Below the pieces are notes generated by a model. It had not been told where the DNA came from, made no database searches, and saw only the letters and a program-made list of their open reading frames with translations. From Thermocatellispora tengchongensis (lineage in GTDB: Bacteria > Actinomycetota > Actinomycetes > Streptosporangiales > Streptosporangiaceae), in contig NZ_JACHGN010000019.1 of the NCBI RefSeq assembly GCF_014202315.1, positions 1 to 64,000 on the forward strand: a DNA stretch of 64,000 nt, given 5' to 3'. Positions 1 through 64,000 of this stretch are shown one piece after another (the stretch's first letter is position 1; every line of letters begins with the position of its first letter). The position numbers and the translations under genes are program-made.

Positions 1-749
1 TGCACGATCCGATACGCATGCTTATCCGGAACGAAGTGCATGACCGCCAGCATCAGCACCGCCACCGGCCGGTCATCCCCGCCGAAGATCTCCCGCGCCG
101 CCTCGACGATCTTCTCCGGCTCGTACACATCCCCGTGCACCGCATGCGTGTGACGGTCGGTGGCCAGCAACGCCCGCGCGTGCGCCAGCACCACCGGATC
201 GTTGTCCACATAGACCACTTCGGCATCCGCACGCGTGGCCTGCGCCACCTCATGAACGTTGTTCATCGTCGGCAGCCCAGAGCCGATGTCCAGGAACCGG
301 CCGATCCCCGCCTTACCGGCCAGGAACTTCACCGCCCGACCCAGGAACCAGCGGTTCTGACGGGCCAGCAACGGCATCTGCGGAACGACCGCCTTGACCC
401 GATCACCCATCTCCCGGTCGGCGGCGGAGTTGTCCTTACCGCCGAGCCAGTAGTCGTACACCCGAGCGATATTCGGCATTGTGGCCTTCACGCTGTCAGC
501 CGGTAGAACGATGCCATGGATATTGCGCCGTTCATACTCAACCAAGCGCGCCCTAAGGATGTCGCTATTCGGTGCGCTTAGCTTGACTTCTTCGTTGTCA
601 AGCCGCTGAGCGACCCATTCCTGATGGATGCCGCTTGGCTTCTGGTCACGCCATATGTTCCAGCGCTCGAAGTACTCGGCCTGCAATTCTTCAACCGAAC
701 TCGGCCACGGGCCATGCAGACTTTCAGCTCTCTCCCTCTCGGGTCTCAC
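1..749 (-). CDS. SAM-dependent methyltransferase, DUF574 family (C-terminus beyond window)
   Basis: The frame from residue about 88 onward is a DUF574 S-adenosylmethionine-dependent methyltransferase: it has the family opening ARVYDYWLGGKDN, a glycine-rich FLDIGSGLPT SAM-binding loop and the acidic VYVDNDPVV motif. The substrate of this family is not established. The preceding 90 residues, rich in W and E (PWPSSVEELQAEYFERWN), are not part of the usual family and resemble a separate small protein. I chose the GTG at 749 because GGAGG lies 11 bases upstream and the frame is open throughout; an internal ATG at 479 would give the bare domain. It lies downstream of the XRE regulator on the same strand. 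The 3' end is cut by the window edge. Confidence 0.8.
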   Translation of the reverse strand, partial: MRPERERAESLHGPWPSSVEELQAEYFERWNIWRDQKPSGIHQEWVAQRLDNEEVKLSAPNSDILRARLVEYERRNIHGIVLPADSVKATMPNIARVYDYWLGGKDNSAADREMGDRVKAVVPQMPLLARQNRWFLGRAVKFLAGKAGIGRFLDIGSGLPTMNNVHEVAQATRADAEVVYVDNDPVVLAHARALLATDRHTHAVHGDVYEPEKIVEAAREIFGGDDRPVAVLMLAVMHFVPDKHAYRIV

Positions 750-870
750 CTCTCCGCACCTCCTTGCCGCCCTGATTGCTGCAAAGGTAGGTGAGGAGTT
801 CCCCACTAAACAGGAGCGCAGCACAGCCATTTGACTGTGCTGCGCCGGGAAAGGACTACGTTACGTGGTC

Positions 871-2091
871 CTACTCCTGGATGCCCATGAAGTCTGCCAA
901 CTGCCGTTGATGCTCTGTGAGTGATCGAACTCGCAGGGTGATCACGTCGCGTACCGTATCGCGCGCCATCTGCTGGTAGCGAAGCCATTGCGGGCTTCTC
1001 TGTCGTATGTCCAGCAGAAGCCCAACTGCCTTGTCTGGGTCGTTCGTCTGCACGTGCGCACGCGCTTCGTCGAGCAAGTGACGATCCCACTCCTCGCCTG
1101 TCATGTTCGCGTCTCGGGTCAACGAGGCAGACAGTTCGAGCGTCTTGGAAGGGTTGCCACCAACTAGGGCGTTCTCTGCGGACTTCAGGGCAACTGTTGT
1201 CGGGCCGAACGTCTTGCTATCGACGGTCTTGTGCTCGCGGTGGAGCGGGCCAGCCGCCGCCGCCGCCATGCCTATGTACTCGCGAGCCTCGTGAGGGCGA
1301 TTATTCCTCGCTGCGGCTGCACTCGCTCTCAGGAGCATCCAGCCCCACGCTGCTAGCTGATCAGGCGTGGCTTTGGAGATCTGCGGCTCAAGCTCTTGCG
1401 CGGTCGAGGCACACAACCGCTCGACCTCATCGAAACGCCCCTGACGCAACATTGCGTGCGCTTGGCCACTTACCGCCGCCGCCGCAAGCGGCGTATCTCC
1501 GATCTCCAGCGCATCACGCAACGACATGTGAAGCGCCACCAGCGCCAAGTCATGTGCTCTGACTTGGATGAGGTATCGACCGGCCAGCCCCACGATGTTG
1601 GCACGCGTGCGGAGTGTTTCGCCTCGTTGCGCCTCCCCGCCGCCTTCGACGTGGTGATGAGCCGACCGGATCAGCGCAGGAAGGAATCCGGCAAGACGAT
1701 CGTAACGGTCAGAGTGATAGGCGTCGGTCATCGCGTTGACCGCCCTGTTCAGGCGCGCTAGATCGAGTTCATCGCCGTCAGCCGTGCCATATACAGGACG
1801 ACCGCTTAGGCCCAACGGCGGATTGATCGCAGACCGGATATCACTTAGCACGGCTTCATCGTGATCAGCTTCACGTGGTTCGGGTGAGGTAGATCCGACG
1901 AACGTAAGGGTTACCACGCCAAGTGCGCGCGCTAGCTGATGAAGCGTCTCCAGCCGGGCACTACCGCCCTGTTCGATCTTCTTTACCACTCCCACACTGA
2001 GGTTGGCTGCGTGGGCTACCTCCTCCTGGGTCATCCCCCGCCGTCTGCGAATCTCTCTTAGGCGATCCCCGATTGACTCATGATCAGGCAC
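871..2091 (-). CDS. XRE-family transcriptional regulator with long helical C-terminus
   Basis: A 406-residue protein. Residues 5-60 form a Cro/C1-type helix-turn-helix (IGDRLREIRRRRGMTQEEVA, then LSVGVVKKIEQG). The remaining 340 residues are alpha-helical and TPR-like, as in actinomycete XRE proteins that sense a ligand or partner through the C-terminus. The open frame extends 33 codons further, but the GTG at 2091 is preceded by GGAGAAGG and starts just before the HTH, so it is preferred. It is probably cotranscribed with the DUF574 methyltransferase 121 bases downstream, a common pairing in actinomycetes. The regulated genes are unknown. Confidence 0.85.
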   Translation of the reverse strand: MPDHESIGDRLREIRRRRGMTQEEVAHAANLSVGVVKKIEQGGSARLETLHQLARALGVVTLTFVGSTSPEPREADHDEAVLSDIRSAINPPLGLSGRPVYGTADGDELDLARLNRAVNAMTDAYHSDRYDRLAGFLPALIRSAHHHVEGGGEAQRGETLRTRANIVGLAGRYLIQVRAHDLALVALHMSLRDALEIGDTPLAAAAVSGQAHAMLRQGRFDEVERLCASTAQELEPQISKATPDQLAAWGWMLLRASAAAARNNRPHEAREYIGMAAAAAGPLHREHKTVDSKTFGPTTVALKSAENALVGGNPSKTLELSASLTRDANMTGEEWDRHLLDEARAHVQTNDPDKAVGLLLDIRQRSPQWLRYQQMARDTVRDVITLRVRSLTEHQRQLADFMGIQE

Positions 2092-2714
2092 TGTGCACCT
2101 TCTCCTAGCCCGTCCTAGATGCACTCCTAGGCTATCTGCCCGTAGCCGAGAGCGCTTAGTCCCGAAGCCCACCCCGGATTCCTGAGTCATGCCCGAGGGG
2201 GATAGATCAAAATCAGGGGGCGCTCAGCTCTGGGAGGGGGAGGCCCGCTCATCCTGACGGCCCGTTGTGGCTGGGGTGGGCTGGTTCTCCCGCCCGACTT
2301 CGGCCCCGGGGCAAGCTGAGCATGCCGACTCCTCCAGATCAAGGCCGTCTGTGCGGGATGGCATCCCATGACCGAGGAACGACGACCGGTCAACGTACAC
2401 GCGAAGACGGCCTTGACCTTCCGTCCCCGGCATGCTGCCCCGGTATCGGGCCGAAGCAGACGGGAGAACCAGCCAGCGGGTATGGTGCGGGAAGCGAGGC
2501 GACCCCCACGCCACCGGCCCGCGAGCCGACACAGACTAGGCCCCTGACCAGGGGAAACAGCCCGCCAACGTTGGCCCGTGTATGGCCCGTGAACAGTGAG
2601 CCCCGGCGAGTCTCAGCGAGTACCAGTGAGACACCGCCACCTACCCCAACGCCGCATCTTCCCAGGTCAGAGCACAGATCAGCCCCATGACCAGCTACCC
2701 AGCTCCGCTGTGGG
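2092..2714. other. Intergenic stretch with a long-range inverted repeat, no convincing gene
   Basis: No reading frame here has recognisable protein character. It contains a perfect 12-bp inverted repeat (2339-2350, TCAAGGCCGTCT, and 2405-2416) separated by 54 bases. The right end abuts the response regulator that lacks its first half, so the stretch probably includes a recombination scar. It may be the remnant of a mobile element end, but no transposase frame is visible. Confidence 0.4.
2339..2416. repeat. Perfect 12-bp inverted repeat with a 54-base loop
   Basis: TCAAGGCCGTCT at 2339-2350 recurs in reverse complement at 2405-2416. The arms are too far apart for a typical terminator. They could be relics of an element or a large regulatory hairpin. 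No protein frame fits the interval. Confidence 0.5.
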
Positions 2715-3236
2715 ATGGTGCGTCCTTTTGTCGTGCTGATGGACATCCGCATGCCCGGCGTGGACGGCCTGGTCGCCACCAGGCGGATCACCGAGGACCC
2801 GGAGCTGGCCCACACCAAGGTGATCGTGCTGACCACCTTCGAGCGCGACGAGTACGTCTTCGACGCCCTGCGCTACGGCGCCAGCGGCTTCCTGCTCAAG
2901 GACACCAAGCCCGCCGACCTGCTGTCGGCGATCCGGCTGGTCGTGCAGGGCGGCGCGCTGCTGTCGCCCTCGGTCACCCGCAAGGTCGTCAGCGAGTTCG
3001 TCTCGCGGTCGCCGCGCCCGATCCGGCCCCACCCCGGCCTCGACCGCCTCACCGACCGCGAGCGCGAGGTGCTGTGCCTGGTCGCGGAGGGCCTGAACAA
3101 CGACGAGATCGCCGCCCGGCTCGGGGTCAGCCCGGCCACGGCCCGCACCCATGTCAGCCGGACCATGATCAAGCTCTCCGCCCGCGACCGCGCCCAGCTC
3201 GTGGTCTTCGCCTACCAGTCGGGCCTGGTGCCGTGA
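2715..3236 (+). pseudogene. NarL/LuxR-type response regulator lacking the N-terminal half of its receiver domain
   Basis: The first coherent residues are VVLMDIRMPGVDG, which surround the phospho-acceptor aspartate normally near residue 54. The conserved lysine region follows (LLKDTKPADLL), and then a full LuxR helix-turn-helix (LTDREREVLCLVAEGLNNDE, GVSPATARTHVSRTMIKL). The first 45-50 residues, with the N-terminal acidic pair that binds Mg2+, are absent. Upstream DNA encodes nothing similar, and ATG 2715 lies right at the break. A receiver without the acidic pocket should not be phosphorylated normally, so this is probably a remnant, though the DNA-binding half could still be made. No kinase partner is adjacent; the nearest is at 10.5-11.8 kb. 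Confidence 0.75.
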
Positions 3237-3252
3237 TCCTTGTGTGGTCTGT

Positions 3253-4047
3253 TCAGCCCTGCCCGATCAGATGCGGTTCGGCGCCGCGCCGCAGGATGCG
3301 CCGCCGCAGCCGTACGATGCCGGGGCCCGGCTCGGCGCCGGCCTCCTCGGCGAGCCGGTTGCGGAACCTGGTGTAGACGTTCAGCGCCTCGACCGGGCGG
3401 CCGGAGCGCTGGTAGGCCAGCATCAGCAGCTCGGTCACCCGCTCGTCGGGCGGCCCGGCGTGCGCCACGGCCGACAGCTCCGGGATGAGCCGCGCGTGGT
3501 GCCCCAGCCGCAGCTCGGCCTCCAGGCACTCGATCACCGCGTCCCGGTGCTCCTGCCGCAGCCGCTCGCGCTGCTCGGCCGCCCACCGGCCGGGAAGCCC
3601 GCGCAGCGGCTCGCCCGCAGGCACCAGCCCGTCGGCGCCCCACTCACGCAGCGCCGCGCGCAGGCCCCGCGCCGCCGCCTCGTCGTCGTGGCGCAGCGCC
3701 GCCCGCGCCTTGTGCGCCTGGTCGCGGAAGCGGTGCACGTCCACCTCTTCGCGCCCCGCGATCAGCCGGTAGGCCCCGCCCCGGCCGTCGGGCAGCATGT
3801 CCTGGGTCCCGGACGCGGTCCTGCCCAGGCTGTGGCGCAGCTCGCTGGCGTAGTGGTGGACGACCTTGCGCGCGCTCTTGATGGGCTCGTCGTCCCAGAG
3901 CGTGACGATCAGCTCGTCGATCGAGACCGGCTCCGCATCGGCGAGCAGGAGTACGGCCAGCATTAATCGCTGTTTCCGGTCGCCGATATGCACCCAGCTC
4001 TGTCCCCTGTGGGCGTCCACTTCGCGTAACAATCGAAAGCGCATCAT
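3253..4047 (-). CDS. SARP-family transcriptional activator (winged helix plus BTAD)
   Basis: A 264-residue single-unit SARP. Residues 1-100 form an OmpR-like DNA-binding domain (RKQRLMLAVLLLADAEPVSI, WDDEPIKSARKVVHHYASEL). The rest is the helical bacterial transcriptional activation domain, ending with the family motif YTRFRNRLAEEAGAEPGP. SARPs usually switch on secondary-metabolite genes, but no biosynthetic cluster is in the window. ATG 4047 is preceded by GGAGGAGG at ideal spacing. The computed frame runs 117 codons further upstream, without homology. The gene converges with the truncated response regulator and diverges from the DUF397 gene at 4204. Confidence 0.85.
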   Translation of the reverse strand: MMRFRLLREVDAHRGQSWVHIGDRKQRLMLAVLLLADAEPVSIDELIVTLWDDEPIKSARKVVHHYASELRHSLGRTASGTQDMLPDGRGGAYRLIAGREEVDVHRFRDQAHKARAALRHDDEAAARGLRAALREWGADGLVPAGEPLRGLPGRWAAEQRERLRQEHRDAVIECLEAELRLGHHARLIPELSAVAHAGPPDERVTELLMLAYQRSGRPVEALNVYTRFRNRLAEEAGAEPGPGIVRLRRRILRRGAEPHLIGQG

Positions 4048-4203
4048 GTGCCTCCTCCTTCCGGGCGTGCGCATGGGCACGGGGTACGGCATTCGCGTGC
4101 GGTCCCGCGCAATTCCGCGGCGGGCCTGTGGTGAGCCGCCAGGATCATCTCCCCGCCGAGCGCGGCAGGCGATATTTGATGCGTATCGCGCGCAGAAGGA
4201 GAA

Positions 4204-4422
4204 ATGATGGGCAGCGCTCGGGAAAACCGGCGGCGGGGCGCCGAATGGTTCAAGGCGAGCTTCAGCGACAACGGCGGCGGCTGCGTCGAGGTCGCCATCG
4301 GCGATGACGGCGTCGCGGTGCGCGACTCCAAGGACCCCTCGGGCCCGGTGCTCCGCTTCACCGACCTGGAGTGGGCGGCGTTCATCGCCGGAGTGCACGC
4401 CGGGGAGTTCGACCTCGGATAA
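4204..4422 (+). CDS. DUF397 domain protein
   Basis: A 72-residue protein with the DUF397 pattern: W/F-K-A-SFSDNGGGCVEVA, VAVRDSKDPSGPVLRF, and a C-terminal W-AAFIAGVHAGEFD. Such proteins usually accompany an XRE/DUF5753 regulator, and the convergent gene at 4529-5407 is one. In Streptomyces such pairs act in development or antibiotic regulation, with the small protein as partner or antagonist of the XRE protein. The start is ATG ATG at 4204/4207 behind AAGGAG. Confidence 0.85.
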   Translation: MMGSARENRRRGAEWFKASFSDNGGGCVEVAIGDDGVAVRDSKDPSGPVLRFTDLEWAAFIAGVHAGEFDLG

Positions 4423-4528
4423 GGGCCCGAGCCCAGGCGAGGGCCACGGCGGGCGGGGGGCGCCGCGTACGGGGAGCGGCGCCCTCCGTCGCCGCGGGCG
4501 GCCTGGCTGAGCGGCGCGGACATCGAGG

Positions 4529-5407
4529 TCATCGGTCCAGGGCGCGGACGTCGGCGGCGAGCGCCGAGAGGAACTCCCGCGCCTCGTCGTCGTAGATCGC
4601 GGTGCCGCTCAGCAGCGACCACTGCCGGGTGTAGATCGCGACGTCCTCCGCGTCGTGCGCCGTCAGCCTGACGTGGGTGGTCTCGATCTCCACGAAAGTG
4701 CCCTCGGCGGCGTCGTCGCCGATGTCGGTGTCATAGATGGTGAAACCGTGGGAGGGGAACACCACGGCCTCCCTGTTGTGCGGTATCAGCCCGATGGTGA
4801 CGTTCTCCAGCGTGCTGACCGACGCCACCCGGTCCAATTGCGCGAGCAGCAGCCGGGGCGGTCCGGGCCGGCACCGCAGCGCCGCCTCGGTAATCAGGAA
4901 TTCGAAACGCCGGCTTTCCTGATAAAGCGCGAGCTGGCGCTGCAACCGGGCCGCGAGCGCCATCGCGAGGTCACCGTCCGAATACGGAGGGTCGAACAGC
5001 GCGAACACCCGCCTGGCGTACTCGGCCGTCTGCAGCAGGCCCGGAATCAGCGTCGGCTGGAAAACCCGCACCAGCCGCGCCTGGTCCTCCTGCTCCCGGA
5101 TGTCGTCCTGGAGGTGGGCCTGCCGCTGCAGCTCCGCCCGCCAGGTGTGCACCTCGGTGAACGCCGACTCGGTCATCTCGCTCAGCCACGCCCGCGTCTC
5201 CGGGGACGCCTCCACCGCCTCGGCCCACGCCGTGACCTCCGGCATGGTGGGGATCACGGTGCCGGACTCGATCCGGGACACCTTGGACTGGCTGATCCCG
5301 ATGCGGGTGGCCAGATCGCGCCCGGAGATCCCGGCGAGATCGCGCAGCCGGCGCAGTTCCGTGGCGAGCCGCTGCCGCTTCCCCGGCGCCGCCCCCGTGC
5401 CCTTCAT
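4529..5407 (-). CDS. XRE-family regulator with DUF5753 domain
   Basis: A 292-residue protein. Residues 10-65 are a Cro/C1 helix-turn-helix (LATELRRLRDLAGISGRDLA, GISQSKVSRIESG). DUF5753 follows, with the hallmark FQPTLIPGLLQTAEYARRVF and NVTIGLIPHNREAVVFPSHG. ATG 5407 starts MKGTGAAPGK; a 12-codon extension to 5443 has no support. It is the regulator half of the pair with the DUF397 gene at 4204-4422, arranged tail to tail. DNA targets are unknown. Confidence 0.9.
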   Translation of the reverse strand: MKGTGAAPGKRQRLATELRRLRDLAGISGRDLATRIGISQSKVSRIESGTVIPTMPEVTAWAEAVEASPETRAWLSEMTESAFTEVHTWRAELQRQAHLQDDIREQEDQARLVRVFQPTLIPGLLQTAEYARRVFALFDPPYSDGDLAMALAARLQRQLALYQESRRFEFLITEAALRCRPGPPRLLLAQLDRVASVSTLENVTIGLIPHNREAVVFPSHGFTIYDTDIGDDAAEGTFVEIETTHVRLTAHDAEDVAIYTRQWSLLSGTAIYDDEAREFLSALAADVRALDR

Positions 5408-5699
5408 CTTCCGCACCCCCGGGGCCGCCCGGCAATCGCGCACGGCCCGATTACCTGATTCGATCAGATGCCAAACGATGTAGCACTTAATCAGTCCGCA
5501 CGGAGGATGTCAACACCGTGTAGATCTGACGGCGTTGCCGGGCTTGCAGGGGTAATGGGGGTAAGGCCGGGTTCGCCGACCCGAACCGAGTTCGGGTGAT
5601 TCGCTTTGAGTTGTTTTGATGCGAACGCCCACGTTTACCGGGCGAGCCTGCGGACTGAGTACTCTCACATGGCTGGCGGTGACTCAAAGGGCGGGTGCG

Positions 5700-7307
5700 A
5701 TGACGACGGCGGCCACAGGCGACGACATCATGGCGGAGGCGCGGCGGCGGCGGACCTTCGCGGTGATCAGCCACCCCGACGCGGGCAAGTCCACCATGAC
5801 CGAGGCCCTGGCGCTGCACGCCTCGGCGATCATCGAGGCCGGCGCGGTGCACGGCAAGGCGGGGCGGCGCGGCGTCACCTCCGACTGGATGGAGATCGAG
5901 CGGGCCCGCGGCATCTCCATCACCTCGGCCGCGCTGCGCTTCGAGTACCGCGGCCACATGTTCAACCTGGTGGACACCCCCGGCCACGCCGACTTCTCCG
6001 AGGACACCTACCGGGTGCTCGCGGCCGTCGACTGCGCGGTGATGCTGATCGACGCGGCCAAGGGCATGGAGCCGCAGACCATGAAGCTGTTCGAGGTCTG
6101 CCGGCACCGCCGCATCCCGGTCATCACCTTCGTCAACAAGTGGGACCGCCCGGGGCGTGAGGCGCTGGAGCTGCTGGACGAGATCGAGCAGCGTACCGGC
6201 CTGCGGCCCACCCCGATCACCTGGCCGGTCGGCATCGCGGGCGACTTCCACGGCGTCGCCGACCGCCTGGAGGACCGGATCATCCGCTACGTGCGCACCC
6301 CCGGCGGGGCCACCAAGGCGCTGGAGAGCGAGCTGACCCCGGCGCAGGCCGAGGCCGAGCTGGGCGACGACTGGCGGCGCGCGGAGGAGGAGATCGCGCT
6401 GCTCGCCGAAATCGGCGCCGACCACGACCAGAAGGAGTTCGAGGCGCACCAGTCCACGCCGGTGCTGTTCGGCGCGGCGCTGTCCAACTTCGGCGTGGCC
6501 CGGCTGCTGGACGCGATGGTGGATCTGGCCCCGCCGCCCTCGCCGCGCGACGACGTCGCCGGTGCGCCGCGCCCGCTGGCCGCGCCGTTCTCCGGCCTGG
6601 TGTTCAAGGTCCAGGCCAACATGGACCCGGCCCACCGCGACCGGATCGCGTTCGTCCGCGTCTGCTCCGGCCACTTCCGGCGCGGCATGGTGCTCACCCA
6701 CGCCGCCACCGGCCGCCCGTTCGCCACCAAGTACGCCCAGGCGGTCTTCGGCCAGGACCGCGCCACCATCGACGACGCCTTCCCCGGCGATGTGGTCGGC
6801 CTGGTGAACGCCGGCGCGCTGCGCCCCGGCGACACCCTGTACGAGGGCCCGGCCGTGACCTTCCCCCCGATCCCGAGCTTCGCCCCCGAGCACTTCGCGG
6901 TGGCCCGCTCGCGCAGCAGCGGCAAGGCCAAGCAGTTCCGCCGCGGCATCGACCAGCTCGACGCCGAGGGCGTGATCCAGGTGCTCCGCTCCGACCTGCG
7001 CGGCGACCAGGCCCCGGTGCTGGCCGCGGTGGGGCCGATGCAGTTCGAGGTGGTCCAGCACCGCCTGGCCGCCGAGTTCGGCGCCGAGATCACGCTGGAC
7101 CGCCTCGACTACACCCTGGCCCGGCGCACCGACGCCGCCTCGGCCGAACGGCTCGCGCGGCAGCGCGGCGCGGAGGTCCTGACCCGCAGCGGCGACCAGG
7201 CCCTGCTGGCCCTGTTCACCGACCGCTGGCGGATGAACTCCATCAAGGCCGACCACCCGGACCTGCTCCTGGCCCCCCTGATCGCCGACACCACGGCCGG
7301 GAGCTGA
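5700..7307 (+). CDS. prfC: Peptide chain release factor 3 (translational GTPase)
   Basis: A 535-residue RF3, which uses GTP to recycle RF1/RF2 from terminated ribosomes. The G motifs are clear: G1 HPDAGKST (residues 24-31), the RGISITSA switch I, G3 DTPGHADFSEDTYR, G4 NKWDR. After the G domain come the beta-barrel domain (FSGLVFKVQANMDPAHRDRI) and the RF3 C-terminal domain (GPMQFEVVQHRLAAEFGAEI). ATG 5700 begins MTTAATGDD. The frame is open for 28 more codons but that part lacks family character. Convergent with the hemerythrin gene; both share one terminator hairpin. Confidence 0.96.
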   Translation: MTTAATGDDIMAEARRRRTFAVISHPDAGKSTMTEALALHASAIIEAGAVHGKAGRRGVTSDWMEIERARGISITSAALRFEYRGHMFNLVDTPGHADFSEDTYRVLAAVDCAVMLIDAAKGMEPQTMKLFEVCRHRRIPVITFVNKWDRPGREALELLDEIEQRTGLRPTPITWPVGIAGDFHGVADRLEDRIIRYVRTPGGATKALESELTPAQAEAELGDDWRRAEEEIALLAEIGADHDQKEFEAHQSTPVLFGAALSNFGVARLLDAMVDLAPPPSPRDDVAGAPRPLAAPFSGLVFKVQANMDPAHRDRIAFVRVCSGHFRRGMVLTHAATGRPFATKYAQAVFGQDRATIDDAFPGDVVGLVNAGALRPGDTLYEGPAVTFPPIPSFAPEHFAVARSRSSGKAKQFRRGIDQLDAEGVIQVLRSDLRGDQAPVLAAVGPMQFEVVQHRLAAEFGAEITLDRLDYTLARRTDAASAERLARQRGAEVLTRSGDQALLALFTDRWRMNSIKADHPDLLLAPLIADTTAGS

Positions 7308-7323
7308 TCGGGCGGCCGATCAG
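7304..7323. terminator. Bidirectional terminator shared by prfC and the hemerythrin gene
   Basis: A perfect 8-bp stem CTGATCGG/CCGATCAG with a GCGG loop overlaps the stop codons of both convergent genes (7305-7307 and 7320-7322). There is no long T tract, as is common in actinomycetes. Confidence 0.7.
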
Positions 7324-7898
7324 GCGCCGGCCTTCTGCAGCGCCTTCTCCAGCTCCTCCCTGGACATGTGCGAGCGCCCCGGGATGTCGGCCTGCTGGGC
7401 GCGCTCGTACAGCTCGGCCTTGGTGAGGTGTTCGCCCTCGGCCTTCCGCTGGCGGGGCGGGCGGGCGCCGGCGGCCTCGACGGCCAGCGCGTTCATCTCC
7501 TCCTTGCGGCGCTCCATGAACGCGGCGCCGAGCTTGCTCCGCTGCTTCTCGTCGGTCTTGTCCGCCAGTTTGGGCAGGATCTCGTTCTCCTCCTCCTGGA
7601 CGTGCTGCGTGACGGACTTGATCAGCTTGTCCAGCGCCTGACGGAACTCCGGGGAGCCCGGCTCGGCCCGCCTGACCGAGTCCATGAGGATCTCGGCCTC
7701 CTTGTGCTCCTCCAGGCTGTGGTGGGCGTCGAGCCCCGGGTAGACGCGGTCCTCCTCGGCGCGGGCGTGCGCGGTGAGGAGGGCGTGCAGCTCCAGGACG
7801 GACTTCTTCTGGTCGCCCTGGCCCGACTTGATCCGCTCGAACAGCTCCTCTATCTTGCGATGGTCGTCCGTGATCAGCGTGATGACGTCGTTCTTCAT
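7320..7898 (-). CDS. Hemerythrin (HHE) domain protein with C-terminal Rho_N/SAP-like tail
   Basis: A 192-residue cytoplasmic protein. Residues 1-125 form the four-helix HHE cation-binding domain with the iron ligands visible: HRKIEELF (H13), LTAHARAEEDRVYPGL, HHSLEEHKEAE and VTQHVQEEENEILP. The tail LTKAELYERAQQADIPGRS resembles a Rho N-terminal/SAP nucleic-acid-binding helix pair, often fused to actinomycete HHE proteins. The family senses oxygen, iron or oxidants. ATG 7898 (MKNDVITLI) is preferred over a start 11 codons upstream. It sits beside Hsp20, suggesting a stress role. Confidence 0.88.
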   Translation of the reverse strand: MKNDVITLITDDHRKIEELFERIKSGQGDQKKSVLELHALLTAHARAEEDRVYPGLDAHHSLEEHKEAEILMDSVRRAEPGSPEFRQALDKLIKSVTQHVQEEENEILPKLADKTDEKQRSKLGAAFMERRKEEMNALAVEAAGARPPRQRKAEGEHLTKAELYERAQQADIPGRSHMSREELEKALQKAGA

Positions 7899-8035
7899 AC
7901 TGACGCCGCTACCCGTGACCCGCGGTCCCATTCACCCGGCCGCGTCTTGTCACCTGGCCGGATCGTCCACGGCGGCGCTCCCCGCGGCACACGCCGGCCG
8001 GGGCACGTCCGCGCCCCGGCCGGTGGCTCCGCCGC

Positions 8036-8467
8036 TCAGCCCTTCTCGACGGCGATCCGGCGTCCGGGCTGCTTCTCCTCCTCCAGCCCGACGCTCACCT
8101 CCAGGACGCCGTCGGTGTAGGACGCCTTGACGTCCTCCTCGTTGGCGCCCCGGGGCAGCATCACGCTGCGGCGCAGCGAGCCGTACCGGAACTCCGAGCG
8201 GTGTTCCTCCTTGGTCTCCGAGGTCCGCTCGGCGCGGATGTCCAGCATCCCGTCACCGACCGTGATCTCGACGTCCTTGTCGGGGTCCACGCCGGGCAGC
8301 TCCGCCCGCACGACGTAGCGCCCCCCGGCGACGAACTCCTCGATCCGGATGGCCGGGGCGAGCGAGCCGAACCCCGCGAGCGGCGACTCCAGCCAGTCCA
8401 TGATCTCCGGGAACCCCCACCGCACGGGCGCCGTGCGGCCGCGGTCCCGGCGGGACAGCAATGCCAT
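8036..8467 (-). CDS. Hsp20/alpha-crystallin small heat-shock protein
   Basis: A 143-residue ATP-independent chaperone. The alpha-crystallin domain spans roughly residues 40-130 (YVVRAELPGVDPDKDVEITV, FRYGSLRRSVMLPRGANEED, then SYTDGVLEVSV) and ends with an I-x-V-like tail (RRIAVEKG). ATG 8467 has AAGGAGGG upstream; a longer frame to 8617 is not supported. It is divergent from the CobW-like gene, with about 185 bases between them. Confidence 0.93.
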   Translation of the reverse strand: MALLSRRDRGRTAPVRWGFPEIMDWLESPLAGFGSLAPAIRIEEFVAGGRYVVRAELPGVDPDKDVEITVGDGMLDIRAERTSETKEEHRSEFRYGSLRRSVMLPRGANEEDVKASYTDGVLEVSVGLEEEKQPGRRIAVEKG

Positions 8468-8604
8468 CGTCACATCCCTCCTTGACGCGAACACCTCCAG
8501 TCCACGCCCGCCGCGCGGGCAGGACCAGGGACGAACGTCCCTACTCCCGCTACCCACCTCCCCGTCCGGCAGGCACCCCCTGCCATCGCCGGACTCGCTA
8601 TGCC

Positions 8605-8627
8605 ATGATAACGACAACCGTTTTCAT
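8605..8627 (+). promoter_or_regulatory. Candidate Zur (zinc repressor) operator
   Basis: The palindrome ATGATAACG(N5)CGTTTTCAT has one mismatch between 9-bp arms, and contains the AT-rich TGA..AAC/GTTTTCA elements of actinobacterial Zur boxes. It lies 25 bases before the start of a COG0523 metallochaperone, a classic Zur target. The assignment rests on resemblance and context. Confidence 0.55.
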
Positions 8628-8651
8628 ACTTTCGGACACCGAGGAGGTCCT

Positions 8652-9782
8652 GTGCCGACCCCACTCGTCCTGGTCGCGGGCCTGCACGCGGGGGCGCGGA
8701 CCGCCGCGGTCGATCGGCTGCTCCGCCGCCATCCCGGCGCCGTCGCGATCCACCACGACATCCACCTCGCCGCCGGTCGGGCGGAACGGGTCGTACGCGA
8801 CGCCTCGGGCGTCCTGGAACGCGCCCGCATCCGGGTGGCGCGGAGCCGCGCGGCCCGCGGCGTACGGGAGGACCTGCGCGCCCAGCTCGCGCTCCACGCC
8901 GGCTCGGCGCCCCTTGTGATCGCCGACCTGTGGGACTCCGCCGAGCCGCGTCCGGTGGCCGAGGCGCTGGCCGGAGCCGGCCCGTTCCGCCTGACCTGCG
9001 TGCTCACCGCGCTCGACGCCGCGCACACGCCCCTTGACCTGTGCCGGGGCGACCGGCTGGCCGAGACCGGCCGCGAGGAGGCGACCGGCGACCGGCGCTA
9101 CCTGGCCGAGGTGCTGGCCCGGCAGATCGAGTACGCCGGCGCGCTGAGCCTGCACGGCGGCGACGAGGAGGACATCGACCTGTCGGCCGCCGTGCTTCGC
9201 CACCTCGCGCCCGCGACCCCGATCACCGCCGATCCCCCCGTCACCGGCCCCACGCTCTCCGTACGCGCGCTGGCCGAGCGCGTCGATCCGGCCACCGCCC
9301 TGCTCCCGGCCGAGACGCGCACCGGCGAGATCACCACGGTCGCCTGGCGCCGCCTGCGTCCCCTCCACCCGGGCCGCCTGTTCGAGGCCGTGGACGAACT
9401 GGTCACCACCACCGTGCGCTCCCGCGGCCGGTTCTGGCTGGCCAACCGCCACGAGCGCATGCTGTCCTGGGACGCCGTGGCCGGCGTGATCGACATCCGC
9501 GACGCCGGCCCCTGGCTGGCCGCCCTCCCCGGCGCCGCGTGGGACCTCGCCACCCCCACCCGCCGCGTCGCCGCCGCCCTCGACTGGCACCCCGAGGTCG
9601 GCGACAGGGTGCAGCACCTGGTCTTCACCGGCCCCGGCCTCGACCGGCGCCGCATCCACGCCCTGCTCGACTCCTGCCTGATCGACCAGGGCCCCGCCGT
9701 GCCCGCCCCCGCCGACTGGAGCGGCTTCGACGACCCGTTCGCGGGCGTCCTGACGCCGCCCCCTCCGGTCAAGGGGTGGTGA
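8652..9782 (+). CDS. CobW/COG0523-family GTPase-like metallochaperone
   Basis: A 376-residue protein with a degenerate N-terminal P-loop (VLVAGLHAGARTAAVDRLL; the canonical GKT is missing). The C-terminal CobW_C domain has HPGRLFEAVDELV, RGRFWLANRHERMLSWD and GDRVQHLVFTGPGLDRRRIH. COG0523 proteins deliver zinc or other metals under limitation. The usual CxCC metal motif is not evident, so it may be a diverged paralogue. GTG 8652 follows GAGGAGGT at ideal spacing; the open frame upstream is antisense to Hsp20. A candidate Zur operator lies just upstream. Confidence 0.85.
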   Translation: MPTPLVLVAGLHAGARTAAVDRLLRRHPGAVAIHHDIHLAAGRAERVVRDASGVLERARIRVARSRAARGVREDLRAQLALHAGSAPLVIADLWDSAEPRPVAEALAGAGPFRLTCVLTALDAAHTPLDLCRGDRLAETGREEATGDRRYLAEVLARQIEYAGALSLHGGDEEDIDLSAAVLRHLAPATPITADPPVTGPTLSVRALAERVDPATALLPAETRTGEITTVAWRRLRPLHPGRLFEAVDELVTTTVRSRGRFWLANRHERMLSWDAVAGVIDIRDAGPWLAALPGAAWDLATPTRRVAAALDWHPEVGDRVQHLVFTGPGLDRRRIHALLDSCLIDQGPAVPAPADWSGFDDPFAGVLTPPPPVKGW

Positions 9783-9791
9783 GACGGGGCA

Positions 9792-10334
9792 TCACCTGGG
9801 CGTGGGCGAGCCGGACTGCGGCGTACGAGTGCTCTCCGCCGCGCCGCGGCGCCCCGCCCGCCCCGGGACCGGCAGGCCGACGCCCGCCGCCCAGAGCGCG
9901 ACGCCGATGTAGAGGACCTGCTCGGGGATGCGCTGCCACAGCGGTGAGGCCGCCTCGCCGCCCAGGGTCACCCCGGCGAGCGCGGCGTGGATGTTGGCCG
10001 GGAGCATCAGCACGAACAGCAGGGCCAGGCAGACCCCGGCGGCCCGCCGGGTGGCCGGGAGCACCAGCCCCACGGCCCCGGCCAGCTCCAGCACCCCGGT
10101 CAGGTAGACCACGGCCGCCGCGAACGGCACGAACGGCGGCACCATCGCCACCATGTCGGCGTGGTTCGGCATGAACGTCACGCTCGATGGGACGAAGTGC
10201 GCGCCGGCGGTCATCACCAGCATGACGGCGAGCCCGTGTCCCGCGCTCACCCGCCAGGTCGCGAACCGGCTCACGCCGAGCGCCCCGAGCAGCCGGAACC
10301 CCAGCGTGGCCACCAGTAGCACGATCACGGTCAT
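9792..10334 (-). CDS. DoxX-family integral membrane protein
   Basis: A 180-residue membrane protein with four or five hydrophobic helices (for example VIVLLVATLGFRLLGALGV, FAAAVVYLTGVLELAGAVGL, ALLFVLMLPANIHAAL). GVLELAGAVGLVLPATRRAAG is typical of DoxX, whose members are linked to thiol/redox stress; the biochemical role here is unknown. The last 30 residues are polar. It converges with the CobW-like gene 9 bases away. Two tandem palindromes lie immediately upstream. Confidence 0.85.
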   Translation of the reverse strand: MTVIVLLVATLGFRLLGALGVSRFATWRVSAGHGLAVMLVMTAGAHFVPSSVTFMPNHADMVAMVPPFVPFAAAVVYLTGVLELAGAVGLVLPATRRAAGVCLALLFVLMLPANIHAALAGVTLGGEAASPLWQRIPEQVLYIGVALWAAGVGLPVPGRAGRRGAAESTRTPQSGSPTPR

Positions 10335-10349
10335 AACAGCCCCCCATTA

Positions 10350-10390
10350 GATAGTGGAGCTATCCTAGCATTTGGATAGCGCCACTATCC
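10350..10390 (-). promoter_or_regulatory. Two tandem palindromic operator-like sites upstream of the DoxX gene
   Basis: GATAG-N5-CTATC at 10350-10364 and GGATAG-N5-CTATCC at 10374-10390 are each palindromic, and together they form a 16-bp inverted repeat. The spacing and position, 16 bases before the start codon, suit a TetR-type repressor. No regulator is adjacent. Confidence 0.6.
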
Positions 10391-10513
10391 AGTCGCGAGG
10401 TGCGGCCAGTGGAGGTTCGGGGCCGCGTTGGGGCGCGACGCGCTCCTGGAGGCCCGATCAGTGCAGTCGGTTGCCCGCACCCATCTGCCGGTCATGACCG
10501 GCCCCGGACGGTC

Positions 10514-11797
10514 TCACGCGCCGTAGGGCAGGGTCACGTCGAGGACGGTCGGCCCGCCGGGAGGGCTGTCCAGCGTGAACGACCCGTCGTGCGCCTCGAC
10601 CCGCCGGCGGATGCCGACGAGCCCGGAGCCGCTCTCGTCCGCCCCGCCCCGCCCGTCGTCCACGACCTGGAGGCGCAGCCGGTCGTCCAGGCGGCGTACG
10701 CTGACGACGGCCTGCCGGGCCCCGCTGTGCTTGGCGATGTTGGTGAGCGCCTCGGCCACCACGAAGTAGGCGGTGGCCTCGACGGACGCGGCGGCCCTGA
10801 CCGGGAGGTCGGCGTCGATCGTGCAGGGCACCGGGCAGGCCGCGGCCAGGCCGGCGAGCGCGTCGGCGAGGCTCTTGTCGGCCAGGATGGGCGGCAGGAT
10901 GGTGCGCACCACGCCCCGAAGCTCGGCCAGCGCCTGCTCGGCGGCGCTCTGCGCCCGTTCGAGCGACGCCTTGGCGGTCGCGGGATCGCGCTCCAGCGCC
11001 CGCAGTGCCGCGCCGAGCAGCACGTTGACCGCGACGAGCCGGTTCTGCGTCCCATCGTGCAGCGACCGCTCGATCCGGCGCAGCTCGGCGGCGTGCGCGT
11101 CGAGCACGGCGGCGCGGGTCGCGGTGAGCTGCGCCACGCGCAGGCTCAGATCGACGTCGGGGCCGGGCCGAAGGAGGCGCCGGCCGAACCATGCCTGCAG
11201 CCGGGCCATCCGGGGCGCCAGGAGCAGGGTGAGAGCGACGTCGATCGGGGCCAGGGCGGCGACGGCGAGAGCGCTGGGCGTGTCCCTGACCTCCCACAGC
11301 CCGTAGGCCGCGGTCGCGGCCTCCTCCGGAGGCAACAGCCACCACCACAACGCGAAGGTCGCGTCCTGCACCGCGTGGACCGGGAGGGTGAGGGCGACCA
11401 GGCCAAGGAGCAGCCCGGCGGAGCCGTGCGCGACCACCCAGGCCAGTTCGCGCCGTACCGTCGGGTCGGCCAGGGCGGCGCGCAGCCCGGCCGGCGGCGG
11501 GGGCGGGGCGATGATCTCTTCCGTGCCCCAGCGGGAGAGCCGGTCCCGTTCCCGGTCGGCCACCGCGCGCAACCCGCGCAGTACGGCCGGCCCCATTTTC
11601 ACCCCCACGCCGACCAGGCAGGCCAGGGCGGTGACGGCCACCGCCATGAGCACGACCAGCGCCAGGACTCCCGTGCTCATACCGCCGACGAGGTGTTCGA
11701 GCGCGTCCAGGGTGGCACGGCCGCGGGCGCCCAAGTCCCACCGTCCCGGCCGCCGCAGGGGCAGGTGCCGCAGGGCCCGGCCATTTCCGGCCGCCAT
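10514..11797 (-). CDS. NarL/DegS-type sensor histidine kinase
   Basis: A 427-residue membrane kinase. One transmembrane helix lies near residues 42-65 (GVLALVVLMAVAVTALACLV) and two or three more between 125 and 215. Then come the HisKA_3 phospho-acceptor helix ELRRIERSLHDGTQNRLVAV (His in LHDG) and an HATPase domain (EALTNIAKHSGA, DDGRGG, GSGLVGIRRRVEAHDG). It would phosphorylate a NarL-type response regulator, but none is adjacent. ATG 11797 follows GAGGAGGT. Confidence 0.92.
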   Translation of the reverse strand: MAAGNGRALRHLPLRRPGRWDLGARGRATLDALEHLVGGMSTGVLALVVLMAVAVTALACLVGVGVKMGPAVLRGLRAVADRERDRLSRWGTEEIIAPPPPPAGLRAALADPTVRRELAWVVAHGSAGLLLGLVALTLPVHAVQDATFALWWWLLPPEEAATAAYGLWEVRDTPSALAVAALAPIDVALTLLLAPRMARLQAWFGRRLLRPGPDVDLSLRVAQLTATRAAVLDAHAAELRRIERSLHDGTQNRLVAVNVLLGAALRALERDPATAKASLERAQSAAEQALAELRGVVRTILPPILADKSLADALAGLAAACPVPCTIDADLPVRAAASVEATAYFVVAEALTNIAKHSGARQAVVSVRRLDDRLRLQVVDDGRGGADESGSGLVGIRRRVEAHDGSFTLDSPPGGPTVLDVTLPYGA

Positions 11798-12045
11798 AGG
11801 TACGTACCTCCTCGGCTGCTCACAGGCCGTTCGCGATCGCGGGAGGTTCAGCAGGCTATAGCGGACTTGTCGTTTTGTCAGGGTCTCCGGCTTGGCGGGG
11901 TCTCCGTCTTGTCAGGGTCTGGGAAAGGTTCCGGGACGCCGGCGCGCAGGTCTCGATCGCCTTCCCCATCACCGCCGGCGCAGGAAGAGACGGCCGGCAG
12001 CGCGTACGACGGCCGCGTGGTGCACGGCCCGGTCGCCGACGTCGG

Positions 12046-13119
12046 TCATCGCGCCGTTTCGTGCTCGATGCCGGCGCACCACACCCGCAGGACGCGTTCC
12101 GTCGCGGTGATGTCGGCCAGCGGGTCGCCGTCGATGAGGAGCAGGTCGGCCCGCTTGCCAGGGGCGATGACACCCCGGTCGGTGAGGGAGAAGTGCCGTG
12201 CGGGCAGGGAGGTGGCCGAGCGCAGCGCCTCGGCGGGGCTCAGCCCGGCCTCCACCAGCAGTCGCAGCTCCTCGTGCATGCTCCGGCCGTGCCGCACCGG
12301 GAACGGGGCGCCGGGTTCGTCGTTGGCGTCGGTTCCGGCCAGGATCGGCACACCGGCCGCGTGCAGTGCCGAGACGGTCGCCATGCTGCCGGCGAAGCCC
12401 TCGGGGTGGCCGACGGACCGCGCCACCCCCTCCATCATGATCAGAGTGGGGATGGTCACGCGTCCCTCGGCGCGGATGCGCTCCACGTCGGCGGGGTCCG
12501 CGGGCGGGCCGATCGGGCAGTGGGTGATGAAGTCCGCGCCGGAATCGACGGCCATCGTGTACGCGCCCGCGGACGAGGCATGCGCGACGACCTGCTTGCC
12601 GCGGGCGTGGGCGGCCTCGACGAGCGCCTTTGCGACCCCGGCCTCCAGGCCGCCCCCACCGGGCGCCTCCATGACGATCTTGATGTACTCCGAGCCCTCG
12701 GCGATCCGGTCCGCCACCCACTGCTCGGCTTCGCCCGCGTCGGTGACGACGGCCAGCGGGGTCATCGCGGCCATGCGTGCGTGGGGACCGGCGGGCCCGA
12801 TCGCCGGGATCCCGGCGCTCATGATGTCGGTGGTGCCTTTCGCGCCGCGCAGCGATGCCGGCAGCTCCGGCGGCCAGGCGGCCATGTCCAGGGCGGTGGT
12901 CACGCCGTACCGGGCCAGCGCGTCCAGGCTCTCGGGACCGTGCAGGTGGACGTGGGCGTCGATCAGTCCGGGAAGCAGCACGGCGCCGTGGGCGTCGATG
13001 CGCTCGGCCCCGGGCGCATCCCGTGTGATCAGACCGTTCTCGACCTCGACGGTGGTCGGTTCGGTCAGGTGCCGCCCGTCGAAGACGCGCACGTTGACCA
13101 GGGCGAACGCGGTCGCCAT
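12046..13119 (-). CDS. Metal-dependent amidohydrolase (imidazolonepropionase-like)
   Basis: A 357-residue cytosolic hydrolase. The start of the TIM barrel carries the metal motif LLPGLIDAHVHLHG. Further metal-site candidates are KIVMEAPGGGG, VVAHASSAGAYTMAVDSGAD (His), DFITHCPIG and LAGTDAND (Asp). The C-terminus has the family signature APGKRADLLLIDGDPLADI. Substrate unknown. ATG 13119 has GAGGGGG upstream; a TTG five codons earlier is less likely. Divergent from a TetR regulator, which probably controls it. Confidence 0.88.
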   Translation of the reverse strand: MATAFALVNVRVFDGRHLTEPTTVEVENGLITRDAPGAERIDAHGAVLLPGLIDAHVHLHGPESLDALARYGVTTALDMAAWPPELPASLRGAKGTTDIMSAGIPAIGPAGPHARMAAMTPLAVVTDAGEAEQWVADRIAEGSEYIKIVMEAPGGGGLEAGVAKALVEAAHARGKQVVAHASSAGAYTMAVDSGADFITHCPIGPPADPADVERIRAEGRVTIPTLIMMEGVARSVGHPEGFAGSMATVSALHAAGVPILAGTDANDEPGAPFPVRHGRSMHEELRLLVEAGLSPAEALRSATSLPARHFSLTDRGVIAPGKRADLLLIDGDPLADITATERVLRVWCAGIEHETAR

Positions 13120-13140
13120 GGCATACCCCCTCAAGTTAAG

Positions 13141-13154
13141 GGACAGTTTTGTCC
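13141..13154. promoter_or_regulatory. Palindrome between the amidohydrolase and TetR genes
   Basis: GGACA-GTTT-TGTCC is a perfect 5-bp inverted repeat 22 bases upstream of the amidohydrolase start. Location between divergent genes suggests the TetR operator. Confidence 0.45.
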
Positions 13155-13309
13155 TCTATGTGGGAGACTAGCCAGCCGGAAAGGCCGCTGTCCACCGAGA
13201 TCGTGATCACGGCGGTTCGGGCAGATTGGAGGGAGCATCCGGGATGCCCCGTCGAGGACGCCTCCCAGGGACGTACGGACGACTTCCCGGGTCGGCTATA
13301 ACCGGAAGC

Positions 13310-13969
13310 GTGGTCACTCATCCCGCTGCCTCGGCGCCTTCCGGCCACCCGGAGAAGAGCGCCACAAGCCCGAAAGGGACGGCGAAGACCACCCGCAGGC
13401 GCGGCGTGGCGCTCACCCGCGCGATCTATCGCGCCGCGTTCGAGGAACTGGCCGAGAACGGCTTCGACGCCCTGGCCTTCGACAAGCTCGCCCCGCGCGC
13501 CGAGACCGGCAAGTCGGTCCTCTACCGGCGCTGGTCAACCCCCTACGAGCTGCTGCTGGAGGCACTGAACGATCCGGTCGAGGGCTTCGGCGACCCCCCG
13601 GACCCCGACACCGGCACCCTGCGCGGAGACCTCCTCGCCCTGCTGGAAGGGCTGGCGCGCGTCCTCGACGAGCCTCGCGGCAAGGCCCTCATCCCCCTGC
13701 TGACCGACCGGGGCCGCCCGCCGGAGCTCCACACCGCCGCCCGCGAACGGGTCATCACCCCCCACCAGAAGATCCTCATCGGCCGCCTGCGAGCCGCCGC
13801 CGAACGAGGCGAAGCCGACCCGGCGTCCGTCACACCCCTGGTCGCGTCGGTCGGCCCGCGCATGATCCTGTTCGAGTCGATGGACAAGGGACATGTGACC
13901 CGGCAAGACGTCGTCGCCATCGTGGACCACGTCCTCCTCCCCCTGACCGCACCACGCCACCGCCCCTAG
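13310..13969 (+). CDS. TetR-family transcriptional regulator
   Basis: A 219-residue protein. After a basic, disordered leader of about 30 residues comes the TetR helix-turn-helix (LTRAIYRAAFEELAENGFDA, FDKLAPRAETGKSVLYRRW). A ligand-binding C-terminal domain of the TetR_C_11 type follows (ARERVITPHQKILIGRLRAA). GTG 13310 is the most plausible start of several; no strong ribosome binding site resolves it. It is divergent from the amidohydrolase. Confidence 0.85.
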   Translation: MVTHPAASAPSGHPEKSATSPKGTAKTTRRRGVALTRAIYRAAFEELAENGFDALAFDKLAPRAETGKSVLYRRWSTPYELLLEALNDPVEGFGDPPDPDTGTLRGDLLALLEGLARVLDEPRGKALIPLLTDRGRPPELHTAARERVITPHQKILIGRLRAAAERGEADPASVTPLVASVGPRMILFESMDKGHVTRQDVVAIVDHVLLPLTAPRHRP

Positions 13970-13971
13970 CC

Positions 13972-14499
13972 AGAGCACCTTCCGGGCGCCCGGAAGGGCG
14001 CGTACCAGGTACGCCGTCGCCCAGCACAGCGGCAGCGCGAGGATCGCGAGCAGCGCGGCCTTCGCGACCGCGGGCGCCTGTACGTCGCGGAGCGCGTAGT
14101 TCAGGACGACCACCACGACCGGGTGGATGACGTAGACGGCGTAGGCGTGCGCCGACAGGAACCGGCGGCGGCGTCCCTGGTGGCCGAAGCGCTCCCGGAA
14201 CAGAACCAGCAGGCCGAGGATGATGCCGACGGCGAGAGCCGACTCACAGGCCGCCGCCACCAGGGACGGCAGGGTTCCGCGACCCAGGCCCGCCTCCCCG
14301 CCCGCGCCCAGGACGAGGACGAGCGCGACCGCGGCGACGGCCGCGGCGGCGAACCCGGCCCGGCCCGCCGTTCTGGACAGGCTCCCCAGCCGGCCGCGCC
14401 GGGCCGCGAGCAGCCCGACGGTGAACAGTGCCGCGTACTGCGGCAGGTAGGCGGGGGAGGGCAACCCCAGGATCGTGACCCCCATCGCCCATCGACCGC
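13972..14499 (-). pseudogene. Acyltransferase-3 family membrane protein, C-terminal fragment
   Basis: About 170 residues from LPQYAALFTVGLLAARRG to ATAYLVRALPGARKVL match the C-terminal half of membrane acyltransferase 3 (OafA-like) proteins, with five or six transmembrane helices and the motif AYAVYVIHPVVVVVLNY. The N-terminal half with the catalytic histidine is missing. At its 5' side the sequence changes abruptly into a TetR fragment in another frame. The 3' end has no proper stop and runs into antisense of the TetR gene. Confidence 0.7.
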
Positions 14500-14668
14500 G
14501 GCCTGCACGGTGACGGACATCATGCGGGGGTCGAAGGAGCGGAACTCGCCGTTCTGCCGGCCGAGGCGGAACAGCGCCTCCCGCGCTTCGTAGATCGGCT
14601 CGTTCAAGGAGATGCCGTAGCGCGGCTTGCCGTCGGGGAGGCGGAAATTGTCGCGGATCTCTCTCGGG
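14500..14668 (-). pseudogene. TetR-family regulator, C-terminal fragment
   Basis: The minus-strand frame reads IRDNFRLPDGKPRYGISLNE, PIYEAREALFRLGRQ and FRSFDPRMMSVTVQAAVDG. This is the pattern of a TetR ligand-binding domain without its DNA-binding domain. It is joined near 14500 to the acyltransferase fragment, and its 5' side ends at the HxlR stop codon. Both junctions suggest deletions. Confidence 0.5.
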
Positions 14669-15073
14669 TCAGGTTCGACGGCTGCCGATGGGCTTCCTGG
14701 CGTCGTAGTCCAGCCGGGCCTGCTCGACCTTGCCCAGATTGACCGACCACTCGGCGAGTGCCGCGAACACCGGCGCGAGGCTGCGCCCCAGTTCGCTGAT
14801 CTCGTACTCCACCCGCGGCGGAACCTCGGGGTGGTAGGTGCGCACGACGAGCCCGTCGCGTTCCAGTTGCCGCAGCCGTTCGGTCAGCACCTTGGGCGTG
14901 ATGGTGGAGATACGGCGTTCCAGCTCCACGAATCGATGCCGCCCGTATTCATGGAGCACCCACAGGATCGGAGTGGTCCAGCGGCTGAAGACGATGTCCA
15001 CCACCGGGGCGATCGGGCACGCCTGCTCGGGGGCGACGTCCGCAGGAGCCGCCCAAGCTGTGTCGTTGGTCAC
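14669..15073 (-). CDS. HxlR-family winged-helix regulator
   Basis: A 134-residue protein with the family layout: a conserved cysteine followed by PIAPVVDIVFSRWTTPILWV, the recognition region FVELERRISTITPKVLTERL and the wing LVVRTYHPEVPPRVEYEISE. HxlR proteins such as HypR and QorR sense electrophiles or quinones through the cysteine. It is divergent from an NmrA-type oxidoreductase at 15175, the usual arrangement for a repressor and its target. Confidence 0.92.
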   Translation of the reverse strand: MTNDTAWAAPADVAPEQACPIAPVVDIVFSRWTTPILWVLHEYGRHRFVELERRISTITPKVLTERLRQLERDGLVVRTYHPEVPPRVEYEISELGRSLAPVFAALAEWSVNLGKVEQARLDYDARKPIGSRRT

Positions 15074-15109
15074 AATGAGCCTTCCTCGCCAATACTTTCG
15101 TCTAGGTAC

Positions 15110-15130
15110 CTACTATCACGCCACTAGTAG
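15110..15130. promoter_or_regulatory. Candidate HxlR operator
   Basis: CTACTA-N9-TAGTAG is a perfect 6-bp inverted repeat in the HxlR/NmrA intergenic region. The spacing suits a winged-helix dimer; no footprint evidence is available. Confidence 0.5.
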
Positions 15131-15174
15131 CTTCCATCGAGTCCGCAAAGGGGCATCGACAACCGGGAGCGAAG

Positions 15175-15999
15175 ATGATTGTGGTGACTGGAGCCACGGG
15201 CAACGTCGGGCGGCCGCTCGTGCAGGCGCTCGTTGCGGCCGGCGAGCAGGTGACGGCGGTGTCACGAAGGATCTCAGAGCCGGACGTGCCGGTGGGGGTG
15301 CGGCACCGGCGAGCCGACCTGGCCGAGCCGGCGAGCCTCAAGCCCGCCCTCGAAGGAGCCGAAGCGCTGTTCTTGTTGACCTCCGCCGACTTCATGGCGA
15401 ACGGCGATCTCGGTGAGGTCATGAACGTCGTGCGGGCGGCCGGCATTCGGCGGGTCGTGTTGCTGTCCTCCCATGGTGTGGGCACGGGACGCCACCCCTC
15501 GGGCCTGGAAGACGCCGTCAAGCAGTCGGGTCTGGAATGGACGATGCTGCGGCCGGGCAACTTCGACTCCAACACGTTCCGATGGGCCGATTCGGTCCGG
15601 GCGCAACGGGTGGTCACGGCACCGTTCGGCGACGTCGCGGTGCCGGCCATCGACCCGGCCGACATCGCCGAGGTCGCCGGCGTCGCTCTGCGCGAGCCGG
15701 GCCACGAGGGCAACGTCTACACGCTGACCGGACCGGCTCCGATCTCACCCCGGCAGCAGGCCACGGCGATCGGGGACGCCCTCGGCGAGCCGGTGCGGTT
15801 CATCGAGCAGAGCCGCGAGGAGGCACGCCGCCAAATGCTGCGATACATGCCCGAACCGGTCGTGGAGGCCACCCTCGGCGCCCTGGGCGCACCGTCCCCC
15901 GCCGAGCAGCGCGTCAGCCCCGATGTCGAGCCGATCCTCGGCCGCCCGCCCCGCACCTTCGCCCAGTGGGCGGAGCGCAACATCGCGGCCTTCAGATAG
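15175..15999 (+). CDS. NmrA-like NAD(P)-binding oxidoreductase
   Basis: A 274-residue Rossmann-fold protein with an N-terminal NAD(P) motif VTGATGNVGRPLVQAL, RRVVLLSSHG and the atypical-SDR region WTMLRPGNFDSNTFRW. Relatives include QorB-type quinone reductases and NmrA redox sensors. The divergent HxlR gene suggests induction by quinones or electrophiles. ATG 15175 lies immediately before the Rossmann strand. Confidence 0.88.
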   Translation: MIVVTGATGNVGRPLVQALVAAGEQVTAVSRRISEPDVPVGVRHRRADLAEPASLKPALEGAEALFLLTSADFMANGDLGEVMNVVRAAGIRRVVLLSSHGVGTGRHPSGLEDAVKQSGLEWTMLRPGNFDSNTFRWADSVRAQRVVTAPFGDVAVPAIDPADIAEVAGVALREPGHEGNVYTLTGPAPISPRQQATAIGDALGEPVRFIEQSREEARRQMLRYMPEPVVEATLGALGAPSPAEQRVSPDVEPILGRPPRTFAQWAERNIAAFR

Positions 16000-16037
16000 C
16001 GCGTCCGGGCGACCGCCAGACCCTGGCGGTACGCGCC

Positions 16038-16976
16038 TCAGCCCGTCGTCCAGCGACGGAGTTTCTCGGGGTTGCGCACTACCCAGATGTGCTTGATCCG
16101 GTCGCCCGCGACCTCGAACGCGAACACCGTCACGGTGACGCCGTCTTGCTGAGCCACCAGACCGGGCTGACCGTTGACCGTACGCTCCAGCAACGTCATG
16201 TTGCCGGAGATCCGGTCGGCGATCTCGGCCCAGGCGCGCGCGATCTGCTCGGCGCCTTCGATGGGGCGCAGGAAGGTGGTGGCGAGGCCGCCGCCGTCGG
16301 CGATCGCCCTGGCGTCGGGGTCGAGCAGGCCGATCAGGGCGTGGATGTCCTTGGCCTCCCATGCCTGCTTGAAGTCCCTGACGATGCCGGCGTGCTGGGC
16401 TGCCGGACTCGCGGGGCCCCGCGACTCGCGAACGCGGCGGCGGGCCGAGGAGGCCAGTTGGCGGCATGCCGCCGGAGTCCGGCCAACGATCTCGGCCACT
16501 TCGGCAAAGGAGTGGCAGAAGACGTCGTGCAGGATGAACGCGACGCGTTCGGCCGGGGTCATCGATTCGAGCACGACCAGGAAGGCCATGCTGACCGACT
16601 CATCCAGGGTGACCCGGTCGGCCGGGTCGGCGGTCGCACCGCCCGGCCGCCCGCTGATCCACTCCGTACGCTCGGGCAGCGGTTCGGGGATCCACTCGCC
16701 CACATACCGCTCCCGCCTCGCGCGCGCCGAGCCGAGCACGTCCAGGCAGATGCGGCCGGCGACCCGCGTCAGCCAGGCGCCGGGGGACTCGATGGCGTCC
16801 TGCTGCTGCCGGGACATGGCGTACCAGCGGGCGTAGGTCTCCTGTACGACATCCTCGGCCTCGGCCAGGGAGCCCAGGAGCCGATAGGCGAGATTGATCA
16901 GCTGACGCCGCTCGCTCATGATCGCACTCAGGCCGGGATCTGGCCGGCCGTGTCCTGGCTCGGATGGGGTGGTCAC
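16038..16976 (-). CDS. ECF sigma factor, SigJ/ECF41-like, with SnoaL-like C-terminal domain
   Basis: A 312-residue protein. Sigma region 2 (LINLAYRLLGSLAEAEDVVQ, ETYARWYAM), then region 4 (RVAFILHDVFCHSFAEVAEI, RTPAACRQLASSARRRV). The C-terminal 130 residues form a SnoaL/NTF2-like domain with the DGGG motif (IADGGGL) that in ECF41 sigma factors tunes activity in cis, without a classical anti-sigma factor. GTG 16976 is chosen because it precedes region 2 by a short leader and has AAGGGA upstream. A promoter matching its own predicted consensus lies at 17019-17045. Confidence 0.88.
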   Translation of the reverse strand: MTTPSEPGHGRPDPGLSAIMSERRQLINLAYRLLGSLAEAEDVVQETYARWYAMSRQQQDAIESPGAWLTRVAGRICLDVLGSARARRERYVGEWIPEPLPERTEWISGRPGGATADPADRVTLDESVSMAFLVVLESMTPAERVAFILHDVFCHSFAEVAEIVGRTPAACRQLASSARRRVRESRGPASPAAQHAGIVRDFKQAWEAKDIHALIGLLDPDARAIADGGGLATTFLRPIEGAEQIARAWAEIADRISGNMTLLERTVNGQPGLVAQQDGVTVTVFAFEVAGDRIKHIWVVRNPEKLRRWTTG

Positions 16977-17018
16977 GGTATCGACGGCTCCCTTGGTCGC
17001 ATCTAGCCTCCCCCGTCC

Positions 17019-17045
17019 GACGAGATAGCGCGCCGGACTGTGAGG
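17019..17045 (-). promoter_or_regulatory. Candidate ECF41-type promoter of the first sigma gene
   Basis: On the minus strand CCTCACA-N16-CGTC matches the published ECF41 consensus TGTCACA-N16-CGTC at 9 of 11 positions, with exact spacing, about 43 bases before the GTG start. It suggests autoregulation. Confidence 0.55.
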
Positions 17046-17134
17046 TCGGCCCGTCGCCTGACATCCCGGAGGGCTGTGTCGTCGTACGGCCGAGACGAAC
17101 ACATCATCAAGCGAACAGGAAGCTCAGCGACATC

Positions 17135-17764
17135 ATGACCATCTCAATGCCGGCATCACCCTTCGCCGACCCGGCACCCGCGCAGCGCCTGGAGCGGGCG
17201 GCCGCCGCGCTGACGGAACACGGTTTCACCGTGGAAATCCTCGACGACGCCGCCGCCGCGCGTGCCCGCGTCAAAGCGCTGATACCCGAGGGCGCCAGCG
17301 TGTTCACCGGGGCCAGCGAGACCCTCCGCCTGTCCGGCATCGAGGAGGACATCAACACCAGCGGGCGCTACGACGCCGTCAAGCCACGCGGCCTGGCCAT
17401 GGACCGCGCCACCCAACTGCGCGATATCTGGCGGCTGATGTCCGCCCCCGACGTCATCGTGGGCAGTGTCGCTGCGGTCACCGAAACCGGCTCCCTCGTG
17501 GTCGCCTCGGCCAGCGGAAGCCAGTTGCCCGGCTACGCCGGCGCCGCCGCCCACGCGATCTGGATCGTCGGGGCGCAGAAGGTGGTGTCCGACCTGCCCA
17601 CCGCACTGCGCCGCGTCGAAGACCACTGCCTCCCGCTGGAAAACGACCGCGCCATGAAGGTCTACGGCAAGCCCAGTGCCCTTAACCGCCTTCTCATTCT
17701 CAACGCGGAACCCCACCCTGGGCGCGGCACCGTCCTGCTGCTCCGCGAAACCATCGGATTCTGA
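17135..17764 (+). CDS. LUD-domain protein (LutC/YkgG family)
   Basis: A 209-residue protein with LUD motifs: GASVFTGASETLRLSGIEED, APDVIVGSVAAVTETGSLVV, QLPGYAGAAAHAIWIVGAQK and LRRVEDHCLPLENDRA. LutC proteins act in lactate utilisation, but no LutA or LutB gene is here, so the role of this stand-alone copy is unknown. ATG 17135 follows AGGAAG. It is divergent from the first ECF41-like sigma gene. A long hairpin follows the stop. Confidence 0.88.
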   Translation: MTISMPASPFADPAPAQRLERAAAALTEHGFTVEILDDAAAARARVKALIPEGASVFTGASETLRLSGIEEDINTSGRYDAVKPRGLAMDRATQLRDIWRLMSAPDVIVGSVAAVTETGSLVVASASGSQLPGYAGAAAHAIWIVGAQKVVSDLPTALRRVEDHCLPLENDRAMKVYGKPSALNRLLILNAEPHPGRGTVLLLRETIGF

Positions 17765-17800
17765 ACCACCGGCATTCCTCGTTGGGGGACCCCGCCCGGA

Positions 17801-17833
17801 GAGTGCCCGGTGCCGCACCGGCGCCGGGCACTC
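17801..17833 (+). terminator. Terminator hairpin after the LUD gene
   Basis: GAGTGCCCGG and CCGGGCACTC form a perfect 10-bp stem that extends inward by several pairs around a short loop. It lies 37 bases after the LUD stop codon. Confidence 0.7.
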
Positions 17834-17975
17834 TGGTCCGGCGGGCGGGGGTTTCATCGTGCCGGCGACGGCAGGACGCCAACGAACCCCTCAGCGTCTG
17901 GCCGGCGACCGTCGCCGGGCGCGTCCGCCTGGCCCTGCTCGGCCGGTGACGCCCCGGTCATCGGTTGCGCGTCGG

Positions 17976-18719
17976 TCACCAGGCGACGGGGCCGAGGCGA
18001 TCGATGAAGATCCCCGTCGGCCCGTCGGCGTCGATCATCGCGAGCTTGACGATCGGGTCGGTGCCTTCTGTGACCGTGAGCTGGCCGGTGTGATGGTTCA
18101 TGTCCGTGGCGGCGAACTTGTGGTTGGCGACCTCTCCGGGAGTGACGAGGTTGAATTTGATCTCCGGGAGCGCCTGGGCGTACCGGACGGTGATCATGTT
18201 CAGCGCCGCCTTCGACGAGGTGTAGGCGAGCTCGTGCATCTTCGAGACGGGCTGCTCCGGATCGGTCACGACCGCGAAGGAACCGCCGGCGCTGGACACC
18301 ATCACCACCCGCGGATTGTCCGCCGCCCGCAGCAGGGGCAGGAACGCATGCGTGACCCTGATCGGCCCGTACACGTTGGTGTCGTAGACGGAATGAATCT
18401 CGTCGGCCGTCGCTTCTGCCGGCGGGACGGCCCTTCCCGGCGTGCCGGCGTTGTTGATCAGCACATCCAGCCGATCGGTGTGCTCGCGGACGAGCCGTAC
18501 GGCGTCGGTCACCGACTGGTCCGAGGTCACGTCCAGCGGGACCATGACCACGTTCGCGCCGCCGGCGGTCAGCTTGTCGGCGGCAGCCCGTCCTCGCCCT
18601 TCGTCGCGTGAGCCGAGGAAGATCGTCCAGCCCTGTTCCCCGAGCCGGCGGGCCGCCTCGAAGCCGAGCCCCTTGTTGCCTCCGGTGATCAACACAGATG
18701 TCTGTTCCGAGTTCGTCAT
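17976..18719 (-). CDS. Short-chain dehydrogenase/reductase
   Basis: A 247-residue SDR with the cofactor motif TGGNKGLGFEAARRL (residues 11-25), LINNAGTPGRA, the catalytic serine in VVMVSSAGG, and the YTSSK form of the YxxxK motif. Substrate unknown. ATG 18719 has AGAGGG upstream. A perfect ECF41-type promoter ends 10 bases before the start, so expression is probably driven by one of the two SigJ-like sigma factors nearby. Oxidoreductases are known ECF41-linked genes. Confidence 0.92.
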   Translation of the reverse strand: MTNSEQTSVLITGGNKGLGFEAARRLGEQGWTIFLGSRDEGRGRAAADKLTAGGANVVMVPLDVTSDQSVTDAVRLVREHTDRLDVLINNAGTPGRAVPPAEATADEIHSVYDTNVYGPIRVTHAFLPLLRAADNPRVVMVSSAGGSFAVVTDPEQPVSKMHELAYTSSKAALNMITVRYAQALPEIKFNLVTPGEVANHKFAATDMNHHTGQLTVTEGTDPIVKLAMIDADGPTGIFIDRLGPVAW

Positions 18720-18728
18720 GCCCTCTGA

Positions 18729-18755
18729 GACGAGATGCCCCGATGGGCTGTGACA
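18729..18755 (-). promoter_or_regulatory. ECF41-type promoter of the SDR gene
   Basis: The minus strand reads TGTCACA-N16-CGTC, identical to the published ECF41 consensus in both boxes and spacing. The -10 box ends only 10 bases before the ATG, so the transcript would be leaderless or nearly so. Confidence 0.75.
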
Positions 18756-18828
18756 CGGTGTGAGCGGCCTCACAACGCGAGCGTGTGGGCCGGTATCCAT
18801 CAGCCAGCCAGTCACCATATTTCGGAGA

Positions 18829-18856
18829 TGTCACTGGTGGGGGTCGCTGTCTCGTC
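18829..18856 (+). promoter_or_regulatory. ECF41-type promoter upstream of the epimerase remnant and second sigma gene
   Basis: TGTCACT-N17-CGTC on the plus strand matches the ECF41 consensus at 10 of 11 positions, with one base more spacing. A ribosome binding site AAGGAG and ATG ATG (18891/18894) follow, the start of a gene that is otherwise deleted. Confidence 0.65.
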
Positions 18857-18890
18857 CAGGGGATACAGGCAATCCTCCATCAAGGAGCAG

Positions 18891-19215
18891 ATGATGAACC
18901 TCACCCCGCAAGCGGCGGTTTCCGCTGGTCGAGGGCAGTACCGGCTCCTCCTCCCGGGTGCGTCTGGACGAGGCGGCGAGTGCTACGGTCCTAGCGGTGA
19001 AGCAGAAGGCCAGAGGGGTGTTCGACATCGTGGACGACGAACCGGCCCCGGTCGGCGAACGGCTGCCGTATCTGGCGGAGGGCGCGGGAGCGAAGCGGCC
19101 GAAGCGGCAGGCGGCGGTGACGACGATGACCGGGGGGCGCGGCGCCTCCAACGCCAAGGCCAAGCGGGAGCTCGGCCGGCGGCTGCCGCAGGGTTTCCCG
19201 GAGGAGCCGGCATGA
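18891..19215 (+). pseudogene. NAD-dependent epimerase/dehydratase remnant with terminal and internal deletions
   Basis: From 18898 the frame reads RKRRFPLVEGSTG, LDEAASATVLAV, GVFDIVDDEPAPVGERLPYL and RGASNAKAKRELGRR. This is the C-terminal third of the epimerase usually found beside SigJ-type genes. The N-terminal Rossmann domain is lost, and two shorter internal stretches are missing compared with the family pattern. The intact start (ATG 18891 behind AAGGAG) is in a different frame and is separated by a TGA at 18895-18897. The stop overlaps the ATG of the sigma gene (ATGA at 19212), so coupling to the sigma gene may have been retained. Confidence 0.65.
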
Positions 19216-20144
19216 GCAGGGCCGAGGAGTTCCAGGAGCTGCGGCCGCTGTTGTTCTCGATCGCCTACCGCATTCTGGGCAGCGTGAGCGAGGCCGAGGA
19301 CGCGGTCCAGGAGACCTGGCTGCGCTTCGAGGCCGCCCCCGCCGAGCCCAGGTCGGTCAAGGCGTTCCTGTCGGCCACGGTGACCCGGCTCTCGATCGAC
19401 GTGCTGCGCTCGGCCCGCGTCCGGCGGGAGGAGTACGTCGGGCCGTGGCTCCCCGAGCCACTGCTCGCCGACCCTTACCAGGACCCGGAGCGCTCGGCGG
19501 AGCTGGCCGACTCGTTGTCGATGGCGGCCCTGCTCCTGCTCGAACGGCTCAGCCCGCTCGAACGGGCGGTCTTCGTGCTGCGGGAGGTGTTCGACTTCGC
19601 CTTTCCCGAGGTCGCGTCGGCCGTGGGGCGCTCGGAGGCGGCGTGCCGCCAGCTTGTGGTGCGGGCGCGGCGCCACATGGCCGCAGGCCGGCCCCGCTTC
19701 GAAGCGGACCGCAAAGAGCGAGAGGCGCTGGCGTCGCGGTTCTTCGACGCCCTCCGCGAAGGCGACGTCGCCGGCCTGCGGAACCTGCTGGCCGCCGACG
19801 TGTCGATGGTCGGCGACGGCGGCGGCAAGGCCCCGCAGTTGGCCAAGGCCGTCATCGGCGCCCAGAGCGTGGCCCGGCTGCTCGCCTCCGTCTTCCCCCG
19901 GATGGCCCGAATCGGCGTCGCCGCGGAGCCGCACGAGATCAACGGCCAGCCGGGCGCGATCTTCCGCGACCGGGACGGCAAGGTGCTCCACACCCTGGCG
20001 CTCGACATCCTCGACGGGCAGATCCAGACGATTCGCGCGGTGATCAACCCCGACAAGCTCCGGCATGTGGGCCCAGTGGCCGATGCCTGGGCGATCGACC
20101 GCGAAGTAAGACAGGCACGACAGGCACGCCGACCCACCGAATAG
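19212..20144 (+). CDS. ECF sigma factor, SigJ/ECF41-like, second copy
   Basis: A 310-residue protein. Region 2: LRPLLFSIAYRILGSVSEAE, DAVQETWLRFEA. Region 4: ERAVFVLREVFDFAFPEVAS, GRSEAACRQLVVRARRHM. A SnoaL-like C-terminal domain has the full DGGGK motif (VGDGGGKAPQ) and NGQPGAIFRD. ATG 19212 overlaps the stop of the epimerase remnant, so translation was probably coupled. A promoter fitting the ECF41 consensus lies at 18829-18856. It is a paralogue of the sigma gene at 16,038-16,976 with clearly different sequence. Confidence 0.9.
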   Translation: MSRAEEFQELRPLLFSIAYRILGSVSEAEDAVQETWLRFEAAPAEPRSVKAFLSATVTRLSIDVLRSARVRREEYVGPWLPEPLLADPYQDPERSAELADSLSMAALLLLERLSPLERAVFVLREVFDFAFPEVASAVGRSEAACRQLVVRARRHMAAGRPRFEADRKEREALASRFFDALREGDVAGLRNLLAADVSMVGDGGGKAPQLAKAVIGAQSVARLLASVFPRMARIGVAAEPHEINGQPGAIFRDRDGKVLHTLALDILDGQIQTIRAVINPDKLRHVGPVADAWAIDREVRQARQARRPTE

Positions 20145-20263
20145 CCGCGACAGGCGGGCCGGCGCATCCGGCACGTTGGCGCAGGAGGCGCTGCTGCGCC
20201 GCATGGCGGTCCTTGCCGTCACACCAACCTGGGTGAATCCACGGCGGCTCTCGCGCGGTGGGC

Positions 20264-21175
20264 TCAGCTTCGCGCCTGATCCGGGAAGCTGAGCTTCTCC
20301 TTGGCCACGAACTCGGCGAACGTCTGCGGCCTGCGGCCACCCAGCCTCTCGATGTTCTCCGGCCCGTTGTACTTCGCGTACTCCGGCGGCTGGGTGCGGA
20401 GGGTGGCCCACAGCTTGGACAGGTGCTCGACCGCATGGGCGTTGATCCGGGTGGCGGCCGCCTCCGCCCAGAACTCGTCGGACACCTCCTGGTACCTGAT
20501 GTCCCGGCCGAGCCCGTGCGCCAGGGTCGTGACGATCTCCTTCACCGTCAGGACCTGGCCGATCAGCGAGTGGGACGTGCCCGCGGGTACGTCCTCGGCG
20601 GTGAGCACACCGGCGGCCACCCGCGCCACATCGTCCCCGGCGACCAGGGGGATCAGGGTGCTGTCGTCGCCGAAGGGCGCCATGAAGACGCCCGAGGCGA
20701 TCGTCGCGTTCGCCAGGGCGCGGATGTTCTCGAAGAACACGGTTGCGCGCACGTGCGCCGCGCCGATCCCGGCCCACTCGAAGACCTGCTCGGACAGGTA
20801 GTTCTCCCGCATGCGCGGCGTCGGCGCGTCCGGGGTCGAGACCAGCATCACCATGTCGACAAGCCGGGTGACTCCGGCGTTGCGCGCCGCCACCGCCATG
20901 TTGACTGTCGCGTCGAGCAGGCCGTGCTGGACGGGGTAGGCGAAATAGACGGTGGAGACGCCGTCCACGGCCTTCTGGATCGACGGGAAGTCGAGGAAGT
21001 CGCCCACCACCACCTCCGCGCCGAGGCCGCGCAGGTATTCGGCGCGGTCGTCGAGCGTGCGGACCATCGCGCGGACCGGCACGCCGCGCTCCCGCAGCAA
21101 CTCGGTGACGCGCCGCCCGGTCTTGCCCTGCGTGCCGCCGGCCGCGCCGGTCACGAGCACCGTTCCCTCCACCAT
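20264..21175 (-). CDS. NmrA-family NAD(P)-binding protein
   Basis: A 303-residue atypical SDR. The N-terminal nucleotide motif is VLVTGAAGGTQGKTGRRVTE; characteristic segments are GAEVVVGDFLDFPSIQKAVD and HVRATVFFENIRALAN. The C-terminal region (YAKYNGPENIERLGGRRPQT) is found in NmrA-like redox sensors and oxidoreductases. Substrate unknown. It is divergent from a TetR gene across two palindromic operators and is probably repressed by it. Confidence 0.88.
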   Translation of the reverse strand: MVEGTVLVTGAAGGTQGKTGRRVTELLRERGVPVRAMVRTLDDRAEYLRGLGAEVVVGDFLDFPSIQKAVDGVSTVYFAYPVQHGLLDATVNMAVAARNAGVTRLVDMVMLVSTPDAPTPRMRENYLSEQVFEWAGIGAAHVRATVFFENIRALANATIASGVFMAPFGDDSTLIPLVAGDDVARVAAGVLTAEDVPAGTSHSLIGQVLTVKEIVTTLAHGLGRDIRYQEVSDEFWAEAAATRINAHAVEHLSKLWATLRTQPPEYAKYNGPENIERLGGRRPQTFAEFVAKEKLSFPDQARS

Positions 21176-21204
21176 GATCCTGCCTCCTTGGCATCACCCC
21201 ACGC

Positions 21205-21254
21205 TGGTACCGACCGGTACCAACACTTGGATGCTATGGTACTGCCTGGTACCA
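21205..21254. promoter_or_regulatory. Two palindromic TetR operator candidates
   Basis: TGGTACCG-AC-CGGTACCA (21205-21222) is a perfect 8-2-8 palindrome. TGGTACTG-CC-TGGTACCA (21237-21254) is the same site with two mismatches. Both lie between the divergent NmrA and TetR genes. Confidence 0.75.
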
Positions 21255-21278
21255 GGTCAAGGGGAGGTGCTGTCCGCA

Positions 21279-21920
21279 GTGGCGGTGTCGAAATCAGAGG
21301 GGGAGGCCGCCGGCGAAACACCGGTTCGCCGGCGCATCCTCGAAGCGGCCTTCTCGGCGTTCATGGAGGCCGGCTATACCGAGACCAGCACGCTGGAGAT
21401 CGCCAAGCGCGCGCGGGTGTCGAAACGGGAGCTCTATGCCCTGGTCGGCAACAAGCAGGAAATGCTCGCGGCCTGCATCCGCGAGCGGGCCGAGCGGATG
21501 CAGGCCCCCGCCGAGCTGCCCGAGCCCCGCGACCGCCAGACCCTTGAACGCGCGCTCGTCGCCTTCGGAACGCAGCTCCTGTCCGAAACGACCAACCCCA
21601 CGGTCATCGCCGTCTTCCGGCTGGCGATCGCCGAAGCGGTGCGCGCGCCCGAGGTCGCCCGCACCCTGGACTCCTTCGGACGCCAGACCGGCCGCGCCGC
21701 ACTGACTTCGATCATGGACAAGGCCAAGGCGCACGGATTGCTCAACGGCTCCCCGCCAGAGATGGCCGAGCAGTTCGCCGGGCTGCTCTGGGGCGACCTG
21801 ATGATCAGCCTGCTGCTCCGTACCGCCGACTCGCCGGACCCCGAGGAGATCACCCGGCGAGCCCGCAGCGCGGCGACCGCTTTCCTCCAGGCGTTCATCG
21901 GAGCCGGACAATCCGGATAG
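21279..21920 (+). CDS. TetR-family transcriptional regulator
   Basis: A 213-residue protein with an N-terminal TetR helix-turn-helix (RRRILEAAFSAFMEAGYTET, IAKRARVSKRELYALVGNK) and a TetR_C_7/AefR-like C-terminal domain (FRLAIAEAVRAPEVARTLDS). GTG 21279 follows GGGGAGG at good spacing. The longer frame to 20952 is antisense to the NmrA gene. It probably controls itself and the divergent NmrA gene through the paired operators between them. Confidence 0.92.
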   Translation: MAVSKSEGEAAGETPVRRRILEAAFSAFMEAGYTETSTLEIAKRARVSKRELYALVGNKQEMLAACIRERAERMQAPAELPEPRDRQTLERALVAFGTQLLSETTNPTVIAVFRLAIAEAVRAPEVARTLDSFGRQTGRAALTSIMDKAKAHGLLNGSPPEMAEQFAGLLWGDLMISLLLRTADSPDPEEITRRARSAATAFLQAFIGAGQSG

Positions 21921-22048
21921 GACCTCGCGGCCGGGCTCGGCCTCCGCGGCGACACCGCCGCGGAGCCCGAGGCCGGGCGCGGCCCGGCCGAGGTTCGGCA
22001 TCGCCCCTGGCGCCGAGCTCGCCGGCGAGGGGATGACAAATGATCAAG

Positions 22049-22079
22049 GGCCGGGTCTCCGATTTGGAGAACCGGCCCT
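22049..22079 (-). terminator. Terminator of the tRNA-Pro gene
   Basis: AGGGCCGG and CCGGCCCT with inner TCTCC/GGAGA pairing form a long stem around a short GATTT loop, just downstream of the tRNA 3' end on the minus strand. Confidence 0.7.
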
Positions 22080-22097
22080 CTGCCTGGGAAAACCCAG

Positions 22098-22141
22098 TCG
22101 GGGTGGCGGGATTTGAACCCACGGCCTCTTCGTCCCGAACG
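22098..22141 (-). tRNA. 3' part of tRNA-Pro(CGG), attachment-site copy
   Basis: On the minus strand the sequence carries the anticodon loop TTCGGGA (anticodon CGG), the anticodon 3' stem CGAAG, the T arm GGGTTCAAATCCC and the acceptor 3' strand CACCCCG plus discriminator A. The 5' side does not continue as tRNA: the sequence beyond 22141 mispairs in the anticodon stem, and no D arm or CGGGGTG 5' acceptor strand follows. This is expected at the end of an integrated element that keeps only the tRNA 3' core, with the restored full gene at the other end. It should not be a functional tRNA as it stands. Confidence 0.75.
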
Positions 22142-22304
22142 GAGCCAGCGAATCCGGCCGATCAGGGAGATCAAGGAACGGCCTGGTAGAACCCTAAATG
22201 CGAGTAAATTTTGCGAAATCCTGGGGCGTCTCGATAAACCTCAATCAAGATCGTTTCTCCCAGATTTCTCCCACGCTCTCCCGCCCCGATGTGACGGCGA
22301 GGCC
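22142..22304. other. Left end of the integrated element, non-coding
   Basis: The 160 bases between the tRNA core and the GntR stop codon are noticeably more AT-rich than the surroundings (runs such as AAATTTTGCGAAAT). They contain no open frame. This fits an attachment-site arm region with integrase or excisionase binding sites. Confidence 0.4.
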
Positions 22305-22709
22305 TTACTCGATAGGCACTCTGATCTCGGCCACCTCGGCCGGGATCACCTCCGCGTCGCTGTCGAGTCGCTCGATCACGAACACAGGGGCGCCGGGGGT
22401 CACGGCGAACTCCTCCGCTTCCATCTCGGTGGCGGAGCGAGCCGTGATTCTCATGCCGGGCTCGGCGGTGATGGTCTGGCGGCCGTGGGCGACGTAGCTT
22501 CCGCGGTTGCGCACGGTGTAGACCAAGCCGAGCGAGCGCAGATGTGAGATCGCCTGTAGCACGGTGTTCCGCGCCACGCCGTACTCCTGTTCCAGATGTA
22601 CCACGGACGGAAGTCGGCGCCGTGGCTGCCATTCGCCTGCGTCGATCCGGGCCCGGATCTTCGCAGCCACCTGCATATACACAGGAATCTCCGACTCGTG
22701 ATCGATCAC
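22305..22709 (-). CDS. GntR-family regulator (short, KorSA-like)
   Basis: A 134-residue protein. The first 75 residues form the GntR winged helix (YMQVAAKIRARIDAGEWQPR, VHLEQEYGVARNTVLQAISH, VYTVRNRGSYV). The C-terminal 55 residues are too short for a normal UTRA effector domain. Short GntR proteins of this form are typical of actinomycete integrative elements and plasmids, where KorSA-type proteins repress transfer and replication genes. It lies just inside the attachment site. Confidence 0.85.
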   Translation of the reverse strand: MIDHESEIPVYMQVAAKIRARIDAGEWQPRRRLPSVVHLEQEYGVARNTVLQAISHLRSLGLVYTVRNRGSYVAHGRQTITAEPGMRITARSATEMEAEEFAVTPGAPVFVIERLDSDAEVIPAEVAEIRVPIE

Positions 22710-22841
22710 GCCTGAACCGTAGGCGCGATAACCGTTAGGTCCCGGTTCGGCTCAACTTACCGGGTGAAACCTAAACCATCATGGGGTGAAACCTGCGATG
22801 GACCCTAGACTACTCATCAGTAACGCTTTACGGTCTGGCAC

Positions 22842-23072
22842 ATGGCCCTCCTACCGAATTCGCTTCACGGGATCGGACTCGACCACGAGCTGGGCGTCGA
22901 CGAGACCTCGCTCCCGCGAGCGCAGTGCAGGCACTGCCAGCTCGACATCATCGAGATCAGGCCGGACGTATGGCGTTCCGACACGGGCGACGTGCGCGAG
23001 GACCGGATCAAGTGCACGGCCGCGCCGGCCCCGGACCAGCACCACGCCCCACGGCGTCGCGACCGGACGTGA
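22842..23072 (+). CDS. Small cysteine-pair protein of integrative elements
   Basis: A 76-residue protein with a CRHC knuckle (QCRHCQLDIIEI) and a later single cysteine (IKCTAAP), followed by a histidine-rich stretch (DQHHAPRR). Similar small proteins recur in actinomycete plasmids, integrative elements and phages; their function is unknown. It is followed after 7 bases by the next gene, so the two form an operon. Confidence 0.55.
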   Translation: MALLPNSLHGIGLDHELGVDETSLPRAQCRHCQLDIIEIRPDVWRSDTGDVREDRIKCTAAPAPDQHHAPRRRDRT

Positions 23073-23079
23073 GTGTGCG

Positions 23080-23688
23080 GTGGCGGTATCGACCTTCATC
23101 TACCGCGGCCGAATCGTGCCGTACGTGACCAGGTGGTCAGCCGAGGTCCTCGATGAGAGACAGCCGATCTACCGGAACGGCCGGCTCACCTACTCCGACC
23201 CGCTCCCGTCTGATTGGCGGCACGGCGCACTGTGGCGACGCGATGGCATCGCTCGCGGGCGGGGTACGCCTGAATGGCGCAGCGTGCACAGCGCTCGGCA
23301 GCTCCGGTGCATGGAACGCCGCCTGTGCCAGGTGTGCGCCAGGACCGCCTACGCCCAGGGGCGGATCTGGTGGCTGCTGCCTCGCCGCGAGTCGGAGGCC
23401 TCGCTGGCGGATGCGCGCCCCTGGACCACGACCCCGCCCACCTGCCGCTCCTGCATCCGGTTGGCCATGGAGGAGTGCCCGATCCTGCACCGGGATGGCG
23501 CCGTGACGGCCAGCGTCCTGGACGTCACGGTGTACGCGTTGACCGGTGACATGTTCCGGCCGAACCGGGCCGAGCCGATCGAGTGGGGCGTTGCCGTACC
23601 ACTGGGCTGGGCGCAGGCCCTGCGCAACCTCCGAGCGACGCAACTCGGCGTCCTCTTGATCGACCTCCGCGAGGAGGTCATCACCTGA
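23080..23688 (+). CDS. Hypothetical protein with four-cysteine putative zinc site
   Basis: A 202-residue protein starting at GTG 23080. The upstream part of the open frame back to 22786 overlaps the preceding gene and is low-complexity. Cysteine pairs in ERRLCQVCARTAY and TPPTCRSCIRLAMEECP could bind one zinc ion. The C-terminus (WAQALRNLRATQLGVLLIDL) is helical. No family recognised. It lies within the integrated element, just outside the left transposon end; its context suggests an element-encoded accessory or regulatory role. Confidence 0.6.
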   Translation: MAVSTFIYRGRIVPYVTRWSAEVLDERQPIYRNGRLTYSDPLPSDWRHGALWRRDGIARGRGTPEWRSVHSARQLRCMERRLCQVCARTAYAQGRIWWLLPRRESEASLADARPWTTTPPTCRSCIRLAMEECPILHRDGAVTASVLDVTVYALTGDMFRPNRAEPIEWGVAVPLGWAQALRNLRATQLGVLLIDLREEVIT

Positions 23689-23760
23689 GACACCGGCCGC
23701 CGGCGACACGCTGAAGGCGGCGGCCGGTCCTGGTGGCCCCGCGGCGCTTGGGAGGGCCTC

Positions 23761-23819
23761 GGGGTTGAGGAACCTGCGGACAGCCGTTGGCGGTACCCGC
23801 GAGTAACTTAGCTGGACGC
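23761..23819 (+). repeat. Left terminal inverted repeat of the Tn3-family transposon
   Basis: Begins GGGGTTGAGGAACCTGCGGA. It matches the reverse complement of 35342-35400 except at two positions (38 and 57). Confidence 0.95.
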
Positions 23820-23924
23820 TTCGGCAGGTCGTCCTATGGTTGATCATTGCCGTTCAAGATCTGGACGTACGGCGTGTGTCCGCTTGTTACCGGGCGCTAG
23901 GTGATGTGCCTACGGTCGTCGGTC

Positions 23925-26900
23925 ATGCCTGCGGAGTTTTTGTCTGATGAGCAGAGGACGGCGTACGCGAGGTTCAACGAGATGCCGTCGCTGCCGGACC
24001 TGGAGAAGTTCTTCTTCCTGGACGCGTTCGACCGGGAAGTGATCGCGCGCTCGCGCCAGGATTCGCATCGCCTCGGCGTGGCGATCCAGATCGGGACGGT
24101 CCGGCACAAAGGTCTGTTCCTGGAGGATCCGCTGGAGGTGCCGTGGCCGGTGGTGGACTACCTGGCCGAACAGTTGGGTATCGGGGACCCGTCGCAGGTG
24201 AAGCGGTACGGCGAGCGGCCCAAGACGGTCTATGAGCATGCGTGGATGATCCGGGATGTCTACGGCTACCACGGCTTCGATGATCGGGAGTCGTGGGAGG
24301 GCCGGGTGCTGTCGAAGCGGTTCTTGACGTTCCTGCACGGGCGGGCGTGGACGCATGCCGAGGGGCCGACGGCGTTGTTCGATCAGTCGGTGGCGTGGCT
24401 GCGCCGGCATCGGGTGCTGCTGCCGGGGGTGACGGTGCTGGAGCGGCTGGTCGGCTCGGTGCGGGAGCGGGCTGATGAGCGCCTGTATGCGACGGTGACG
24501 CGTCAGGTGGAGCGCGCTGATGCGGGGTTGCCGCGGGCGTTGTCGGGGCTGCTGGTGGTTCCTGAAGGTGCGCGGATTTCGGAGTTGGAGCGGTTGCGGC
24601 AGGCTCCTAAGCGGCAGTCGGGCACGGAGATGGCCAAGGCGCTCAAGCGGGTGGACGACATCGCGGCGTTCCGGCTGGGGCGGGTGCGGGTGGACAAGGT
24701 GCCGGTGCGGCGGATGAAGACGCTGGCCAAGTACGGGGCGGGCACCAAGGCGCCGCTGCTGGCCCGGCTGGCCGAGCCACGCAAGACGGCCACGATGCTG
24801 GGGGTGACCCGGTCGTTGGAGGCCGAGGCGATCGACGACGCGCTGGATCTGTTCGCGCTGCTGATGGCCACCCGGTTGATCTCGCCGGCGCGGCGCAAAT
24901 CGACGGGCGAGCGGCTGGTGATGCTGCCGAAGCTGGAGAAGGCCTCCAAGTTGCTGTCGCGGGCGGGCCGGGTCCTGGTGGAGCGGCTGGACCTGGTCGC
25001 CGAAGTGGGTGCCGATCTGGATGTGGCGGCGTTGTGGACGGCGGTCGCCGACCAAGCGGGCGCGAGCAAGCAGCAGGTGCTGGCCGCGCTGGAGCAGGTC
25101 GAAGAGCTCGTGCCGGAAGACGACGGGGCCGCGGAGGCGGCGCTGCGCGCCGCGCTGGTGGACAAGTACAACACCGTCCGGCCGTTCTTGAAGCTGCTGG
25201 GGGAGTCGAAGGCGCTGGAGGCTGCGGCCGGAGGCCGCAAGGTGCTGGCCGCGGTACGGCGCCTGCCGGAGCTGGCGCGCCGGCACGTTTCGCGCAAGCC
25301 GCTGCTGCCGAAGGAGATCGACGTCTCGCTGGTGAGCGCGGCGTGGAAGCGGCCGGTCTTCGCCAACCCCGACCTGCCGGCGGGGGCGGTCGATCGTGAC
25401 GCCTACGCGGTGTGCGTTCTGGAAGCCCTGTTTCGCGCGCTGCAGGTGCGGGACGTGTTCGCCACGCCGTCGCTGCGCTGGGCCGACCCGCGCGCCCACC
25501 TGCTGGACGGGGCGGCTTGGGAGGCGATCAGCGAGGACGTGCTCGCCTCGCTGTCACTCACCGATCCGGTCGAGGCGCACCTGGACGCCAAGCTGCTGGC
25601 GCTGGATGCGGCGTGGAAGCAGATGGCCGGCCGTCTCGAGGAGGCCGGTGACGACGCCCTGGTGCGGGTGGTCACCCCGGCCGATGGGCACGCCCGGTTG
25701 TCGGTGGAAAAGCTCGGGGCGCTCGGTGAGTCGCCGTCGCTGAAGTGGCTGCGCACGGCCTGCCAGGCGATGCTGCCCCGCATCGACCTGCCCGAGCTGC
25801 TGCTGGAGGTGCACTCCTGGACCGGCTTCCTGGACGCCTACTCGCATCTGGCCGACATCTCCACCCGCATGCACGACCTGCCGAGATCGCTGGCGGCGCT
25901 GCTGATCAGCGAGGCCTGCAATGTCGGCCTCACTCCGGTGATCAAGGACGGGGACGAGGCGCTCACGCGCGGCCGGCTCTCGCACGTCGATCAGAACTAC
26001 GTGCGCGCTGAGACTCACGCCGCGGCCAACGCGATCCTGATCGAGGCCCAGCGCGGTGTGTCGATCGTGAAGTTGTGGGGTGGCGGGCTGCTGGCCTCGG
26101 TCGATGGGTTGCGCTTCGTCGTTCCGGTGCAGACGATCAACGCCGCTCCCTCGCCGAAGTACTTCGGCTACAAGCGCGGTCTGACGCTTTTGAACGCCGT
26201 CAATGATCAGGTGATGGGGATCGGGCAGGTGGTCGTCCCCGGCACGCCGCGCGACTCGCTGTACATCTTGGACTGCCTGATCAACATCGACGCCGGGCCG
26301 AAACCCGAGCTGGTCACGACGGACCAGGCGTCCGAGAGCGACATGGTGTTCGGGATCTTCTCCATGCTCGGCTACCGGTTCGCGCCCCGCTTCGCCGATC
26401 TGGGCGATCAGCGGTTCTGGCGCGCTGAGCTGCCCGACGGGACGGCGCCGGCGTACGGGCCGTTGGAGGCGATCGCCCGCAACAAGATCAACCGGAGCAA
26501 GATCCATACCCAATGGGCGGACATGACCCGGGTCGCCGGATCGCTGGTGACCAACCAGGTCCGCGCCTACGACCTGCTGCGCATGTTCGCCCGTAACGGG
26601 CGCCCGACTCCGCTCGGGCAGGCGTTCGCCGAGTACGGGCGGATCGACAAGACCCTGCACCTGCTGTCCATCCTGGACCCGATCGACGACACCTACCGGC
26701 GCAAGCTCAACAAGCAGCTCACCGTGCAGGAATCCCGGCACCGGCTGGCCCGCAAGATCTGCCACGGCAACGGCGGGAAGATCCGTCAGGCCTACCGCGA
26801 AGGACAAGAAGACCAACTGGCGGCTCTGGGCCTTGTCGTCAACGCGGTCGCGCTGTGGAACTCCAAGTACCTGTCGGCCGCCGTCGACCGGCTGCGCGCC

Positions 26901-27080
26901 GAAGGCGTCCCGGTCAAAGACTCCGACGCCGCCCGGCTCAGCCCGCTGGGTCACGCCCACCTCAACGTCCTGGGCCGCTATGCCATCTCCTCCTCCGCGC
27001 CGGCCGAAGGACTGCGGCAGCTCGGCGAGATCCCCGACGTGCCTGAGGTCGACGGCGGCGTGGACGAGGAGGGCGTGTAG
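23925..27080 (+). CDS. tnpA: Tn3-family transposase
   Basis: A 1051-residue DDE transposase, slightly longer than the usual 990. The N-terminal DUF4158 region (MPAEFLSDEQRTAYARFNEM) binds the inverted repeats. The catalytic core shows the family's first Asp in LLASVDGLRFVVPVQ and the second in ELVTTDQASESD; the third acidic residue lies further C-terminal. Motifs such as KYFGYKRGLTLLNAVNDQ and LNKQLTVQESRHRLARKI are standard. ATG 23925 is preferred to 23901. Reading frame intact, so the transposon may still be active. Confidence 0.96.
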   Translation: MPAEFLSDEQRTAYARFNEMPSLPDLEKFFFLDAFDREVIARSRQDSHRLGVAIQIGTVRHKGLFLEDPLEVPWPVVDYLAEQLGIGDPSQVKRYGERPKTVYEHAWMIRDVYGYHGFDDRESWEGRVLSKRFLTFLHGRAWTHAEGPTALFDQSVAWLRRHRVLLPGVTVLERLVGSVRERADERLYATVTRQVERADAGLPRALSGLLVVPEGARISELERLRQAPKRQSGTEMAKALKRVDDIAAFRLGRVRVDKVPVRRMKTLAKYGAGTKAPLLARLAEPRKTATMLGVTRSLEAEAIDDALDLFALLMATRLISPARRKSTGERLVMLPKLEKASKLLSRAGRVLVERLDLVAEVGADLDVAALWTAVADQAGASKQQVLAALEQVEELVPEDDGAAEAALRAALVDKYNTVRPFLKLLGESKALEAAAGGRKVLAAVRRLPELARRHVSRKPLLPKEIDVSLVSAAWKRPVFANPDLPAGAVDRDAYAVCVLEALFRALQVRDVFATPSLRWADPRAHLLDGAAWEAISEDVLASLSLTDPVEAHLDAKLLALDAAWKQMAGRLEEAGDDALVRVVTPADGHARLSVEKLGALGESPSLKWLRTACQAMLPRIDLPELLLEVHSWTGFLDAYSHLADISTRMHDLPRSLAALLISEACNVGLTPVIKDGDEALTRGRLSHVDQNYVRAETHAAANAILIEAQRGVSIVKLWGGGLLASVDGLRFVVPVQTINAAPSPKYFGYKRGLTLLNAVNDQVMGIGQVVVPGTPRDSLYILDCLINIDAGPKPELVTTDQASESDMVFGIFSMLGYRFAPRFADLGDQRFWRAELPDGTAPAYGPLEAIARNKINRSKIHTQWADMTRVAGSLVTNQVRAYDLLRMFARNGRPTPLGQAFAEYGRIDKTLHLLSILDPIDDTYRRKLNKQLTVQESRHRLARKICHGNGGKIRQAYREGQEDQLAALGLVVNAVALWNSKYLSAAVDRLRAEGVPVKDSDAARLSPLGHAHLNVLGRYAISSSAPAEGLRQLGEIPDVPEVDGGVDEEGV

Positions 27081-27285
27081 CGACGGCGATCGCGGCCGCT
27101 GCCATTCTGATGAAACGTGAACCGGACTCCTTGCCTTCGTGCCTGACAGGCCTTCGAGCCGCTGACCAGCTAGTTCGCTTGACAACACCAGATAACAGGG
27201 GCTGCCCCCTTCACCCCGCGCGATGATCTGCACGTGCTGGCCGCGCCCTTCGCACGCGGCCTGCAGGCCCTGGTCGATGCCCGGG

Positions 27286-28575
27286 TCAGCGCGGGCGCCA
27301 GGCGTGTCCAGCCACGAGGGGGATCACGGCGAGGCTGGCGAGCATCCAGGCGGCGGCGTAGCCGAAGGCCACCGCCGGGGACACGGTCGCCCACAGCAGC
27401 CCGACCACGGCGGAGGAGAGCAGGTCACCGCCGGCCTGGACGATGCCGAGCAGCCCGAACCCGCTGCCCCGCAACCGGTCCGGCAGCGCCCGCGCCACCA
27501 GCGTGGACTCGGCCGTCTCGGCCAGACCGATCCCGACGCCGGCCAGGGCGAACGCGGCCACCAGCAGCGGCCAGCCGCCGATGCCGGCGGCCAGCGCGGC
27601 GTAGGCCAGCACGTAGGCGGCGGCGCCGGCGGCGAACACCGGGCGCGGGCCGGCCCGGTCGATCAGCGCCCCGCCCGCCAGCGACGCGGCGGCGGCGACG
27701 GCGTTGTGACCGGCGTAGATCAGGATGGCCAGCGAGGTGGCGGCGGCCAGGTCCCGGCCATCGGTGTGCAGCAGGCCGGTGGCGCGCAGGATCAGCAGGG
27801 TGGTGGCGATGTTGCCGCATTCGAACATGGCGACCGGCAGCAGCGCCCGCCCAAGGCCGGCCTGGCGCAGCTCGGCCACGTTCAGCCGCAGCCGGCGCCG
27901 TCCCTGGGGCGCGCGCACCGCCCGGCCCGCCTCGCGGGCGGCGATGCTGATCGCGATGGCGGCCAGCAGCCCCGGCAGCGCGGCCAGCAGCAGCGTGTGC
28001 CGCAGCCCGACCACCGCGACCAGGGCGGCGGCCAGCAGCGGGCCGGCCACCGCGCCCAGGTTGTCCCCGGCCCGTTCCAGCCCGTAGGCGCGCCCGTAGC
28101 CGGTACGCGGGGCCAGCACCCCGAGCAGCGCGTCCCGCGACGGCGAACGCAGCCCGCGGGCCACCCACGAGCCCGCCCGCAAGATCGCCACCTGCCACAC
28201 CGCGGCGGTCAGCCCGATCGCGCCGCCGAGCAGCGCGGTGCCCAGATAGCCGCCACGAGCCAGCCGGGCCCGCATCGGCGGATCATCGGCCAGCGGCCCA
28301 CCGGCCAGCTTCGACACCCCGATCAGCGCATCGGAGGCGCCCTCGATCAGCCCGAGGGCGCCCGGCCCGGCGTGCAGCGTCGTGGTGAGAAAGGACGGCA
28401 GCACCGCGGTGGTGATCTCGTGGCCGGCGTCGGAGAAGAAGCTGGCCGCGCCGACCCCCGCCACCCCGGGCGTCAGCCACCGATCCTGCCGGGCCTCGCC
28501 GGGCGCTGCGGCGTCCTCGTCCGCATGGCTGGCCGGGTCGCTGGTGTCGCTGGTGGGGTTCTCCTCAGATGTCAT
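27286..28575 (-). CDS. Major facilitator superfamily transporter
   Basis: A 429-residue, 12-helix MFS protein with a polar acidic N-terminus of 35 residues. The loop 2-3 signature is degenerate (GGPLADDPPMRARLARG); WVARGLRSPSRDALLGVLAP is typical of a Major Facilitator subgroup common in Actinobacteria. Substrate unknown. It begins 13 bases after the PAP2 gene stop and is the last gene of the fluoride operon, so it may export fluoride-linked or phosphate-type compounds; that is inference. Confidence 0.85.
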   Translation of the reverse strand: MTSEENPTSDTSDPASHADEDAAAPGEARQDRWLTPGVAGVGAASFFSDAGHEITTAVLPSFLTTTLHAGPGALGLIEGASDALIGVSKLAGGPLADDPPMRARLARGGYLGTALLGGAIGLTAAVWQVAILRAGSWVARGLRSPSRDALLGVLAPRTGYGRAYGLERAGDNLGAVAGPLLAAALVAVVGLRHTLLLAALPGLLAAIAISIAAREAGRAVRAPQGRRRLRLNVAELRQAGLGRALLPVAMFECGNIATTLLILRATGLLHTDGRDLAAATSLAILIYAGHNAVAAAASLAGGALIDRAGPRPVFAAGAAAYVLAYAALAAGIGGWPLLVAAFALAGVGIGLAETAESTLVARALPDRLRGSGFGLLGIVQAGGDLLSSAVVGLLWATVSPAVAFGYAAAWMLASLAVIPLVAGHAWRPR

Positions 28576-28587
28576 GCGTGTTCTCCT

Positions 28588-29331
28588 TCAGCAAGGGGCG
28601 GCGCGGGAGCGGCGAACGTCGGAGACGCGGAGCAGTCCGGTCGGCGGATGGGGGCCTGTCGGGCGTGAGGGGATCCGGTCGGCGACCCACCAGCAGCCCA
28701 GCCCGAAGCCGAGGCCGGCGATCACGTCAGCCGGCCAGTGCACGCCCAGCGCCACCCGGCACAGCCCGACCGTCACCCCGGCCGCCGCCGGCACCGTCCA
28801 CCGCGCCGGCGCGGGCAGCCCGGCGGCGCGGACGATCGCTCCGGCGGCCAGAACGGCGAGGGCGGTGTGCTTGGACGGCAGGCTGTAGCCCTCGGCCGGG
28901 GCCAGCCGGGCGCACTGCGGCGGGCGGGGACGGCGAACCAGCTCGCAGCACAGGCGCCGCACAGCCCCGCTCGCGCACACCACCGCCACCAGCCGCAGTG
29001 GCCCATCACCGGCCTGTTCGCCGGCCCGTACGACTCGCGGGCGGGCCGTCACGCCCGCCACGGCAGCCGCCGCGGCCACAGCGGCCAGCGGATAAGCGAG
29101 CTTGGGGTCGCCGAGCGCGCCGACCACCCGGGCGGCGGCCACCATCGCGGGGCTGCGGCGCCGCCACACACCCGCGGCCAGCGCCCGATCGGCCCGCACC
29201 AGGCACGCGGCCGCACCCACCAGCCCCGCCCCCAGCATGCCGCGGGCCACGCCCGGGCGGCGGCGCAGATCACGGTCCCGGTCGATGGCGGTCGAGGCTA
29301 CGACGGACCTGCGTGGCCGCAAGGACGTCAT
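28588..29331 (-). CDS. PAP2-superfamily membrane phosphatase
   Basis: A 247-residue membrane protein with the three phosphatase motifs: a motif-1-like RRPRPPQ, motif 2 YSLPSKHTA (consensus PSGH, here SKHT) and motif 3 RVALGVHWPADVIAG (the catalytic His is in GVHWPADV). Five or six transmembrane helices. Relatives dephosphorylate lipid phosphates such as undecaprenyl pyrophosphate. Its ATG (29331) overlaps the crcB stop as ATGA, so the two are translationally coupled. Confidence 0.85.
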   Translation of the reverse strand: MTSLRPRRSVVASTAIDRDRDLRRRPGVARGMLGAGLVGAAACLVRADRALAAGVWRRRSPAMVAAARVVGALGDPKLAYPLAAVAAAAAVAGVTARPRVVRAGEQAGDGPLRLVAVVCASGAVRRLCCELVRRPRPPQCARLAPAEGYSLPSKHTALAVLAAGAIVRAAGLPAPARWTVPAAAGVTVGLCRVALGVHWPADVIAGLGFGLGCWWVADRIPSRPTGPHPPTGLLRVSDVRRSRAAPC

Positions 29332-29690
29332 CCGGTCACGGCGCGGGCCAGGGCCATCCCGCACACCCCGCCGCCGAGCCCGGCCATCACACTCGCCAGG
29401 ACGTTGGCCAGCGCCGCGAAGCGCGAGCCGTCCTGGGCCAGGCGCAGCGTCTCATAGCTGAAGGTGGAGTAGGTGGTCAGCGTTCCGCAAAAACCGACCC
29501 CGGCGGCGGCCATCACCGCAGCATCGGCGGGCAAGGCGGCCAGGAAGCCCAGCGCCAGGGAACCGCACACGTTGACGGCGAAGGTGCCCCACGGAAACAC
29601 GGTGTCGTGACGGGCCTGGACGAAACGATCGGCCAGGTAGCGCAGCGGCGCACCCAGCGCCGCACCGAGCGCCACAAGCAGGATCGTCAT
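29328..29690 (-). CDS. crcB: Fluoride channel subunit CrcB/Fluc (first of a pair by position)
   Basis: A 120-residue four-helix membrane protein with the Fluc signatures: [30 protein letters not shown] (the conserved Asn), [15 protein letters not shown] (the GxxGxxTTFSTF sodium-binding and pore region). Two different crcB genes in one operon normally form a heterodimeric fluoride channel. Start and stop overlap its neighbours (ATGA), so the operon is tightly coupled. Confidence 0.93.
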
Positions 29691-30040
29691 CGGGGCTGCT
29701 CCGCGCCGGTACGGCCGACGTAGCGGATCACTTCGACCGGGTCGATGATGACCAGCCCCTCGGTGACCAGCTCGTCCAGTTGAGGCAGGAAGGCACGGAT
29801 CTTCTCGCCGGCGTCCACGATGATGATCGCCAGCGGCAGGTCTTCCGACAGCGACAGGATGCGGCTGGTGTGGACGCGGTTGGAGGCGCCGTAGCCTTCC
29901 ATGCCGCGAAAGACGCTGGCGCCGGCCAGCCCGGCCTGGTGGGCGCGGTGCACGATCTCGTGATACAGCGGCCGGTGGTGCCAGATGTCGGTGTCGCCGA
30001 CGAACACGGTCAGCCGGAGCGCGGACCCTTCCAGCTTCAT
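29687..30040 (-). CDS. DUF190 protein, CrcB partner
   Basis: A 117-residue PII-like DUF190 protein: [62 protein letters not shown]190 genes commonly sit beside crcB and probably regulate fluoride export; the mechanism is not established. ATG 30040 lies inside a longer frame to 30100 but is the natural domain start. Its stop overlaps the downstream crcB start, and its start overlaps the upstream crcB stop. Confidence 0.92.
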
Positions 30041-30525
30041 GCCTGCCTCCTTCGCCCGGCCCGGCGGGCCACGGTACGTGTCGCCGCGCTGCCCGCCCAT
30101 ACCGCTGCCAGCGCCATCACCGGCGTGGCCACCAGATACAGCAGCGCCTCACGCGGGGCACCGGCCGTCAGCAACTGGCCGGTATCGACGATGTAGGTGG
30201 AGAACGTGGTGAATCCGCCCAGCACGCCCACACCCAGCAACGGCCGCACCCACGCAGGCGCGTCCCAGACTTCGGTGATGGCCACCATCAGCACCCCGAT
30301 CAGCAGACAGCCGCAAACATTGACAGCGAACGTCGTCCACGGGAACTCGCCGGGAAAACGCGGGAAGGCCACCCCCAGCCCGTAGCGGGCCAGCGCACCC
30401 AGCACACCGCCCAGCGAGATCACCGCCAGCGTCGCCAATGGGGCACGGCGCAGCTCAGCACGCTGAGCGGGCACACGCAAATCGACATCGGCGTCCACCG
30501 GACGCTCCACCTCACGACGGGACAC
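30037..30525 (-). CDS. crcB: Fluoride channel subunit CrcB/Fluc (second copy, first in operon)
   Basis: A 162-residue Fluc protein with an extra 35-residue polar N-terminus. Motifs: [59 protein letters not shown] 30525 follows GGAGG at 7 bases. It heads the operon crcB-DUF190-crcB-PAP2-MFS, directly behind a candidate fluoride riboswitch. Confidence 0.93.
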
Positions 30526-30558
30526 TCCAAGCCTCCTACCGGCATGACGACCACACCT

Positions 30559-30634
30559 GGTAGGGACCGTTGGCGGCCGAAAGCCACGGTTACCCGCCGC
30601 CGGACGGCAGCGAGGCGGTGGGCCCCACCACCGC
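30559..30634 (-). ncRNA. Candidate divergent fluoride riboswitch (crcB motif)
   Basis: On the minus strand a 5' hairpin GCGGTG/CACCGC carries the loop GTGGGGCC. Its GGGGCC can pair with GGTCCC further 3' to form the pseudoknot that defines the crcB motif, and GGTCCC is followed by TACC, matching the conserved 3' CUAC. An AACCG segment lies between, like the AAC-GCC of known examples. An extra stem is inserted after the first hairpin and the GCUGAUG element is degenerate. It lies 34 bases upstream of a crcB gene. Confidence 0.5.
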
Positions 30635-30645
30635 GACCTCCCCAC

Positions 30646-30874
30646 AGGGGAGATTCCCCCCGAGTCTACCGATCAGCCAGATCTTGCCAGTACCGGACCC
30701 TCCTGCCACCGCCCTGCGACGACGGCGCCACGGGTACGGCGCCCAGCACAGTAGCCCTGCCCTGGCCACCGTCATCGGGGTTATCGCCGGTGAGCACGCC
30801 ATCCCTGGGCACCCCCTGGATGCGGTCAGGGCCCACGCGGTGCGCGGGCCCTGATCCACTGTGGGGTTGCTGGG
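30646..30874. other. Intergenic stretch between the two cargo operons
   Basis: It should contain the promoter of the fluoride operon. I see no gene and no clear -35/-10 pair. Confidence 0.4.
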
Positions 30875-32311
30875 TTACGCGGTGGCGGGCTGGAGGAGTT
30901 CGATCTCGATGGCCAGCACGCCGAGCGCTTCCTTTTCCGGGCCGTAGATGCGGCGGATGTTGGCCAGCTGCTGCTCGCGGGGGCTGTCGGGGTTGACGTT
31001 GGCCGGGCCCTCGGCGTCGAGCATCTCCTCGAACGAGGCGTACCGGCTCACGCGCTTGACCCGGGTGAGGGCGTCGTCGCGGCCGCACACGAACCGGATG
31101 TGATCTCCGGTCTTGAGGTTGCGCAGGTTGGGGTACTGCACGCGGACTTCGATGGTTTTGCGGCCGTCGGCGACCAGGTCGAAGTAGCGGCGGTAGAGGT
31201 TCATCTCGCGGGCGCGCACGCCCGGGCTGCTGGCGGGGCGGGCAATCATGATCTTGTCCAGTTCGGCGGTGGTGTAGGAGCGGTAGAAGTGCTTGGGGTC
31301 GGCGAGCATCTTGCTGACCAGCCAGACCAGGGCGTCGACGTAGGAGTCGGTGTCGCCCTCCCACGCGGTGACATCCAGCATCCACGCCCGAGCGCCGGGA
31401 GGCGGGGCGACCTTCCCCTCCCGGATCAGGGACTTCGACAGTTTCGCGCCGGTGTCGGTGAGCACCATCGGCGTGAAGATCCTCGGTGGTGGAGGCAGGC
31501 CGGGCAGCTGGGCGAAAGCCTCGTCGACGAGTTGGCAGCCGAACGCCCAGTCGCCTCCCTTGACCATCACCGACAGGGTGACGTGGTCGCGGGCGGCCAG
31601 GCGTTCCTTGACCAGGTTCCGGTACAGGGTGGCCAGGTCCAGGTAGGTCGTGGTGGTGTCGGCGCTGACCGCGACCTCGTAGTCGCCGTGGTCGGTGCAG
31701 ACGGCGGCGAAGTCCGCGCCTCCCGACCCGGCGCGCAGCAGCTGTGTGCGCTCGGCCCGCTTCTCCGCCCAGCCGCATTCGGGGCACGGCAAGCGCAGGT
31801 GGACCTGGCCGTGGGAGGGGGCCAGCGGCCAGCGGATCTGATCCAGCCGTCCGAGGGTGGCCAGGAACTCGTGCCGGAAGGCCGGTGAGGCCTGCTGGTC
31901 GGAGTAGGTCTCGATCTCGTAGTCGACGCCGGTCGCATCCGCCAGGGAGTCGAACATGGCGCGGTAGTACTTGCCGAGGAGGTCCTCGATACCGTCAGCG
32001 CCCAGGGCGTGGAAGTAGGTCTGCTGGTAGGCGTGGTGGGTCTCGGGATCGAGGCGAATGTCGTACGGCGCGTTGTCCAGCGCTCCGAACCGGACCACGG
32101 TGTCGACGCCGAAGGCCCGCTTGGTCTGCTTGGCCAGCAGGAACGCGGCCGTCTGCACCAGCGAGGTGCCCAGGTGCGGGGCTCCGTTGATCTGGGTGCC
32201 AACGCAGAAGGCGACCCGGTCCGGTCCCATCGCCTGAAGCCGGGGGCGCACCATGTCCACCGAGCGGAGCATCGCGTTGGCCAGCACGTTGTTCGGGCTG
32301 ATGATCTCCAC
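30875..32311 (-). CDS. Class I aminoacyl-tRNA synthetase-like domain fused to an ASCH domain
   Basis: A 478-residue cytosolic protein. Residues 30-75 hold a class I synthetase HIGH-type motif (NGAPHLGTSLVQ) and about 275-295 the KMSKS equivalent (TDTGAKLSKSLI), both on a nucleotide-binding Rossmann (HUP) fold. A zinc-ribbon-like CPECG is at about 175. Residues 370-470 form an ASCH domain (GRKTIEVRVQYPNLRNLKTG, HIRFVCGRDDALTRV), a fold related to PUA that binds or modifies RNA and includes the amidohydrolase YqfB. No anticodon-binding domain is recognised, so it is unlikely to be a normal housekeeping synthetase. It is the last gene of a three-gene operon; the function is unknown. It may activate a substrate as an adenylate and act on tRNA or a small RNA. 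Confidence 0.7.
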   Translation of the reverse strand: MEIISPNNVLANAMLRSVDMVRPRLQAMGPDRVAFCVGTQINGAPHLGTSLVQTAAFLLAKQTKRAFGVDTVVRFGALDNAPYDIRLDPETHHAYQQTYFHALGADGIEDLLGKYYRAMFDSLADATGVDYEIETYSDQQASPAFRHEFLATLGRLDQIRWPLAPSHGQVHLRLPCPECGWAEKRAERTQLLRAGSGGADFAAVCTDHGDYEVAVSADTTTTYLDLATLYRNLVKERLAARDHVTLSVMVKGGDWAFGCQLVDEAFAQLPGLPPPPRIFTPMVLTDTGAKLSKSLIREGKVAPPPGARAWMLDVTAWEGDTDSYVDALVWLVSKMLADPKHFYRSYTTAELDKIMIARPASSPGVRAREMNLYRRYFDLVADGRKTIEVRVQYPNLRNLKTGDHIRFVCGRDDALTRVKRVSRYASFEEMLDAEGPANVNPDSPREQQLANIRRIYGPEKEALGVLAIEIELLQPATA

Positions 32312-32324
32312 ACTGGCCTCCAGG

Positions 32325-32894
32325 TCAGGCTGGGACGGGGAGCTGGGCGAGGATGAAGTCGACCCGCCGGGCGGCGTCGTCGGCGGGCACGAAGATCGGC
32401 CGGTAGCCGGCGTCGTAGTAGCCCTGGATGATCAGTTCATGGACGCGGCGGATCTCGCGCTCCTTGGCCCACACCAGGTCGTCTTCGGAGTCGAAGTCGT
32501 CCAGCGGGTCCAGCACGAACACCGCGTCGTAGCGGTAGACGCGCGATGCCTCCTCCAGTTCGGCATACGGGCCCAGGCCGAAGAAGGCGTCCCAGCCGTA
32601 TCCGTCGGGGATGCCCCGGTTGTAGAACCGCAGCCCGAAGGTGTGGTCGCAGAACTCGGCGACGAACGCTTCCAGCACATCGCGGGAGTAGGCGCGGCGA
32701 TCGCCCACCTGCAGGTGGCGGCCGAGCCGGTCGCGGTGCTTGCGGTAGATCTCCCGCGCGAACTCGCCCTGGCTGGCGGGAATGCCCCGCTCGTGCAGCT
32801 CGGCGAACACGCCCTCCTTCCCCGAGGAAGGGCCGCCGGTGATGACGTAGCGGCGGGGCGAGGTGGAGGGGTCGAGAAGCTGGTCGAGACTCAT
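32325..32894 (-). CDS. AAA_28-type P-loop kinase-like protein with altered Walker A
   Basis: A 189-residue protein starting MSLDQLLD at ATG 32894. The P-loop is ITGGPSSGKEGVFAELHERG: in AAA_28/NadR-like kinases the residue after GK is Ser or Thr and binds Mg2+, but here it is Glu. The Walker B-like strand is YDAVFVLDPLDDFDSEDD. Other family segments are QGEFAREIYRKHRDRLG and GYRPIFVPADDAARRVDFIL. The substitution could change nucleotide use or abolish transfer. Its start overlaps the stop of the upstream gene (ATGA), and the synthetase-like gene follows after 13 bases. Confidence 0.75.
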   Translation of the reverse strand: MSLDQLLDPSTSPRRYVITGGPSSGKEGVFAELHERGIPASQGEFAREIYRKHRDRLGRHLQVGDRRAYSRDVLEAFVAEFCDHTFGLRFYNRGIPDGYGWDAFFGLGPYAELEEASRVYRYDAVFVLDPLDDFDSEDDLVWAKEREIRRVHELIIQGYYDAGYRPIFVPADDAARRVDFILAQLPVPA

Positions 32895-33841
32895 GCCGGT
32901 TGTTCTTCCTGTTCGAGGCCAAACCCGGTGAGGGAATGGCCGGTGAGTGCCTGCCGCCAGGTCGCGGTGAGCTCGCTGCCGCCGCGGGCGGCGGTCAAGG
33001 CGGAGGTGAAGTCGGGCAGGCTCGCCTCGGGGTCGGCGAGCTCGGCCAGGAGCAGCTCCTGGGCGGGCGTCAGCTCCGGTGTCCATCCGGCCGAGGCGGC
33101 GATCTGCGCGGGGCCCAGAGCAGGGCCGAGGTCAGCCGCCGTGTGCAGCAGCACGTGGCCGTAGCAGGCCCGGTAGGACGCGGCGGCATGCAGCACCTGG
33201 GCGTGCCGCCACAGCGACCTGTCGGCGGCCGCTCGCAGGGTCGGCTGGTCGGCGGCCATGCTGACCAAGGCGGCGAGGCCGAGGAGTTCGGCGCGCAGCA
33301 GGTAGACCGTGCCCCACAAGGCGGCCAGGGCCTGCTGGTGCTCGGCCGCCTCCCAGGCGAACACATCGGCTGGGAGCACCAAGGGGCCGCGGGCGGGCTG
33401 CAGCACGGGCGCGATCAGACGGGCGGCGTCGCCGGCGCGGGCGAGTTGCCCGGTGAGGAGATCCCGGATCTTCGGTTCGATCCGTTTGCGGAAGTGGTGG
33501 AGTTCGTAGCCGGCGACCCGAGCCGCCGCCTCACGGCGCACGGTCAGCCTCGCGCCCGCAGTCGACGGGTCGATGCCCAGCAGCAGCCGAGCCGCGGGCG
33601 CGAGCTCGTGGTTCAGCCGGTCCAGTTCCTCGCGCAGCGCCGCCTCCAGCGCGCGGGCCAGGCTGGCCCGGTCGCCGAGGTCGCCGGCCCGCGCCCGGAC
33701 TGCGGGCAGGGCCAGCAGATGCGGGCCTGCCCGGTCGGGGTGAACCGGCAGCCCGTACCGCACGATCGCACGCATCTCCTCGGCGAGCTCCGGCAGCGAG
33801 CTGTCCTCCTGATCAGGAAGGGAGATCTCGGAAGGGGTCAT
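32891..33841 (-). CDS. Unrecognised helical protein, first gene of the synthetase-like operon
   Basis: A 316-residue protein that is almost wholly alpha-helical and rich in Ala and Leu, with no signal peptide and no convincing transmembrane segment. Distinct stretches are VAGYELHHFRKRIEPKIRDL and SLWRHAQVLHAAASYRACYG. I recognise no family. It is translationally coupled to the kinase-like gene and begins next to the res site, so its promoter must lie in or near res. It may be a partner or scaffold for the two enzymes. Confidence 0.7.
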   Translation of the reverse strand: MTPSEISLPDQEDSSLPELAEEMRAIVRYGLPVHPDRAGPHLLALPAVRARAGDLGDRASLARALEAALREELDRLNHELAPAARLLLGIDPSTAGARLTVRREAAARVAGYELHHFRKRIEPKIRDLLTGQLARAGDAARLIAPVLQPARGPLVLPADVFAWEAAEHQQALAALWGTVYLLRAELLGLAALVSMAADQPTLRAAADRSLWRHAQVLHAAASYRACYGHVLLHTAADLGPALGPAQIAASAGWTPELTPAQELLLAELADPEASLPDFTSALTAARGGSELTATWRQALTGHSLTGFGLEQEEQPA

Positions 33842-33904
33842 GACCCCAGCATCTCACAAGATGCCCACAAAAAGCCCACTCGATGGCCCAGAAAATGCCC
33901 ATCA

Positions 33905-34056
33905 CGGATCCGTGCATCCGTTCATCTAACGACCGTTTGACGAACACGCGCCAGACACACACCCAGGAGGCCCCCGAACCTGGCCCGAACGTTCATTTTG
34001 CCGTTCATTTTCCAGTACGGTTCATCTACCTCATGCAGGACGTTTGATGAACGGAA
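33905..34056. other. Candidate res recombination site
   Basis: Between the cargo operon and tnpR lie three inverted-repeat blocks built on GTTCATC/GTTTGATGAAC: about 33919-33944, 33989-34012 and 34018-34055. Three resolvase subsites immediately upstream of tnpR is the Tn3-family arrangement. The exact crossover site cannot be fixed by eye. Confidence 0.65.
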
Positions 34057-34066
34057 GGCGGTCACC

Positions 34067-34630
34067 ATGGCGCTCATCGGCCTGGTCCGGGTCAGCACCG
34101 ACAAGCAGAAGACCAGGCGGCAACACGACGCCCTCGACCCCATCTGCCTGAAGGTGTTCGAGGAGAAGATCAGCGGCAAGCTCGCCACCGACGACCGGCC
34201 CGCACTGCTGGAGGCGCTGTCCTACATCCGCGACGGGGACATGCTGACCGTCCAAGAGGTCGACCGTCTCGGCCGTAACCTCCTCGAAGGGCTCATCGTC
34301 CTCAACGACCTGTTCCAGCGCGGCATCGCGGTCAAGGTGCTGGAGGGCATCGCGGCCGGCGAGCACACCGAGCGCTCCCTGATTCTCGACCTGGCCCTGG
34401 CCCTGTCAGAGGACCGGCGCCGTGACATCGTCCGCAAGACCAAGGACGGCCTGGAGGCGGCCCGCCGCCGCGGTCGGGTCGGCGGCCGCCGCCCCGTGGT
34501 CGACGACGACAAACGCGCCGCCATCCTCGCCCGCCGCCAGCGCGGCGAATCCATCCGCACCATCGCCGCCGGCGTCAAGGTCTCCATCGGCGTCGTCCAC
34601 AAGACCCTCGCAGACGCCAAGGATTCGTAG
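34067..34630 (+). CDS. tnpR: Serine resolvase of the Tn3-family transposon
   Basis: A 187-residue serine recombinase. The catalytic serine is in IGLVRVSTDKQ (residues 4-14). The conserved arginines are in EVDRLGRNLLEGL and DDRPALLEAL. A C-terminal helix-turn-helix follows (RRQRGESIRTIAAGVKVSIG). ATG 34067 is preferred because it begins MALIGLVRVS. It resolves transposition cointegrates at the adjacent res site. Confidence 0.95.
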   Translation: MALIGLVRVSTDKQKTRRQHDALDPICLKVFEEKISGKLATDDRPALLEALSYIRDGDMLTVQEVDRLGRNLLEGLIVLNDLFQRGIAVKVLEGIAAGEHTERSLILDLALALSEDRRRDIVRKTKDGLEAARRRGRVGGRRPVVDDDKRAAILARRQRGESIRTIAAGVKVSIGVVHKTLADAKDS

Positions 34631-34821
34631 GCCGCCCCGGCAGCCACCCGGATCGGAACGGCGAGTGGCGGTAAGCCGGGCCCCGACGCCTCGCTAACGC
34701 CACTGTCCGTTTCCATTGCTGCTCGCCCCCCCACCCTCGTGGGACGGCTGACGCCAAACCCCAACCCCGACAAGCCGGCCGCCGGCCGCTTGCGTACGCC
34801 GACCAGCCGGCGGGCCCGCGG

Positions 34822-35046
34822 CTACAACCGGCCGGTCAGGTCTCGCCAGACTTGGCGCACCTCGGCGGACAACCCGCGCTTGCTCTCAAGGGCTGTCCCG
34901 CCGTTGCTCGGCGTGAGCCGGATGAAGTACTCCCCGCCCTCGCTCATCAGCTCCAGCTCGGCCGCTCCCACCGTGGCGAAGTCGACCACGCGCGGCCGAG
35001 GCGACCGGCACCCGTACGGGTCCCACTTCAAGCTCTCGACCGCCAT
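34822..35046 (-). CDS. Small hypothetical protein near the right transposon end
   Basis: A 74-residue frame beginning MAVESLKWDPYGCRSPRPRV, with a second segment EYFIRLTPSNGGTALESKRG. The opening resembles the prophage protein at 59,989-60,321 (LEWCPYGCRRL). No family recognised. An upstream ATG at 35085 is possible. Codon use is consistent with a real gene, but evidence is limited. It lies between tnpR and the right end, pointing inward. Confidence 0.4.
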   Translation of the reverse strand: MAVESLKWDPYGCRSPRPRVVDFATVGAAELELMSEGGEYFIRLTPSNGGTALESKRGLSAEVRQVWRDLTGRL

Positions 35047-35341
35047 CACGGGTCCCTCGTCGGACCTGTCACGCCTGGCGCCCATGCACCAACGGTAAAC
35101 CCATGGCCCGACCTGCGGAAGCGAATTGGAGCGCCCGCGTCCGATCAAGCCGAACCCGGACTTGCCCGCCGCATTCATCACGAACCGCAATCGTGATCAC
35201 TCACACAGCTACTTTGGGGCTGGGGACACCTTCAGGAGCGGACAGCCGTGGCACCCACCGCCACGCGCTGACCTGCAGCTTGCTCCTTCACGTCACTACC
35301 CGGCGAATGGGGTTCCCGGATCATACGACGACCCCGCTGAG
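35047..35341. other. Non-coding stretch inside the right transposon end
   Basis: Several short frames exist but none has protein character. I see no promoter or repeat apart from the terminal repeat that follows. Confidence 0.35.
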
Positions 35342-35400
35342 GCCTCCAGCTAAGTTACTCGCTGGTACCGCCAACGGCTGTCCGCAGGTTCCTCAACCCC
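35342..35400 (-). repeat. Right terminal inverted repeat of the Tn3-family transposon
   Basis: Its reverse complement begins GGGGTTGAGGAACCTGCGGA and matches the left repeat (23761-23819) with two differences. Confidence 0.95.
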
Positions 35401-35415
35401 GAGGACCTGGCGGCC

Positions 35416-35763
35416 GTGCGCGCCGGCGAGCTCGTGCTCTCGGCCGGTCGGCTCGTGGTCGCCGAGGTGGACGAGATCCCGGCCGATGAGCAGGACACGG
35501 CGCCGATGCCGGCGATCGCCGCGGCGGCGATGAGCGAGGCTGCGCACTGGGCCCAGCGCTTCGTGCCCTTGCAGGTACCCGGCCAGGTACCCGAGGTACC
35601 TGAGGATGAAGCGCTGCAGATCCGGGCCGCTGCCACGTTCCGACCCGAGCTGGAACGCGGGCGCGTGCCGGGGGTGAAGCGGATCAAGACCACGCTCAAC
35701 GTGGGCCAGCCGAAGGCGCAGGAGGTACGGGCCTACCTGCGGACCGCGGCCGCCCGGGCCTGA
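35416..35763 (+). CDS. C-terminal part of a DUF2637/SpdB2-like protein, truncated by the transposon
   Basis: The 115 residues end with a helix-turn-helix-like segment (ERGRVPGVKRIKTTLNVG, KAQEVRAYL) like that at the C-terminus of SpdB2/DUF2637 proteins of actinomycete integrative elements. Those have an N-terminal membrane domain, which is missing here. The frame stays open leftward through the inverted repeat to a stop at 35338, so GTG 35416 may be an accidental start. The target gene's 5' part is not on the other side of the transposon, which supports a deletion. A strong terminator follows. Confidence 0.55.
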   Translation: MRAGELVLSAGRLVVAEVDEIPADEQDTAPMPAIAAAAMSEAAHWAQRFVPLQVPGQVPEVPEDEALQIRAAATFRPELERGRVPGVKRIKTTLNVGQPKAQEVRAYLRTAAARA

Positions 35764-35783
35764 CCGTACCCGGGCACGACGAA

Positions 35784-35815
35784 AGGGCCCCCGCTCCTTC
35801 GGGAGCGGGGGCCCT
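35784..35815 (+). terminator. Strong rho-independent-type hairpin
   Basis: A perfect 14-bp stem, AGGGCCCCCGCTCC paired with GGAGCGGGGGCCCT, with a TTCG tetraloop, 20 bases after the stop of the SpdB2-like fragment. It also separates the prophage lysis genes from the transposon. Confidence 0.9.
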
Positions 35816-36046
35816 ACGTGTGCCCGGCCGGGGCTACCCGCCTACGGCGGTGCGTGTGGCCCTGGTGCCCAGCCGTGGTGCGGCACCAGGGGTGTTACCT
35901 CAATGGGGCGGGGGGCCAGGGCCCGCTTCCGGTTGCGGGAACCGGCCAGCACGTACGCCACGGGCGACGGCTGATCTACCCATCCCTGAGCGGCCCCCTA
36001 TCGGGAGTCCTTCGGCGTACGGGCGCGCGTACGCCTGGCGCGGATC

Positions 36047-36313
36047 TTAATACGGCCGGCGCTGCGCTGGCACCAGTGGCACGCCCTCGGCGTTCCGCGG
36101 AGTGGCCACGGGGGTGACGACCCGGTGAATGCTCCGGAACGTCACACCCATGATCACCACGTCAATGGCGCGCTCGACGTCGGCGGCGTCGATCTCGCCC
36201 CACTCCGGCGGCACCCACCCGAACGCGACGGCCGCGCGGATGAGGCCGAGCAGGATGAGCGCAACGGCCGCGCGCAGCAGCAGCGGCTGCCGGGCGTTGA
36301 TCTTCTTCAGCAT
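36047..36313 (-). CDS. Putative holin / small phage membrane protein
   Basis: An 88-residue protein from ATG 36313 (GAGGGGAT upstream). It has a basic N-terminus (MLKKINARQP), one hydrophobic helix (LLLRAAVALILLGLIRAAVA) and a second weaker helix. It lies directly downstream of the endolysin, the usual place for a holin. The sequence itself is not diagnostic. The longer frame to 36796 is antisense to the endolysin. Confidence 0.6.
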   Translation of the reverse strand: MLKKINARQPLLLRAAVALILLGLIRAAVAFGWVPPEWGEIDAADVERAIDVVIMGVTFRSIHRVVTPVATPRNAEGVPLVPAQRRPY

Positions 36314-36450
36314 GGCGATCCCCTCAGACGAAGGTGGAAAACAGGAAGCAGGCCCATGCAGGAGCTGGTGGCTACGGAGAGGGCCAGGGTCGGGAAGCGC
36401 CGGGTACTGCTCGCCGGCGCGCATGAGGTATTGCAGGATGGCGCCGTGGT

Positions 36451-37251
36451 TCACGACGTCTCCGGCGGCCGCCAGGACCAGGTCATGTTCCAGGTGGCGC
36501 GATCGACCCGGCCGGTCACGGGCAGGCCGGTGGCGCGCTGGTAGCCCTTGCAAACGGTGCGGGACTGCGGGCCGTACCAGCCGTCGACATCGATGGTCCA
36601 GCCGCGGCGGGCCATTCGTTCCTGCCAGGTCTCGACGTCCTCGCCGTGCATCATCGGGTCGGTGACCTCCAGGACGCGGCCGGGGAACAGGGCCACGTCG
36701 CCATCCCACCTGACCTTCGGCACGGGCTTGGGCGCGGCCGCGCCCGGACGGGGCGCGCCCTCCTGAATCCACTCGTACAGCCGGTCGCCGGGGCATTCGG
36801 TGGCGTACCCGTCGCGGTGGCCGGCGATCTCCCGGCCGGCGCGGCCGTGGGCGCGCAGGTAGGCGATGGCGTCCAGGATGCCGTGCAGCATGCCCGGCGG
36901 CGGGACCACCAAGCCGGAGGTGCCGACCAGGCCGAGTACGGCGTAGTGCCCGGAGTTCAGGCCGGGCCCGTTCGCGGCCGGCAGGTTGTTCGGGCCGCGC
37001 CCGACGAACACACGCCGGTGTGGACAGCAGGCATAGGTGTACCCGATGTCCATCCAGCCGTTACCGTCCTGGTGCTGCTTTTGGATCTGGCGGACCAGCG
37101 CCTCGCACCGGTCGTGATCCTCGACGATCGCGGGGTCGACCCGGCCGCCGGTGTAGTGGATCTTCACCCCGCGCGGGCGCGGCATCCCGTCGTAGCGGCC
37201 GCGCGCAGGTCGCGCGCCCCACTCGCGGCGGGTCACGAGATCGATCGACAT
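36451..37251 (-). CDS. Phage endolysin: N-acetylmuramoyl-L-alanine amidase with peptidoglycan-binding domain
   Basis: A 266-residue enzyme. Residues 5-155 form an Amidase_2/PGRP domain starting VTRREWGARPARG; zinc ligands are in VKIHYTGG (His) and IAGHRDGYATECPGD (His and Cys). A C-terminal peptidoglycan-binding domain at about 200-260 has RMARRGWTIDVDGWYGPQS. No signal peptide, so export relies on a holin. ATG 37251 fits the family start. Confidence 0.93.
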   Translation of the reverse strand: MSIDLVTRREWGARPARGRYDGMPRPRGVKIHYTGGRVDPAIVEDHDRCEALVRQIQKQHQDGNGWMDIGYTYACCPHRRVFVGRGPNNLPAANGPGLNSGHYAVLGLVGTSGLVVPPPGMLHGILDAIAYLRAHGRAGREIAGHRDGYATECPGDRLYEWIQEGAPRPGAAAPKPVPKVRWDGDVALFPGRVLEVTDPMMHGEDVETWQERMARRGWTIDVDGWYGPQSRTVCKGYQRATGLPVTGRVDRATWNMTWSWRPPETS

Positions 37252-37593
37252 TCAGCCTCCTCCTACGACCGACAGGGCGGCCTGGATGATCTGGGCGGCT
37301 ATGGACAGGAACGCGGTGAGCAGGGCGCTGACGACCATCCGCCGGTCGGCCTGGCGGCGGTCGGCCTCGGCACGCCGCTCCGCCACGTGGCTTTCCTGCT
37401 CGGCGCGCAATGCCTCGCGCAGCTCGGTGATGTCCTCGACCATGGCCACGCGTTGCACCTCGTACAAATCCCGCGTGACCATTAGGGCCATGGAGGCGGA
37501 CAGCTCGGCGAAGCGGGCTTTCGTGTCGGCCTCGAAGCGCTCGATGGTCCGCGTGATCTCGCCGAGGCTCGGTTCGCTCGCAGGCATGGGCAT
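37252..37593 (-). CDS. Phage membrane-anchored coiled-coil protein
   Basis: A 113-residue protein: an N-terminal helix (GEITRTIERFEADTKARFAE), a charged coiled coil (ITELREALRAEQESHVAERR) and one C-terminal transmembrane helix (VVSALLTAFLSIAAQIIQAA). The stop abuts the endolysin start. Proteins of this form near phage lysis genes are often holin-like or spanin-like; the assignment is inference. Confidence 0.65.
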   Translation of the reverse strand: MPMPASEPSLGEITRTIERFEADTKARFAELSASMALMVTRDLYEVQRVAMVEDITELREALRAEQESHVAERRAEADRRQADRRMVVSALLTAFLSIAAQIIQAALSVVGGG

Positions 37594-37698
37594 GGGCCCC
37601 CTCTCTGTGCTGTCCGGATGCGGCCACGCCGGGGCGTCATCCTGACGATCACCTCGGGCGTCTCATGAGCACCGCCGACCACAGGAGAGAGTGCAGCA

Positions 37699-38073
37699 GT
37701 GTCTCAGCCGCAGCCGCCCGCGCAGTACGGGCACCAGCCGCAGTACGGGCAGCCGATGCCGTATCACCCTCCGGCGCCCCCCGCGCCTCCGGTGCAGCAC
37801 ACGCAGCCGGTGGCGTACCCGCCGGTGGTCCCGATGCCGTACCCGCCCCAGGTGCTGCCGCCGCAGGGGTACCCGGTGCCCCCGGCCGGATACATGCCCA
37901 TGCACGTGGGCCACGCCTCGCAGGTACAGCAGGTACGGCAGGTCGGTATGAGCGTGACCCGCCCGGCCTGGTCGCTGGGCGAGATCATGATCGTCGTGAT
38001 CACCTGCGGCCTGGCGTGGCCACTGGTGTGGCTCGCCCGCCGCGGGAAGACCACCTACACCACCCACCGCTAG
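37699..38073 (+). CDS. Proline-rich single-pass membrane protein on the opposite strand (putative moron)
   Basis: A 124-residue protein. Residues 1-85 are low complexity rich in Pro, Gln, Tyr and Val. One transmembrane helix follows (LGEIMIVVITCGLAWPLVWL), then a short basic tail. It is the only plus-strand gene in the 36-56 kb late region, starts behind GGAGAG, and its stop overlaps the stop of the convergent tail gene. This arrangement is typical of morons expressed from the prophage. Function unknown; an effect on the host envelope or superinfection is possible. Confidence 0.7.
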   Translation: MSQPQPPAQYGHQPQYGQPMPYHPPAPPAPPVQHTQPVAYPPVVPMPYPPQVLPPQGYPVPPAGYMPMHVGHASQVQQVRQVGMSVTRPAWSLGEIMIVVITCGLAWPLVWLARRGKTTYTTHR

Positions 38074-38726
38074 AACTTCTCCAGGCTCATCCAGGAGCCC
38101 TGCTTGAGGATCGTCGCGGTGGCGTTGGCGGCGTTCTGTGCCCACTGCAGCCGCAGGGTGCCGGGGGCGGCGCTGGTGACGAGGGTGCCCTTGAACCAGA
38201 TCGGGCTGAACGCACCCACCCCGCACCCGAACTCGGTGAAGCCCGCACCGGCCCCTCCGGAGAGGTTGAACCACTGGAAGGTCGGCATCTTCAACTGGCT
38301 GTCCGTGGTGGCGCCGATCTGGTAGCCGAGCACGCTGAAGAAGATGTTGGTGTTGGTCGGGCCGGTGAAGCACATCTTGAAGTCGCCGGCGGCGCTGCTG
38401 GTCACCCACAGGTACATCTCGAATCGGTAGGTGCTGTTGGCCTCGACCGGCAGGAACAGGTGGTCGTCATCCTGGTAGGTGATGGAGTTGCCGACCAGCT
38501 CGTCATTGGTCTTGGTGGCCATCAGCCGATCGAGGCCCTGGGGCACCCACGCGCCCGCCTTGTAGACCAGGAACTTGCCGGTGTCGGTCTCGTAGATGTG
38601 CCAGCCCTCGCCCGGGCTCAGCGGCCGGGTGGTACTGGTGCAGCGGATGATGACCTGCTGCATCAGGTAGGTGTTGACGTCGCCGGCGGTCAGCACGTCG
38701 AACGGGGCCCAGGTCTTAAAGGGCAT
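38070..38726 (-). CDS. Phage tail-tip or receptor-binding appendage protein
   Basis: A 218-residue protein starting MPFKTWAPFDVLTAGDVNTY, a short N-terminal module common at the start of phage appendage proteins. It continues as beta-rich sequence (FLPVEANSTYRFEMYLWVTS, GTLRLQWAQNAANATATILK). Position after the large tail protein supports a role at the tail tip. No enzymatic motif. Confidence 0.7.
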   Translation of the reverse strand: MPFKTWAPFDVLTAGDVNTYLMQQVIIRCTSTTRPLSPGEGWHIYETDTGKFLVYKAGAWVPQGLDRLMATKTNDELVGNSITYQDDDHLFLPVEANSTYRFEMYLWVTSSAAGDFKMCFTGPTNTNIFFSVLGYQIGATTDSQLKMPTFQWFNLSGGAGAGFTEFGCGVGAFSPIWFKGTLVTSAAPGTLRLQWAQNAANATATILKQGSWMSLEKF

Positions 38727-38732
38727 GTCGGG

Positions 38733-40424
38733 TCACCATCCCAAGACGTTCTCGTCGAGCCGGCCGAGGCCGAAGTGATCAAGGGTCAGGGCCGCGGTGC
38801 CGGAGAGCGGGGAGGTGTCCAGGGCCATCTCCCAGGTGGAGTCCCCGATGACCTCGGAGATCCCCTCCACCCACAGGTCCAGCAGGTCGCTGGGCGCCTC
38901 GGGGGGCAGGTCGGTCACCTGGACGCGGTCGCCGATCTCCAGGAACAGCAGGTCCAGCCACAGCTCGGGCACCTGGTGCGCGGCGATGGTGATCGGCGCA
39001 GCCCGCGGGCGCGGCTCCTCATACATCCGGAACATCGCCCGGCCGCGGTCGATGATCTGATCGGCGGGCAGCAGGGTGTCCAGGGTGTAGCTGTAGCGGC
39101 CGTACTCGCCGATGCTGGTCGCGCCCAGCGAGCGATGCTCGGTGCCGTCGAACGCGCGCACCGTGATGTCGTTGTAGAGCAGGGCGTCGTCCACCTGGAT
39201 GGTCAGGTCGCTGCCGAGCAGGTGGGCGGGCAGTTCCAGGACCTGATTGGTCACCGCCTGACGGCGGCCGCGGTCGTGGAAGGCGGGCAGCCCGTCGCTG
39301 CGGAAGAAGAACAGCCCCGCCTCGCTCACCTCGCACGCGCGGATCAGCGGCGCGATCTTCTGGCCCTCCTCCTGTCCGGACAGGCGCAACTGCGACAGCC
39401 CGTTGTCGATGTGCTCCAGGTCGGTGATGCCGGCGATCGTGAGCAGGTCCGCGATGCGCTCGCCGGAGAGCTGGAAGTCGGCCAGGGCGTCGTCCAGGCT
39501 GGCCCGGGCGAGGATCTTGGAGCTGTTGGTGCAGGTGATCGCGGCGTACCCGAGCACGCCGTTGTACCAGGCCAACGGCCAGCGATCGACGTAGCCGCGG
39601 TAGCGGATGAACTCCCTGCCCGGGCTCGTCCAGGTGGTCGGCGCCGGTGCCTGCTCGAACTGCAGAGCCGCCACGTAGACATCTATGGATGCGCCGGGGG
39701 TGACGCGGTGCTCGACCACCACGCGCGCCCACTCGGCGCCGGCGGGGGCGGTACCGGTGGCGGTGACCGGCTGCCAGCTCGTGGTCAGCGTGACGTCGGC
39801 GCCGACGCTGTCGCCGAGCTGGTCGCCGGCGACGTCGTACCAGCGGATGAACATCCGCACCATCGAAGGGCCGGTGGCGCCGCGGCGGGCCAGGCACTGC
39901 ACGGCGTAGGGCTGGCCCTCGGTCACCGTGATGGCCTGGTCGGTGGGGGTGCTGACGGTCGAGCCGCCCACGTACAGCAGCTCGCCGTTCCACAGCACGC
40001 CGCTCCACCGGATGCTGCGCATGAACGAGAACCCCGGCGGGATCACCGCCAGATCCACGGCCAGGTCCCCGTCTGAGGCGGCGAACATGCTCGCGTTGGA
40101 GGCGGTGGCCTGGCCGGAGTAGAGCAGGTTGGGCGAGATCGGCCAGCGCGCCCGCACCCTGATCGGCCGGTTGATCTTGACGTTGGGGTAGTACGGGCTG
40201 TCCGGCCGATCGGGGGTGAACCGCCCGTCGCTGTTGAGCAGCTCCAGGGTCATGGTGCCGGGCGAGACCTGGTCGAGCTCGTGACTGCGGCGCCGACTGA
40301 TCTTCACGCCACGGTGCCACTGCACCCACGGGTTGACGTTCACCCACAGCGGGCTGTCGTCCAAGGGGTCTCGGGCGAACGCGATGTCCAGCCAGACCTG
40401 CGGCAGGACCAGTTCCAGGGTCAT
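38733..40424 (-). CDS. Phage minor tail protein (tip/baseplate-type)
   Basis: A 563-residue protein. The start (VWLDIAFARDPLDDSPLWVN) and YVDRWPLAWYNGVLGYAAIT are typical of actinophage minor tail proteins. A carbohydrate-binding-type beta domain sits at about 130-240 (EGQPYAVQCLARRGATGPSM). The C-terminal part has QVPELWLDLLFLEIGDRVQV, resembling a DUF-type tail hub region. Its start overlaps the stop of the tape measure gene by ATGA. It lies between tape measure and appendage genes, as expected. Confidence 0.8.
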   Translation of the reverse strand: MTLELVLPQVWLDIAFARDPLDDSPLWVNVNPWVQWHRGVKISRRRSHELDQVSPGTMTLELLNSDGRFTPDRPDSPYYPNVKINRPIRVRARWPISPNLLYSGQATASNASMFAASDGDLAVDLAVIPPGFSFMRSIRWSGVLWNGELLYVGGSTVSTPTDQAITVTEGQPYAVQCLARRGATGPSMVRMFIRWYDVAGDQLGDSVGADVTLTTSWQPVTATGTAPAGAEWARVVVEHRVTPGASIDVYVAALQFEQAPAPTTWTSPGREFIRYRGYVDRWPLAWYNGVLGYAAITCTNSSKILARASLDDALADFQLSGERIADLLTIAGITDLEHIDNGLSQLRLSGQEEGQKIAPLIRACEVSEAGLFFFRSDGLPAFHDRGRRQAVTNQVLELPAHLLGSDLTIQVDDALLYNDITVRAFDGTEHRSLGATSIGEYGRYSYTLDTLLPADQIIDRGRAMFRMYEEPRPRAAPITIAAHQVPELWLDLLFLEIGDRVQVTDLPPEAPSDLLDLWVEGISEVIGDSTWEMALDTSPLSGTAALTLDHFGLGRLDENVLGW

Positions 40425-43119
40425 ACGGTCACGCTCCCGATCGGGCCGAGCGGGAAGCCTCGCCGCGCCGCCTCGGCCACACCGTCGATCACCAGCCGGG
40501 CGATCTCCTCCCGGGAGACCAGCGGCTGTCCGGAGAAGTGCAGGTGCAGGTGCGTCTGGCCGGCCTCGCGAACCACGGTCACCCCGGCCGCGTAGCCGCT
40601 GCCGGCGGACAGGCTGCCGGCCAGCGAGGCACGCACGCGGCCGAACGCGGCCTGCCGCTCGGCGCCGGCCAGGACGTCCAGCAGCCCGGACTGGCGGGCG
40701 AGCTGCAGCGCCCGGGCCGGGCGGGTCAGCGGCAGCACCACCTCATCGCCAGCCTCGCCCACCAGCGCCAGGGTGGGGCGGCGGATGATCGCGCCCTGGG
40801 CCAGGCGCGGCAGCCGTACAACGGGCAGGCCAGGCACCAGACCGGCGAAGCTGTTCATGGCGCCTTCGACCCAGCCGATGATGTCGTTGATCCATTTGCG
40901 GATCGCGTCGCCGATCCGACTCAGGCCCTGGTTGACCATGTCGGGGCTGCCGATGACCACGCCGATGAAGGTCTGCACGGCGCCGAGCACGAGTTCGAAC
41001 GCGCGTTGCAGGGTCTTCAGGGCGAAGACCCCGTTGTTGGCCAGCATCTTGACCGCAGCCAGGGCCTCGGGGCTCTCCAGCAGCTTGGCGATCAGGGGCG
41101 ACGCTTTGGCGAACAGGTCGGCGAAGATCCGTACCAGGTCGATGAAGGGCGGCAGCAACTTCGGGACCTCGGGGATCAGCGGCTTGACGATCTCCAGCAG
41201 GAGCTGCAGCATCGGCGGGATCAGGGGCGTGGCAGCCTGGAAGATCGCCAGGAGCTGCTCGGCCAGGTCGGCCAGCATCGGGGCGAGCACCGGCGCCTGG
41301 TTGATCAGCTCGACCAGGATCTCGCCTCCGAAGCGGATCAGGTCCGGTAGGAGCTTGACCAGCTCGGCCGCCACGCTGGCGAAGGCGCGCGCCAGGTCGC
41401 CGATGTGGGGGGTGACCTGGGGCAGGACCTGCTGCAGGGCGGCCAGGACCTCCCCGCCGACCTCGCGCAGCGCGTCGGTCACCGGCTGCAGGAAGGACTG
41501 CGTGTCGCGCAGCGCGCTGGCGAGCTGGCCGCCGAGCTGCTCGGCGAAGGGCAGCACAGCCTCGGCCACCTGGCGGAACAGCTCGGCGAGCTGGGGCAGG
41601 ATCGGGGCCAGCACGTCGGCCAGGGCGGAGACCACCGGCTGTAGCAGCGTGGCCAGCAGGGTGAGGTTGGTTCCCAGCCTCTCGACAAGGATTCCGGCGA
41701 GCTCGACCAGCGGCGGGATGAGGGGCGACAGGGCGATCAGCAGATTGCTCAGCCCGGTGCCCAGGGTGAGCAGGCCCTGGGAGACCTGCGGTGAGGCGAA
41801 CGCGCGGGCCAGGGCGTCGGCCACGGACACCAGGCCGGGCCCGAGCGCGGCCACGGCCGGCCCCAGGGCGGAGATCGCGGCCGACAGCGCCGGCCCCAGG
41901 GCGGCGGCCAGGTCACCCACCTGGGGGGCGATGTGGGCGACGGCGCCGGCCAGGGACTCCAGCACGGGCCACAGGGCCCGCCCGATCTGCTCCAGCGCCC
42001 GGAAGACCTCGACCAGGACCGCCTGGCCCTCGGCGCTGTTGACCCAGGCGTTGAACGCGTCGACCAGGTTGCCGACCACGCCGAGCGCGCTGCCGCCGGC
42101 CGCCGACACGGCGCTGAAAACGCCGCGCACGATCCCGCCGACGTCGGCGGCGATCGAGCCCAGGGCCCGGAAGACCTCCAGGGCGGTCTCCATCCAGACC
42201 AGCGCCCGGCCGCTCTCGGCGGCCAGGGTCAGGAACCGGCCGAACTGGGCGGCCGCCTCGCCGATGCCCGGCGCCAGTCCGGTCAGGAACCCCGACCCCA
42301 CCACGCCGATGTCCCGGAACCCCGCCAGCAGCGGGGCCAGGGCCGGGGTGACCTCGGAGATCGAGGTGCGCAGGTCGGCGAACACCCTGCGCACGGCCTC
42401 CAAGGACTCGGCCGAGCGGGCGAACTCCATCAGCCGCACCGCGCCGTTGCCGAACTCGCCGGCGACCAGGACCATGCTCGGCCGCAGCACCTCCAGCAGG
42501 GCCCGGCCGGTCTCCTGGATCTCGGCGACCAGGGGCGCGAAGACGGCGTCCTGCACCGCCCACTTGAGGGTGTCGAAGGTGGGCTTGAGCGCGCGCAGCT
42601 CGTACGCGGCCGCGACCGCCCGTTCGGACAGGCCGTCCAGGGAGAGTCGGCGAAGCCGAGGAAGTCCTCGGTCAGGGCCGCGCTGAACGCTTCCCCGACG
42701 CCGGCGAAGGCGACCTTGAGCGTCGTCATGGCCGCGGCGCCGAGCAGCGCGGCGCCGGGCAGCGCCGCGACGATGCCCACGGCCGGGGCGAGCGCGGCGG
42801 CCAGGCTGGCGGCGCTGGATGCGGCCGAGGCGGCCGCGCCGGCCATGACCGACAGGCGGCCGGCGGTGGCGAACGCGTTCGCCCCGGTGCTGGCCAGGCT
42901 GGTGCCGAGGCTGGCCAGCGTGCCGCCGATGCCGCCCAGGCGGGCGCCCAGCCCGGTGACCGCATCCGACAGACCCGACAGTCCGTCGCGGGCGGAGGAG
43001 CCGGAGCGGCCGAGGGACTCGATCCGCCGGCCGGCGCGGTCGGCCTCATCGCCCACGTTGCGGAAGGTCTTGCTGGCGAAGTCCCTCGCGAAGATGTCGA
43101 AGGACATCGTTGAGGCCAC
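40421..43119 (-). pseudogene. Tape measure protein, split by an apparent frameshift
   Basis: The first frame (43119 to about 42645) has the typical start FDIFARDFASKTFRNVGDEA, then a Gly/Ala-rich region. Near 42640-42650 it changes from EDFLGFADS to unrelated arginine-rich sequence, while the expected continuation (LDGLSERAVAAAYELRALKP) is in the neighbouring frame. That frame runs on as a 711-residue helical and amphipathic repeat protein with an C-terminal domain. Joined, the product is about 900 residues. One base appears to be missing. No slippery heptamer is at the break, so either the prophage is defective or the base call is wrong. Confidence 0.8.
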
Positions 43120-43167
43120 GAGGGGTCACCCCCCCTCATGGCGGCATGGCCGACCGGCCTCAGCCGG

Positions 43168-43622
43168 TCAGCGCGTCTGCTTCAGGTATTCGTCGATCCA
43201 GCGGCACATCAGCTCGAACTCCACCCACGTCAGTGCGTCGACGTCGCGGGGGGTGAGGTGCAGCAGATGGGCCAGCAGCGGCAGGTACCTCAGCCGCTGG
43301 AGTTCGATGTCTTCGCCGTCGCGTCGGCGCCGGTAGGGCCCGGCGCCTCCTGGTCGTCCACGATCTCCACGGCGGTCAGGTCGACCACGTACTTGCCCTC
43401 GGCGATCTCATCCAGGGTGACCTCGTCATAGCCCATGCGGAACTTCATGATCAGCCAGACCAGGGCCAGCATGGCCTCCATGTCCTGGGCTTGCAGCCCT
43501 TCGGCCATCTGCGGTACGCGCATGCCGGTGGTGCGCTGCAGCGCCAGGCCCTCGTGCAGCGCCAGGCGGTCCAGGTCGATCTCTGCGGGCTTGCCGTCGA
43601 TCATGATGCGGGAACGCGGCAT
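43168..43622 (-). CDS. Tail assembly chaperones gpG and gpGT by -1 frameshift
   Basis: gpG is 110 residues (43290-43622), starting MPRSRIMIDGKPAEIDLDRL. At 43335-43341 the minus strand has GGGCCCT in the correct X-XXY-YYZ phase (CCG GGC CCT). A -1 slip gives YRRRRDGEDIELQRLRYLP and then LLHLTPRDVDALTWVEFELM, ending at 43168; this is the family's conserved T extension. Position between the tail tube and tape measure genes is canonical. Both proteins chaperone tape measure and tail tube assembly. Confidence 0.88.
43335..43341 (-). promoter_or_regulatory. Programmed -1 ribosomal frameshift site
   Basis: GGGCCCT in phase G GGC CCT near the end of gpG; the -1 frame continues for 58 codons with T-extension character. 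Confidence 0.85.
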
Positions 43623-43631
43623 CGGTGTCTC

Positions 43632-44192
43632 CTAGCTCTCGATCTCTTTGGCCAGCTCGTCCATGGCCTTGAGGATGGTTCGGCGGATCTTGCGGACGTG
43701 CTTGCGGATGGTCACCTCGAACCACGGCTTGCCGCTCTGGGCGTACCAGCGGTCGCGGTCACCGAACAGGGGGTGTCTCCAGCCGCGCTTGCTGTTGAGG
43801 TGCCGGGGCAGCGTGCGCTGGTCCTGGGGCAGCTTGTTGGCGTCCACGACGATCCGCACGCCGGCCTTGCGGCCGCCGGTCTGGATGTCGGCCTTGATCG
43901 CCGCGGCGATCGAGCGGCGCAGGCCGCTGCGGGCCGCGGCGCGCTTGCGGGCGCGCTCGCTCTCGGGGTCCTTGACCCGGGTCAGGTGGTGCTCGGTGCG
44001 GGCCTTGCCGCCGCCGCCGCGGGCGCCGGTCACCGGGATGGCCAGCACCGCCCGCTTGGTGTCGGCCACGGCCGGGCGCACGCCGTCGCGGATGCTCTTG
44101 GACAGCCGCCGCCGCACCTTGGCGTCGGCGCCCTTCAACCGCTTGGCGAGCTCGGCCATCTGCTCGGCCCCGCGGACCTCGATGCGGGCCAT
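43632..44192 (-). CDS. HK97 gp10-like tail completion/minor structural protein
   Basis: A 186-residue basic protein. The start ARIEVRGAEQMAELAKRLKG and the C-terminus HVRKIRRTILKAMDELAKEI resemble HK97-gp10-type proteins. The gene lies between tail tube and gpG, later than the usual place upstream of the tail terminator. Role in head-tail joining is inferred. Confidence 0.65.
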   Translation of the reverse strand: MARIEVRGAEQMAELAKRLKGADAKVRRRLSKSIRDGVRPAVADTKRAVLAIPVTGARGGGGKARTEHHLTRVKDPESERARKRAAARSGLRRSIAAAIKADIQTGGRKAGVRIVVDANKLPQDQRTLPRHLNSKRGWRHPLFGDRDRWYAQSGKPWFEVTIRKHVRKIRRTILKAMDELAKEIES

Positions 44193-44196
44193 GCCG

Positions 44197-45228
44197 CTAC
44201 AGGGTGGTGTCGGCCGAGATGCTCATGATCTGCAGCGGCGCGTTGACGCCGTCGTCATACGCCTCCCAGGACAGGTCCATCATGACCGTGCCCGGGCCCT
44301 CGACCACCGCGGGCGCCTCCTTGATCAGCATCGCCGGCGTGATGAAGCTCAGCGTGTCGACCTCGCCGCTGACGCCGATGGGCTCACCGGTCAGGCCGAA
44401 CTCCATCGCGACCGGATCACCGGACTTGAACAGGTCGTAGACCTCGACCTGGGAGAACTCGGCCTTCATGCTGCCGGTGATCGTGGGGATGTCGTTTTCC
44501 AGCGGCTGCGCCTTCACTCCGCCGTTGCCGATGCCGTAGCGCTCGGTGTCCAGCGGAGTGGTGCCCTTGATCGACAGCTCCCGGATGATGGTCGCCACCG
44601 CCGTGCCGCCGGTGATGGACATCAGCCCGCTGTTGGTGGCGGCGGTGCCGCCGAGCTTGAGCGTGGCCTGGTGGAAGCCGAACAGGTTCGCCGCGGGGAA
44701 GCTGGCGGTGGCCAGCGCGGTGGCGGTGCTCTCGTCCATGCCGTCCAGCGACAGCTTCAGCCGCAGGACGTCGTTGTCGCTGAGGCTGATCTCCCACTCG
44801 GTGATCTTGCATCCGCGGTAGGTGAACGGCCGCACGATGCCGGTGGCCGGCTCCGGCCTGCCCACCTGGACCGTGAGCCCGAGCCCGAGCTTGCCGACCG
44901 GGACGTGCACCTGCCGGTAGGCGGTGGTGGACCCGATCTGCGTCGCCACCGCCGTACTGCCGATCATGTGCTGGAACAGTATGCCCATGCCGCGGCTGCT
45001 GACCGGCAGCTCGATCTCGCCCGAGACGGTGATGCGGCTGCGGGTCACCCGGGATGCCTGCTTGTACTTGCGGCCCGCGCGCAGTGTGGTCGGCTCCAGG
45101 AACCCCGGGGAGTACTTCAGGCTCTCCTTGTCGATCTCGTGGAACCGCGACACCGTGACCGGCGTGCCCACCACGGTCTCGGCGGCCAGGCCGATCTGTG
45201 CATCCAGGCCCGTGCCCGTGGCCATCAC
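44197..45228 (-). CDS. Major tail tube protein
   Basis: A 343-residue protein, beta-rich, starting at GTG/ATG 45228 or 45225. The opening (GLDAQIGLAAETVVGTPVTV) and the YRGCKITEWEISLSDNDVLR segment fit the phage tail tube family (TTP/DUF of actinophages). It is directly upstream of gp10-like, gpG/gpGT and tape measure genes. The start overlaps the upstream gene's stop. Confidence 0.85.
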   Translation of the reverse strand: MMATGTGLDAQIGLAAETVVGTPVTVSRFHEIDKESLKYSPGFLEPTTLRAGRKYKQASRVTRSRITVSGEIELPVSSRGMGILFQHMIGSTAVATQIGSTTAYRQVHVPVGKLGLGLTVQVGRPEPATGIVRPFTYRGCKITEWEISLSDNDVLRLKLSLDGMDESTATALATASFPAANLFGFHQATLKLGGTAATNSGLMSITGGTAVATIIRELSIKGTTPLDTERYGIGNGGVKAQPLENDIPTITGSMKAEFSQVEVYDLFKSGDPVAMEFGLTGEPIGVSGEVDTLSFITPAMLIKEAPAVVEGPGTVMMDLSWEAYDDGVNAPLQIMSISADTTL

Positions 45229-45467
45229 TCACCACCACCCTTCTTCTTCGGCGCCGGCGCCGGCGCGCCCAGCAGCTCCCACGTGACCTTCGGCCAGGCG
45301 CGCAGGGCGCCGCGCTGGCGCACGATGTAGGCGTCGGCGAGGTCCTCGGCCAGCTCGGCGTCGTCGACGATGGCCACCTCGCCGGCGCGTACCACGCGGC
45401 CCTCGCGGTGGTCCAGGTGCAGGTCCTGGTCCGTGATGTTGCGGAACCTGATCATGTCCTCGGCCAC
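45225..45467 (-). CDS. Small phage structural-region protein
   Basis: An 80-residue protein from GTG 45467 with AAGGGGG upstream. It opens MIRFRNITDQDLHLDHREGR (residues 5-24) and ends with a Lys/Pro-rich tail (PAPAPKKKGGG). It is a typical small protein between tail terminator and tail tube in actinophages; function unknown. Confidence 0.7.
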   Translation of the reverse strand: MAEDMIRFRNITDQDLHLDHREGRVVRAGEVAIVDDAELAEDLADAYIVRQRGALRAWPKVTWELLGAPAPAPKKKGGGE

Positions 45468-45480
45468 GCGGGCCCCCTTC

Positions 45481-45948
45481 CTAGATGCGGGCCTGAACGC
45501 CCACGGTGAACGGCAGCCGGACCTCGACCCCATCGGCGTTGCACTCCTGGTGCAGGCGCCCCTGGGCGACGGTGGCCACGCCGGGCGGCGGCAGCCCGAT
45601 CGACACGTCACCGCGCAGCCCGGTCTCGATCGCCCCGAACAGCGCGAACGCGTCCTGCCGCACGGCGCGCAGGTCATCGCCACCGGATCGGCAGATGACC
45701 ACGCACGTGACCGTGATCAGCTCCTGCTTGGCCTTCGCGCCCAGGCCGTTCCACTGCTGGTCCCACTCCACCGCCTGGCCGTCGCCCTCGTCATCGCCGT
45801 CCCAGCCCACGCACACCACGCGGGGCTGCGGGTCGGCGGTCACCTCGGGCCCGTCGAGCACGTCGACGTCGGGGTGCGCGCTGGCCAGGGACACCCGGAT
45901 GATGTCCACCAGGGTGTCCAGGACGAACGGGATCTGTGAGGTTCTCAT
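45481..45948 (-). CDS. Tail terminator-like protein
   Basis: A 155-residue protein from ATG 45948, overlapping the stop of the connector gene as ATGA. The opening RTSQIPFVLDTLVDIIRVSL and the central region GLGAKAKQELITVTCVVICR resemble tail terminator/minor tail proteins of siphoviruses. Position between the head-tail connector and tail tube supports this. Confidence 0.7.
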   Translation of the reverse strand: MRTSQIPFVLDTLVDIIRVSLASAHPDVDVLDGPEVTADPQPRVVCVGWDGDDEGDGQAVEWDQQWNGLGAKAKQELITVTCVVICRSGGDDLRAVRQDAFALFGAIETGLRGDVSIGLPPPGVATVAQGRLHQECNADGVEVRLPFTVGVQARI

Positions 45949-46766
45949 GCGATTCCCATCGGGTGATCTCCCAGGAGCTCCAGGGCCCGGCGGGGAATGG
46001 AGTAGCCCCAGCGCGGGTCCCAGACTTCTTCCGAGCCGCCGGCCCGGACGCTGCCCATGCGGCCGCGCTGCGTCTCCCACAGGTGCTGGATGATGATGCG
46101 GGCCGCCTGGGTGATCGTGTCGGGCACCACCGCGCGGCCGGCGGTGTAGTTGACCGTGATCCGGCCGGGCTCCCAACAGCTCTCGTAGTCGCCCACCATG
46201 CGGGTCAGCACCCCGGCCTCGGCGTCCAGCTCGTACCCCGTGGGGTCCAGGACCTGCCCGCCGGGCAGGGTCACGCTGGCCACGGACACGACCGGCCGGT
46301 GGTCCAGCAGCAGGTCCCGCCACCCGCCCCGCAGCCGGGCGGTGACCGGGAGGGGCAGGACGCTGCCGGCGTGCCGCTGGACGATCTCCGTCGTGGCGCG
46401 GATGAACGTGCTGATCTCGTCATCGTTGCTGGTGTCCGCGGGGGAGACCTTGAGCTGCCGCTTGGCCGCGCCGAGGCTCACGATGCCGGCCTCGCCCCAC
46501 ATCGGCGCGACGTCGAACGGCTCCTCATCGACGCCGCTCGGCGCGGTGGTGATCCAGCGGGCGACGTGCCGCCCCGCCTGCACGGTGGCGTAGTCGTACC
46601 GGTAGACGCCCACCCCGCCGGAGATCAGGTCGGCACCGGTGAAGGGGCCGGCGATCGTGCCATCCGGCAGGCGGATCGACAGCGAGACCGTGGCCGGGGT
46701 GACCAGCGCGCCGTCCGCGTACACCTGCGTGGCCAGCCGTACGGCGGTGCCCAGCGCCCAGGTCAT
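45945..46766 (-). CDS. Head-tail connector with N-terminal beta domain
   Basis: A 273-residue protein from ATG 46766. The N-terminal 95 residues are beta-rich (SIRLPDGTIAGPFTGADLIS). The C-terminal part is a phage gp6-like head-tail connector: SLGAAKRQLKVSPADTSNDD, EISTFIRATTEIVQRHAG and YTAGRAVVPDTITQAARII. The first part may derive from a separate connector or decoration protein. Start and stop overlap both neighbours (ATGA). Confidence 0.82.
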   Translation of the reverse strand: MTWALGTAVRLATQVYADGALVTPATVSLSIRLPDGTIAGPFTGADLISGGVGVYRYDYATVQAGRHVARWITTAPSGVDEEPFDVAPMWGEAGIVSLGAAKRQLKVSPADTSNDDEISTFIRATTEIVQRHAGSVLPLPVTARLRGGWRDLLLDHRPVVSVASVTLPGGQVLDPTGYELDAEAGVLTRMVGDYESCWEPGRITVNYTAGRAVVPDTITQAARIIIQHLWETQRGRMGSVRAGGSEEVWDPRWGYSIPRRALELLGDHPMGIA

Positions 46767-49168
46767 GAATCGCTCCCTCTCAGTGTGGCGACCGGTGCCG
46801 CCGAGGACCTCAGCCGGGCGGGCCCGGCCACCGGCGCGCCGGGCGTGCCGCGCGCGGCGAGGATGCCGCCGCCGGCCATGGCGGCCGTCATGGTGAGGCT
46901 GGGACCAGGCGTCGCGGCCGCGGCCGCCAGGGCGCCGCCGGACAGGCGCGCGGTCATGGTCACCGACTTGATGCCGACCGCGCTCATCAGCCCGCCGCCG
47001 TGCAGGGTGGCGGCGGCCGGCGCCGAGCCGAACCCGTACTCGGAGAAGTCGACCGGGACCGGCTTGACCAGGTCGACCTGGCGGGAGGCGTCGGGGCACT
47101 GCACGCCCATGTCGGCCAGCAGGTTCATCACCATCTGCTGGATGTCGGGCTGGGCCGGCCGCACGGTGCGGTCGTGCCAGGCATCCAACCCCCACGCGAG
47201 CTGCACGGTCCCCACGCCCAGGACCACGGCGCCGGAGGGCGCCTGGTAGGCGCCCATGTGGTGCGTGACGGTGCCGCTCCCGCTGTAGTCGTTGCCGTTC
47301 TCGTTGGAGATCAGGTTGGTGACCGTGAACGTGGTCTCGGACAGGCGCACCCATCCCGGCGGCCGTTCCTGCTCGCGGTCCTCATCGGTCTCGAACCCGA
47401 TCAACCCCGGGTAGGAACGGGACTCGCCGGGGCCGAGCTCGGCCACCGTGGTGTCGCGCCAGATCGGGTGTGCGGCGTAGGCGTCGGGCACCGTTAGGGC
47501 GAACTCATGCAGCCCATTGACCCGGAAGAACTGGCCGGTCACCGTCGCCGGCGAGCGGCGCTGCGGGTTGAACGCCCGGGTGTCCTGCCAGGTCCCCGAG
47601 TACAGGCCGGTCGGGTTGAGCTGCCCGTCCATGCTGTCTTTCCAGCAGGCGTACGTGCGGCGGCCGCCGTCCCACCGGATGCGCCAGAACAGCTCATTGC
47701 CCGCGGCGATGATCAGGTGCACGCCGGCGTCGCGCGCGGCCACCAGGTTGTCCCACATGGTCGCCGACCAGTACTCGCTGTGCCCGTGCACGATCACGAT
47801 CTGGCGGCCGGTCAGCAGGCTGGGATCGGCGTCGATGTCGGGGCAGCTCGCGTAGTCGACGTCGTAGCCGTTGCGCTCCAGCCACCTGATCGCGGGGTAC
47901 TCGCTGTTGAACAGCCACGTCTGCGGCAAGTGCTCCCGCGTCACCCACGGCCGGTCATAGCTGACCGCCCGGCAGCGCTGGGAGAGGTTGAACACGAAGC
48001 TTGCCGCGGTGCCGGCGCCGTACAGCGACCGCCCGTTGAACGGGTCGGCCGGGTTCGCCCCCGCGTGGTTGTACGCCTGCCACGTGCTGTCGCTGGTGAC
48101 GACCAGGATCGGCGCCTTGCGGGCGGGGTTGCGCACCACGAAGGGGATGTGGCTCGCGCCCCCACCGCCGAGCACCGGCCGGGCCAGGTAGACACCCGGG
48201 CAGGCGTCGGGGGGAACCGTCCAGCTCGCCGACACCGTCCAGGACGCGCAGCTCGCCATGAGCGTGGTCGGGTCGATCGTGCCCGTGGGCTGCGTCGTTG
48301 GGGTGCCTGTCACGGTATCGATCAGGCGGGCGCCCGCCCCGTTGTAGTAGCCCAACCGGTAGATGGCGACGTCGAACGGCGCGCCGCCGCTGTGGATCTT
48401 CAGATCCAGCGTGCCGCCCTGCTCGACGCTCATCGCGGTGGCGAATCCCTGGATGCCGGGATCGCCGGCGCCGTCGATGTCCCACCCGGCGCTGCCCTGC
48501 TCGCGGTTCTCGGCCTCCACCGGATTCTCCGGCGGCGGCAGGCTCCCCCCGCTGTTGGAGAAGACCGCGATCACGCCCTGCTGGATCGGGCCGCTGGCCA
48601 AAAGCCCGGTCGCGCTGTAGGCGAGGTTGCCGGTCGACGGCGCGGTGCCGCTCGCGGCCGCCAGCCACACGTCCTCATCGCCGGAGACCGCGGCGCCGAG
48701 GATGCGGTCCAGGTGCTCATCCAGCGGCGGCGTCCAGGGGCCCACCGCCTCGCCGGCCAGGCTGATGTGGTGGATCGCGCCGAGCGCGACGAACACGTGG
48801 TCGCCCTCGTTCATGGCCAGCGCGTTGAACGCCCACGACCCGCTCGGCGCTTGGTTGCGGCCCACCGCGGTGATGAAGGCGTCGATGTCATCGCGCTCCA
48901 GCACCACCGCCTGCAACCGCCGCGGCCCGGACAGGTTGACCTGGATCGAGGTCTCGCCGCCGGCCATGTCCATGGAGAAGATCGACACATCGGCGTTGGA
49001 CACGTTCGTGCCGCGCTTGATCGCCCCGGGGATCGTGATCACGGCGGGCGCGGCCGCCAGGATGATCAGCGTGCTGCCGGCGGTGGCCGGCTGGTCGAGC
49101 GGGACCGTATGGGTCGACGCGGCGGCGCCGGGCGGGGCAGCCGGGTAGATGACCTGCTGCAGGAGCAT
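46763..49168 (-). CDS. Large protein with N,N-dimethylformamidase beta-subunit-like domain in the phage structural operon
   Basis: An 801-residue protein. Residues 1-200 are beta-rich and have phage-structural character (LDQPATAGSTLIILAAAPAV). Residues about 225-690 match the DMFase beta-subunit C-terminal family: DVAIYRLGYYNGAGARLI, SDSTWQAYNHAGANPADPFN, EYPAIRWLERNGYDVDYASC, QIVIVHGHSEYWSATMWDNL and AAGNELFWRIRW. The Tyr and Glu in the last two segments could be the iron ligands known in DMFase. The C-terminal 110 residues are Gly/Ala-rich repeats. It is overlapped by the connector gene start. An enzyme of this size here is unexpected; the substrate may be a host envelope amide, but that is inference. 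Confidence 0.8.
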   Translation of the reverse strand: MLLQQVIYPAAPPGAAASTHTVPLDQPATAGSTLIILAAAPAVITIPGAIKRGTNVSNADVSIFSMDMAGGETSIQVNLSGPRRLQAVVLERDDIDAFITAVGRNQAPSGSWAFNALAMNEGDHVFVALGAIHHISLAGEAVGPWTPPLDEHLDRILGAAVSGDEDVWLAAASGTAPSTGNLAYSATGLLASGPIQQGVIAVFSNSGGSLPPPENPVEAENREQGSAGWDIDGAGDPGIQGFATAMSVEQGGTLDLKIHSGGAPFDVAIYRLGYYNGAGARLIDTVTGTPTTQPTGTIDPTTLMASCASWTVSASWTVPPDACPGVYLARPVLGGGGASHIPFVVRNPARKAPILVVTSDSTWQAYNHAGANPADPFNGRSLYGAGTAASFVFNLSQRCRAVSYDRPWVTREHLPQTWLFNSEYPAIRWLERNGYDVDYASCPDIDADPSLLTGRQIVIVHGHSEYWSATMWDNLVAARDAGVHLIIAAGNELFWRIRWDGGRRTYACWKDSMDGQLNPTGLYSGTWQDTRAFNPQRRSPATVTGQFFRVNGLHEFALTVPDAYAAHPIWRDTTVAELGPGESRSYPGLIGFETDEDREQERPPGWVRLSETTFTVTNLISNENGNDYSGSGTVTHHMGAYQAPSGAVVLGVGTVQLAWGLDAWHDRTVRPAQPDIQQMVMNLLADMGVQCPDASRQVDLVKPVPVDFSEYGFGSAPAAATLHGGGLMSAVGIKSVTMTARLSGGALAAAAATPGPSLTMTAAMAGGGILAARGTPGAPVAGPARLRSSAAPVATLRGSDS

Positions 49169-49183
49169 GACCAGGTCCTCGGG

Positions 49184-49804
49184 TCAGACCAGGGTGAGCA
49201 GGTCGCCCACGGTGGGTTCGGCGACGGTCAGCACCCCGGCGCTGGCGAACGTCTCCACCGTGATCGGCATGATGATTCCGGCGCCGTCCCCGGTCAGGTT
49301 GATGGCGGCGCCGCCCTGGCTGGCGGCGAGCTTGAGCGTGGCGCCGGCCACGTCTCGAACGTGGTAGACCGTGCCCGCGGTGAGTCCGGCGGGCAGGCTG
49401 GCCGCGGCGCCGGGGAAGACCACCACGGTGTCGCCGTCGACGAAGGCGTGCCCGGGCGCGGTCAGCACGTCCGTGGCCGCGGCCGCGGTGTACGCCGCCG
49501 GCGGGGCGGTCACATCGGCACCCGTGAGCGGGGTCATCCCGCCGTGGATGCCGCCGCTGGCCTGCGACCACCAGCCCACCCAGCCCACGGTGGAGCCGGC
49601 CGGGACCTGGAACGCCACGGAGGCGGCCAGGGCCTTGCTGCCGCCGGACGCCGCGGCGTAGGTCGGCGCGACCCGCGCGTACCCGCCGCCGGTCAGCTCA
49701 TTGCCGCCGGTGGCGCTGTAGGCGCTGTGCAGCGACAGGTGCGTGCCGCGGCCGGTGACGAACTGGTCGAGCATGTAGTCCCGGCCGGCTACCGCGAACG
49801 GCAT
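49184..49804 (-). CDS. Phage structural protein, beta-rich (decoration-like)
   Basis: A 206-residue protein starting MPFAVAGRDYMLDQFVTGRG. The central region is Gly/Ala-rich and the C-terminal part (DGDTVVVFPGAAASLPAGLT) is a beta domain of the kind found in capsid or tail decoration proteins. No family assigned. It lies between the capsid region and the DMFase-like gene. Confidence 0.65.
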   Translation of the reverse strand: MPFAVAGRDYMLDQFVTGRGTHLSLHSAYSATGGNELTGGGYARVAPTYAAASGGSKALAASVAFQVPAGSTVGWVGWWSQASGGIHGGMTPLTGADVTAPPAAYTAAAATDVLTAPGHAFVDGDTVVVFPGAAASLPAGLTAGTVYHVRDVAGATLKLAASQGGAAINLTGDGAGIIMPITVETFASAGVLTVAEPTVGDLLTLV

Positions 49805-49815
49805 GGGTCCTCCTG

Positions 49816-50190
49816 TCAGGCCGTCTTGGCGGGGCGCTTGGCGGCCGCGCGCTTCGGTACGGCCTGCTCCGGCGGCGCCGGCGTGGCTGCGTCCTCGGTG
49901 CCGGCCGCGTCCGGGTACAGCGGGCGCAGCCGCTCGGGCCGGTGCTCGGGCGGCAGCTCGGCCGCCAACCGCTTGGCCTCCACGCGGGCCTGAGCGGCCA
50001 GGACCTCCTGCCCCTTGCTCTCGTGCTCCTCGGCCTGGTCGAGCAGCTCGCCGATCCGGTCCTGGATCGCGGCGATGACGCGCTCGCCCTCACGGCGAGC
50101 AGCGGCCGCGCGGTCCTCACGGCCGCTCTGCTCGTAGCGCTGGTACTCCGCGGCGTACCCGTGCAGCTCGGCGATCAGGTCATGACTCAT
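49816..50190 (-). CDS. Small helical phage protein near the capsid gene
   Basis: A 124-residue protein from ATG 50190. The central 70 residues are a charged coiled coil (EGERVIAAIQDRIGELLDQA). A Pro/Ala-rich basic tail follows (AVPKRAAAKRPAKTA). Such proteins are common after actinophage capsid genes; function unknown. Confidence 0.7.
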   Translation of the reverse strand: MSHDLIAELHGYAAEYQRYEQSGREDRAAAARREGERVIAAIQDRIGELLDQAEEHESKGQEVLAAQARVEAKRLAAELPPEHRPERLRPLYPDAAGTEDAATPAPPEQAVPKRAAAKRPAKTA

Positions 50191-50272
50191 CGCCTCGTCC
50201 TCTCTTCTCAGGGTCGGGGGTGGTGGCCCCGGGCGGCCGGGCCTCACTCGGCAGCCGGCCGCCCGGGCGCGA

Positions 50273-51802
50273 TCAGAAGCCGGCCTGCGGGATCATCCCG
50301 GTGCCGGAGATGACCGAGATGGACTCGGCGCGGCGGTCGGGCATGAACGCCAGGTAGTTGTAGACCTGGAGCCGGACCTGCAGGGTGCCGGACAGCACCT
50401 CGGACAGGACGCGGCTGCGCATGCCGCCCTCCCACAGGTACTGGTCGGAGGTCCGCAGCGTGATCGTGCGGGTCTCGTTCGTGGCGGCGCCGAGGTTGGT
50501 CGGCATGTTGCCGGCCAGGATCACCGGCGTGCCGACCGTGAGCCGGCCGACCGGACCCTCGGCGGCCTCGCCGGTCTGCAGCGCCAACGCATTGAACGGG
50601 CCATGCTGCTCCGGCAGGATCAGCGGCCGGCTGTTCCCGTCGAGCTGGGAGCAGGCCCAGTACCAGATCGCCGGGTGCACGAATGTCGCGGTCGCCGGCA
50701 TCTTCCGCTTGGTGAAAATCTGGGAGACCGACTGGACCCACGGCACCCACATCTCCGGCAGCGTCGGGTCCGCGTCGGTGTAGGTCACCGCGTTGATGCC
50801 CGCGACCGTGAGCAGACCCTTGAGCTGCGTGCCGGTGCCGGTGCCCGCGATGATCTGCAGCTCCTTGCGCATCGCGTAGTCGGCCAGCAGGTCGGCGAAC
50901 ACGACCTCGTCGAAGGAGATCGGGCTCTGGTCCAGGAGCTGCAGGGCGATGTCCTGCTGACCGGCGAGGGTCTTGACCGGAGCGCTCACGAACGTGTCGG
51001 TCAGGTCCACGCTCGTGACCGCGCCGCCATCGGCCTGCATGCCGGTCTGCGTGCCGGTCGCGACCTTCGGCACGTTGATCGAGTCGGTGCCGGGCGGCAG
51101 AGTCAGGTTCCGCACGCTGTTGGCGATCGGCGAGCCGAAGCGAGCGAAGTCGATGTACTCATCGATCAGCCACAGCGGCGGCACGAAGTACCCGCCCTGG
51201 CCGTCAGTGCGGTTCGGCGCGACCCGCTGCTCGGGGGCGCCGCGCTCGAACAGCGACTCCAGGCCGCGCCGGTGGTGGCCGAGGTCGCGGTCGAGCTGTT
51301 CCAGGTCGCCCCGGGCACGGGCGAGGCGGCGCTGCTCGCGCTTGGGCAGATCCACGTCCAGCTCCTGGGCGTGGCGCTGCAGCCGCTCGCGGGCCGCCTG
51401 CACACCGCCGTCGCCGTCGCCGCGGTTGAGCTCGGTACGCGCGAGGTCGAGCCAGTAGGAGTGCCGGCGGCCGCGGCCGTACTGCGTGGGCTCCGACAGC
51501 ACCTCGACCCGGGGGCGGTGGGGGTCCTCCGGGCCGGTCTGGCCGAGCTTGGCGGCGAGCTGGTCGGCGTTGGCGCGGCGCTGCTGGGCGGCCTCCACCT
51601 CCTCCACGCGGGCGCGGGCCTCGGCGATCTCCGCATCGTGGGCGCGCAGCGCCGCGGCCGCGGCATCGAACGCGCTGCGCTCCTCCTCGGTCAGGTTGCG
51701 GCTCTCGGCCTTCGGCTTCTCCAGGACCGCGGTCAGCTCGCTTTCGAGCGCGGCCCTCTTGGCCAGCAGCTCCTGAAGCTGCTGGCGCAGGAACTCCAGC
51801 AT
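50273..51802 (-). CDS. HK97-family major capsid protein with N-terminal delta/scaffold region
   Basis: A 509-residue protein. Residues 1-170 are a helical delta domain (EFLRQQLQELLAKRAALESE) that is presumably cleaved by the adjacent protease. The capsid domain has the HK97 pattern: GGYFVPPLWLIDEYIDFARF, SINVPKVATGTQTGMQADGG, FADLLADYAMRKELQIIAGT, and a C-terminal VQVYNYLAFMPDRRAES-type strand. Longer than the usual 385-430 because of an extended delta region. Confidence 0.92.
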   Translation of the reverse strand: MLEFLRQQLQELLAKRAALESELTAVLEKPKAESRNLTEEERSAFDAAAAALRAHDAEIAEARARVEEVEAAQQRRANADQLAAKLGQTGPEDPHRPRVEVLSEPTQYGRGRRHSYWLDLARTELNRGDGDGGVQAARERLQRHAQELDVDLPKREQRRLARARGDLEQLDRDLGHHRRGLESLFERGAPEQRVAPNRTDGQGGYFVPPLWLIDEYIDFARFGSPIANSVRNLTLPPGTDSINVPKVATGTQTGMQADGGAVTSVDLTDTFVSAPVKTLAGQQDIALQLLDQSPISFDEVVFADLLADYAMRKELQIIAGTGTGTQLKGLLTVAGINAVTYTDADPTLPEMWVPWVQSVSQIFTKRKMPATATFVHPAIWYWACSQLDGNSRPLILPEQHGPFNALALQTGEAAEGPVGRLTVGTPVILAGNMPTNLGAATNETRTITLRTSDQYLWEGGMRSRVLSEVLSGTLQVRLQVYNYLAFMPDRRAESISVISGTGMIPQAGF

Positions 51803-51929
51803 GGAGTCCTCCCATCTACTGTTCGGGGGTCGCGCCTGCGATCCGCGGTGGTGGCGGCAGTGGTGGCACGCAGGCGCGCGTGCTCCGGCTGCGGCTCCGG
51901 CACGTCGGGTGAGCAGGCGTACAGGGGGA

Positions 51930-52616
51930 TCAGCGGCCGAGCAGCAGGGCGTGCGCCTCTGCCTCGGCCAGGCCCAACGGGTAGACCCGCCGGGAGTCTG
52001 GGGCGCCGTCCAGGCGGCGCTGCAGGCGGGCGATCAGCGCCCGAGCCTCCTCCTCCGGAAGCTGGTCGAGCTGGGCGGCGCGCACAGCCTCGACCGAGGT
52101 CTCGGGGTTGGCGCCGAAGTTCACCACCGACACGTCGCCGCGGTGCATGTCCACCTCAAGGATGTCCCGCTGGTCGTAGTCCGGGGACCACTGCGACTTC
52201 CCGTAGGGCACGCGGAACGCGAACGACATCTCATCCACGTTGCCGTCCTCGATGGCGATCACCATGTCACGCACGTCCGAGCGGGTCGCGTTGACCTGCG
52301 CGCGCATGTGCAGGCCCTGGGAGTCCTCGGAGAGCTCCAGGGTGCCGGCCTTGGTGTAGGCCATGGACAGGCCCCGATGGTTGAGCAGGAGCTGCACCTG
52401 CGGGTGCTCGGACAGGGTCTTGGCGAACGCGCCCGCCCTGATGACCTCGGTGTAAGGGCCGTACCAGTCGTACATCTCGTACGGCGCCTCCGTCACGGAC
52501 GCGTAGCCCTCCACGATGGTGGGGCCGCCGCCGCCCTGGGCACGCACCTCCAGCCGCACCGGGTAGGCCCGGCGCTCCAGGCCGGAAATCTTCGCGCGGT
52601 CGCTCTTGTCAGGCAC
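51930..52616 (-). CDS. HK97-family prohead protease
   Basis: A 228-residue protein starting at GTG 52616. It shows the herpes-like protease pattern: IVEGYASVTEAPYEMYDWYG, the catalytic-site His in QLLLNHRGLSMAYT, the Ser in EMSFAFRVPYGKSQW and VSVVNFGANPETS. It matures the capsid precursor encoded just downstream. Its start overlaps the end of the portal gene. Confidence 0.93.
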   Translation of the reverse strand: MPDKSDRAKISGLERRAYPVRLEVRAQGGGGPTIVEGYASVTEAPYEMYDWYGPYTEVIRAGAFAKTLSEHPQVQLLLNHRGLSMAYTKAGTLELSEDSQGLHMRAQVNATRSDVRDMVIAIEDGNVDEMSFAFRVPYGKSQWSPDYDQRDILEVDMHRGDVSVVNFGANPETSVEAVRAAQLDQLPEEEARALIARLQRRLDGAPDSRRVYPLGLAEAEAHALLLGR

Positions 52617-53784
52617 GGCTACCTCCCGAGTCGCTGGTGGGTGCAGGGCTGGGCAGGCTGTCGAACTCGGCCTGCTGTTCAGGCGTCAGCGGCGGCAGGT
52701 CCTCCAGCTCGCGCGCCTCGGACGGGGCCTGGATACGGTTGCGGATCGCGAGCTGGTAGGCGCGGTAGCGGGTGAGGATGTCCGTGCGCAGCAGCGCGCC
52801 GCGGTTGATCCGCACGTACTGGCCGCGCGGCAGCATGGCCGACAGCGCTCGCTCCAGCCGGACCAGCCACGGGTCCAGCGCGTAGATCAGGAGCTGGATG
52901 TTGCGCTCCTGGATGTTCTGGTAGGTGAGCGCCCCGCCGGTCTCGTACCCCAACACCTCGGCCAGACCGGGCCCGAAGATGCGGCAGCACTCGATGCTGG
53001 TCAGCTTGTGCGTCTCCAGGAACTGCGACTCCTCAGGCGCGATCTGGATCGCCTGGTACTCCCAGTCGCCGCCGAGCACCACCGGCTCACGACGCCCACT
53101 CACCGCGGCGAGGAATCGGGTCTTGGCCACCCTGGCCGCGGTCTCGTTCAGGCTCGCGGTCGTCTTCAAGATCGCGGTCGGGTGTCCGCCGTCCTCGAAG
53201 AACTGGTTGCCGAACCGCAGCACGTTCAGGCCCAGGCCGATGGTCGCCGCATGGTGTCCGATCGGAGACAGGCCCTGGATGCGGCCCGGCATCGGATAGG
53301 CGCGCTGGTGCCAGATGTCCGAAGTCGGAATCTGGGTGCCGGCCACACGCCACTCGACCTCGCCCGTGGTCGGATCGCGGCGCACGCCGATCTCATCCGG
53401 GTGCTGCATCACGATCTGCGTCGGCAGGCCGCGGGGGCCGCGTGCGGCGATGATGCCCACGGCGTTGCCGCGCAGCATCTCGCTGGCCAGCACCTGATAG
53501 GCCCAATCGCCGTACCCGTAGCCATCGCCGGCCGGGTCCTCCATCCACGTGGGCAGATCGATCTGCCGCGTGCTGGTGCCCGTTCCATCGAACGCGTCCA
53601 GGGGCAGCATGCCCGCGGTGCCGGCGATCAGCGACACCGACGCCCACACCGCGATCTTCTGCAGCGAGACCTCGGTGGCGCGTAGATCCACCCCAGCGCC
53701 GGCCGCGCCGGCCTGGCTGGGCGGGGGGATCACCCACCGGCTGGGGTGAAAGATCCGCTGCTCGCTGCCGAAGAACAGGCTCAT
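52609..53784 (-). CDS. Phage portal protein (HK97/SPP1-like)
   Basis: A 391-residue protein from ATG 53784. Motifs include MQHPDEIGVRRDPTTGEVEW, SDIWHQRAYPMPGRIQGLSP and RFGNQFFEDGGHPTAILKT, then AEVLGYETGGALTYQNIQER, all characteristic of HK97-like portals. It forms the dodecameric DNA gate. Longer frame upstream to 54015 is not part of the family. Downstream of terminase, upstream of protease, as usual. Confidence 0.93.
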   Translation of the reverse strand: MSLFFGSEQRIFHPSRWVIPPPSQAGAAGAGVDLRATEVSLQKIAVWASVSLIAGTAGMLPLDAFDGTGTSTRQIDLPTWMEDPAGDGYGYGDWAYQVLASEMLRGNAVGIIAARGPRGLPTQIVMQHPDEIGVRRDPTTGEVEWRVAGTQIPTSDIWHQRAYPMPGRIQGLSPIGHHAATIGLGLNVLRFGNQFFEDGGHPTAILKTTASLNETAARVAKTRFLAAVSGRREPVVLGGDWEYQAIQIAPEESQFLETHKLTSIECCRIFGPGLAEVLGYETGGALTYQNIQERNIQLLIYALDPWLVRLERALSAMLPRGQYVRINRGALLRTDILTRYRAYQLAIRNRIQAPSEARELEDLPPLTPEQQAEFDSLPSPAPTSDSGGSRA

Positions 53785-54008
53785 ATCGACACCTCGCGGC
53801 GCTGACTCAGGCGCGCGTATGCGCGGTCGACCAGAATCAGCGCCCCCAGGGTCATCCACCCGGCCGGCGGCCAGGCCAGCCACGCTCCGTAGGAGACCGA
53901 GGCCAGACCCACCAGGCCCGGCCCGGCCTGGCGCAGGACCCTCACCACCGTCCCGGCCGGGCCCGCGGTGGCCACCATCACGGCCCCCAGGCGCGCGCGT
54001 ACGCTCAT
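53781..54008 (-). CDS. Small phage membrane protein
   Basis: A 75-residue protein from ATG 54008 with one or two hydrophobic helices (GLVGLASVSYGAWLAWPPAG, WMTLGALILVDRAYA). Its stop overlaps the portal start as ATGA. It lies in the gap between terminase and portal; function unknown. Confidence 0.65.
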   Translation of the reverse strand: MSVRARLGAVMVATAGPAGTVVRVLRQAGPGLVGLASVSYGAWLAWPPAGWMTLGALILVDRAYARLSQRREVSI

Positions 54009-54019
54009 CGCCCACCCCC

Positions 54020-55477
54020 TCACCAGATGTTGTTCAGCGGGTCGACCTCGGCCGGCGCGGTCGCCAGGCCCCACGCGGCACCGGTGACCGCGACGATGGG
54101 GGAGATGTCCACGCTGGCGTGACGCCGGGCCCACCCCCAGCCGCCGTCCCCGATGACTCGCTTGACGGCGCCCGCCACCGCGGTGGTCAGCGGCGCCTGT
54201 CCGATCGTGCGGAACTGGCCCTGCTCGATCAGGTCGTACAGGCCACCGCACGCCTGGGCCATGTCCCGGGCGCCCATCACGGTGACCTCCAGGCCCGCCT
54301 GCTGCAGCGGCGCGATCAGGCTCCCGGCCGGGCCGGCACCGTCCACGACGATCGCCAGCGGCCGGTGGTCGGCGGCGAGCTGGGCGGCGCGCTCGACCAT
54401 CCACCCGGTGCCGCGCTCGTAGGCGATCAGCTCGCCGTGCACGCGCCCGTCCGCGCGGCGGCCGGCCACCGCGATGACGCCCATGCTGCGGTCGGGCGGG
54501 ACGTCCAGGCACAGCGCGATCGCACCCGAGCGGCGCGAGCCAGGGTCGATGCAGGAGGTCCACAGCTCCTCGCCGATGACCTGCCAGCCGCCCTCCTCCA
54601 TCGGGTAGGTGCCGATCCCGAGCCGCTCGCGGGCGAAGGATTCGGGGTCCATCGCCCGCAGCTCCTTGGCGATGTAGTCCTCGGAGATCCGGATGCCGAG
54701 CGCAGGGTTGGCCATGGCCCACAGCCCGCGGTCGGCCAGCGCCGTCTTGACGTCGGCCAGGGGCCGGCCCTGCAGACGCGACAGGGTGTCGTCCGGGGCG
54801 CTGTACTCGTGGAAGCACAGCGACGGGTCATCGCCGGCGAGGCCCCGCTGGCGTACGGCGCCGAGCTGATAGGAGTCCTCGAACCCGGCCGAAGACCCGT
54901 AGAACAACTGCGGGTTGCGGCGGGCGGACATCGTGGGGAGAAGCGCGGCCATCTCGGCCGGGCCGAGCCGGAACGCCTCGTCCATGATGTTGCAGTCACC
55001 GGAGAAGCCACGGCCGGAGGAACGCGAGCGGGCGATGATCCGCAGTCGCTGCCCCGACAGCAGCTCGATGCCCTCCTCACCGTGGCTGGTGATGACGCGG
55101 CGCACGCGCCGGCGATAGGCGTCCTTGCCGTCGATCAGGTCCTTGATCCGCAGGAACATCTCGCTAGCCGTCTTGAACTCGTGGGCGCTGTAGAGGATCA
55201 GCCGCTCATCGAACAGGAACAGCCCAGCGAGCACGCGCGCCTCGAAGATCCCGCCCTTGCCGTTCTGGCGGCTGACGATGATGCCGCACTCGAAGCACAC
55301 CCACATACCGCGCTCGTCCTCGGCCTGGGCGTCGTTGAGGAACAACTGCTGCCAGGGGTCCAGGACCAGACCGACGTCCGCGGCGAGCTCGGCCACCTCG
55401 GGCCCGCTGGTGTGGGTGTAGGGCGGGACCGAGCGGATGCGCGGGACCTGGCAGCCCAGGGCCAGAGCGGCGGTCAC
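54020..55477 (-). CDS. Terminase large subunit
   Basis: A 485-residue packaging motor. The ATPase domain has an atypical Walker A (SRQNGKG, about residue 70) and a Walker B-like DCNIMDEAFRLGP. The nuclease domain has ALCLDVPPDRSMGVIAVAGR and AIVVDGAGPAGSLIAPLQQA with metal-binding Asp residues. Its start is overlapped by the small subunit's stop (ATGA), consistent with translational coupling. Confidence 0.94.
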   Translation of the reverse strand: MTAALALGCQVPRIRSVPPYTHTSGPEVAELAADVGLVLDPWQQLFLNDAQAEDERGMWVCFECGIIVSRQNGKGGIFEARVLAGLFLFDERLILYSAHEFKTASEMFLRIKDLIDGKDAYRRRVRRVITSHGEEGIELLSGQRLRIIARSRSSGRGFSGDCNIMDEAFRLGPAEMAALLPTMSARRNPQLFYGSSAGFEDSYQLGAVRQRGLAGDDPSLCFHEYSAPDDTLSRLQGRPLADVKTALADRGLWAMANPALGIRISEDYIAKELRAMDPESFARERLGIGTYPMEEGGWQVIGEELWTSCIDPGSRRSGAIALCLDVPPDRSMGVIAVAGRRADGRVHGELIAYERGTGWMVERAAQLAADHRPLAIVVDGAGPAGSLIAPLQQAGLEVTVMGARDMAQACGGLYDLIEQGQFRTIGQAPLTTAVAGAVKRVIGDGGWGWARRHASVDISPIVAVTGAAWGLATAPAEVDPLNNIW

Positions 55478-55779
55478 GCCTGCTGCTCCTGCTGCTCCTG
55501 GCGGCGCTTGCGCTGCTGGCGGCGCTGACGCAGTTCGTCCAGGTTGTCAGCGACGGGCTTCTTCGTCCCGACGCGGCCGAGCTCGACCAGCGTACGGCGC
55601 AGCTCGGCCGCCAGGCGAGCCTGCTCGCCCGGCTCCAGGTTGCCGGCGTCCAGGCGCTTGGCGAGCTCCAGCGCCACCGCGGTGTACGCCTCGATGCCCG
55701 TACGATCCGCGAGCGCTCGAACATCTTTTCGAACGGCGCGCTCGTGGGCACCGATCGGCCGCCGCTCGGCCACGATCAC
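55474..55779 (-). CDS. Terminase small subunit-like protein
   Basis: A 101-residue basic helical protein from GTG 55779. It has a central helical bundle (GIEAYTAVALELAKRLDAGN, EQARLAAELRRTLVELGRVG) and a Gln/Arg-rich C-terminus. Size and place directly before the large subunit support the role, though sequence conservation in this family is low. Confidence 0.75.
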   Translation of the reverse strand: MIVAERRPIGAHERAVRKDVRALADRTGIEAYTAVALELAKRLDAGNLEPGEQARLAAELRRTLVELGRVGTKKPVADNLDELRQRRQQRKRRQEQQEQQA

Positions 55780-55956
55780 CCCCTGGTTTGCGCACGTGGG
55801 GAGAGAAACGGGAGCGGATGGACTGGGGTCCCCCAGCTCGCAGTCAAAAACGCTCTGACCTGCGGAAACGCGAATGTCCGATTCGGTTCGGATTTCGCGC
55901 GAGCACCCCGAGTTCGCATCGCACCAGGTCAGGGCATGTGTGCATGCCTCGCCGCG

Positions 55957-56244
55957 TCACCAGTCCTCGGACGTGGGCAGCGCGCGCCCGCGCGAGCCGA
56001 GGCGGTTGCCCCTGCTGCTGTTGCAGTGCCGGTGCGCCGGCCTCAGCAGGCGAGGATCTCGCGGCGCTCCGCCGAGGCTGATCGGGTCCACGTGGTCAGC
56101 GGTCCAGCTCTCCCGGTGAGTGGCGGGCAACGTCTTGTCGATCGGTTCGCCGCACAGCCAGCACACCTCACTGCCGGGGCTGTCGCGCAGCCGCTTCCAT
56201 ATGCGGCGCCACGGGCGGCCCGTGCGCCCCTTGCTACGCGCCAT
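55957..56244 (-). CDS. HNH endonuclease
   Basis: A 95-residue protein starting MARSKGRTGRP behind GGAGGA. HNH features: CWLCGEPIDK (zinc cysteines), SWTADHVDPISLGG (catalytic His) and LRPAHRHCNSSRGNRLG. HNH nucleases next to terminase genes are needed for cos-type packaging in many siphoviruses. First gene of the late operon. Confidence 0.9.
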   Translation of the reverse strand: MARSKGRTGRPWRRIWKRLRDSPGSEVCWLCGEPIDKTLPATHRESWTADHVDPISLGGAPRDPRLLRPAHRHCNSSRGNRLGSRGRALPTSEDW

Positions 56245-56447
56245 GGCGAGTTCCTCCGACATGGAGTGCGGGCGGGCGGCAGGGCCCAGGACCAGTGAAT
56301 CCTGCCACCCGCTCCAGCTTCCCGGGGCGCCGACCACGGGAAGATCATCTATCGTCTCGGCCACGGCCGCCTCGGATGGCGAGGGAAGGTCCGGGGCGGC
56401 CGCGGGGCCCTGCAGGCCGAACGGTCCCGGGGGCCGAACATGCGAAA

Positions 56448-56467
56448 GCCCCGCTCGCGGGCGGGGC
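56448..56467 (-). terminator. Terminator hairpin in the late leader
   Basis: GCCCCGC/GCGGGGC stem with a 6-base loop, followed on the minus strand by TTT. It lies between the early hypothetical gene at 56,726 and the HNH gene. Confidence 0.65.
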
Positions 56468-56568
56468 CTGTCCTGCGGGCACAGTTCACCTCGCAGGTCT
56501 TCAGCCTGACATACAGACGATCATGACGGCAAGTCGGCGCGCGCCGCTCGCCGCGGCTACGATGGGGG

Positions 56569-56586
56569 CAACTCCTCTGGGAGTTG
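56569..56586. promoter_or_regulatory. Perfect 7-4-7 palindrome overlapping a TTGACA box
   Basis: CAACTCC-TCTG-GGAGTTG. It overlaps the TTGACA on the minus strand by two bases, a plausible repressor or activator site. Confidence 0.5.
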
Positions 56587-56725
56587 TCAACCTGCTGGGA
56601 CCGGCGAGCTTGCCATACAGCGCTTCGGCGCCGCTCGCCGGTCCCGTTGGTTTCGGGGGGTTGACGTCGTGAGAGGGGCGGGCGTGGGGTGCCGCCCCGG
56701 GCGGGGTGCCCGGGGCGGCGACGGT

Positions 56726-57106
56726 TCAGCTTGCGTCGAACCGTTCTTCCAGGACCTGCAGGAGCGTGGCGAACCGGAGGAGTCCGAACTCCGCCGCGTC
56801 CAGTCGCCAGGGGGTCACCCCGGCTTCCTGAGCGAGGCCGCCCAGCTCGTACACGGTGAACCACTCAAGTACGAGCTTGTCCAGGATGGAGACGGTCAGT
56901 TCGTCCATGGGCTGGATTTCGAGGTAGGTCCGGGCCCTCTGGAGGGTGACCAGGGCCTCGCCCGGCTCCCAGTCCTCGGTGAGCGGGCTCAGCGTGAGGG
57001 GCAGGGGGAGCCGCTGGAGGGTCTTCTCCAGCATGCGGTAGGCCCCGAGCAGATTCTCGCTGATCCACTCCAGCCGCTCGTGCGGGTCGCTGTGATCCAC
57101 GACCAC
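56726..57106 (-). CDS. Hypothetical phage protein beside the regulatory region
   Basis: A 126-residue mainly helical, acidic protein from GTG 57106 with GAGGAGAA upstream. Opening VDHSDPHERLEWISENLLGA; central EPGEALVTLQRARTYLEIQP. No family recognised. It is divergent from the HTH gene at 57222 and may share its control. Confidence 0.7.
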   Translation of the reverse strand: MVVDHSDPHERLEWISENLLGAYRMLEKTLQRLPLPLTLSPLTEDWEPGEALVTLQRARTYLEIQPMDELTVSILDKLVLEWFTVYELGGLAQEAGVTPWRLDAAEFGLLRFATLLQVLEERFDAS

Positions 57107-57116
57107 TTCTCCTCTC

Positions 57117-57201
57117 TTGACTTGTCAACGTGCTGCCGGTTCGGGGTTGCCACCCCCTTGCCGACATCTCCAGTATGACATAAGCCTTGCGGTATCGCAA
57201 G
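57117..57201. promoter_or_regulatory. Divergent regulatory region with two palindromes
   Basis: TTGAC-TT-GTCAA (57117-57128) and CTTGCG-GTAT-CGCAAG (57186-57201) are perfect inverted repeats between the two divergent genes. They are candidate operators for a prophage switch. TATGACAT at 57174-57181 could be a -10 region. Confidence 0.5.
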
Positions 57202-57221
57202 TCTTCTGACATGCTGAATCC

Positions 57222-57617
57222 ATGACCACGGAGAACACGACCTCGCGCGAGCTGGAGATCGTCAACGCTGTCCGGCGCGTAGCCGTCGCGCTGGGCTACG
57301 ACGATGCGGAGGCGGCCAGAGTCGCCCAGGACCTGGAGCAGGACGGACGGGAGGACTGGAGCAGCGCCGAGCTGCTGCTGCTGGCGCTGGGCGAGCTCAC
57401 CAAGCGCGATCCCGACCGGCGCGACCTGGTGAGCGCGGCCGAGGCGGCGGAGATACTCGGGGTGTCCCGGCAGCGCGTGCACCAGCTCGCCGATCGGGAC
57501 GACTTCCCCCGCCCACGCTATGAGCTCGCGACCGGGAAGCTGTGGACACGCGCGGACATCACGGAGTTCAACAAGCGGTGGGAGCGCAAGACGGGCCGGC
57601 CGCGCCGCGCCAAGTGA
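57222..57617 (+). CDS. Helix-turn-helix regulator of the prophage
   Basis: A 131-residue protein. The N-terminal 70 residues are acidic and helical (ELEIVNAVRRVAVALGYDDA). The C-terminal half is a MerR/excisionase-like HTH_17 domain: SAAEAAEILGVSRQRVHQLA, then RPRYELATGKLWTRADITEF. It is the only plus-strand gene between 38 and 64 kb. It sits between early and late gene blocks on the opposite strand, the position of a lysogeny or late-gene regulator; which of these is unknown. Confidence 0.8.
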   Translation: MTTENTTSRELEIVNAVRRVAVALGYDDAEAARVAQDLEQDGREDWSSAELLLLALGELTKRDPDRRDLVSAAEAAEILGVSRQRVHQLADRDDFPRPRYELATGKLWTRADITEFNKRWERKTGRPRRAK

Positions 57618-58103
57618 TCACAGACGCGGGTCGTTCAGCAGCGTGAAGCCGTCCGCGTCCCGCTCGGTGAGGATGCGCACGGAGAACTCCCGGCCGGGCA
57701 GTTCGTTGGCCGGGAGGCCCGCCTGCTCGGCGATGCGTGCGGCGGGCACGCGCAGGGGCGCGGCGGCCGGGTGCAGCGCGGTGCGCAGCTCGGCCCACTC
57801 CCCGACCAGCAGCAGCACCCGCACCACCGAGTTGGGGGCGACGTCCTCGGCGACGTCGGCGGGCGCGGCCGCGGCGGTGCGCGCGGCGAGCAGCCCGTCC
57901 GCGGCCGCGGCCAGGCGCCGCGCCGCCTCCGCCACCACGGTGAGCTGCTCATCGTCCATCTGCTGCAGCGTTGCGCCGAGTCGCTCGGCGTCACGCTGCA
58001 TCGCCCAGCCCATCGCCCCCTGGGCGGTCAGGGTGCGGGCGGCGCGCTGCAGGCCCTGGGTGGCGCGGTACAGGGCTTCCGTAAGGTCGGGCTGATCGGT
58101 CAT
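57618..58103 (-). CDS. Hypothetical early phage protein
   Basis: A 161-residue protein, helical and Ala-rich (EALYRATQGLQRAARTLTAQ, EAARRLAAAADGLLAARTAA), with a more conserved-looking C-terminus ELPGREFSVRILTERDADGF. The C-terminus ends where the convergent HTH gene ends. No family recognised. It is the last gene of the early operon. Confidence 0.65.
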   Translation of the reverse strand: MTDQPDLTEALYRATQGLQRAARTLTAQGAMGWAMQRDAERLGATLQQMDDEQLTVVAEAARRLAAAADGLLAARTAAAAPADVAEDVAPNSVVRVLLLVGEWAELRTALHPAAAPLRVPAARIAEQAGLPANELPGREFSVRILTERDADGFTLLNDPRL

Positions 58104-58139
58104 GGCGTGTCCCTTCGGTGTCGGTTCTATGGTGAGGGG

Positions 58140-59087
58140 TCAGGCGGCACGGCCCGACCGGGCGCGGCGGGCGCGGATGAGGCGGCAGGTGTCGTGTCGG
58201 CATCGGTGACGGCAGGCGGGGCCGTGCAGCTCGTCCAGGCCCTCCAGCAGCGTCATGACCTCGCCGACGCGGTACAGCGGGATCAGGCGCCGCCCCTCGC
58301 GGCGGTAGCCGCGGACGGTCAGGCGGCCGCGGTGGGCCCACTGCCAGATTCGCTCCGGCGTGATCGGGTGGTCCAGGCTGGTCAGCGCGCGGGCGATCTC
58401 GGTCGCGCTGGCCAGCGTGCGCCAGGCAGCGCGCAGCAGCCGGTCCCGCCGCTGGGCCACGTCCCAGATCGCCCCGCAGCGGCACTGCACGCGGCCGGCC
58501 CCTGCACGGGCGTACAGGTGCATCTCGCACTCGCCCTGCATGGTCCAGGCGCCGCAGGGCCCGCAGTACAGAAGATCGGCACCGCGGGTGGTGACGGCCT
58601 GGGCCCGGCGGATGGCGTCCAGGATCTCGTCCACGCCGGCGGCGCCGTGCGGATGCCGCCGGATGGCCTCGGCCCTGCTGGCCAGCCATTCGGCCATCGC
58701 CGGCAAGGTCTCCTCCGGCGGGCGGCGGGGGTTGCGAATCCACCCGCAGGACGGGTGCCCGCAGCCGGTGCGGCCGCACGTGGCACCGCGCGGGCGCGGC
58801 TGCTCCTCATCCAGCATGACGAGGACCCAGGACACCAGGGTGGTCCGCAGGGCCCATGCCACCTCGCTGGCGGCCACGCCGAACGGGATCGGCGTCTCGC
58901 GGCCGGGGCGGCCGCCCGTGCCGGCGCCGAGCCGCTCCTGCCGCGTGATCGCCATCTCCAGGTCCTCATCCATGGCTGGGACGGTGAGCAGCTCCTGGCG
59001 CAACAGGTCCCCGCAGGACCTGCACGCCGGCGCCAGGTCCGGGCTGGGGCGCGCGCATCCCGGGACCCGGCACAGCGGGTAGGTCAC
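58140..59087 (-). CDS. Phage protein with multiple cysteine knuckles and a DNA-binding-like C-terminus
   Basis: A 315-residue protein from GTG 59087 (AGGGAGG upstream; GTGA overlap with the preceding stop). Cysteine pairs: YPLCRVPGCARP and APACRSCGDLL at the N-terminus, CGRTGCGHPSCGW in the middle, LYCGPCGAWTM and VQCRCGAIWDV later. A MerR-like winged segment (RIWQWAHRGRLTVRGYRREG) follows, then CRHRCRHDTC. Proteins of this design occur in actinophages and integrative elements and are probably zinc-binding DNA- or RNA-associated regulators; unproven. Confidence 0.7.
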   Translation of the reverse strand: MTYPLCRVPGCARPSPDLAPACRSCGDLLRQELLTVPAMDEDLEMAITRQERLGAGTGGRPGRETPIPFGVAASEVAWALRTTLVSWVLVMLDEEQPRPRGATCGRTGCGHPSCGWIRNPRRPPEETLPAMAEWLASRAEAIRRHPHGAAGVDEILDAIRRAQAVTTRGADLLYCGPCGAWTMQGECEMHLYARAGAGRVQCRCGAIWDVAQRRDRLLRAAWRTLASATEIARALTSLDHPITPERIWQWAHRGRLTVRGYRREGRRLIPLYRVGEVMTLLEGLDELHGPACRHRCRHDTCRLIRARRARSGRAA

Positions 59088-59338
59088 GGGCACCCTCCCT
59101 GTTCGGTGGCATCGCCCGGCTGGTTGCGGTAGCGCCAGCGCTGCCACCAGGTCGCACGCCGCCAATCGCGGATCTCGATGAGACCGGTGTCGTGGCTGAC
59201 CACGACCCGCCAGAGCATCCGGCACGCCTCGCAGCGCCAAAGGTCGCCAACGGCGCCATCGGCCATGGGAAACCCGCTGGTGTACGGGAGCACGCAGCAA
59301 TGCCGCGAGGCAGGCTCGATGCGGCGGACCCAGATCAT
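59084..59338 (-). CDS. Small phage zinc-knuckle protein
   Basis: An 84-residue protein from ATG 59338. LWRCEACRMLWRVVV supplies a CxxC pair; a further CC is near the N-terminus (RHCCVLPYTS). Basic and Trp-rich. Its stop overlaps the GTG start of the next gene and its start overlaps the previous stop. Confidence 0.65.
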   Translation of the reverse strand: MIWVRRIEPASRHCCVLPYTSGFPMADGAVGDLWRCEACRMLWRVVVSHDTGLIEIRDWRRATWWQRWRYRNQPGDATEQGGCP

Positions 59339-59556
59339 GCGTCCTGGCGTTCGGTCTCGGTGGTGTCCGGGACGAAGTCGCCGGCGGCGAGGCAGTGCGG
59401 GCCGCCGGTGTGGCGGTGACAGACCGCCTTCCAGGTGCGCGCGACGCGGAACCAGCGCCATCCCACGGCGCCGTTACGGTCGCCGAAGGAGCAGGCGCTG
59501 GCGCCACTCGGCGGCGGCGGCAGCGGGCGATCGGCGGTGTTCATGCTGCCCATCAT
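59335..59556 (-). CDS. Small phage protein
   Basis: A 73-residue protein from ATG 59556, which overlaps the stop of the preceding 58-residue gene (ATGA). Central sequence DRNGAVGWRWFRVARTWKAV, then a CHRH...H..C cluster that could bind metal. Alternative ATGs at 59553 and 59544. Function unknown. Confidence 0.55.
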   Translation of the reverse strand: MMGSMNTADRPLPPPPSGASACSFGDRNGAVGWRWFRVARTWKAVCHRHTGGPHCLAAGDFVPDTTETERQDA

Positions 59557-59729
59557 GATCCGTTCGCCGCGCTGCCCTCGATGGCGCTCAGGGCCTCGAT
59601 GTAGGCCCGGGTGGCGTCGATGAGCTGCCGCTGCTGGGGCAGGCTGAGCTCGCCGGCGGCGCACGCCGGGCGCTGCTCGGGCGCCAGGGCCTCCCACGCG
59701 GCCAAGTGCTCGCCGGCCTGGCTACCCAC
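59553..59729 (-). CDS. Small helical phage protein (58 residues)
   Basis: GTG 59729 opens a 58-codon frame: EHLAAWEALAPEQRPACAAG, then LPQQRQLIDATRAYIEALSA. Amphipathic helices and overlap coupling with both neighbours support a real gene. Function unknown. Confidence 0.6.
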   Translation of the reverse strand: MGSQAGEHLAAWEALAPEQRPACAAGELSLPQQRQLIDATRAYIEALSAIEGSAANGS

Positions 59730-59979
59730 GATCGTCCCCGCCGGCGATGAGGGAGGGGATGGCCGGGGCCGTGCCGTGCGAGGTCATCTCCAGGTCGCTC
59801 AGGTCCTGCATGGACCACCGGCCGCGGAGTTGGTACACCGCGGGGGCCTTGCACAGCGAGCAGCGCATCAGCGCCAGCGTGAGGACTCCGCCGAAGGGGC
59901 CGGCCGCCTCGTGCTGGACGGTGACCGCGCGGTACTGGTGACGGTGCCCGACCCAGCGCCTGAATATGATCATGATCAC
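59722..59979 (-). CDS. Small phage protein with CxxC
   Basis: An 85-residue protein from ATG 59979. MRCSLCKAPAVYQLRGRWSM gives a zinc-knuckle-like pair. The N-terminus (MIMIIFRRWVGHRHQYRAV) is basic. It overlaps the start of the next gene. Function unknown. Confidence 0.6.
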   Translation of the reverse strand: MIMIIFRRWVGHRHQYRAVTVQHEAAGPFGGVLTLALMRCSLCKAPAVYQLRGRWSMQDLSDLEMTSHGTAPAIPSLIAGGDDRG

Positions 59980-59988
59980 TTCCTTGTG

Positions 59989-60321
59989 TCAGCGCCGCCG
60001 GTAGCGGCGGGGTCGGGGGCGGCCGCCGGCGAGCACCAGGCCGGGCAGCGGGCGCTGCGGCGGCGGTGCGGGTCGGCAGGCCGGTGAGGCGGCCACGTGC
60101 GGCATGAACACGTGCTCGTAGGTCTGCACCGGCATGGCGTCGGCGGCGTTCAGCGCGCGCGAGCGCCAGGTGCCGGTGCCGGTGCGATGGATGGCCTGGT
60201 TACCGGCCGGGTCGGGGGTCGGCTCGACGGCCAGGCGGCGGCCGTGGTCGGTGATCGTGACCAGCACCAGCCGGCGGCAGCCGTACGGGCACCACTCCAG
60301 GTCCGAGCGGGTGGGGATCAT
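59989..60321 (-). CDS. Small basic phage protein
   Basis: A 110-residue protein from ATG 60321. Opening MIPTRSDLEWCPYGCRRLVL with a CxxxC pair; the C-terminal 40 residues are Pro/Arg-rich. The opening resembles the small protein at 34,822-35,046 in the transposon. Function unknown. Confidence 0.6.
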   Translation of the reverse strand: MIPTRSDLEWCPYGCRRLVLVTITDHGRRLAVEPTPDPAGNQAIHRTGTGTWRSRALNAADAMPVQTYEHVFMPHVAASPACRPAPPPQRPLPGLVLAGGRPRPRRYRRR

Positions 60322-60346
60322 GGCGGCTCGCCTCCTCCGGGCCGGG

Positions 60347-60472
60347 TCACTCGACGCGGGTACGGGTGCGCAGGCACAGGGCGCACCGCGAGCTGACCAC
60401 GCGCCCGATCCGCTCGTATGTGCGCCAATCATGCGGGCATAACAGCCGCCTGATCAGGTCAATTATCAGCAT
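60347..60472 (-). CDS. Very small zinc-knuckle protein (41 residues)
   Basis: From ATG 60472: MLIIDLIRRLLCPHDWRTYE, then SRCALCLRT. The CPH...CxxC arrangement is common in tiny actinophage proteins. Size makes it uncertain. Confidence 0.45.
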   Translation of the reverse strand: MLIIDLIRRLLCPHDWRTYERIGRVVSSRCALCLRTRTRVE

Positions 60473-60503
60473 TCGCAGTCCTGTTCGAGTGTGTTCGAGA
60501 AAG

Positions 60504-61553
60504 TTAGGCGGCGCGGGCGCGACGGCGGGCCAGCGCGTCCGCGGCGGCGCCGCCGCGGCGCAGCATCGCCTCGCGGGCCGCGGCGGCACCGCGTACGGCT
60601 GCGGCCTGCGTATCCTGCGGCGCCTCGGTGGCCACCGCGGGCGGCCGCCAGGACTGGGCGACCTCGGCCGGGGCCGGGGCGAGCAGCAGCCGGTCCAGGC
60701 GCCACCGGGCGGCCGCGGCCGGGTGGTCGGCCGCCTCGATGCCGACCAGGGTGCGGCTGATCTGGCCCGGGGTGTAGCCGGCGGCCATGAGCGCCATCAC
60801 CCGCGGGGCGAGGTAGAAGCCGAGGCCATGGTGGGCCAGCACGCCGAGCGCCTGGTCGGCGTGCCGCGCCGGGTAGTGCTCGGCCAGGCCGAGCACCTGG
60901 GCGGGGGTGAGCCACAGGTCGCTGAGCTCCTCCGGTGCGGGCAGCGGCGGCAGCGTGGCCAGGCGGCGCAGCCCTGCCAGGGTCGCCACCACGCTGGGGC
61001 CAGGCTCGCGCTCCTGATCGGAAGGGGATGAAGAGGAGGAGAAGGGGTTAACCGGTTTTATGTGCGCGTTTTCGGCAGATGTTGCGACCTGGGGCGATGC
61101 CGCAGCGGTGCTGGTCGGGACATGTGCCCTCTGCGGCGGCATGTCGGCCTCGGCGGCGGGGGCGGCCTCCGGCGCATCGGCGGGGGCGGTGGCCGCGGCG
61201 GCCGCGAGGGAGGCGTCCAGCAGCGCCCACGCCTGGGGGGCCGTGGGGAGGCTGCCCGGGGTGTCGGTGACGAGCAGCAGGTGCTGCCAGGTCCCGCGGA
61301 CTGAGCGGCGAATCTCGCGCAGGTACCCGGCCTCGGCGAGCTCGCGGTTGTCGCGGCGCAGGGCGTGCAGCGACAGCCCGTACAGGGCGGCGAGCTCCGC
61401 CCGGCCGATGCCGGGCGCGGGCGGGCAGGCGAGGTAGCGCAGCAGCAGCCCCAGCGCGGCCGTGCTCAGCATGGTGGCGCGCGCCAGGGCGTCGACGGGG
61501 TCAGCATGGGGGAAGGCCAGAACGAACGTGCCAGCGATGGTGACCGTGCTCAT
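60504..61553 (-). CDS. Phage replisome-type helix-turn-helix protein
   Basis: A 349-residue protein from ATG 61553. Residues 20-95 form a winged helix (LSTAALGLLLRYLACPPAPG, GRAELAALYGLSLHALRRDN, AGYLREIRRSV). A Ser/Ala/Pro-rich linker spans about 110-190, and a helical C-terminal domain follows (LTPAQVLGLAEHYPARHADQ). Architecture resembles phage replication-initiation or helicase-loader proteins, and position in the early operon fits. No catalytic motif. Confidence 0.65.
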   Translation of the reverse strand: MSTVTIAGTFVLAFPHADPVDALARATMLSTAALGLLLRYLACPPAPGIGRAELAALYGLSLHALRRDNRELAEAGYLREIRRSVRGTWQHLLLVTDTPGSLPTAPQAWALLDASLAAAAATAPADAPEAAPAAEADMPPQRAHVPTSTAAASPQVATSAENAHIKPVNPFSSSSSPSDQEREPGPSVVATLAGLRRLATLPPLPAPEELSDLWLTPAQVLGLAEHYPARHADQALGVLAHHGLGFYLAPRVMALMAAGYTPGQISRTLVGIEAADHPAAAARWRLDRLLLAPAPAEVAQSWRPPAVATEAPQDTQAAAVRGAAAAREAMLRRGGAAADALARRRARAA

Positions 61554-61581
61554 CGCCCCCCTTCCGATCGGGCGGCGTGGG

Positions 61582-61767
61582 TCACAGCGGCCACCCGAAC
61601 GCCCAGGAGAGTCCCACGGCGAAGATCGCCATACCAAAGAAGGCGGCGCTGCACCCGGCCGCGGTCACGCCGTCGACGCGTCGACCGGCGATCCAGAAGC
61701 GTCGGCCGAGCGATGCGAACGTGACGGCGAGGCCCAGGAGCAGCGCCACTACGAAGACGAGGCTCAT
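61582..61767 (-). CDS. Small phage membrane protein
   Basis: A 61-residue protein from ATG 61767 with two transmembrane helices (LVFVVALLLGLAVTFASLG, CSAAFFGMAIFAVGLSWAFG). The start overlaps the previous stop by ATGA. Function unknown. Confidence 0.65.
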   Translation of the reverse strand: MSLVFVVALLLGLAVTFASLGRRFWIAGRRVDGVTAAGCSAAFFGMAIFAVGLSWAFGWPL

Positions 61768-62237
61768 TCGGTGTCGCCGCTGTCGTGCATGGTGTCCGCC
61801 ATGAGCGCTTCGTACATGCCGCGCAGGTGCTCCAGACCGCCATCGCTCAGCGCGATGGCCACCGCGGCGGCGTATCCGGCGTAGTGCGGGCCGGCGAGGT
61901 AGGCGCGCTGGGTGTCGGTGGCGATCACCAGCAGATCGATCAGGGCCGCGTGGAAGGCGTCGGGCTTGGTGCCGGTGGCGTGGTCGTAGTACCACAGGAC
62001 CTCGGCCAGGATGCGCGGGGTGATGTCCTCGCGGGTCGGGGGCGCGTACTGCAGGCGTGCGGCCAGCTCGCGCGCCTCGCGGGCGGGCATGGCCAGCACC
62101 CCGCGCAGCGCCTCGCCGCTGCGGATCTGGACCAGTTCGTCGGTGCTGTCTTTCCGGCCGGGCAGGCGGACCACGTGCAGGCCAGGGTGGCCGGCGGGCG
62201 CGGGGACCGGGACAGCGTGAGGTGTCAGGATCATCAT
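61764..62237 (-). CDS. Hypothetical early phage protein
   Basis: A 157-residue protein from ATG 62237. Segments HVVRLPGRKDSTDELVQIRS, LYQ-like YAPPTREDITPRILAEVLWY and helical C-terminus. No family recognised. Coupled to the membrane protein downstream. Confidence 0.65.
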   Translation of the reverse strand: MMILTPHAVPVPAPAGHPGLHVVRLPGRKDSTDELVQIRSGEALRGVLAMPAREARELAARLQYAPPTREDITPRILAEVLWYYDHATGTKPDAFHAALIDLLVIATDTQRAYLAGPHYAGYAAAVAIALSDGGLEHLRGMYEALMADTMHDSGDTE

Positions 62238-62312
62238 CGTTTCCGGGTCAGTGCGGGTAGGGGGGCGCGCGGCGTAGGAGGGAGCACCGCGCACCGAGGT
62301 AGGGCAGGTGAC

Positions 62313-62350
62313 AGGCCCGGGCCGCCCCCGAGGCAGGGCCCGGGCCGGCC
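62313..62350 (-). terminator. GC-rich hairpin between early genes
   Basis: GGCCCGGGCC occurs at both sides of a 14-base spacer and can form a strong stem. It follows the stop of the 50-residue gene on the minus strand, suggesting partial termination within the early block. Confidence 0.4.
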
Positions 62351-62354
62351 ACCG

Positions 62355-62507
62355 TCAGATCCAGGCGTCCGGCCGCCAGACGGGCTCACCGGCGCGGCGC
62401 CAGTACCGCGTCACCGTGAGGCGGGCCCGCGCGTACAGCACGCGGATGCGGCGGCGGCGCAGAGCGGGCGGGATGGCGTGGCGGCCGCGCCGGCCCGGCC
62501 GGGTCAC
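62355..62507 (-). CDS. Small arginine-rich phage protein (50 residues)
   Basis: GTG 62507 overlaps the upstream stop (GTGA). It reads RGRHAIPPALRRRRIRVLYA and ends YWRRAGEPVWRPDAWI. Strongly basic, so possibly nucleic-acid binding. Function unknown. Confidence 0.55.
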   Translation of the reverse strand: MTRPGRRGRHAIPPALRRRRIRVLYARARLTVTRYWRRAGEPVWRPDAWI

Positions 62508-62950
62508 AGGCGAGCCGCCAGGGTAGGGTCCGGCCCCGCCTCCCCGGCCTCAGCGTGGGAGCCGGGCGGGGTGTGGGGGGTGAACGGCGCGCGCACCGCC
62601 GCGACGGGCGACTCGGCGACGTACGGCCGGCCCAGCTCGGGCTCGGTCGGCGCGGGCTCGGCCGAGCGCGGGGCCGGGAGCGGCCCGAGGGAGGTCACCT
62701 CTCGCGCCTCCTGCTCCAGCTCCTGGGCACGCTTGCGGTGGGCGCGCTCGGCCTCCCGCAGCAGCTCCATCCGCTCCAGGTGGTCAGCGAAGATCGCCTG
62801 AAGCTCTCGGATCTCCTGCTCGGACACCACCAACTGCCGGTTCGGCCCGAACAGGACCACCCCCGCGTACACGCCGGGTTCGGTCTCCTGGACACCACCG
62901 TTGGCCGGTGGCTGCAGACGCGAGTGTGCGGTCTCGGAAAGCAGACTCAT
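62504..62950 (-). CDS. Hypothetical phage protein with coiled coil
   Basis: A 148-residue protein from ATG 62950. The N-terminal third has GVYAGVVLFGPNRQLVVSEQ. A coiled coil follows (ADHLERMELLREAERAHRKR) and then a Pro-rich tail. Overlaps both neighbours. Function unknown. Confidence 0.65.
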   Translation of the reverse strand: MSLLSETAHSRLQPPANGGVQETEPGVYAGVVLFGPNRQLVVSEQEIRELQAIFADHLERMELLREAERAHRKRAQELEQEAREVTSLGPLPAPRSAEPAPTEPELGRPYVAESPVAAVRAPFTPHTPPGSHAEAGEAGPDPTLAARL

Positions 62951-63291
62951 GATCTGGCCTTTCGCATCGGGATCGTGACCACGGTCACGTGACAGCCGCT
63001 GATCAGGCCACTGGACGTCAAGCGGCCAGGGCGGTTGTCCTCGTGGGCCACCAGGCCCAGGGCCTCGACCCACTTCTCGTAGATCGGGATGGGGTTACGG
63101 TCGACGGCGTGGCCGGGGAAGATCTCGGCGCGCAGGGCGGAGCCACGGCGGGCGATCTGCCAGGTCAGCGTGGGCAGGTCGCGGTGGCGGGAGAGGATCT
63201 CGCCGAGCACCCGGTGAGCGCTGCGCTGCAGGGCGGTGTTGTCGATCCCCCGGGCGGGGCGCCGGGATGCAGCAGACGGGGCGGTGGTCAT
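62947..63291 (-). CDS. Hypothetical phage protein
   Basis: A 114-residue protein from ATG 63291. LQRSAHRVLGEILSRHRDLP, TLTWQIARRGSALRAEIFPG and NPIPIYEKWVEALGLVAHED. A compact domain with conserved-looking aromatic residues; similar proteins occur in actinophages, no known function. ATGA overlap at both ends. Confidence 0.65.
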   Translation of the reverse strand: MTTAPSAASRRPARGIDNTALQRSAHRVLGEILSRHRDLPTLTWQIARRGSALRAEIFPGHAVDRNPIPIYEKWVEALGLVAHEDNRPGRLTSSGLISGCHVTVVTIPMRKARS

Positions 63292-63929
63292 GACGTTCCT
63301 TCCTCGGCTGCAGCCAGCGCCGCGTCGACTTCGGCGGTCGCGGCCTTGATCCGGGGCTTGTGGTACAGCTCGGCCGTGCGGCCGGTGCTGGTCACACAGG
63401 GGCGGCCGGGCTGTGCCGAGCAGGTCGTGCAGGTCTCCTGCAGGGCCTGCTCCTGGATGGCGGCCTGCCGGGCGGCCTCGCGGCGGCGCGCGGCCCGGGG
63501 CGACTCCCACTCCTCCAGGTCGGGCAGGCCCTCGATCCCGGCCAGGTACGGGATACCGGGCTCCTCATCCCGCCAGGGCAGGTCATCGGCGGCCAGGTAG
63601 ATGATCTGCCGCATGGACAGCACGGTGGACAGCCGCTTGCCCCACTGCTCCCGGTCGCTGCCGTGCGCGCGGGTGCCCCACGGCTCGCGCTGGTGCAGGT
63701 ACGGGCGCAGCGGCTGCAGCTCGGTGATGATCGTGTCGATGCGCGCCACGTCGCGGGCGAGCGTGGCGAGCTCCTTGCTCATGTGCTCCAGCCGGTCGCA
63801 CACGTTCTCGCCGAGTTCGACCGGAACGGCGGGCCGCTCGGCTGCGATCGACAGATCGCGCAGCCACACCGCCGCGCCGTCCAGGTCGACGGCGAGCTGA
63901 TCGAGGGTGATTCGCCTGGACTGGCTCAT
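63288..63929 (-). CDS. Phage protein with C-terminal zinc-finger module
   Basis: A 213-residue protein from ATG 63929. The N-terminal 130 residues are helical (MSKELATLARDVARIDTIIT). The C-terminus has CTTCSAQPGRPCVTSTGRTA followed by ELYHKPRIKAA, the CxxC...C...H module found in many actinobacterial phage and plasmid proteins. Probably nucleic-acid or protein binding; unproven. ATGA overlap at both ends. Confidence 0.7.
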   Translation of the reverse strand: MSQSRRITLDQLAVDLDGAAVWLRDLSIAAERPAVPVELGENVCDRLEHMSKELATLARDVARIDTIITELQPLRPYLHQREPWGTRAHGSDREQWGKRLSTVLSMRQIIYLAADDLPWRDEEPGIPYLAGIEGLPDLEEWESPRAARRREAARQAAIQEQALQETCTTCSAQPGRPCVTSTGRTAELYHKPRIKAATAEVDAALAAAEEGTS

Positions 63930-64000
63930 GATCCTCCGTTCGCCGGCTCGGCCGCGTGCTGTACGACCCAGGTCGCGGCGGCAGTGCGAGAGGTCAGGGC
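63926..64000 (-). CDS. 3' end of the next early phage gene (partial)
   Basis: The last 24 codons (TSRTAAATWVVQHAAEPANG, then GS stop) are in an open frame to the window edge. The TGA overlaps the ATG of the following gene. Nothing more can be said. Confidence 0.5.
   Translation of the reverse strand, partial: ALTSRTAAATWVVQHAAEPANGGS

Follow-up and report, generated by a model that had tools for sequence, protein, structure and literature searches.

Why should a gene with an amidase-like central domain lie among the structural genes of a prophage in Thermocatellispora tengchongensis, and what could its product do on a virion? The window analysed here is the whole stretch of 64,000 nucleotides (contig NZ_JACHGN010000019.1, positions 1 to 64,000), and the gene, its domains and its neighbours are given in Table 1.

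Position of the gene in the head and tail operon

The minus-strand open reading frame reported in the initial annotation was present as claimed (801 aa, ATG start), as was its C-terminal Gly/Ala repeat. The operon is of the siphovirus head and tail type, in the order terminase, portal, protease, capsid, head protein and the 801-aa gene, followed downstream by an adaptor of phrog_442, then by the phrog_290 tail protein and the tape measure protein. PHROG matches from terminase to tape measure agree with the earlier description of a prophage structural operon; the DMFA2_C domain is thus coded in, and in other phages fused to products of, such an operon. The location between capsid and connector genes stood on one side only, where the adaptor adjoins the gene, whereas two genes (49816-50247 and 49184-49804) separate it from the capsid gene. 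The overlap with the connector gene was found as an ATGA junction. A programmed frameshift from the 801-aa gene into the adaptor gene was considered, the adaptor frame being open upstream, yet the ATGA overlap is simpler and the frameshift was rejected.

Table 1. Coordinates of the gene, its domains, active-site residues and neighbours in the window
Feature	Position	Strand	Remark
801-aa gene	46763..49168	-	N-terminal beta, Ig-like and DMFA2_C amidohydrolase domains, Gly/Ala repeat tail
N-terminal all-beta domain	48545..49168	-	residues ~1-208
Ig-like domain	48119..48532	-	residues ~213-350; boundaries inferred from predicted model
PF20254 DMFA2_C match	47183..48370	-	residues 267-662; Pfam profile
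Y366	48071..48073	-	aligns with iron ligand Y399 of dimethylformamidase
Y383	48020..48022	-	aligns with iron ligand Y440 of dimethylformamidase
H463 and E465	47774..47782	-	within HGHSEYW; align with H519 and iron ligand E521
N491	47696..47698	-	aligns with catalytic N547 of dimethylformamidase
E593	47390..47392	-	aligns with catalytic E657 of dimethylformamidase
Gly/Ala-rich repeat	46814..46966	-	residues 735-785
ATGA stop/start overlap	46763..46766	-	801-aa gene and adaptor gene
Head-tail adaptor	45945..46766	-	phrog_442, 273 aa
Tail protein	44197..45228	-	phrog_290, same family as tail-tube part of L079 fusion
Tape measure protein	40421..42556	-	ORF extent
Head protein	49184..49804	-	phrog_240, directly upstream of 801-aa gene
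Gene between capsid and head protein	49816..50247	-	without PHROG match
Major head protein	50273..51802	-	best phrog_2263
Head maturation protease	51930..52616	-	best phrog_80
Portal protein	52609..54015	-	best phrog_12; ORF extent
Terminase large subunit	54020..55477	-	best phrog_9

Domain identity and active-site residues

The protein exceeded the curated cut-off of Pfam PF20254 (DMFA2_C) over most of the model (284.7 bits against a cut-off of 27, E 1.8e-84, model positions 2-369 of 374). In the predicted structure, residues 210-710 were mostly above pLDDT 90, the catalytic part (residues ~351-712) was GATase1-like, the C-terminal repeat was of low confidence, and the fold of solved PF20254 members was shared (Z 31.8-32.9 to 6lvb and 8huy). 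Both the HMM and the structure prediction therefore confirm, as a DMFA2_C domain, the DMFase beta-subunit pattern noticed earlier, whose motifs HGHSEYW and GNELFWRIRW start at residues 461 and 490, respectively. At E 1 the protein had no match in PHROGs or NCBIfam; in the PDB, dimethylformamidase escaped a search with the single sequence and was recovered with profiles.

By a small margin, the best structural match was N-acetyl-(R)-beta-phenylalanine acylase (8huy, 8i5a; Z 32.9, 408 residues, 23% identity), with dimethylformamidase almost level (Z up to 32.1). The acylase was also the best profile match (E 1.3e-18); it is an N-deacylase by name, with a small-molecule substrate judged from that name, and the literature searched yielded no paper about this enzyme. 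The large subunit of Paracoccus dimethylformamidase (6lvb) has the Ig-like and GATase1-like fold in common with the 801-aa protein (Z 31.8, 419 of 762 residues aligned structurally, identity about 20%), its domain I being matched by the Ig-like domain. In contrast, the lectin-like domain II of dimethylformamidase (residues 74-337, inserted in domain I) is absent: profile positions 59 and 104 aligned to 6lvb residues 31 and 338, respectively, that is 45 positions against 307 residues, the first aligned piece (profile position 59) being weak. The phage protein in turn has an extra N-terminal domain, and its gene adjoins virion genes or, in other phages, is fused to them. Since the lectin-like domain is absent and an N-acyl acylase is structurally at least as close, the literal name DMF-ase used in the initial annotation is inadvisable.

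The six iron and catalytic residues of dimethylformamidase, with roles as given in the available text of PMC7686228, are conserved in the 801-aa protein, the equivalence being taken from sequence alignment only. None of the 39 aligned rows, including 16 that we labelled phage copies, differed at Y366, Y383, H463, E465, N491 or E593, and these positions are among only 24 invariant columns. All iron ligands are thus retained, in each of the 16 phage rows as well; the loss of metal-binding residues from phage copies, foreseen as a possible refutation, is contrary to this result. These findings suggest that the central domain is probably an iron-dependent amidohydrolase.

The same design in other phages

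A search of other phages (the first description of the gene had proposed one for the same gene order in actinophages) found fusions to adaptors and to a tail tube. In three phages (L005, L006 and L007) a single polypeptide joins the N-terminal domain, DMFA2_C and Fn3 to C-terminal adaptor parts, which match three different PHROGs (phrog_541, phrog_442 and phrog_137); that of L006 is phrog_442, the PHROG of the separate adaptor in the window. Where these three have Fn3, the 801-aa protein has the Gly/Ala-rich repeat. On a fourth contig (L079), the fusion partner of DMFA2_C is a tail tube that carries four copies each of DUF4082 and BACON. A position after the capsid gene was common to 4 of 4 phages (the window phage, L005, L006 and L007), and in an isolated Streptomyces phage the capsid gene is followed by one for a stand-alone, 132-aa relative of the L005 adaptor. 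Because of the adaptor and tail-tube fusions, a stray cellular gene was rejected as an explanation. The window phage and the other three are not wholly unrelated; the capsids of the window phage and L006 both match phrog_10, and the terminases of the window phage and L007 both match phrog_9.

The N-terminal domain was 27-31% identical to those of L005, L006 and L007, and bore a weak resemblance to a domain present in tail-region proteins from other prophages in Micromonosporaceae. A GGETSVTV...ERDD pattern was common to it and the tail-region proteins in a 13-row alignment, from which one of ten other places (L063) was omitted, its frame being unlike the domain, and on account of this shared pattern we regard the N-terminal domain as belonging to the virion surface. 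Its model was fairly confident for L007 (mean pLDDT 84) but poor for the 801-aa protein, and in comparisons with solved folds its best values (Foldseek E 0.028, Z 7.0) were within background.

In the tree, 14 of the 16 phage rows clustered apart from 22 cellular rows; L075, a protein from a viral contig whose start resembles that of a secreted cellular protein, was labelled cellular. Neighbour scans left out L054, L077, L081 and L085, and a PHROG scan of the DMFA2_C open reading frames of L074 and L078 gave no matches. Tail-PHROG matches of L073, L080, L082 and L083 probably reflect Fn3 or Ig-like domains, and the firm virion fusions are therefore L005, L006, L007 and L079. The design was rare: across 200 genomes (five candidates scored per genome) and 60 places, the N-terminal domain was reached only by the window's own match. 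No relatives of the 801-aa protein, of L054 or of a cellular copy were found in INPHARED (50,697 phage records, E 0.01), and there were no matches among BFVD predicted viral structures (E 0.001), so that no cultured-phage example was usable.

Cellular relatives and proposed role of the domain

Cellular DMFA2_C-DUF4082 proteins (Actinomycetota, Rhizobium) are 35-45% identical to the 801-aa protein over the Ig-like and catalytic domains, with the same six residues in aligned rows. They have a leader-like start (by eye), whereas the phage protein lacks one and carries the phage N-terminal domain, which is absent from the cellular proteins; L014, the only cellular copy scanned for its tail, has a Big_7/Big_5/DUF4082 tail. 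At least three of five amino-sugar/surface-polysaccharide core genes lay beside cellular DMFA2_C copies in 27 of 45 loci, and fewer than three in 18, a count made on loci of DMFA2_C relatives alone, in which some loci are closely related, near-copies are included (e.g. L014, L024 and L049) and query-gene loci are counted (L014 among the 27; L008 and L020 among 11 others). The cellular copy of T. tengchongensis itself is also in an amino-sugar surface-polysaccharide cluster, and a cellular-type copy was present in both lysogen genomes searched. No study of the function of these cellular proteins was found in the literature searched, the available text of a secretome paper (PMC4257694) mentioning DUF4082 once; the phage finding is a testable lead on it.

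For the phage protein, we consider it a little better than an even prospect that it is a virion-displayed neck amidohydrolase, probably iron-dependent, which strips the host surface polysaccharide of N-acyl groups. A single Fe3+ would probably be bound in its DMFA2_C domain by two tyrosines and one glutamate, and the rest of the active site would consist of His, Asn and Glu. Since enzyme and adaptor are linked (by overlapping genes here, within one polypeptide in three other phages), enzyme copies would be expected around the head-tail joint. Upon cell contact, they would hydrolyse amide bonds of the host surface polysaccharide, most likely amino-sugar N-acyl groups, and the coat so loosened or altered would allow the tail to reach its receptor. 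A domain at the head-tail joint that is also fused to particle proteins of other phages probably trims the sugar coat of the host. The gene architecture argues for a virion location and the conserved residues for activity. The domain, the residue alignment, the order of genes, the fusions and their recurrence are observed; we infer presence and activity on the particle, the metal, the substrate and the benefit to the phage. The idea that the protein could cleave amides of the envelope or alter a surface thus persists as the best mechanism, narrowed by the polysaccharide-cluster context of the relatives, with the enzyme role itself a prediction from sequence. The substrate may have changed relative to the cellular proteins. 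According to PMC7686228, the large subunit of dimethylformamidase depends on the small subunit for its activity.

Removal of N-acyl groups has to be weighed against a virion amidohydrolase acting on peptide or protein amides, e.g. of the cell wall. Of the solved relatives, one acts on dimethylformamide and the other, to judge from its name, on an N-acetyl amino acid, both of them small amides, and the polysaccharide link of the cellular copies is indirect; yet those copies often adjoin amino-sugar polysaccharide genes and the phage copy L079 retains DUF4082 domains of the cellular type. Such a target is unlikely. It is very unlikely that the protein acts in the lysogen, either by changing the lysogen's surface to exclude superinfecting phages or by attacking a cytoplasmic amide, and lies in the head operon only by chance. 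The host's own relative in a polysaccharide cluster makes alteration of that polymer by the prophage plausible, but the missing leader-like start, the ATGA overlap, the direct fusions to adaptors and tail tube and the constant place after the capsid gene all speak against it.

An adhesin, in which the fold is kept as a sugar-binding or spacer module of the virion, is unlikely. As described in the available text of PMC6669499, 936 lactococcal phages carry carbohydrate-binding modules at similar sites, on neck and major tail proteins, and the Fn3, BACON and DUF4082 neighbours of the domain in L079 and elsewhere are no known enzymes. However, the 936 modules are reported as binding, whereas the module here has the full catalytic residue set, and a binding module would not need catalytic residues, so that their invariance in 16 of 16 phage rows counts against it.

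Beyond the neck enzyme that we favour, a wider reading is offered tentatively, at somewhat less than an even chance: the domain would be a mobile phage module, a tyrosinate-iron N-deacylase of surface polysaccharide plugged into any outward-facing particle protein, whether of three adaptor families, the tail tube or the fibre region. Known phage coat-opening enzymes are mostly tail-tip lyases, glycosidases and esterases, and the tail tip is a commoner site than the neck for enzymes that open capsules. If the neck enzyme is real, its chemistry and its neck location are not described for phages in the literature searched, and an intact amidohydrolase module coded with or fused to a neck adaptor would add both a chemistry and a place. 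The tailspike deacetylase of Acinetobacter phage Aristophanes (available text of PMC8471582) is similar in being a structural protein that acts on capsule acyl groups; it differs in being a tailspike with an O-acetyl group of a K26 sugar as target.

Gene context and enzyme domain

The protein encoded between the head and adaptor genes matched a single Pfam family, PF20254 (DMFA2_C, related to the dimethylformamidase large subunit), over residues 267-662 at 284.7 bits (cut-off 27), and no family in PHROGs or NCBIfam. The surrounding siphovirus structural operon runs right to left in the window, and the gene shares an ATGA overlap with the adaptor gene at 46763-46766. A 33,991-base IMG/VR viral contig showed 100% identity to the protein and to every structural protein matched and, by sequence, looks like the same prophage.

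Features of the prophage (structural genes in operon order) and of the viral contig L079
Feature	Coordinates	Strand	Family or size	Position or remark
Terminase			best phrog_9	first in operon order
Portal			phrog_12	after terminase
Protease			phrog_80	after portal
Capsid			phrog_2263	after protease
Gene without assignment			143 aa	between capsid and phrog_240 head protein
Head protein			phrog_240	directly before DMFA2_C gene
DMFA2_C protein gene	46763-49168	minus	801 residues
Head-tail adaptor			phrog_442	directly after DMFA2_C gene
Tail protein			phrog_290	after phrog_442 adaptor
Tape measure				after phrog_290 tail protein
Resolvase-like recombinase	33998-34630	plus		left prophage end, read by eye
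Amidase-type endolysin	36451-37251	minus		left prophage end, read by eye
L079 ORF	3766-10599		2277 aa	tail tube (Phage_tube_2, phrog_290) + DMFA2_C + 4 DUF4082 + 4 BACON

When the protein was modelled with AlphaFold2 from 39 aligned sequences, pLDDT was mostly above 90 for residues 210-710, and the first 200 and last 80 residues were poorly modelled. The best solved structure was the N-acetyl-(R)-beta-phenylalanine acylase 8huy (Z 32.9, rmsd 2.6 over 408 residues), nearly tied with dimethylformamidase (6lve, Z 32.1; 6lvb, Z 31.8, rmsd 2.8 over 419 residues); the next family dropped to Z 15.7. The Pfam match and these structural matches at Z 31.8-32.9 bear out the DMFase-like domain proposed in the initial annotation. 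Dimethylformamidase carries a lectin-like insertion that is absent here; the protein can therefore be assigned to the DMFA2_C family, but its identity as a dimethylformamidase does not follow.

PMC7686228 gives Y399, Y440 and E521 as the dimethylformamidase Fe3+ ligands, with H519 nearby, and reports the mutants Y440A, E521A, N547A and E657A as inactive. In the profile alignment, Y399, Y440, E521, H519, N547 and E657 corresponded to Y366, Y383, E465, H463, N491 and E593 of the window protein, respectively, and all six positions were identical in 39 of 39 rows, picked by hand (16 labelled phage, 22 cellular, comprising 21 of the 45 cellular loci and the host's own copy, and the viral-contig copy L075). 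The metal-binding residues expected at the outset are retained in all 16 phage-labelled rows. The enzyme domain looks intact, and these conserved residues suggest that the protein is enzymatically active.

Adaptor fusions and other phage copies

The design, sought in other phages, recurred as fusions to head-tail adaptors at three loci: L005 and L006, among viral contigs searched for the window protein, and L007, in a genome scan, in Actinoplanes siamensis. Their proteins (954, 1007 and 951 residues, respectively) consist of an N-terminal domain as in the window, DMFA2_C, Fn3 and a C-terminal part matching adaptors: phrog_541 in L005 (E 1.5e-15, ranked behind phrog_33358, of unknown function, E 1e-33), phrog_442 in L006 (E 8e-24) and phrog_137 in L007 (E 4.5e-10). 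The best terminase families differed (window phrog_9, L005 phrog_2, L007 phrog_19179), and the best major head protein families were phrog_2263, phrog_212, phrog_10 and phrog_29 for the window, L005, L006 and L007, respectively. Because the window capsid also matched phrog_10 (5e-20) and the L007 terminase phrog_9 (1e-30), these phages are not all unrelated. When 22 window proteins were compared by tblastn (E 1e-3) with the fetched stretches, only the adaptor and tape measure were matched besides the DMFA2_C protein, both in L006, and nothing further in L005 or L007.

Relatives of the L005 adaptor were found in the isolated Streptomyces phage Ididsumtinwong, as a separate 132-aa protein (E 9e-8) downstream of the capsid gene, with one small gene between them, and in Micromonospora phage pMLP1, as an ORF of approximately 229 aa (46.5% identity); equivalent searches with the L007 and window adaptors gave no relative. 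The pMLP1 ORF (L108 3710-4399) is extended at its N-terminus by about 100 residues, which by eye resemble the start of the window adaptor.

Of 341 genomes from the family, 10, host counted, held a match to the N-terminal domain, with a best E outside the window of 2e-9. At 9 of 10 other places it lay in ORFs continuing by eye into Fn3-like repeats (three Fn3 domains by Pfam at one, L056), several with tape-measure-like sequence upstream, also by eye. The L007 domain modelled as all-beta, with no clear known fold among its structure matches. At L056-L062, L064 and L065 the domain weakly recurs, followed by Fn3 repeats, in proteins from the tail region of other prophages in Micromonosporaceae.

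A broader-profile scan found DMFA2_C on at least 16 viral contigs, the window's own counted, a lower bound drawn from 33 pattern matches. Besides the tail-tube fusion of L079, the domain followed an ORF weakly matching tail protein phrog_8763 in L082 and L083 (E 6e-6 and 3e-6, respectively), with a very large ORF downstream, tape-measure-like by eye; in L076 a tail-fibre gene lay upstream, with other genes intervening. Placement of the remaining copies is not firm, and L075 looks cellular in type. On the 82.9-kb viral contig L054, a stand-alone DMFA2_C ORF (7944-11504) is followed by an ORF that is beta-helix-like by eye.

In the tree, rooted at the midpoint only and with phage and cellular labels set by hand, 14 phage rows and L075 formed one group (support 97/93), separate from the 22 cellular rows (98/81). 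Because these cellular rows came from searches with the window protein, they may lack other cellular types. The four adaptor-linked copies formed one clade (100/99). The other two phage rows, L054 and L085, had long branches and an unsure position.

Proposed action and cellular relatives

The most likely action of the protein is N-deacylation of a host surface polysaccharide, in view of neck and tail sugar-binding modules, a tailspike deacetylase, the N-acyl acylase structure and the amino-sugar clusters around cellular relatives. Gene architecture suggests that the enzyme, through its link with the adaptor, would be located at the particle neck, where it could N-deacylate the polysaccharide, a substrate suggested by context, during approach to the cell. 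Phages are described as attaching sugar-binding modules to their neck and tail protein (PMC6669499), and one Acinetobacter phage as carrying a tailspike deacetylase (PMC8471582). The open-access literature searched yielded no paper on a virion DMFA2_C or dimethylformamidase-type domain and no study of the function of cellular DMFA2_C proteins.

The cellular relatives point to a polysaccharide link. A set of five core genes (Gfo/Idh/MocA oxidoreductase, epimerase, DegT aminotransferase, PglD/NeuD-like acetyltransferase and hexapeptide-repeat acyltransferase) was represented by three or more members within the fetched stretch at 27 of 45 cellular loci, with queries taken from a few of these same loci and some loci near-copies. 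Five of the 45 had one core gene and 13 had none; 11 of these 13 carried a non-core query gene (flippase, chain-length, glycosyltransferase-region, transporter or unnamed). The 11.6-Mb host genome holds five DegT aminotransferase relatives at E 1e-30, two of them inside the cluster on contig C34, which serves as a partial control for the 27 loci. That cluster contains the host's own DMFA2_C copy beside genes resembling flippases, glycosyltransferases and, in two cases, aminotransferases; its NeuD-type acetyltransferase scored above the curated cut-off, and the remaining names rest on below-cut-off matches. An additional copy in Actinoplanes siamensis was cellular in type, judged by match range.

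Among 200 genomes drawn from the order, with five candidates scored per genome, DMFA2_C was matched at E 1e-60 in 49, host counted, and the N-terminal phage domain was reached at 1 of 60 places, the window's own. By eye, 19 surveyed loci had leader-like or basic stretches before DMFA2_C and Big_7/DUF4082-like sequence after it; DUF4082 was present in L014, the one cellular copy scanned for domains. Cellular DMFA2_C proteins at L008-L052 (27 of these 45 by the core-gene count), L066 (12403-16791) and L067 recur next to an amino-sugar surface-polysaccharide cassette.
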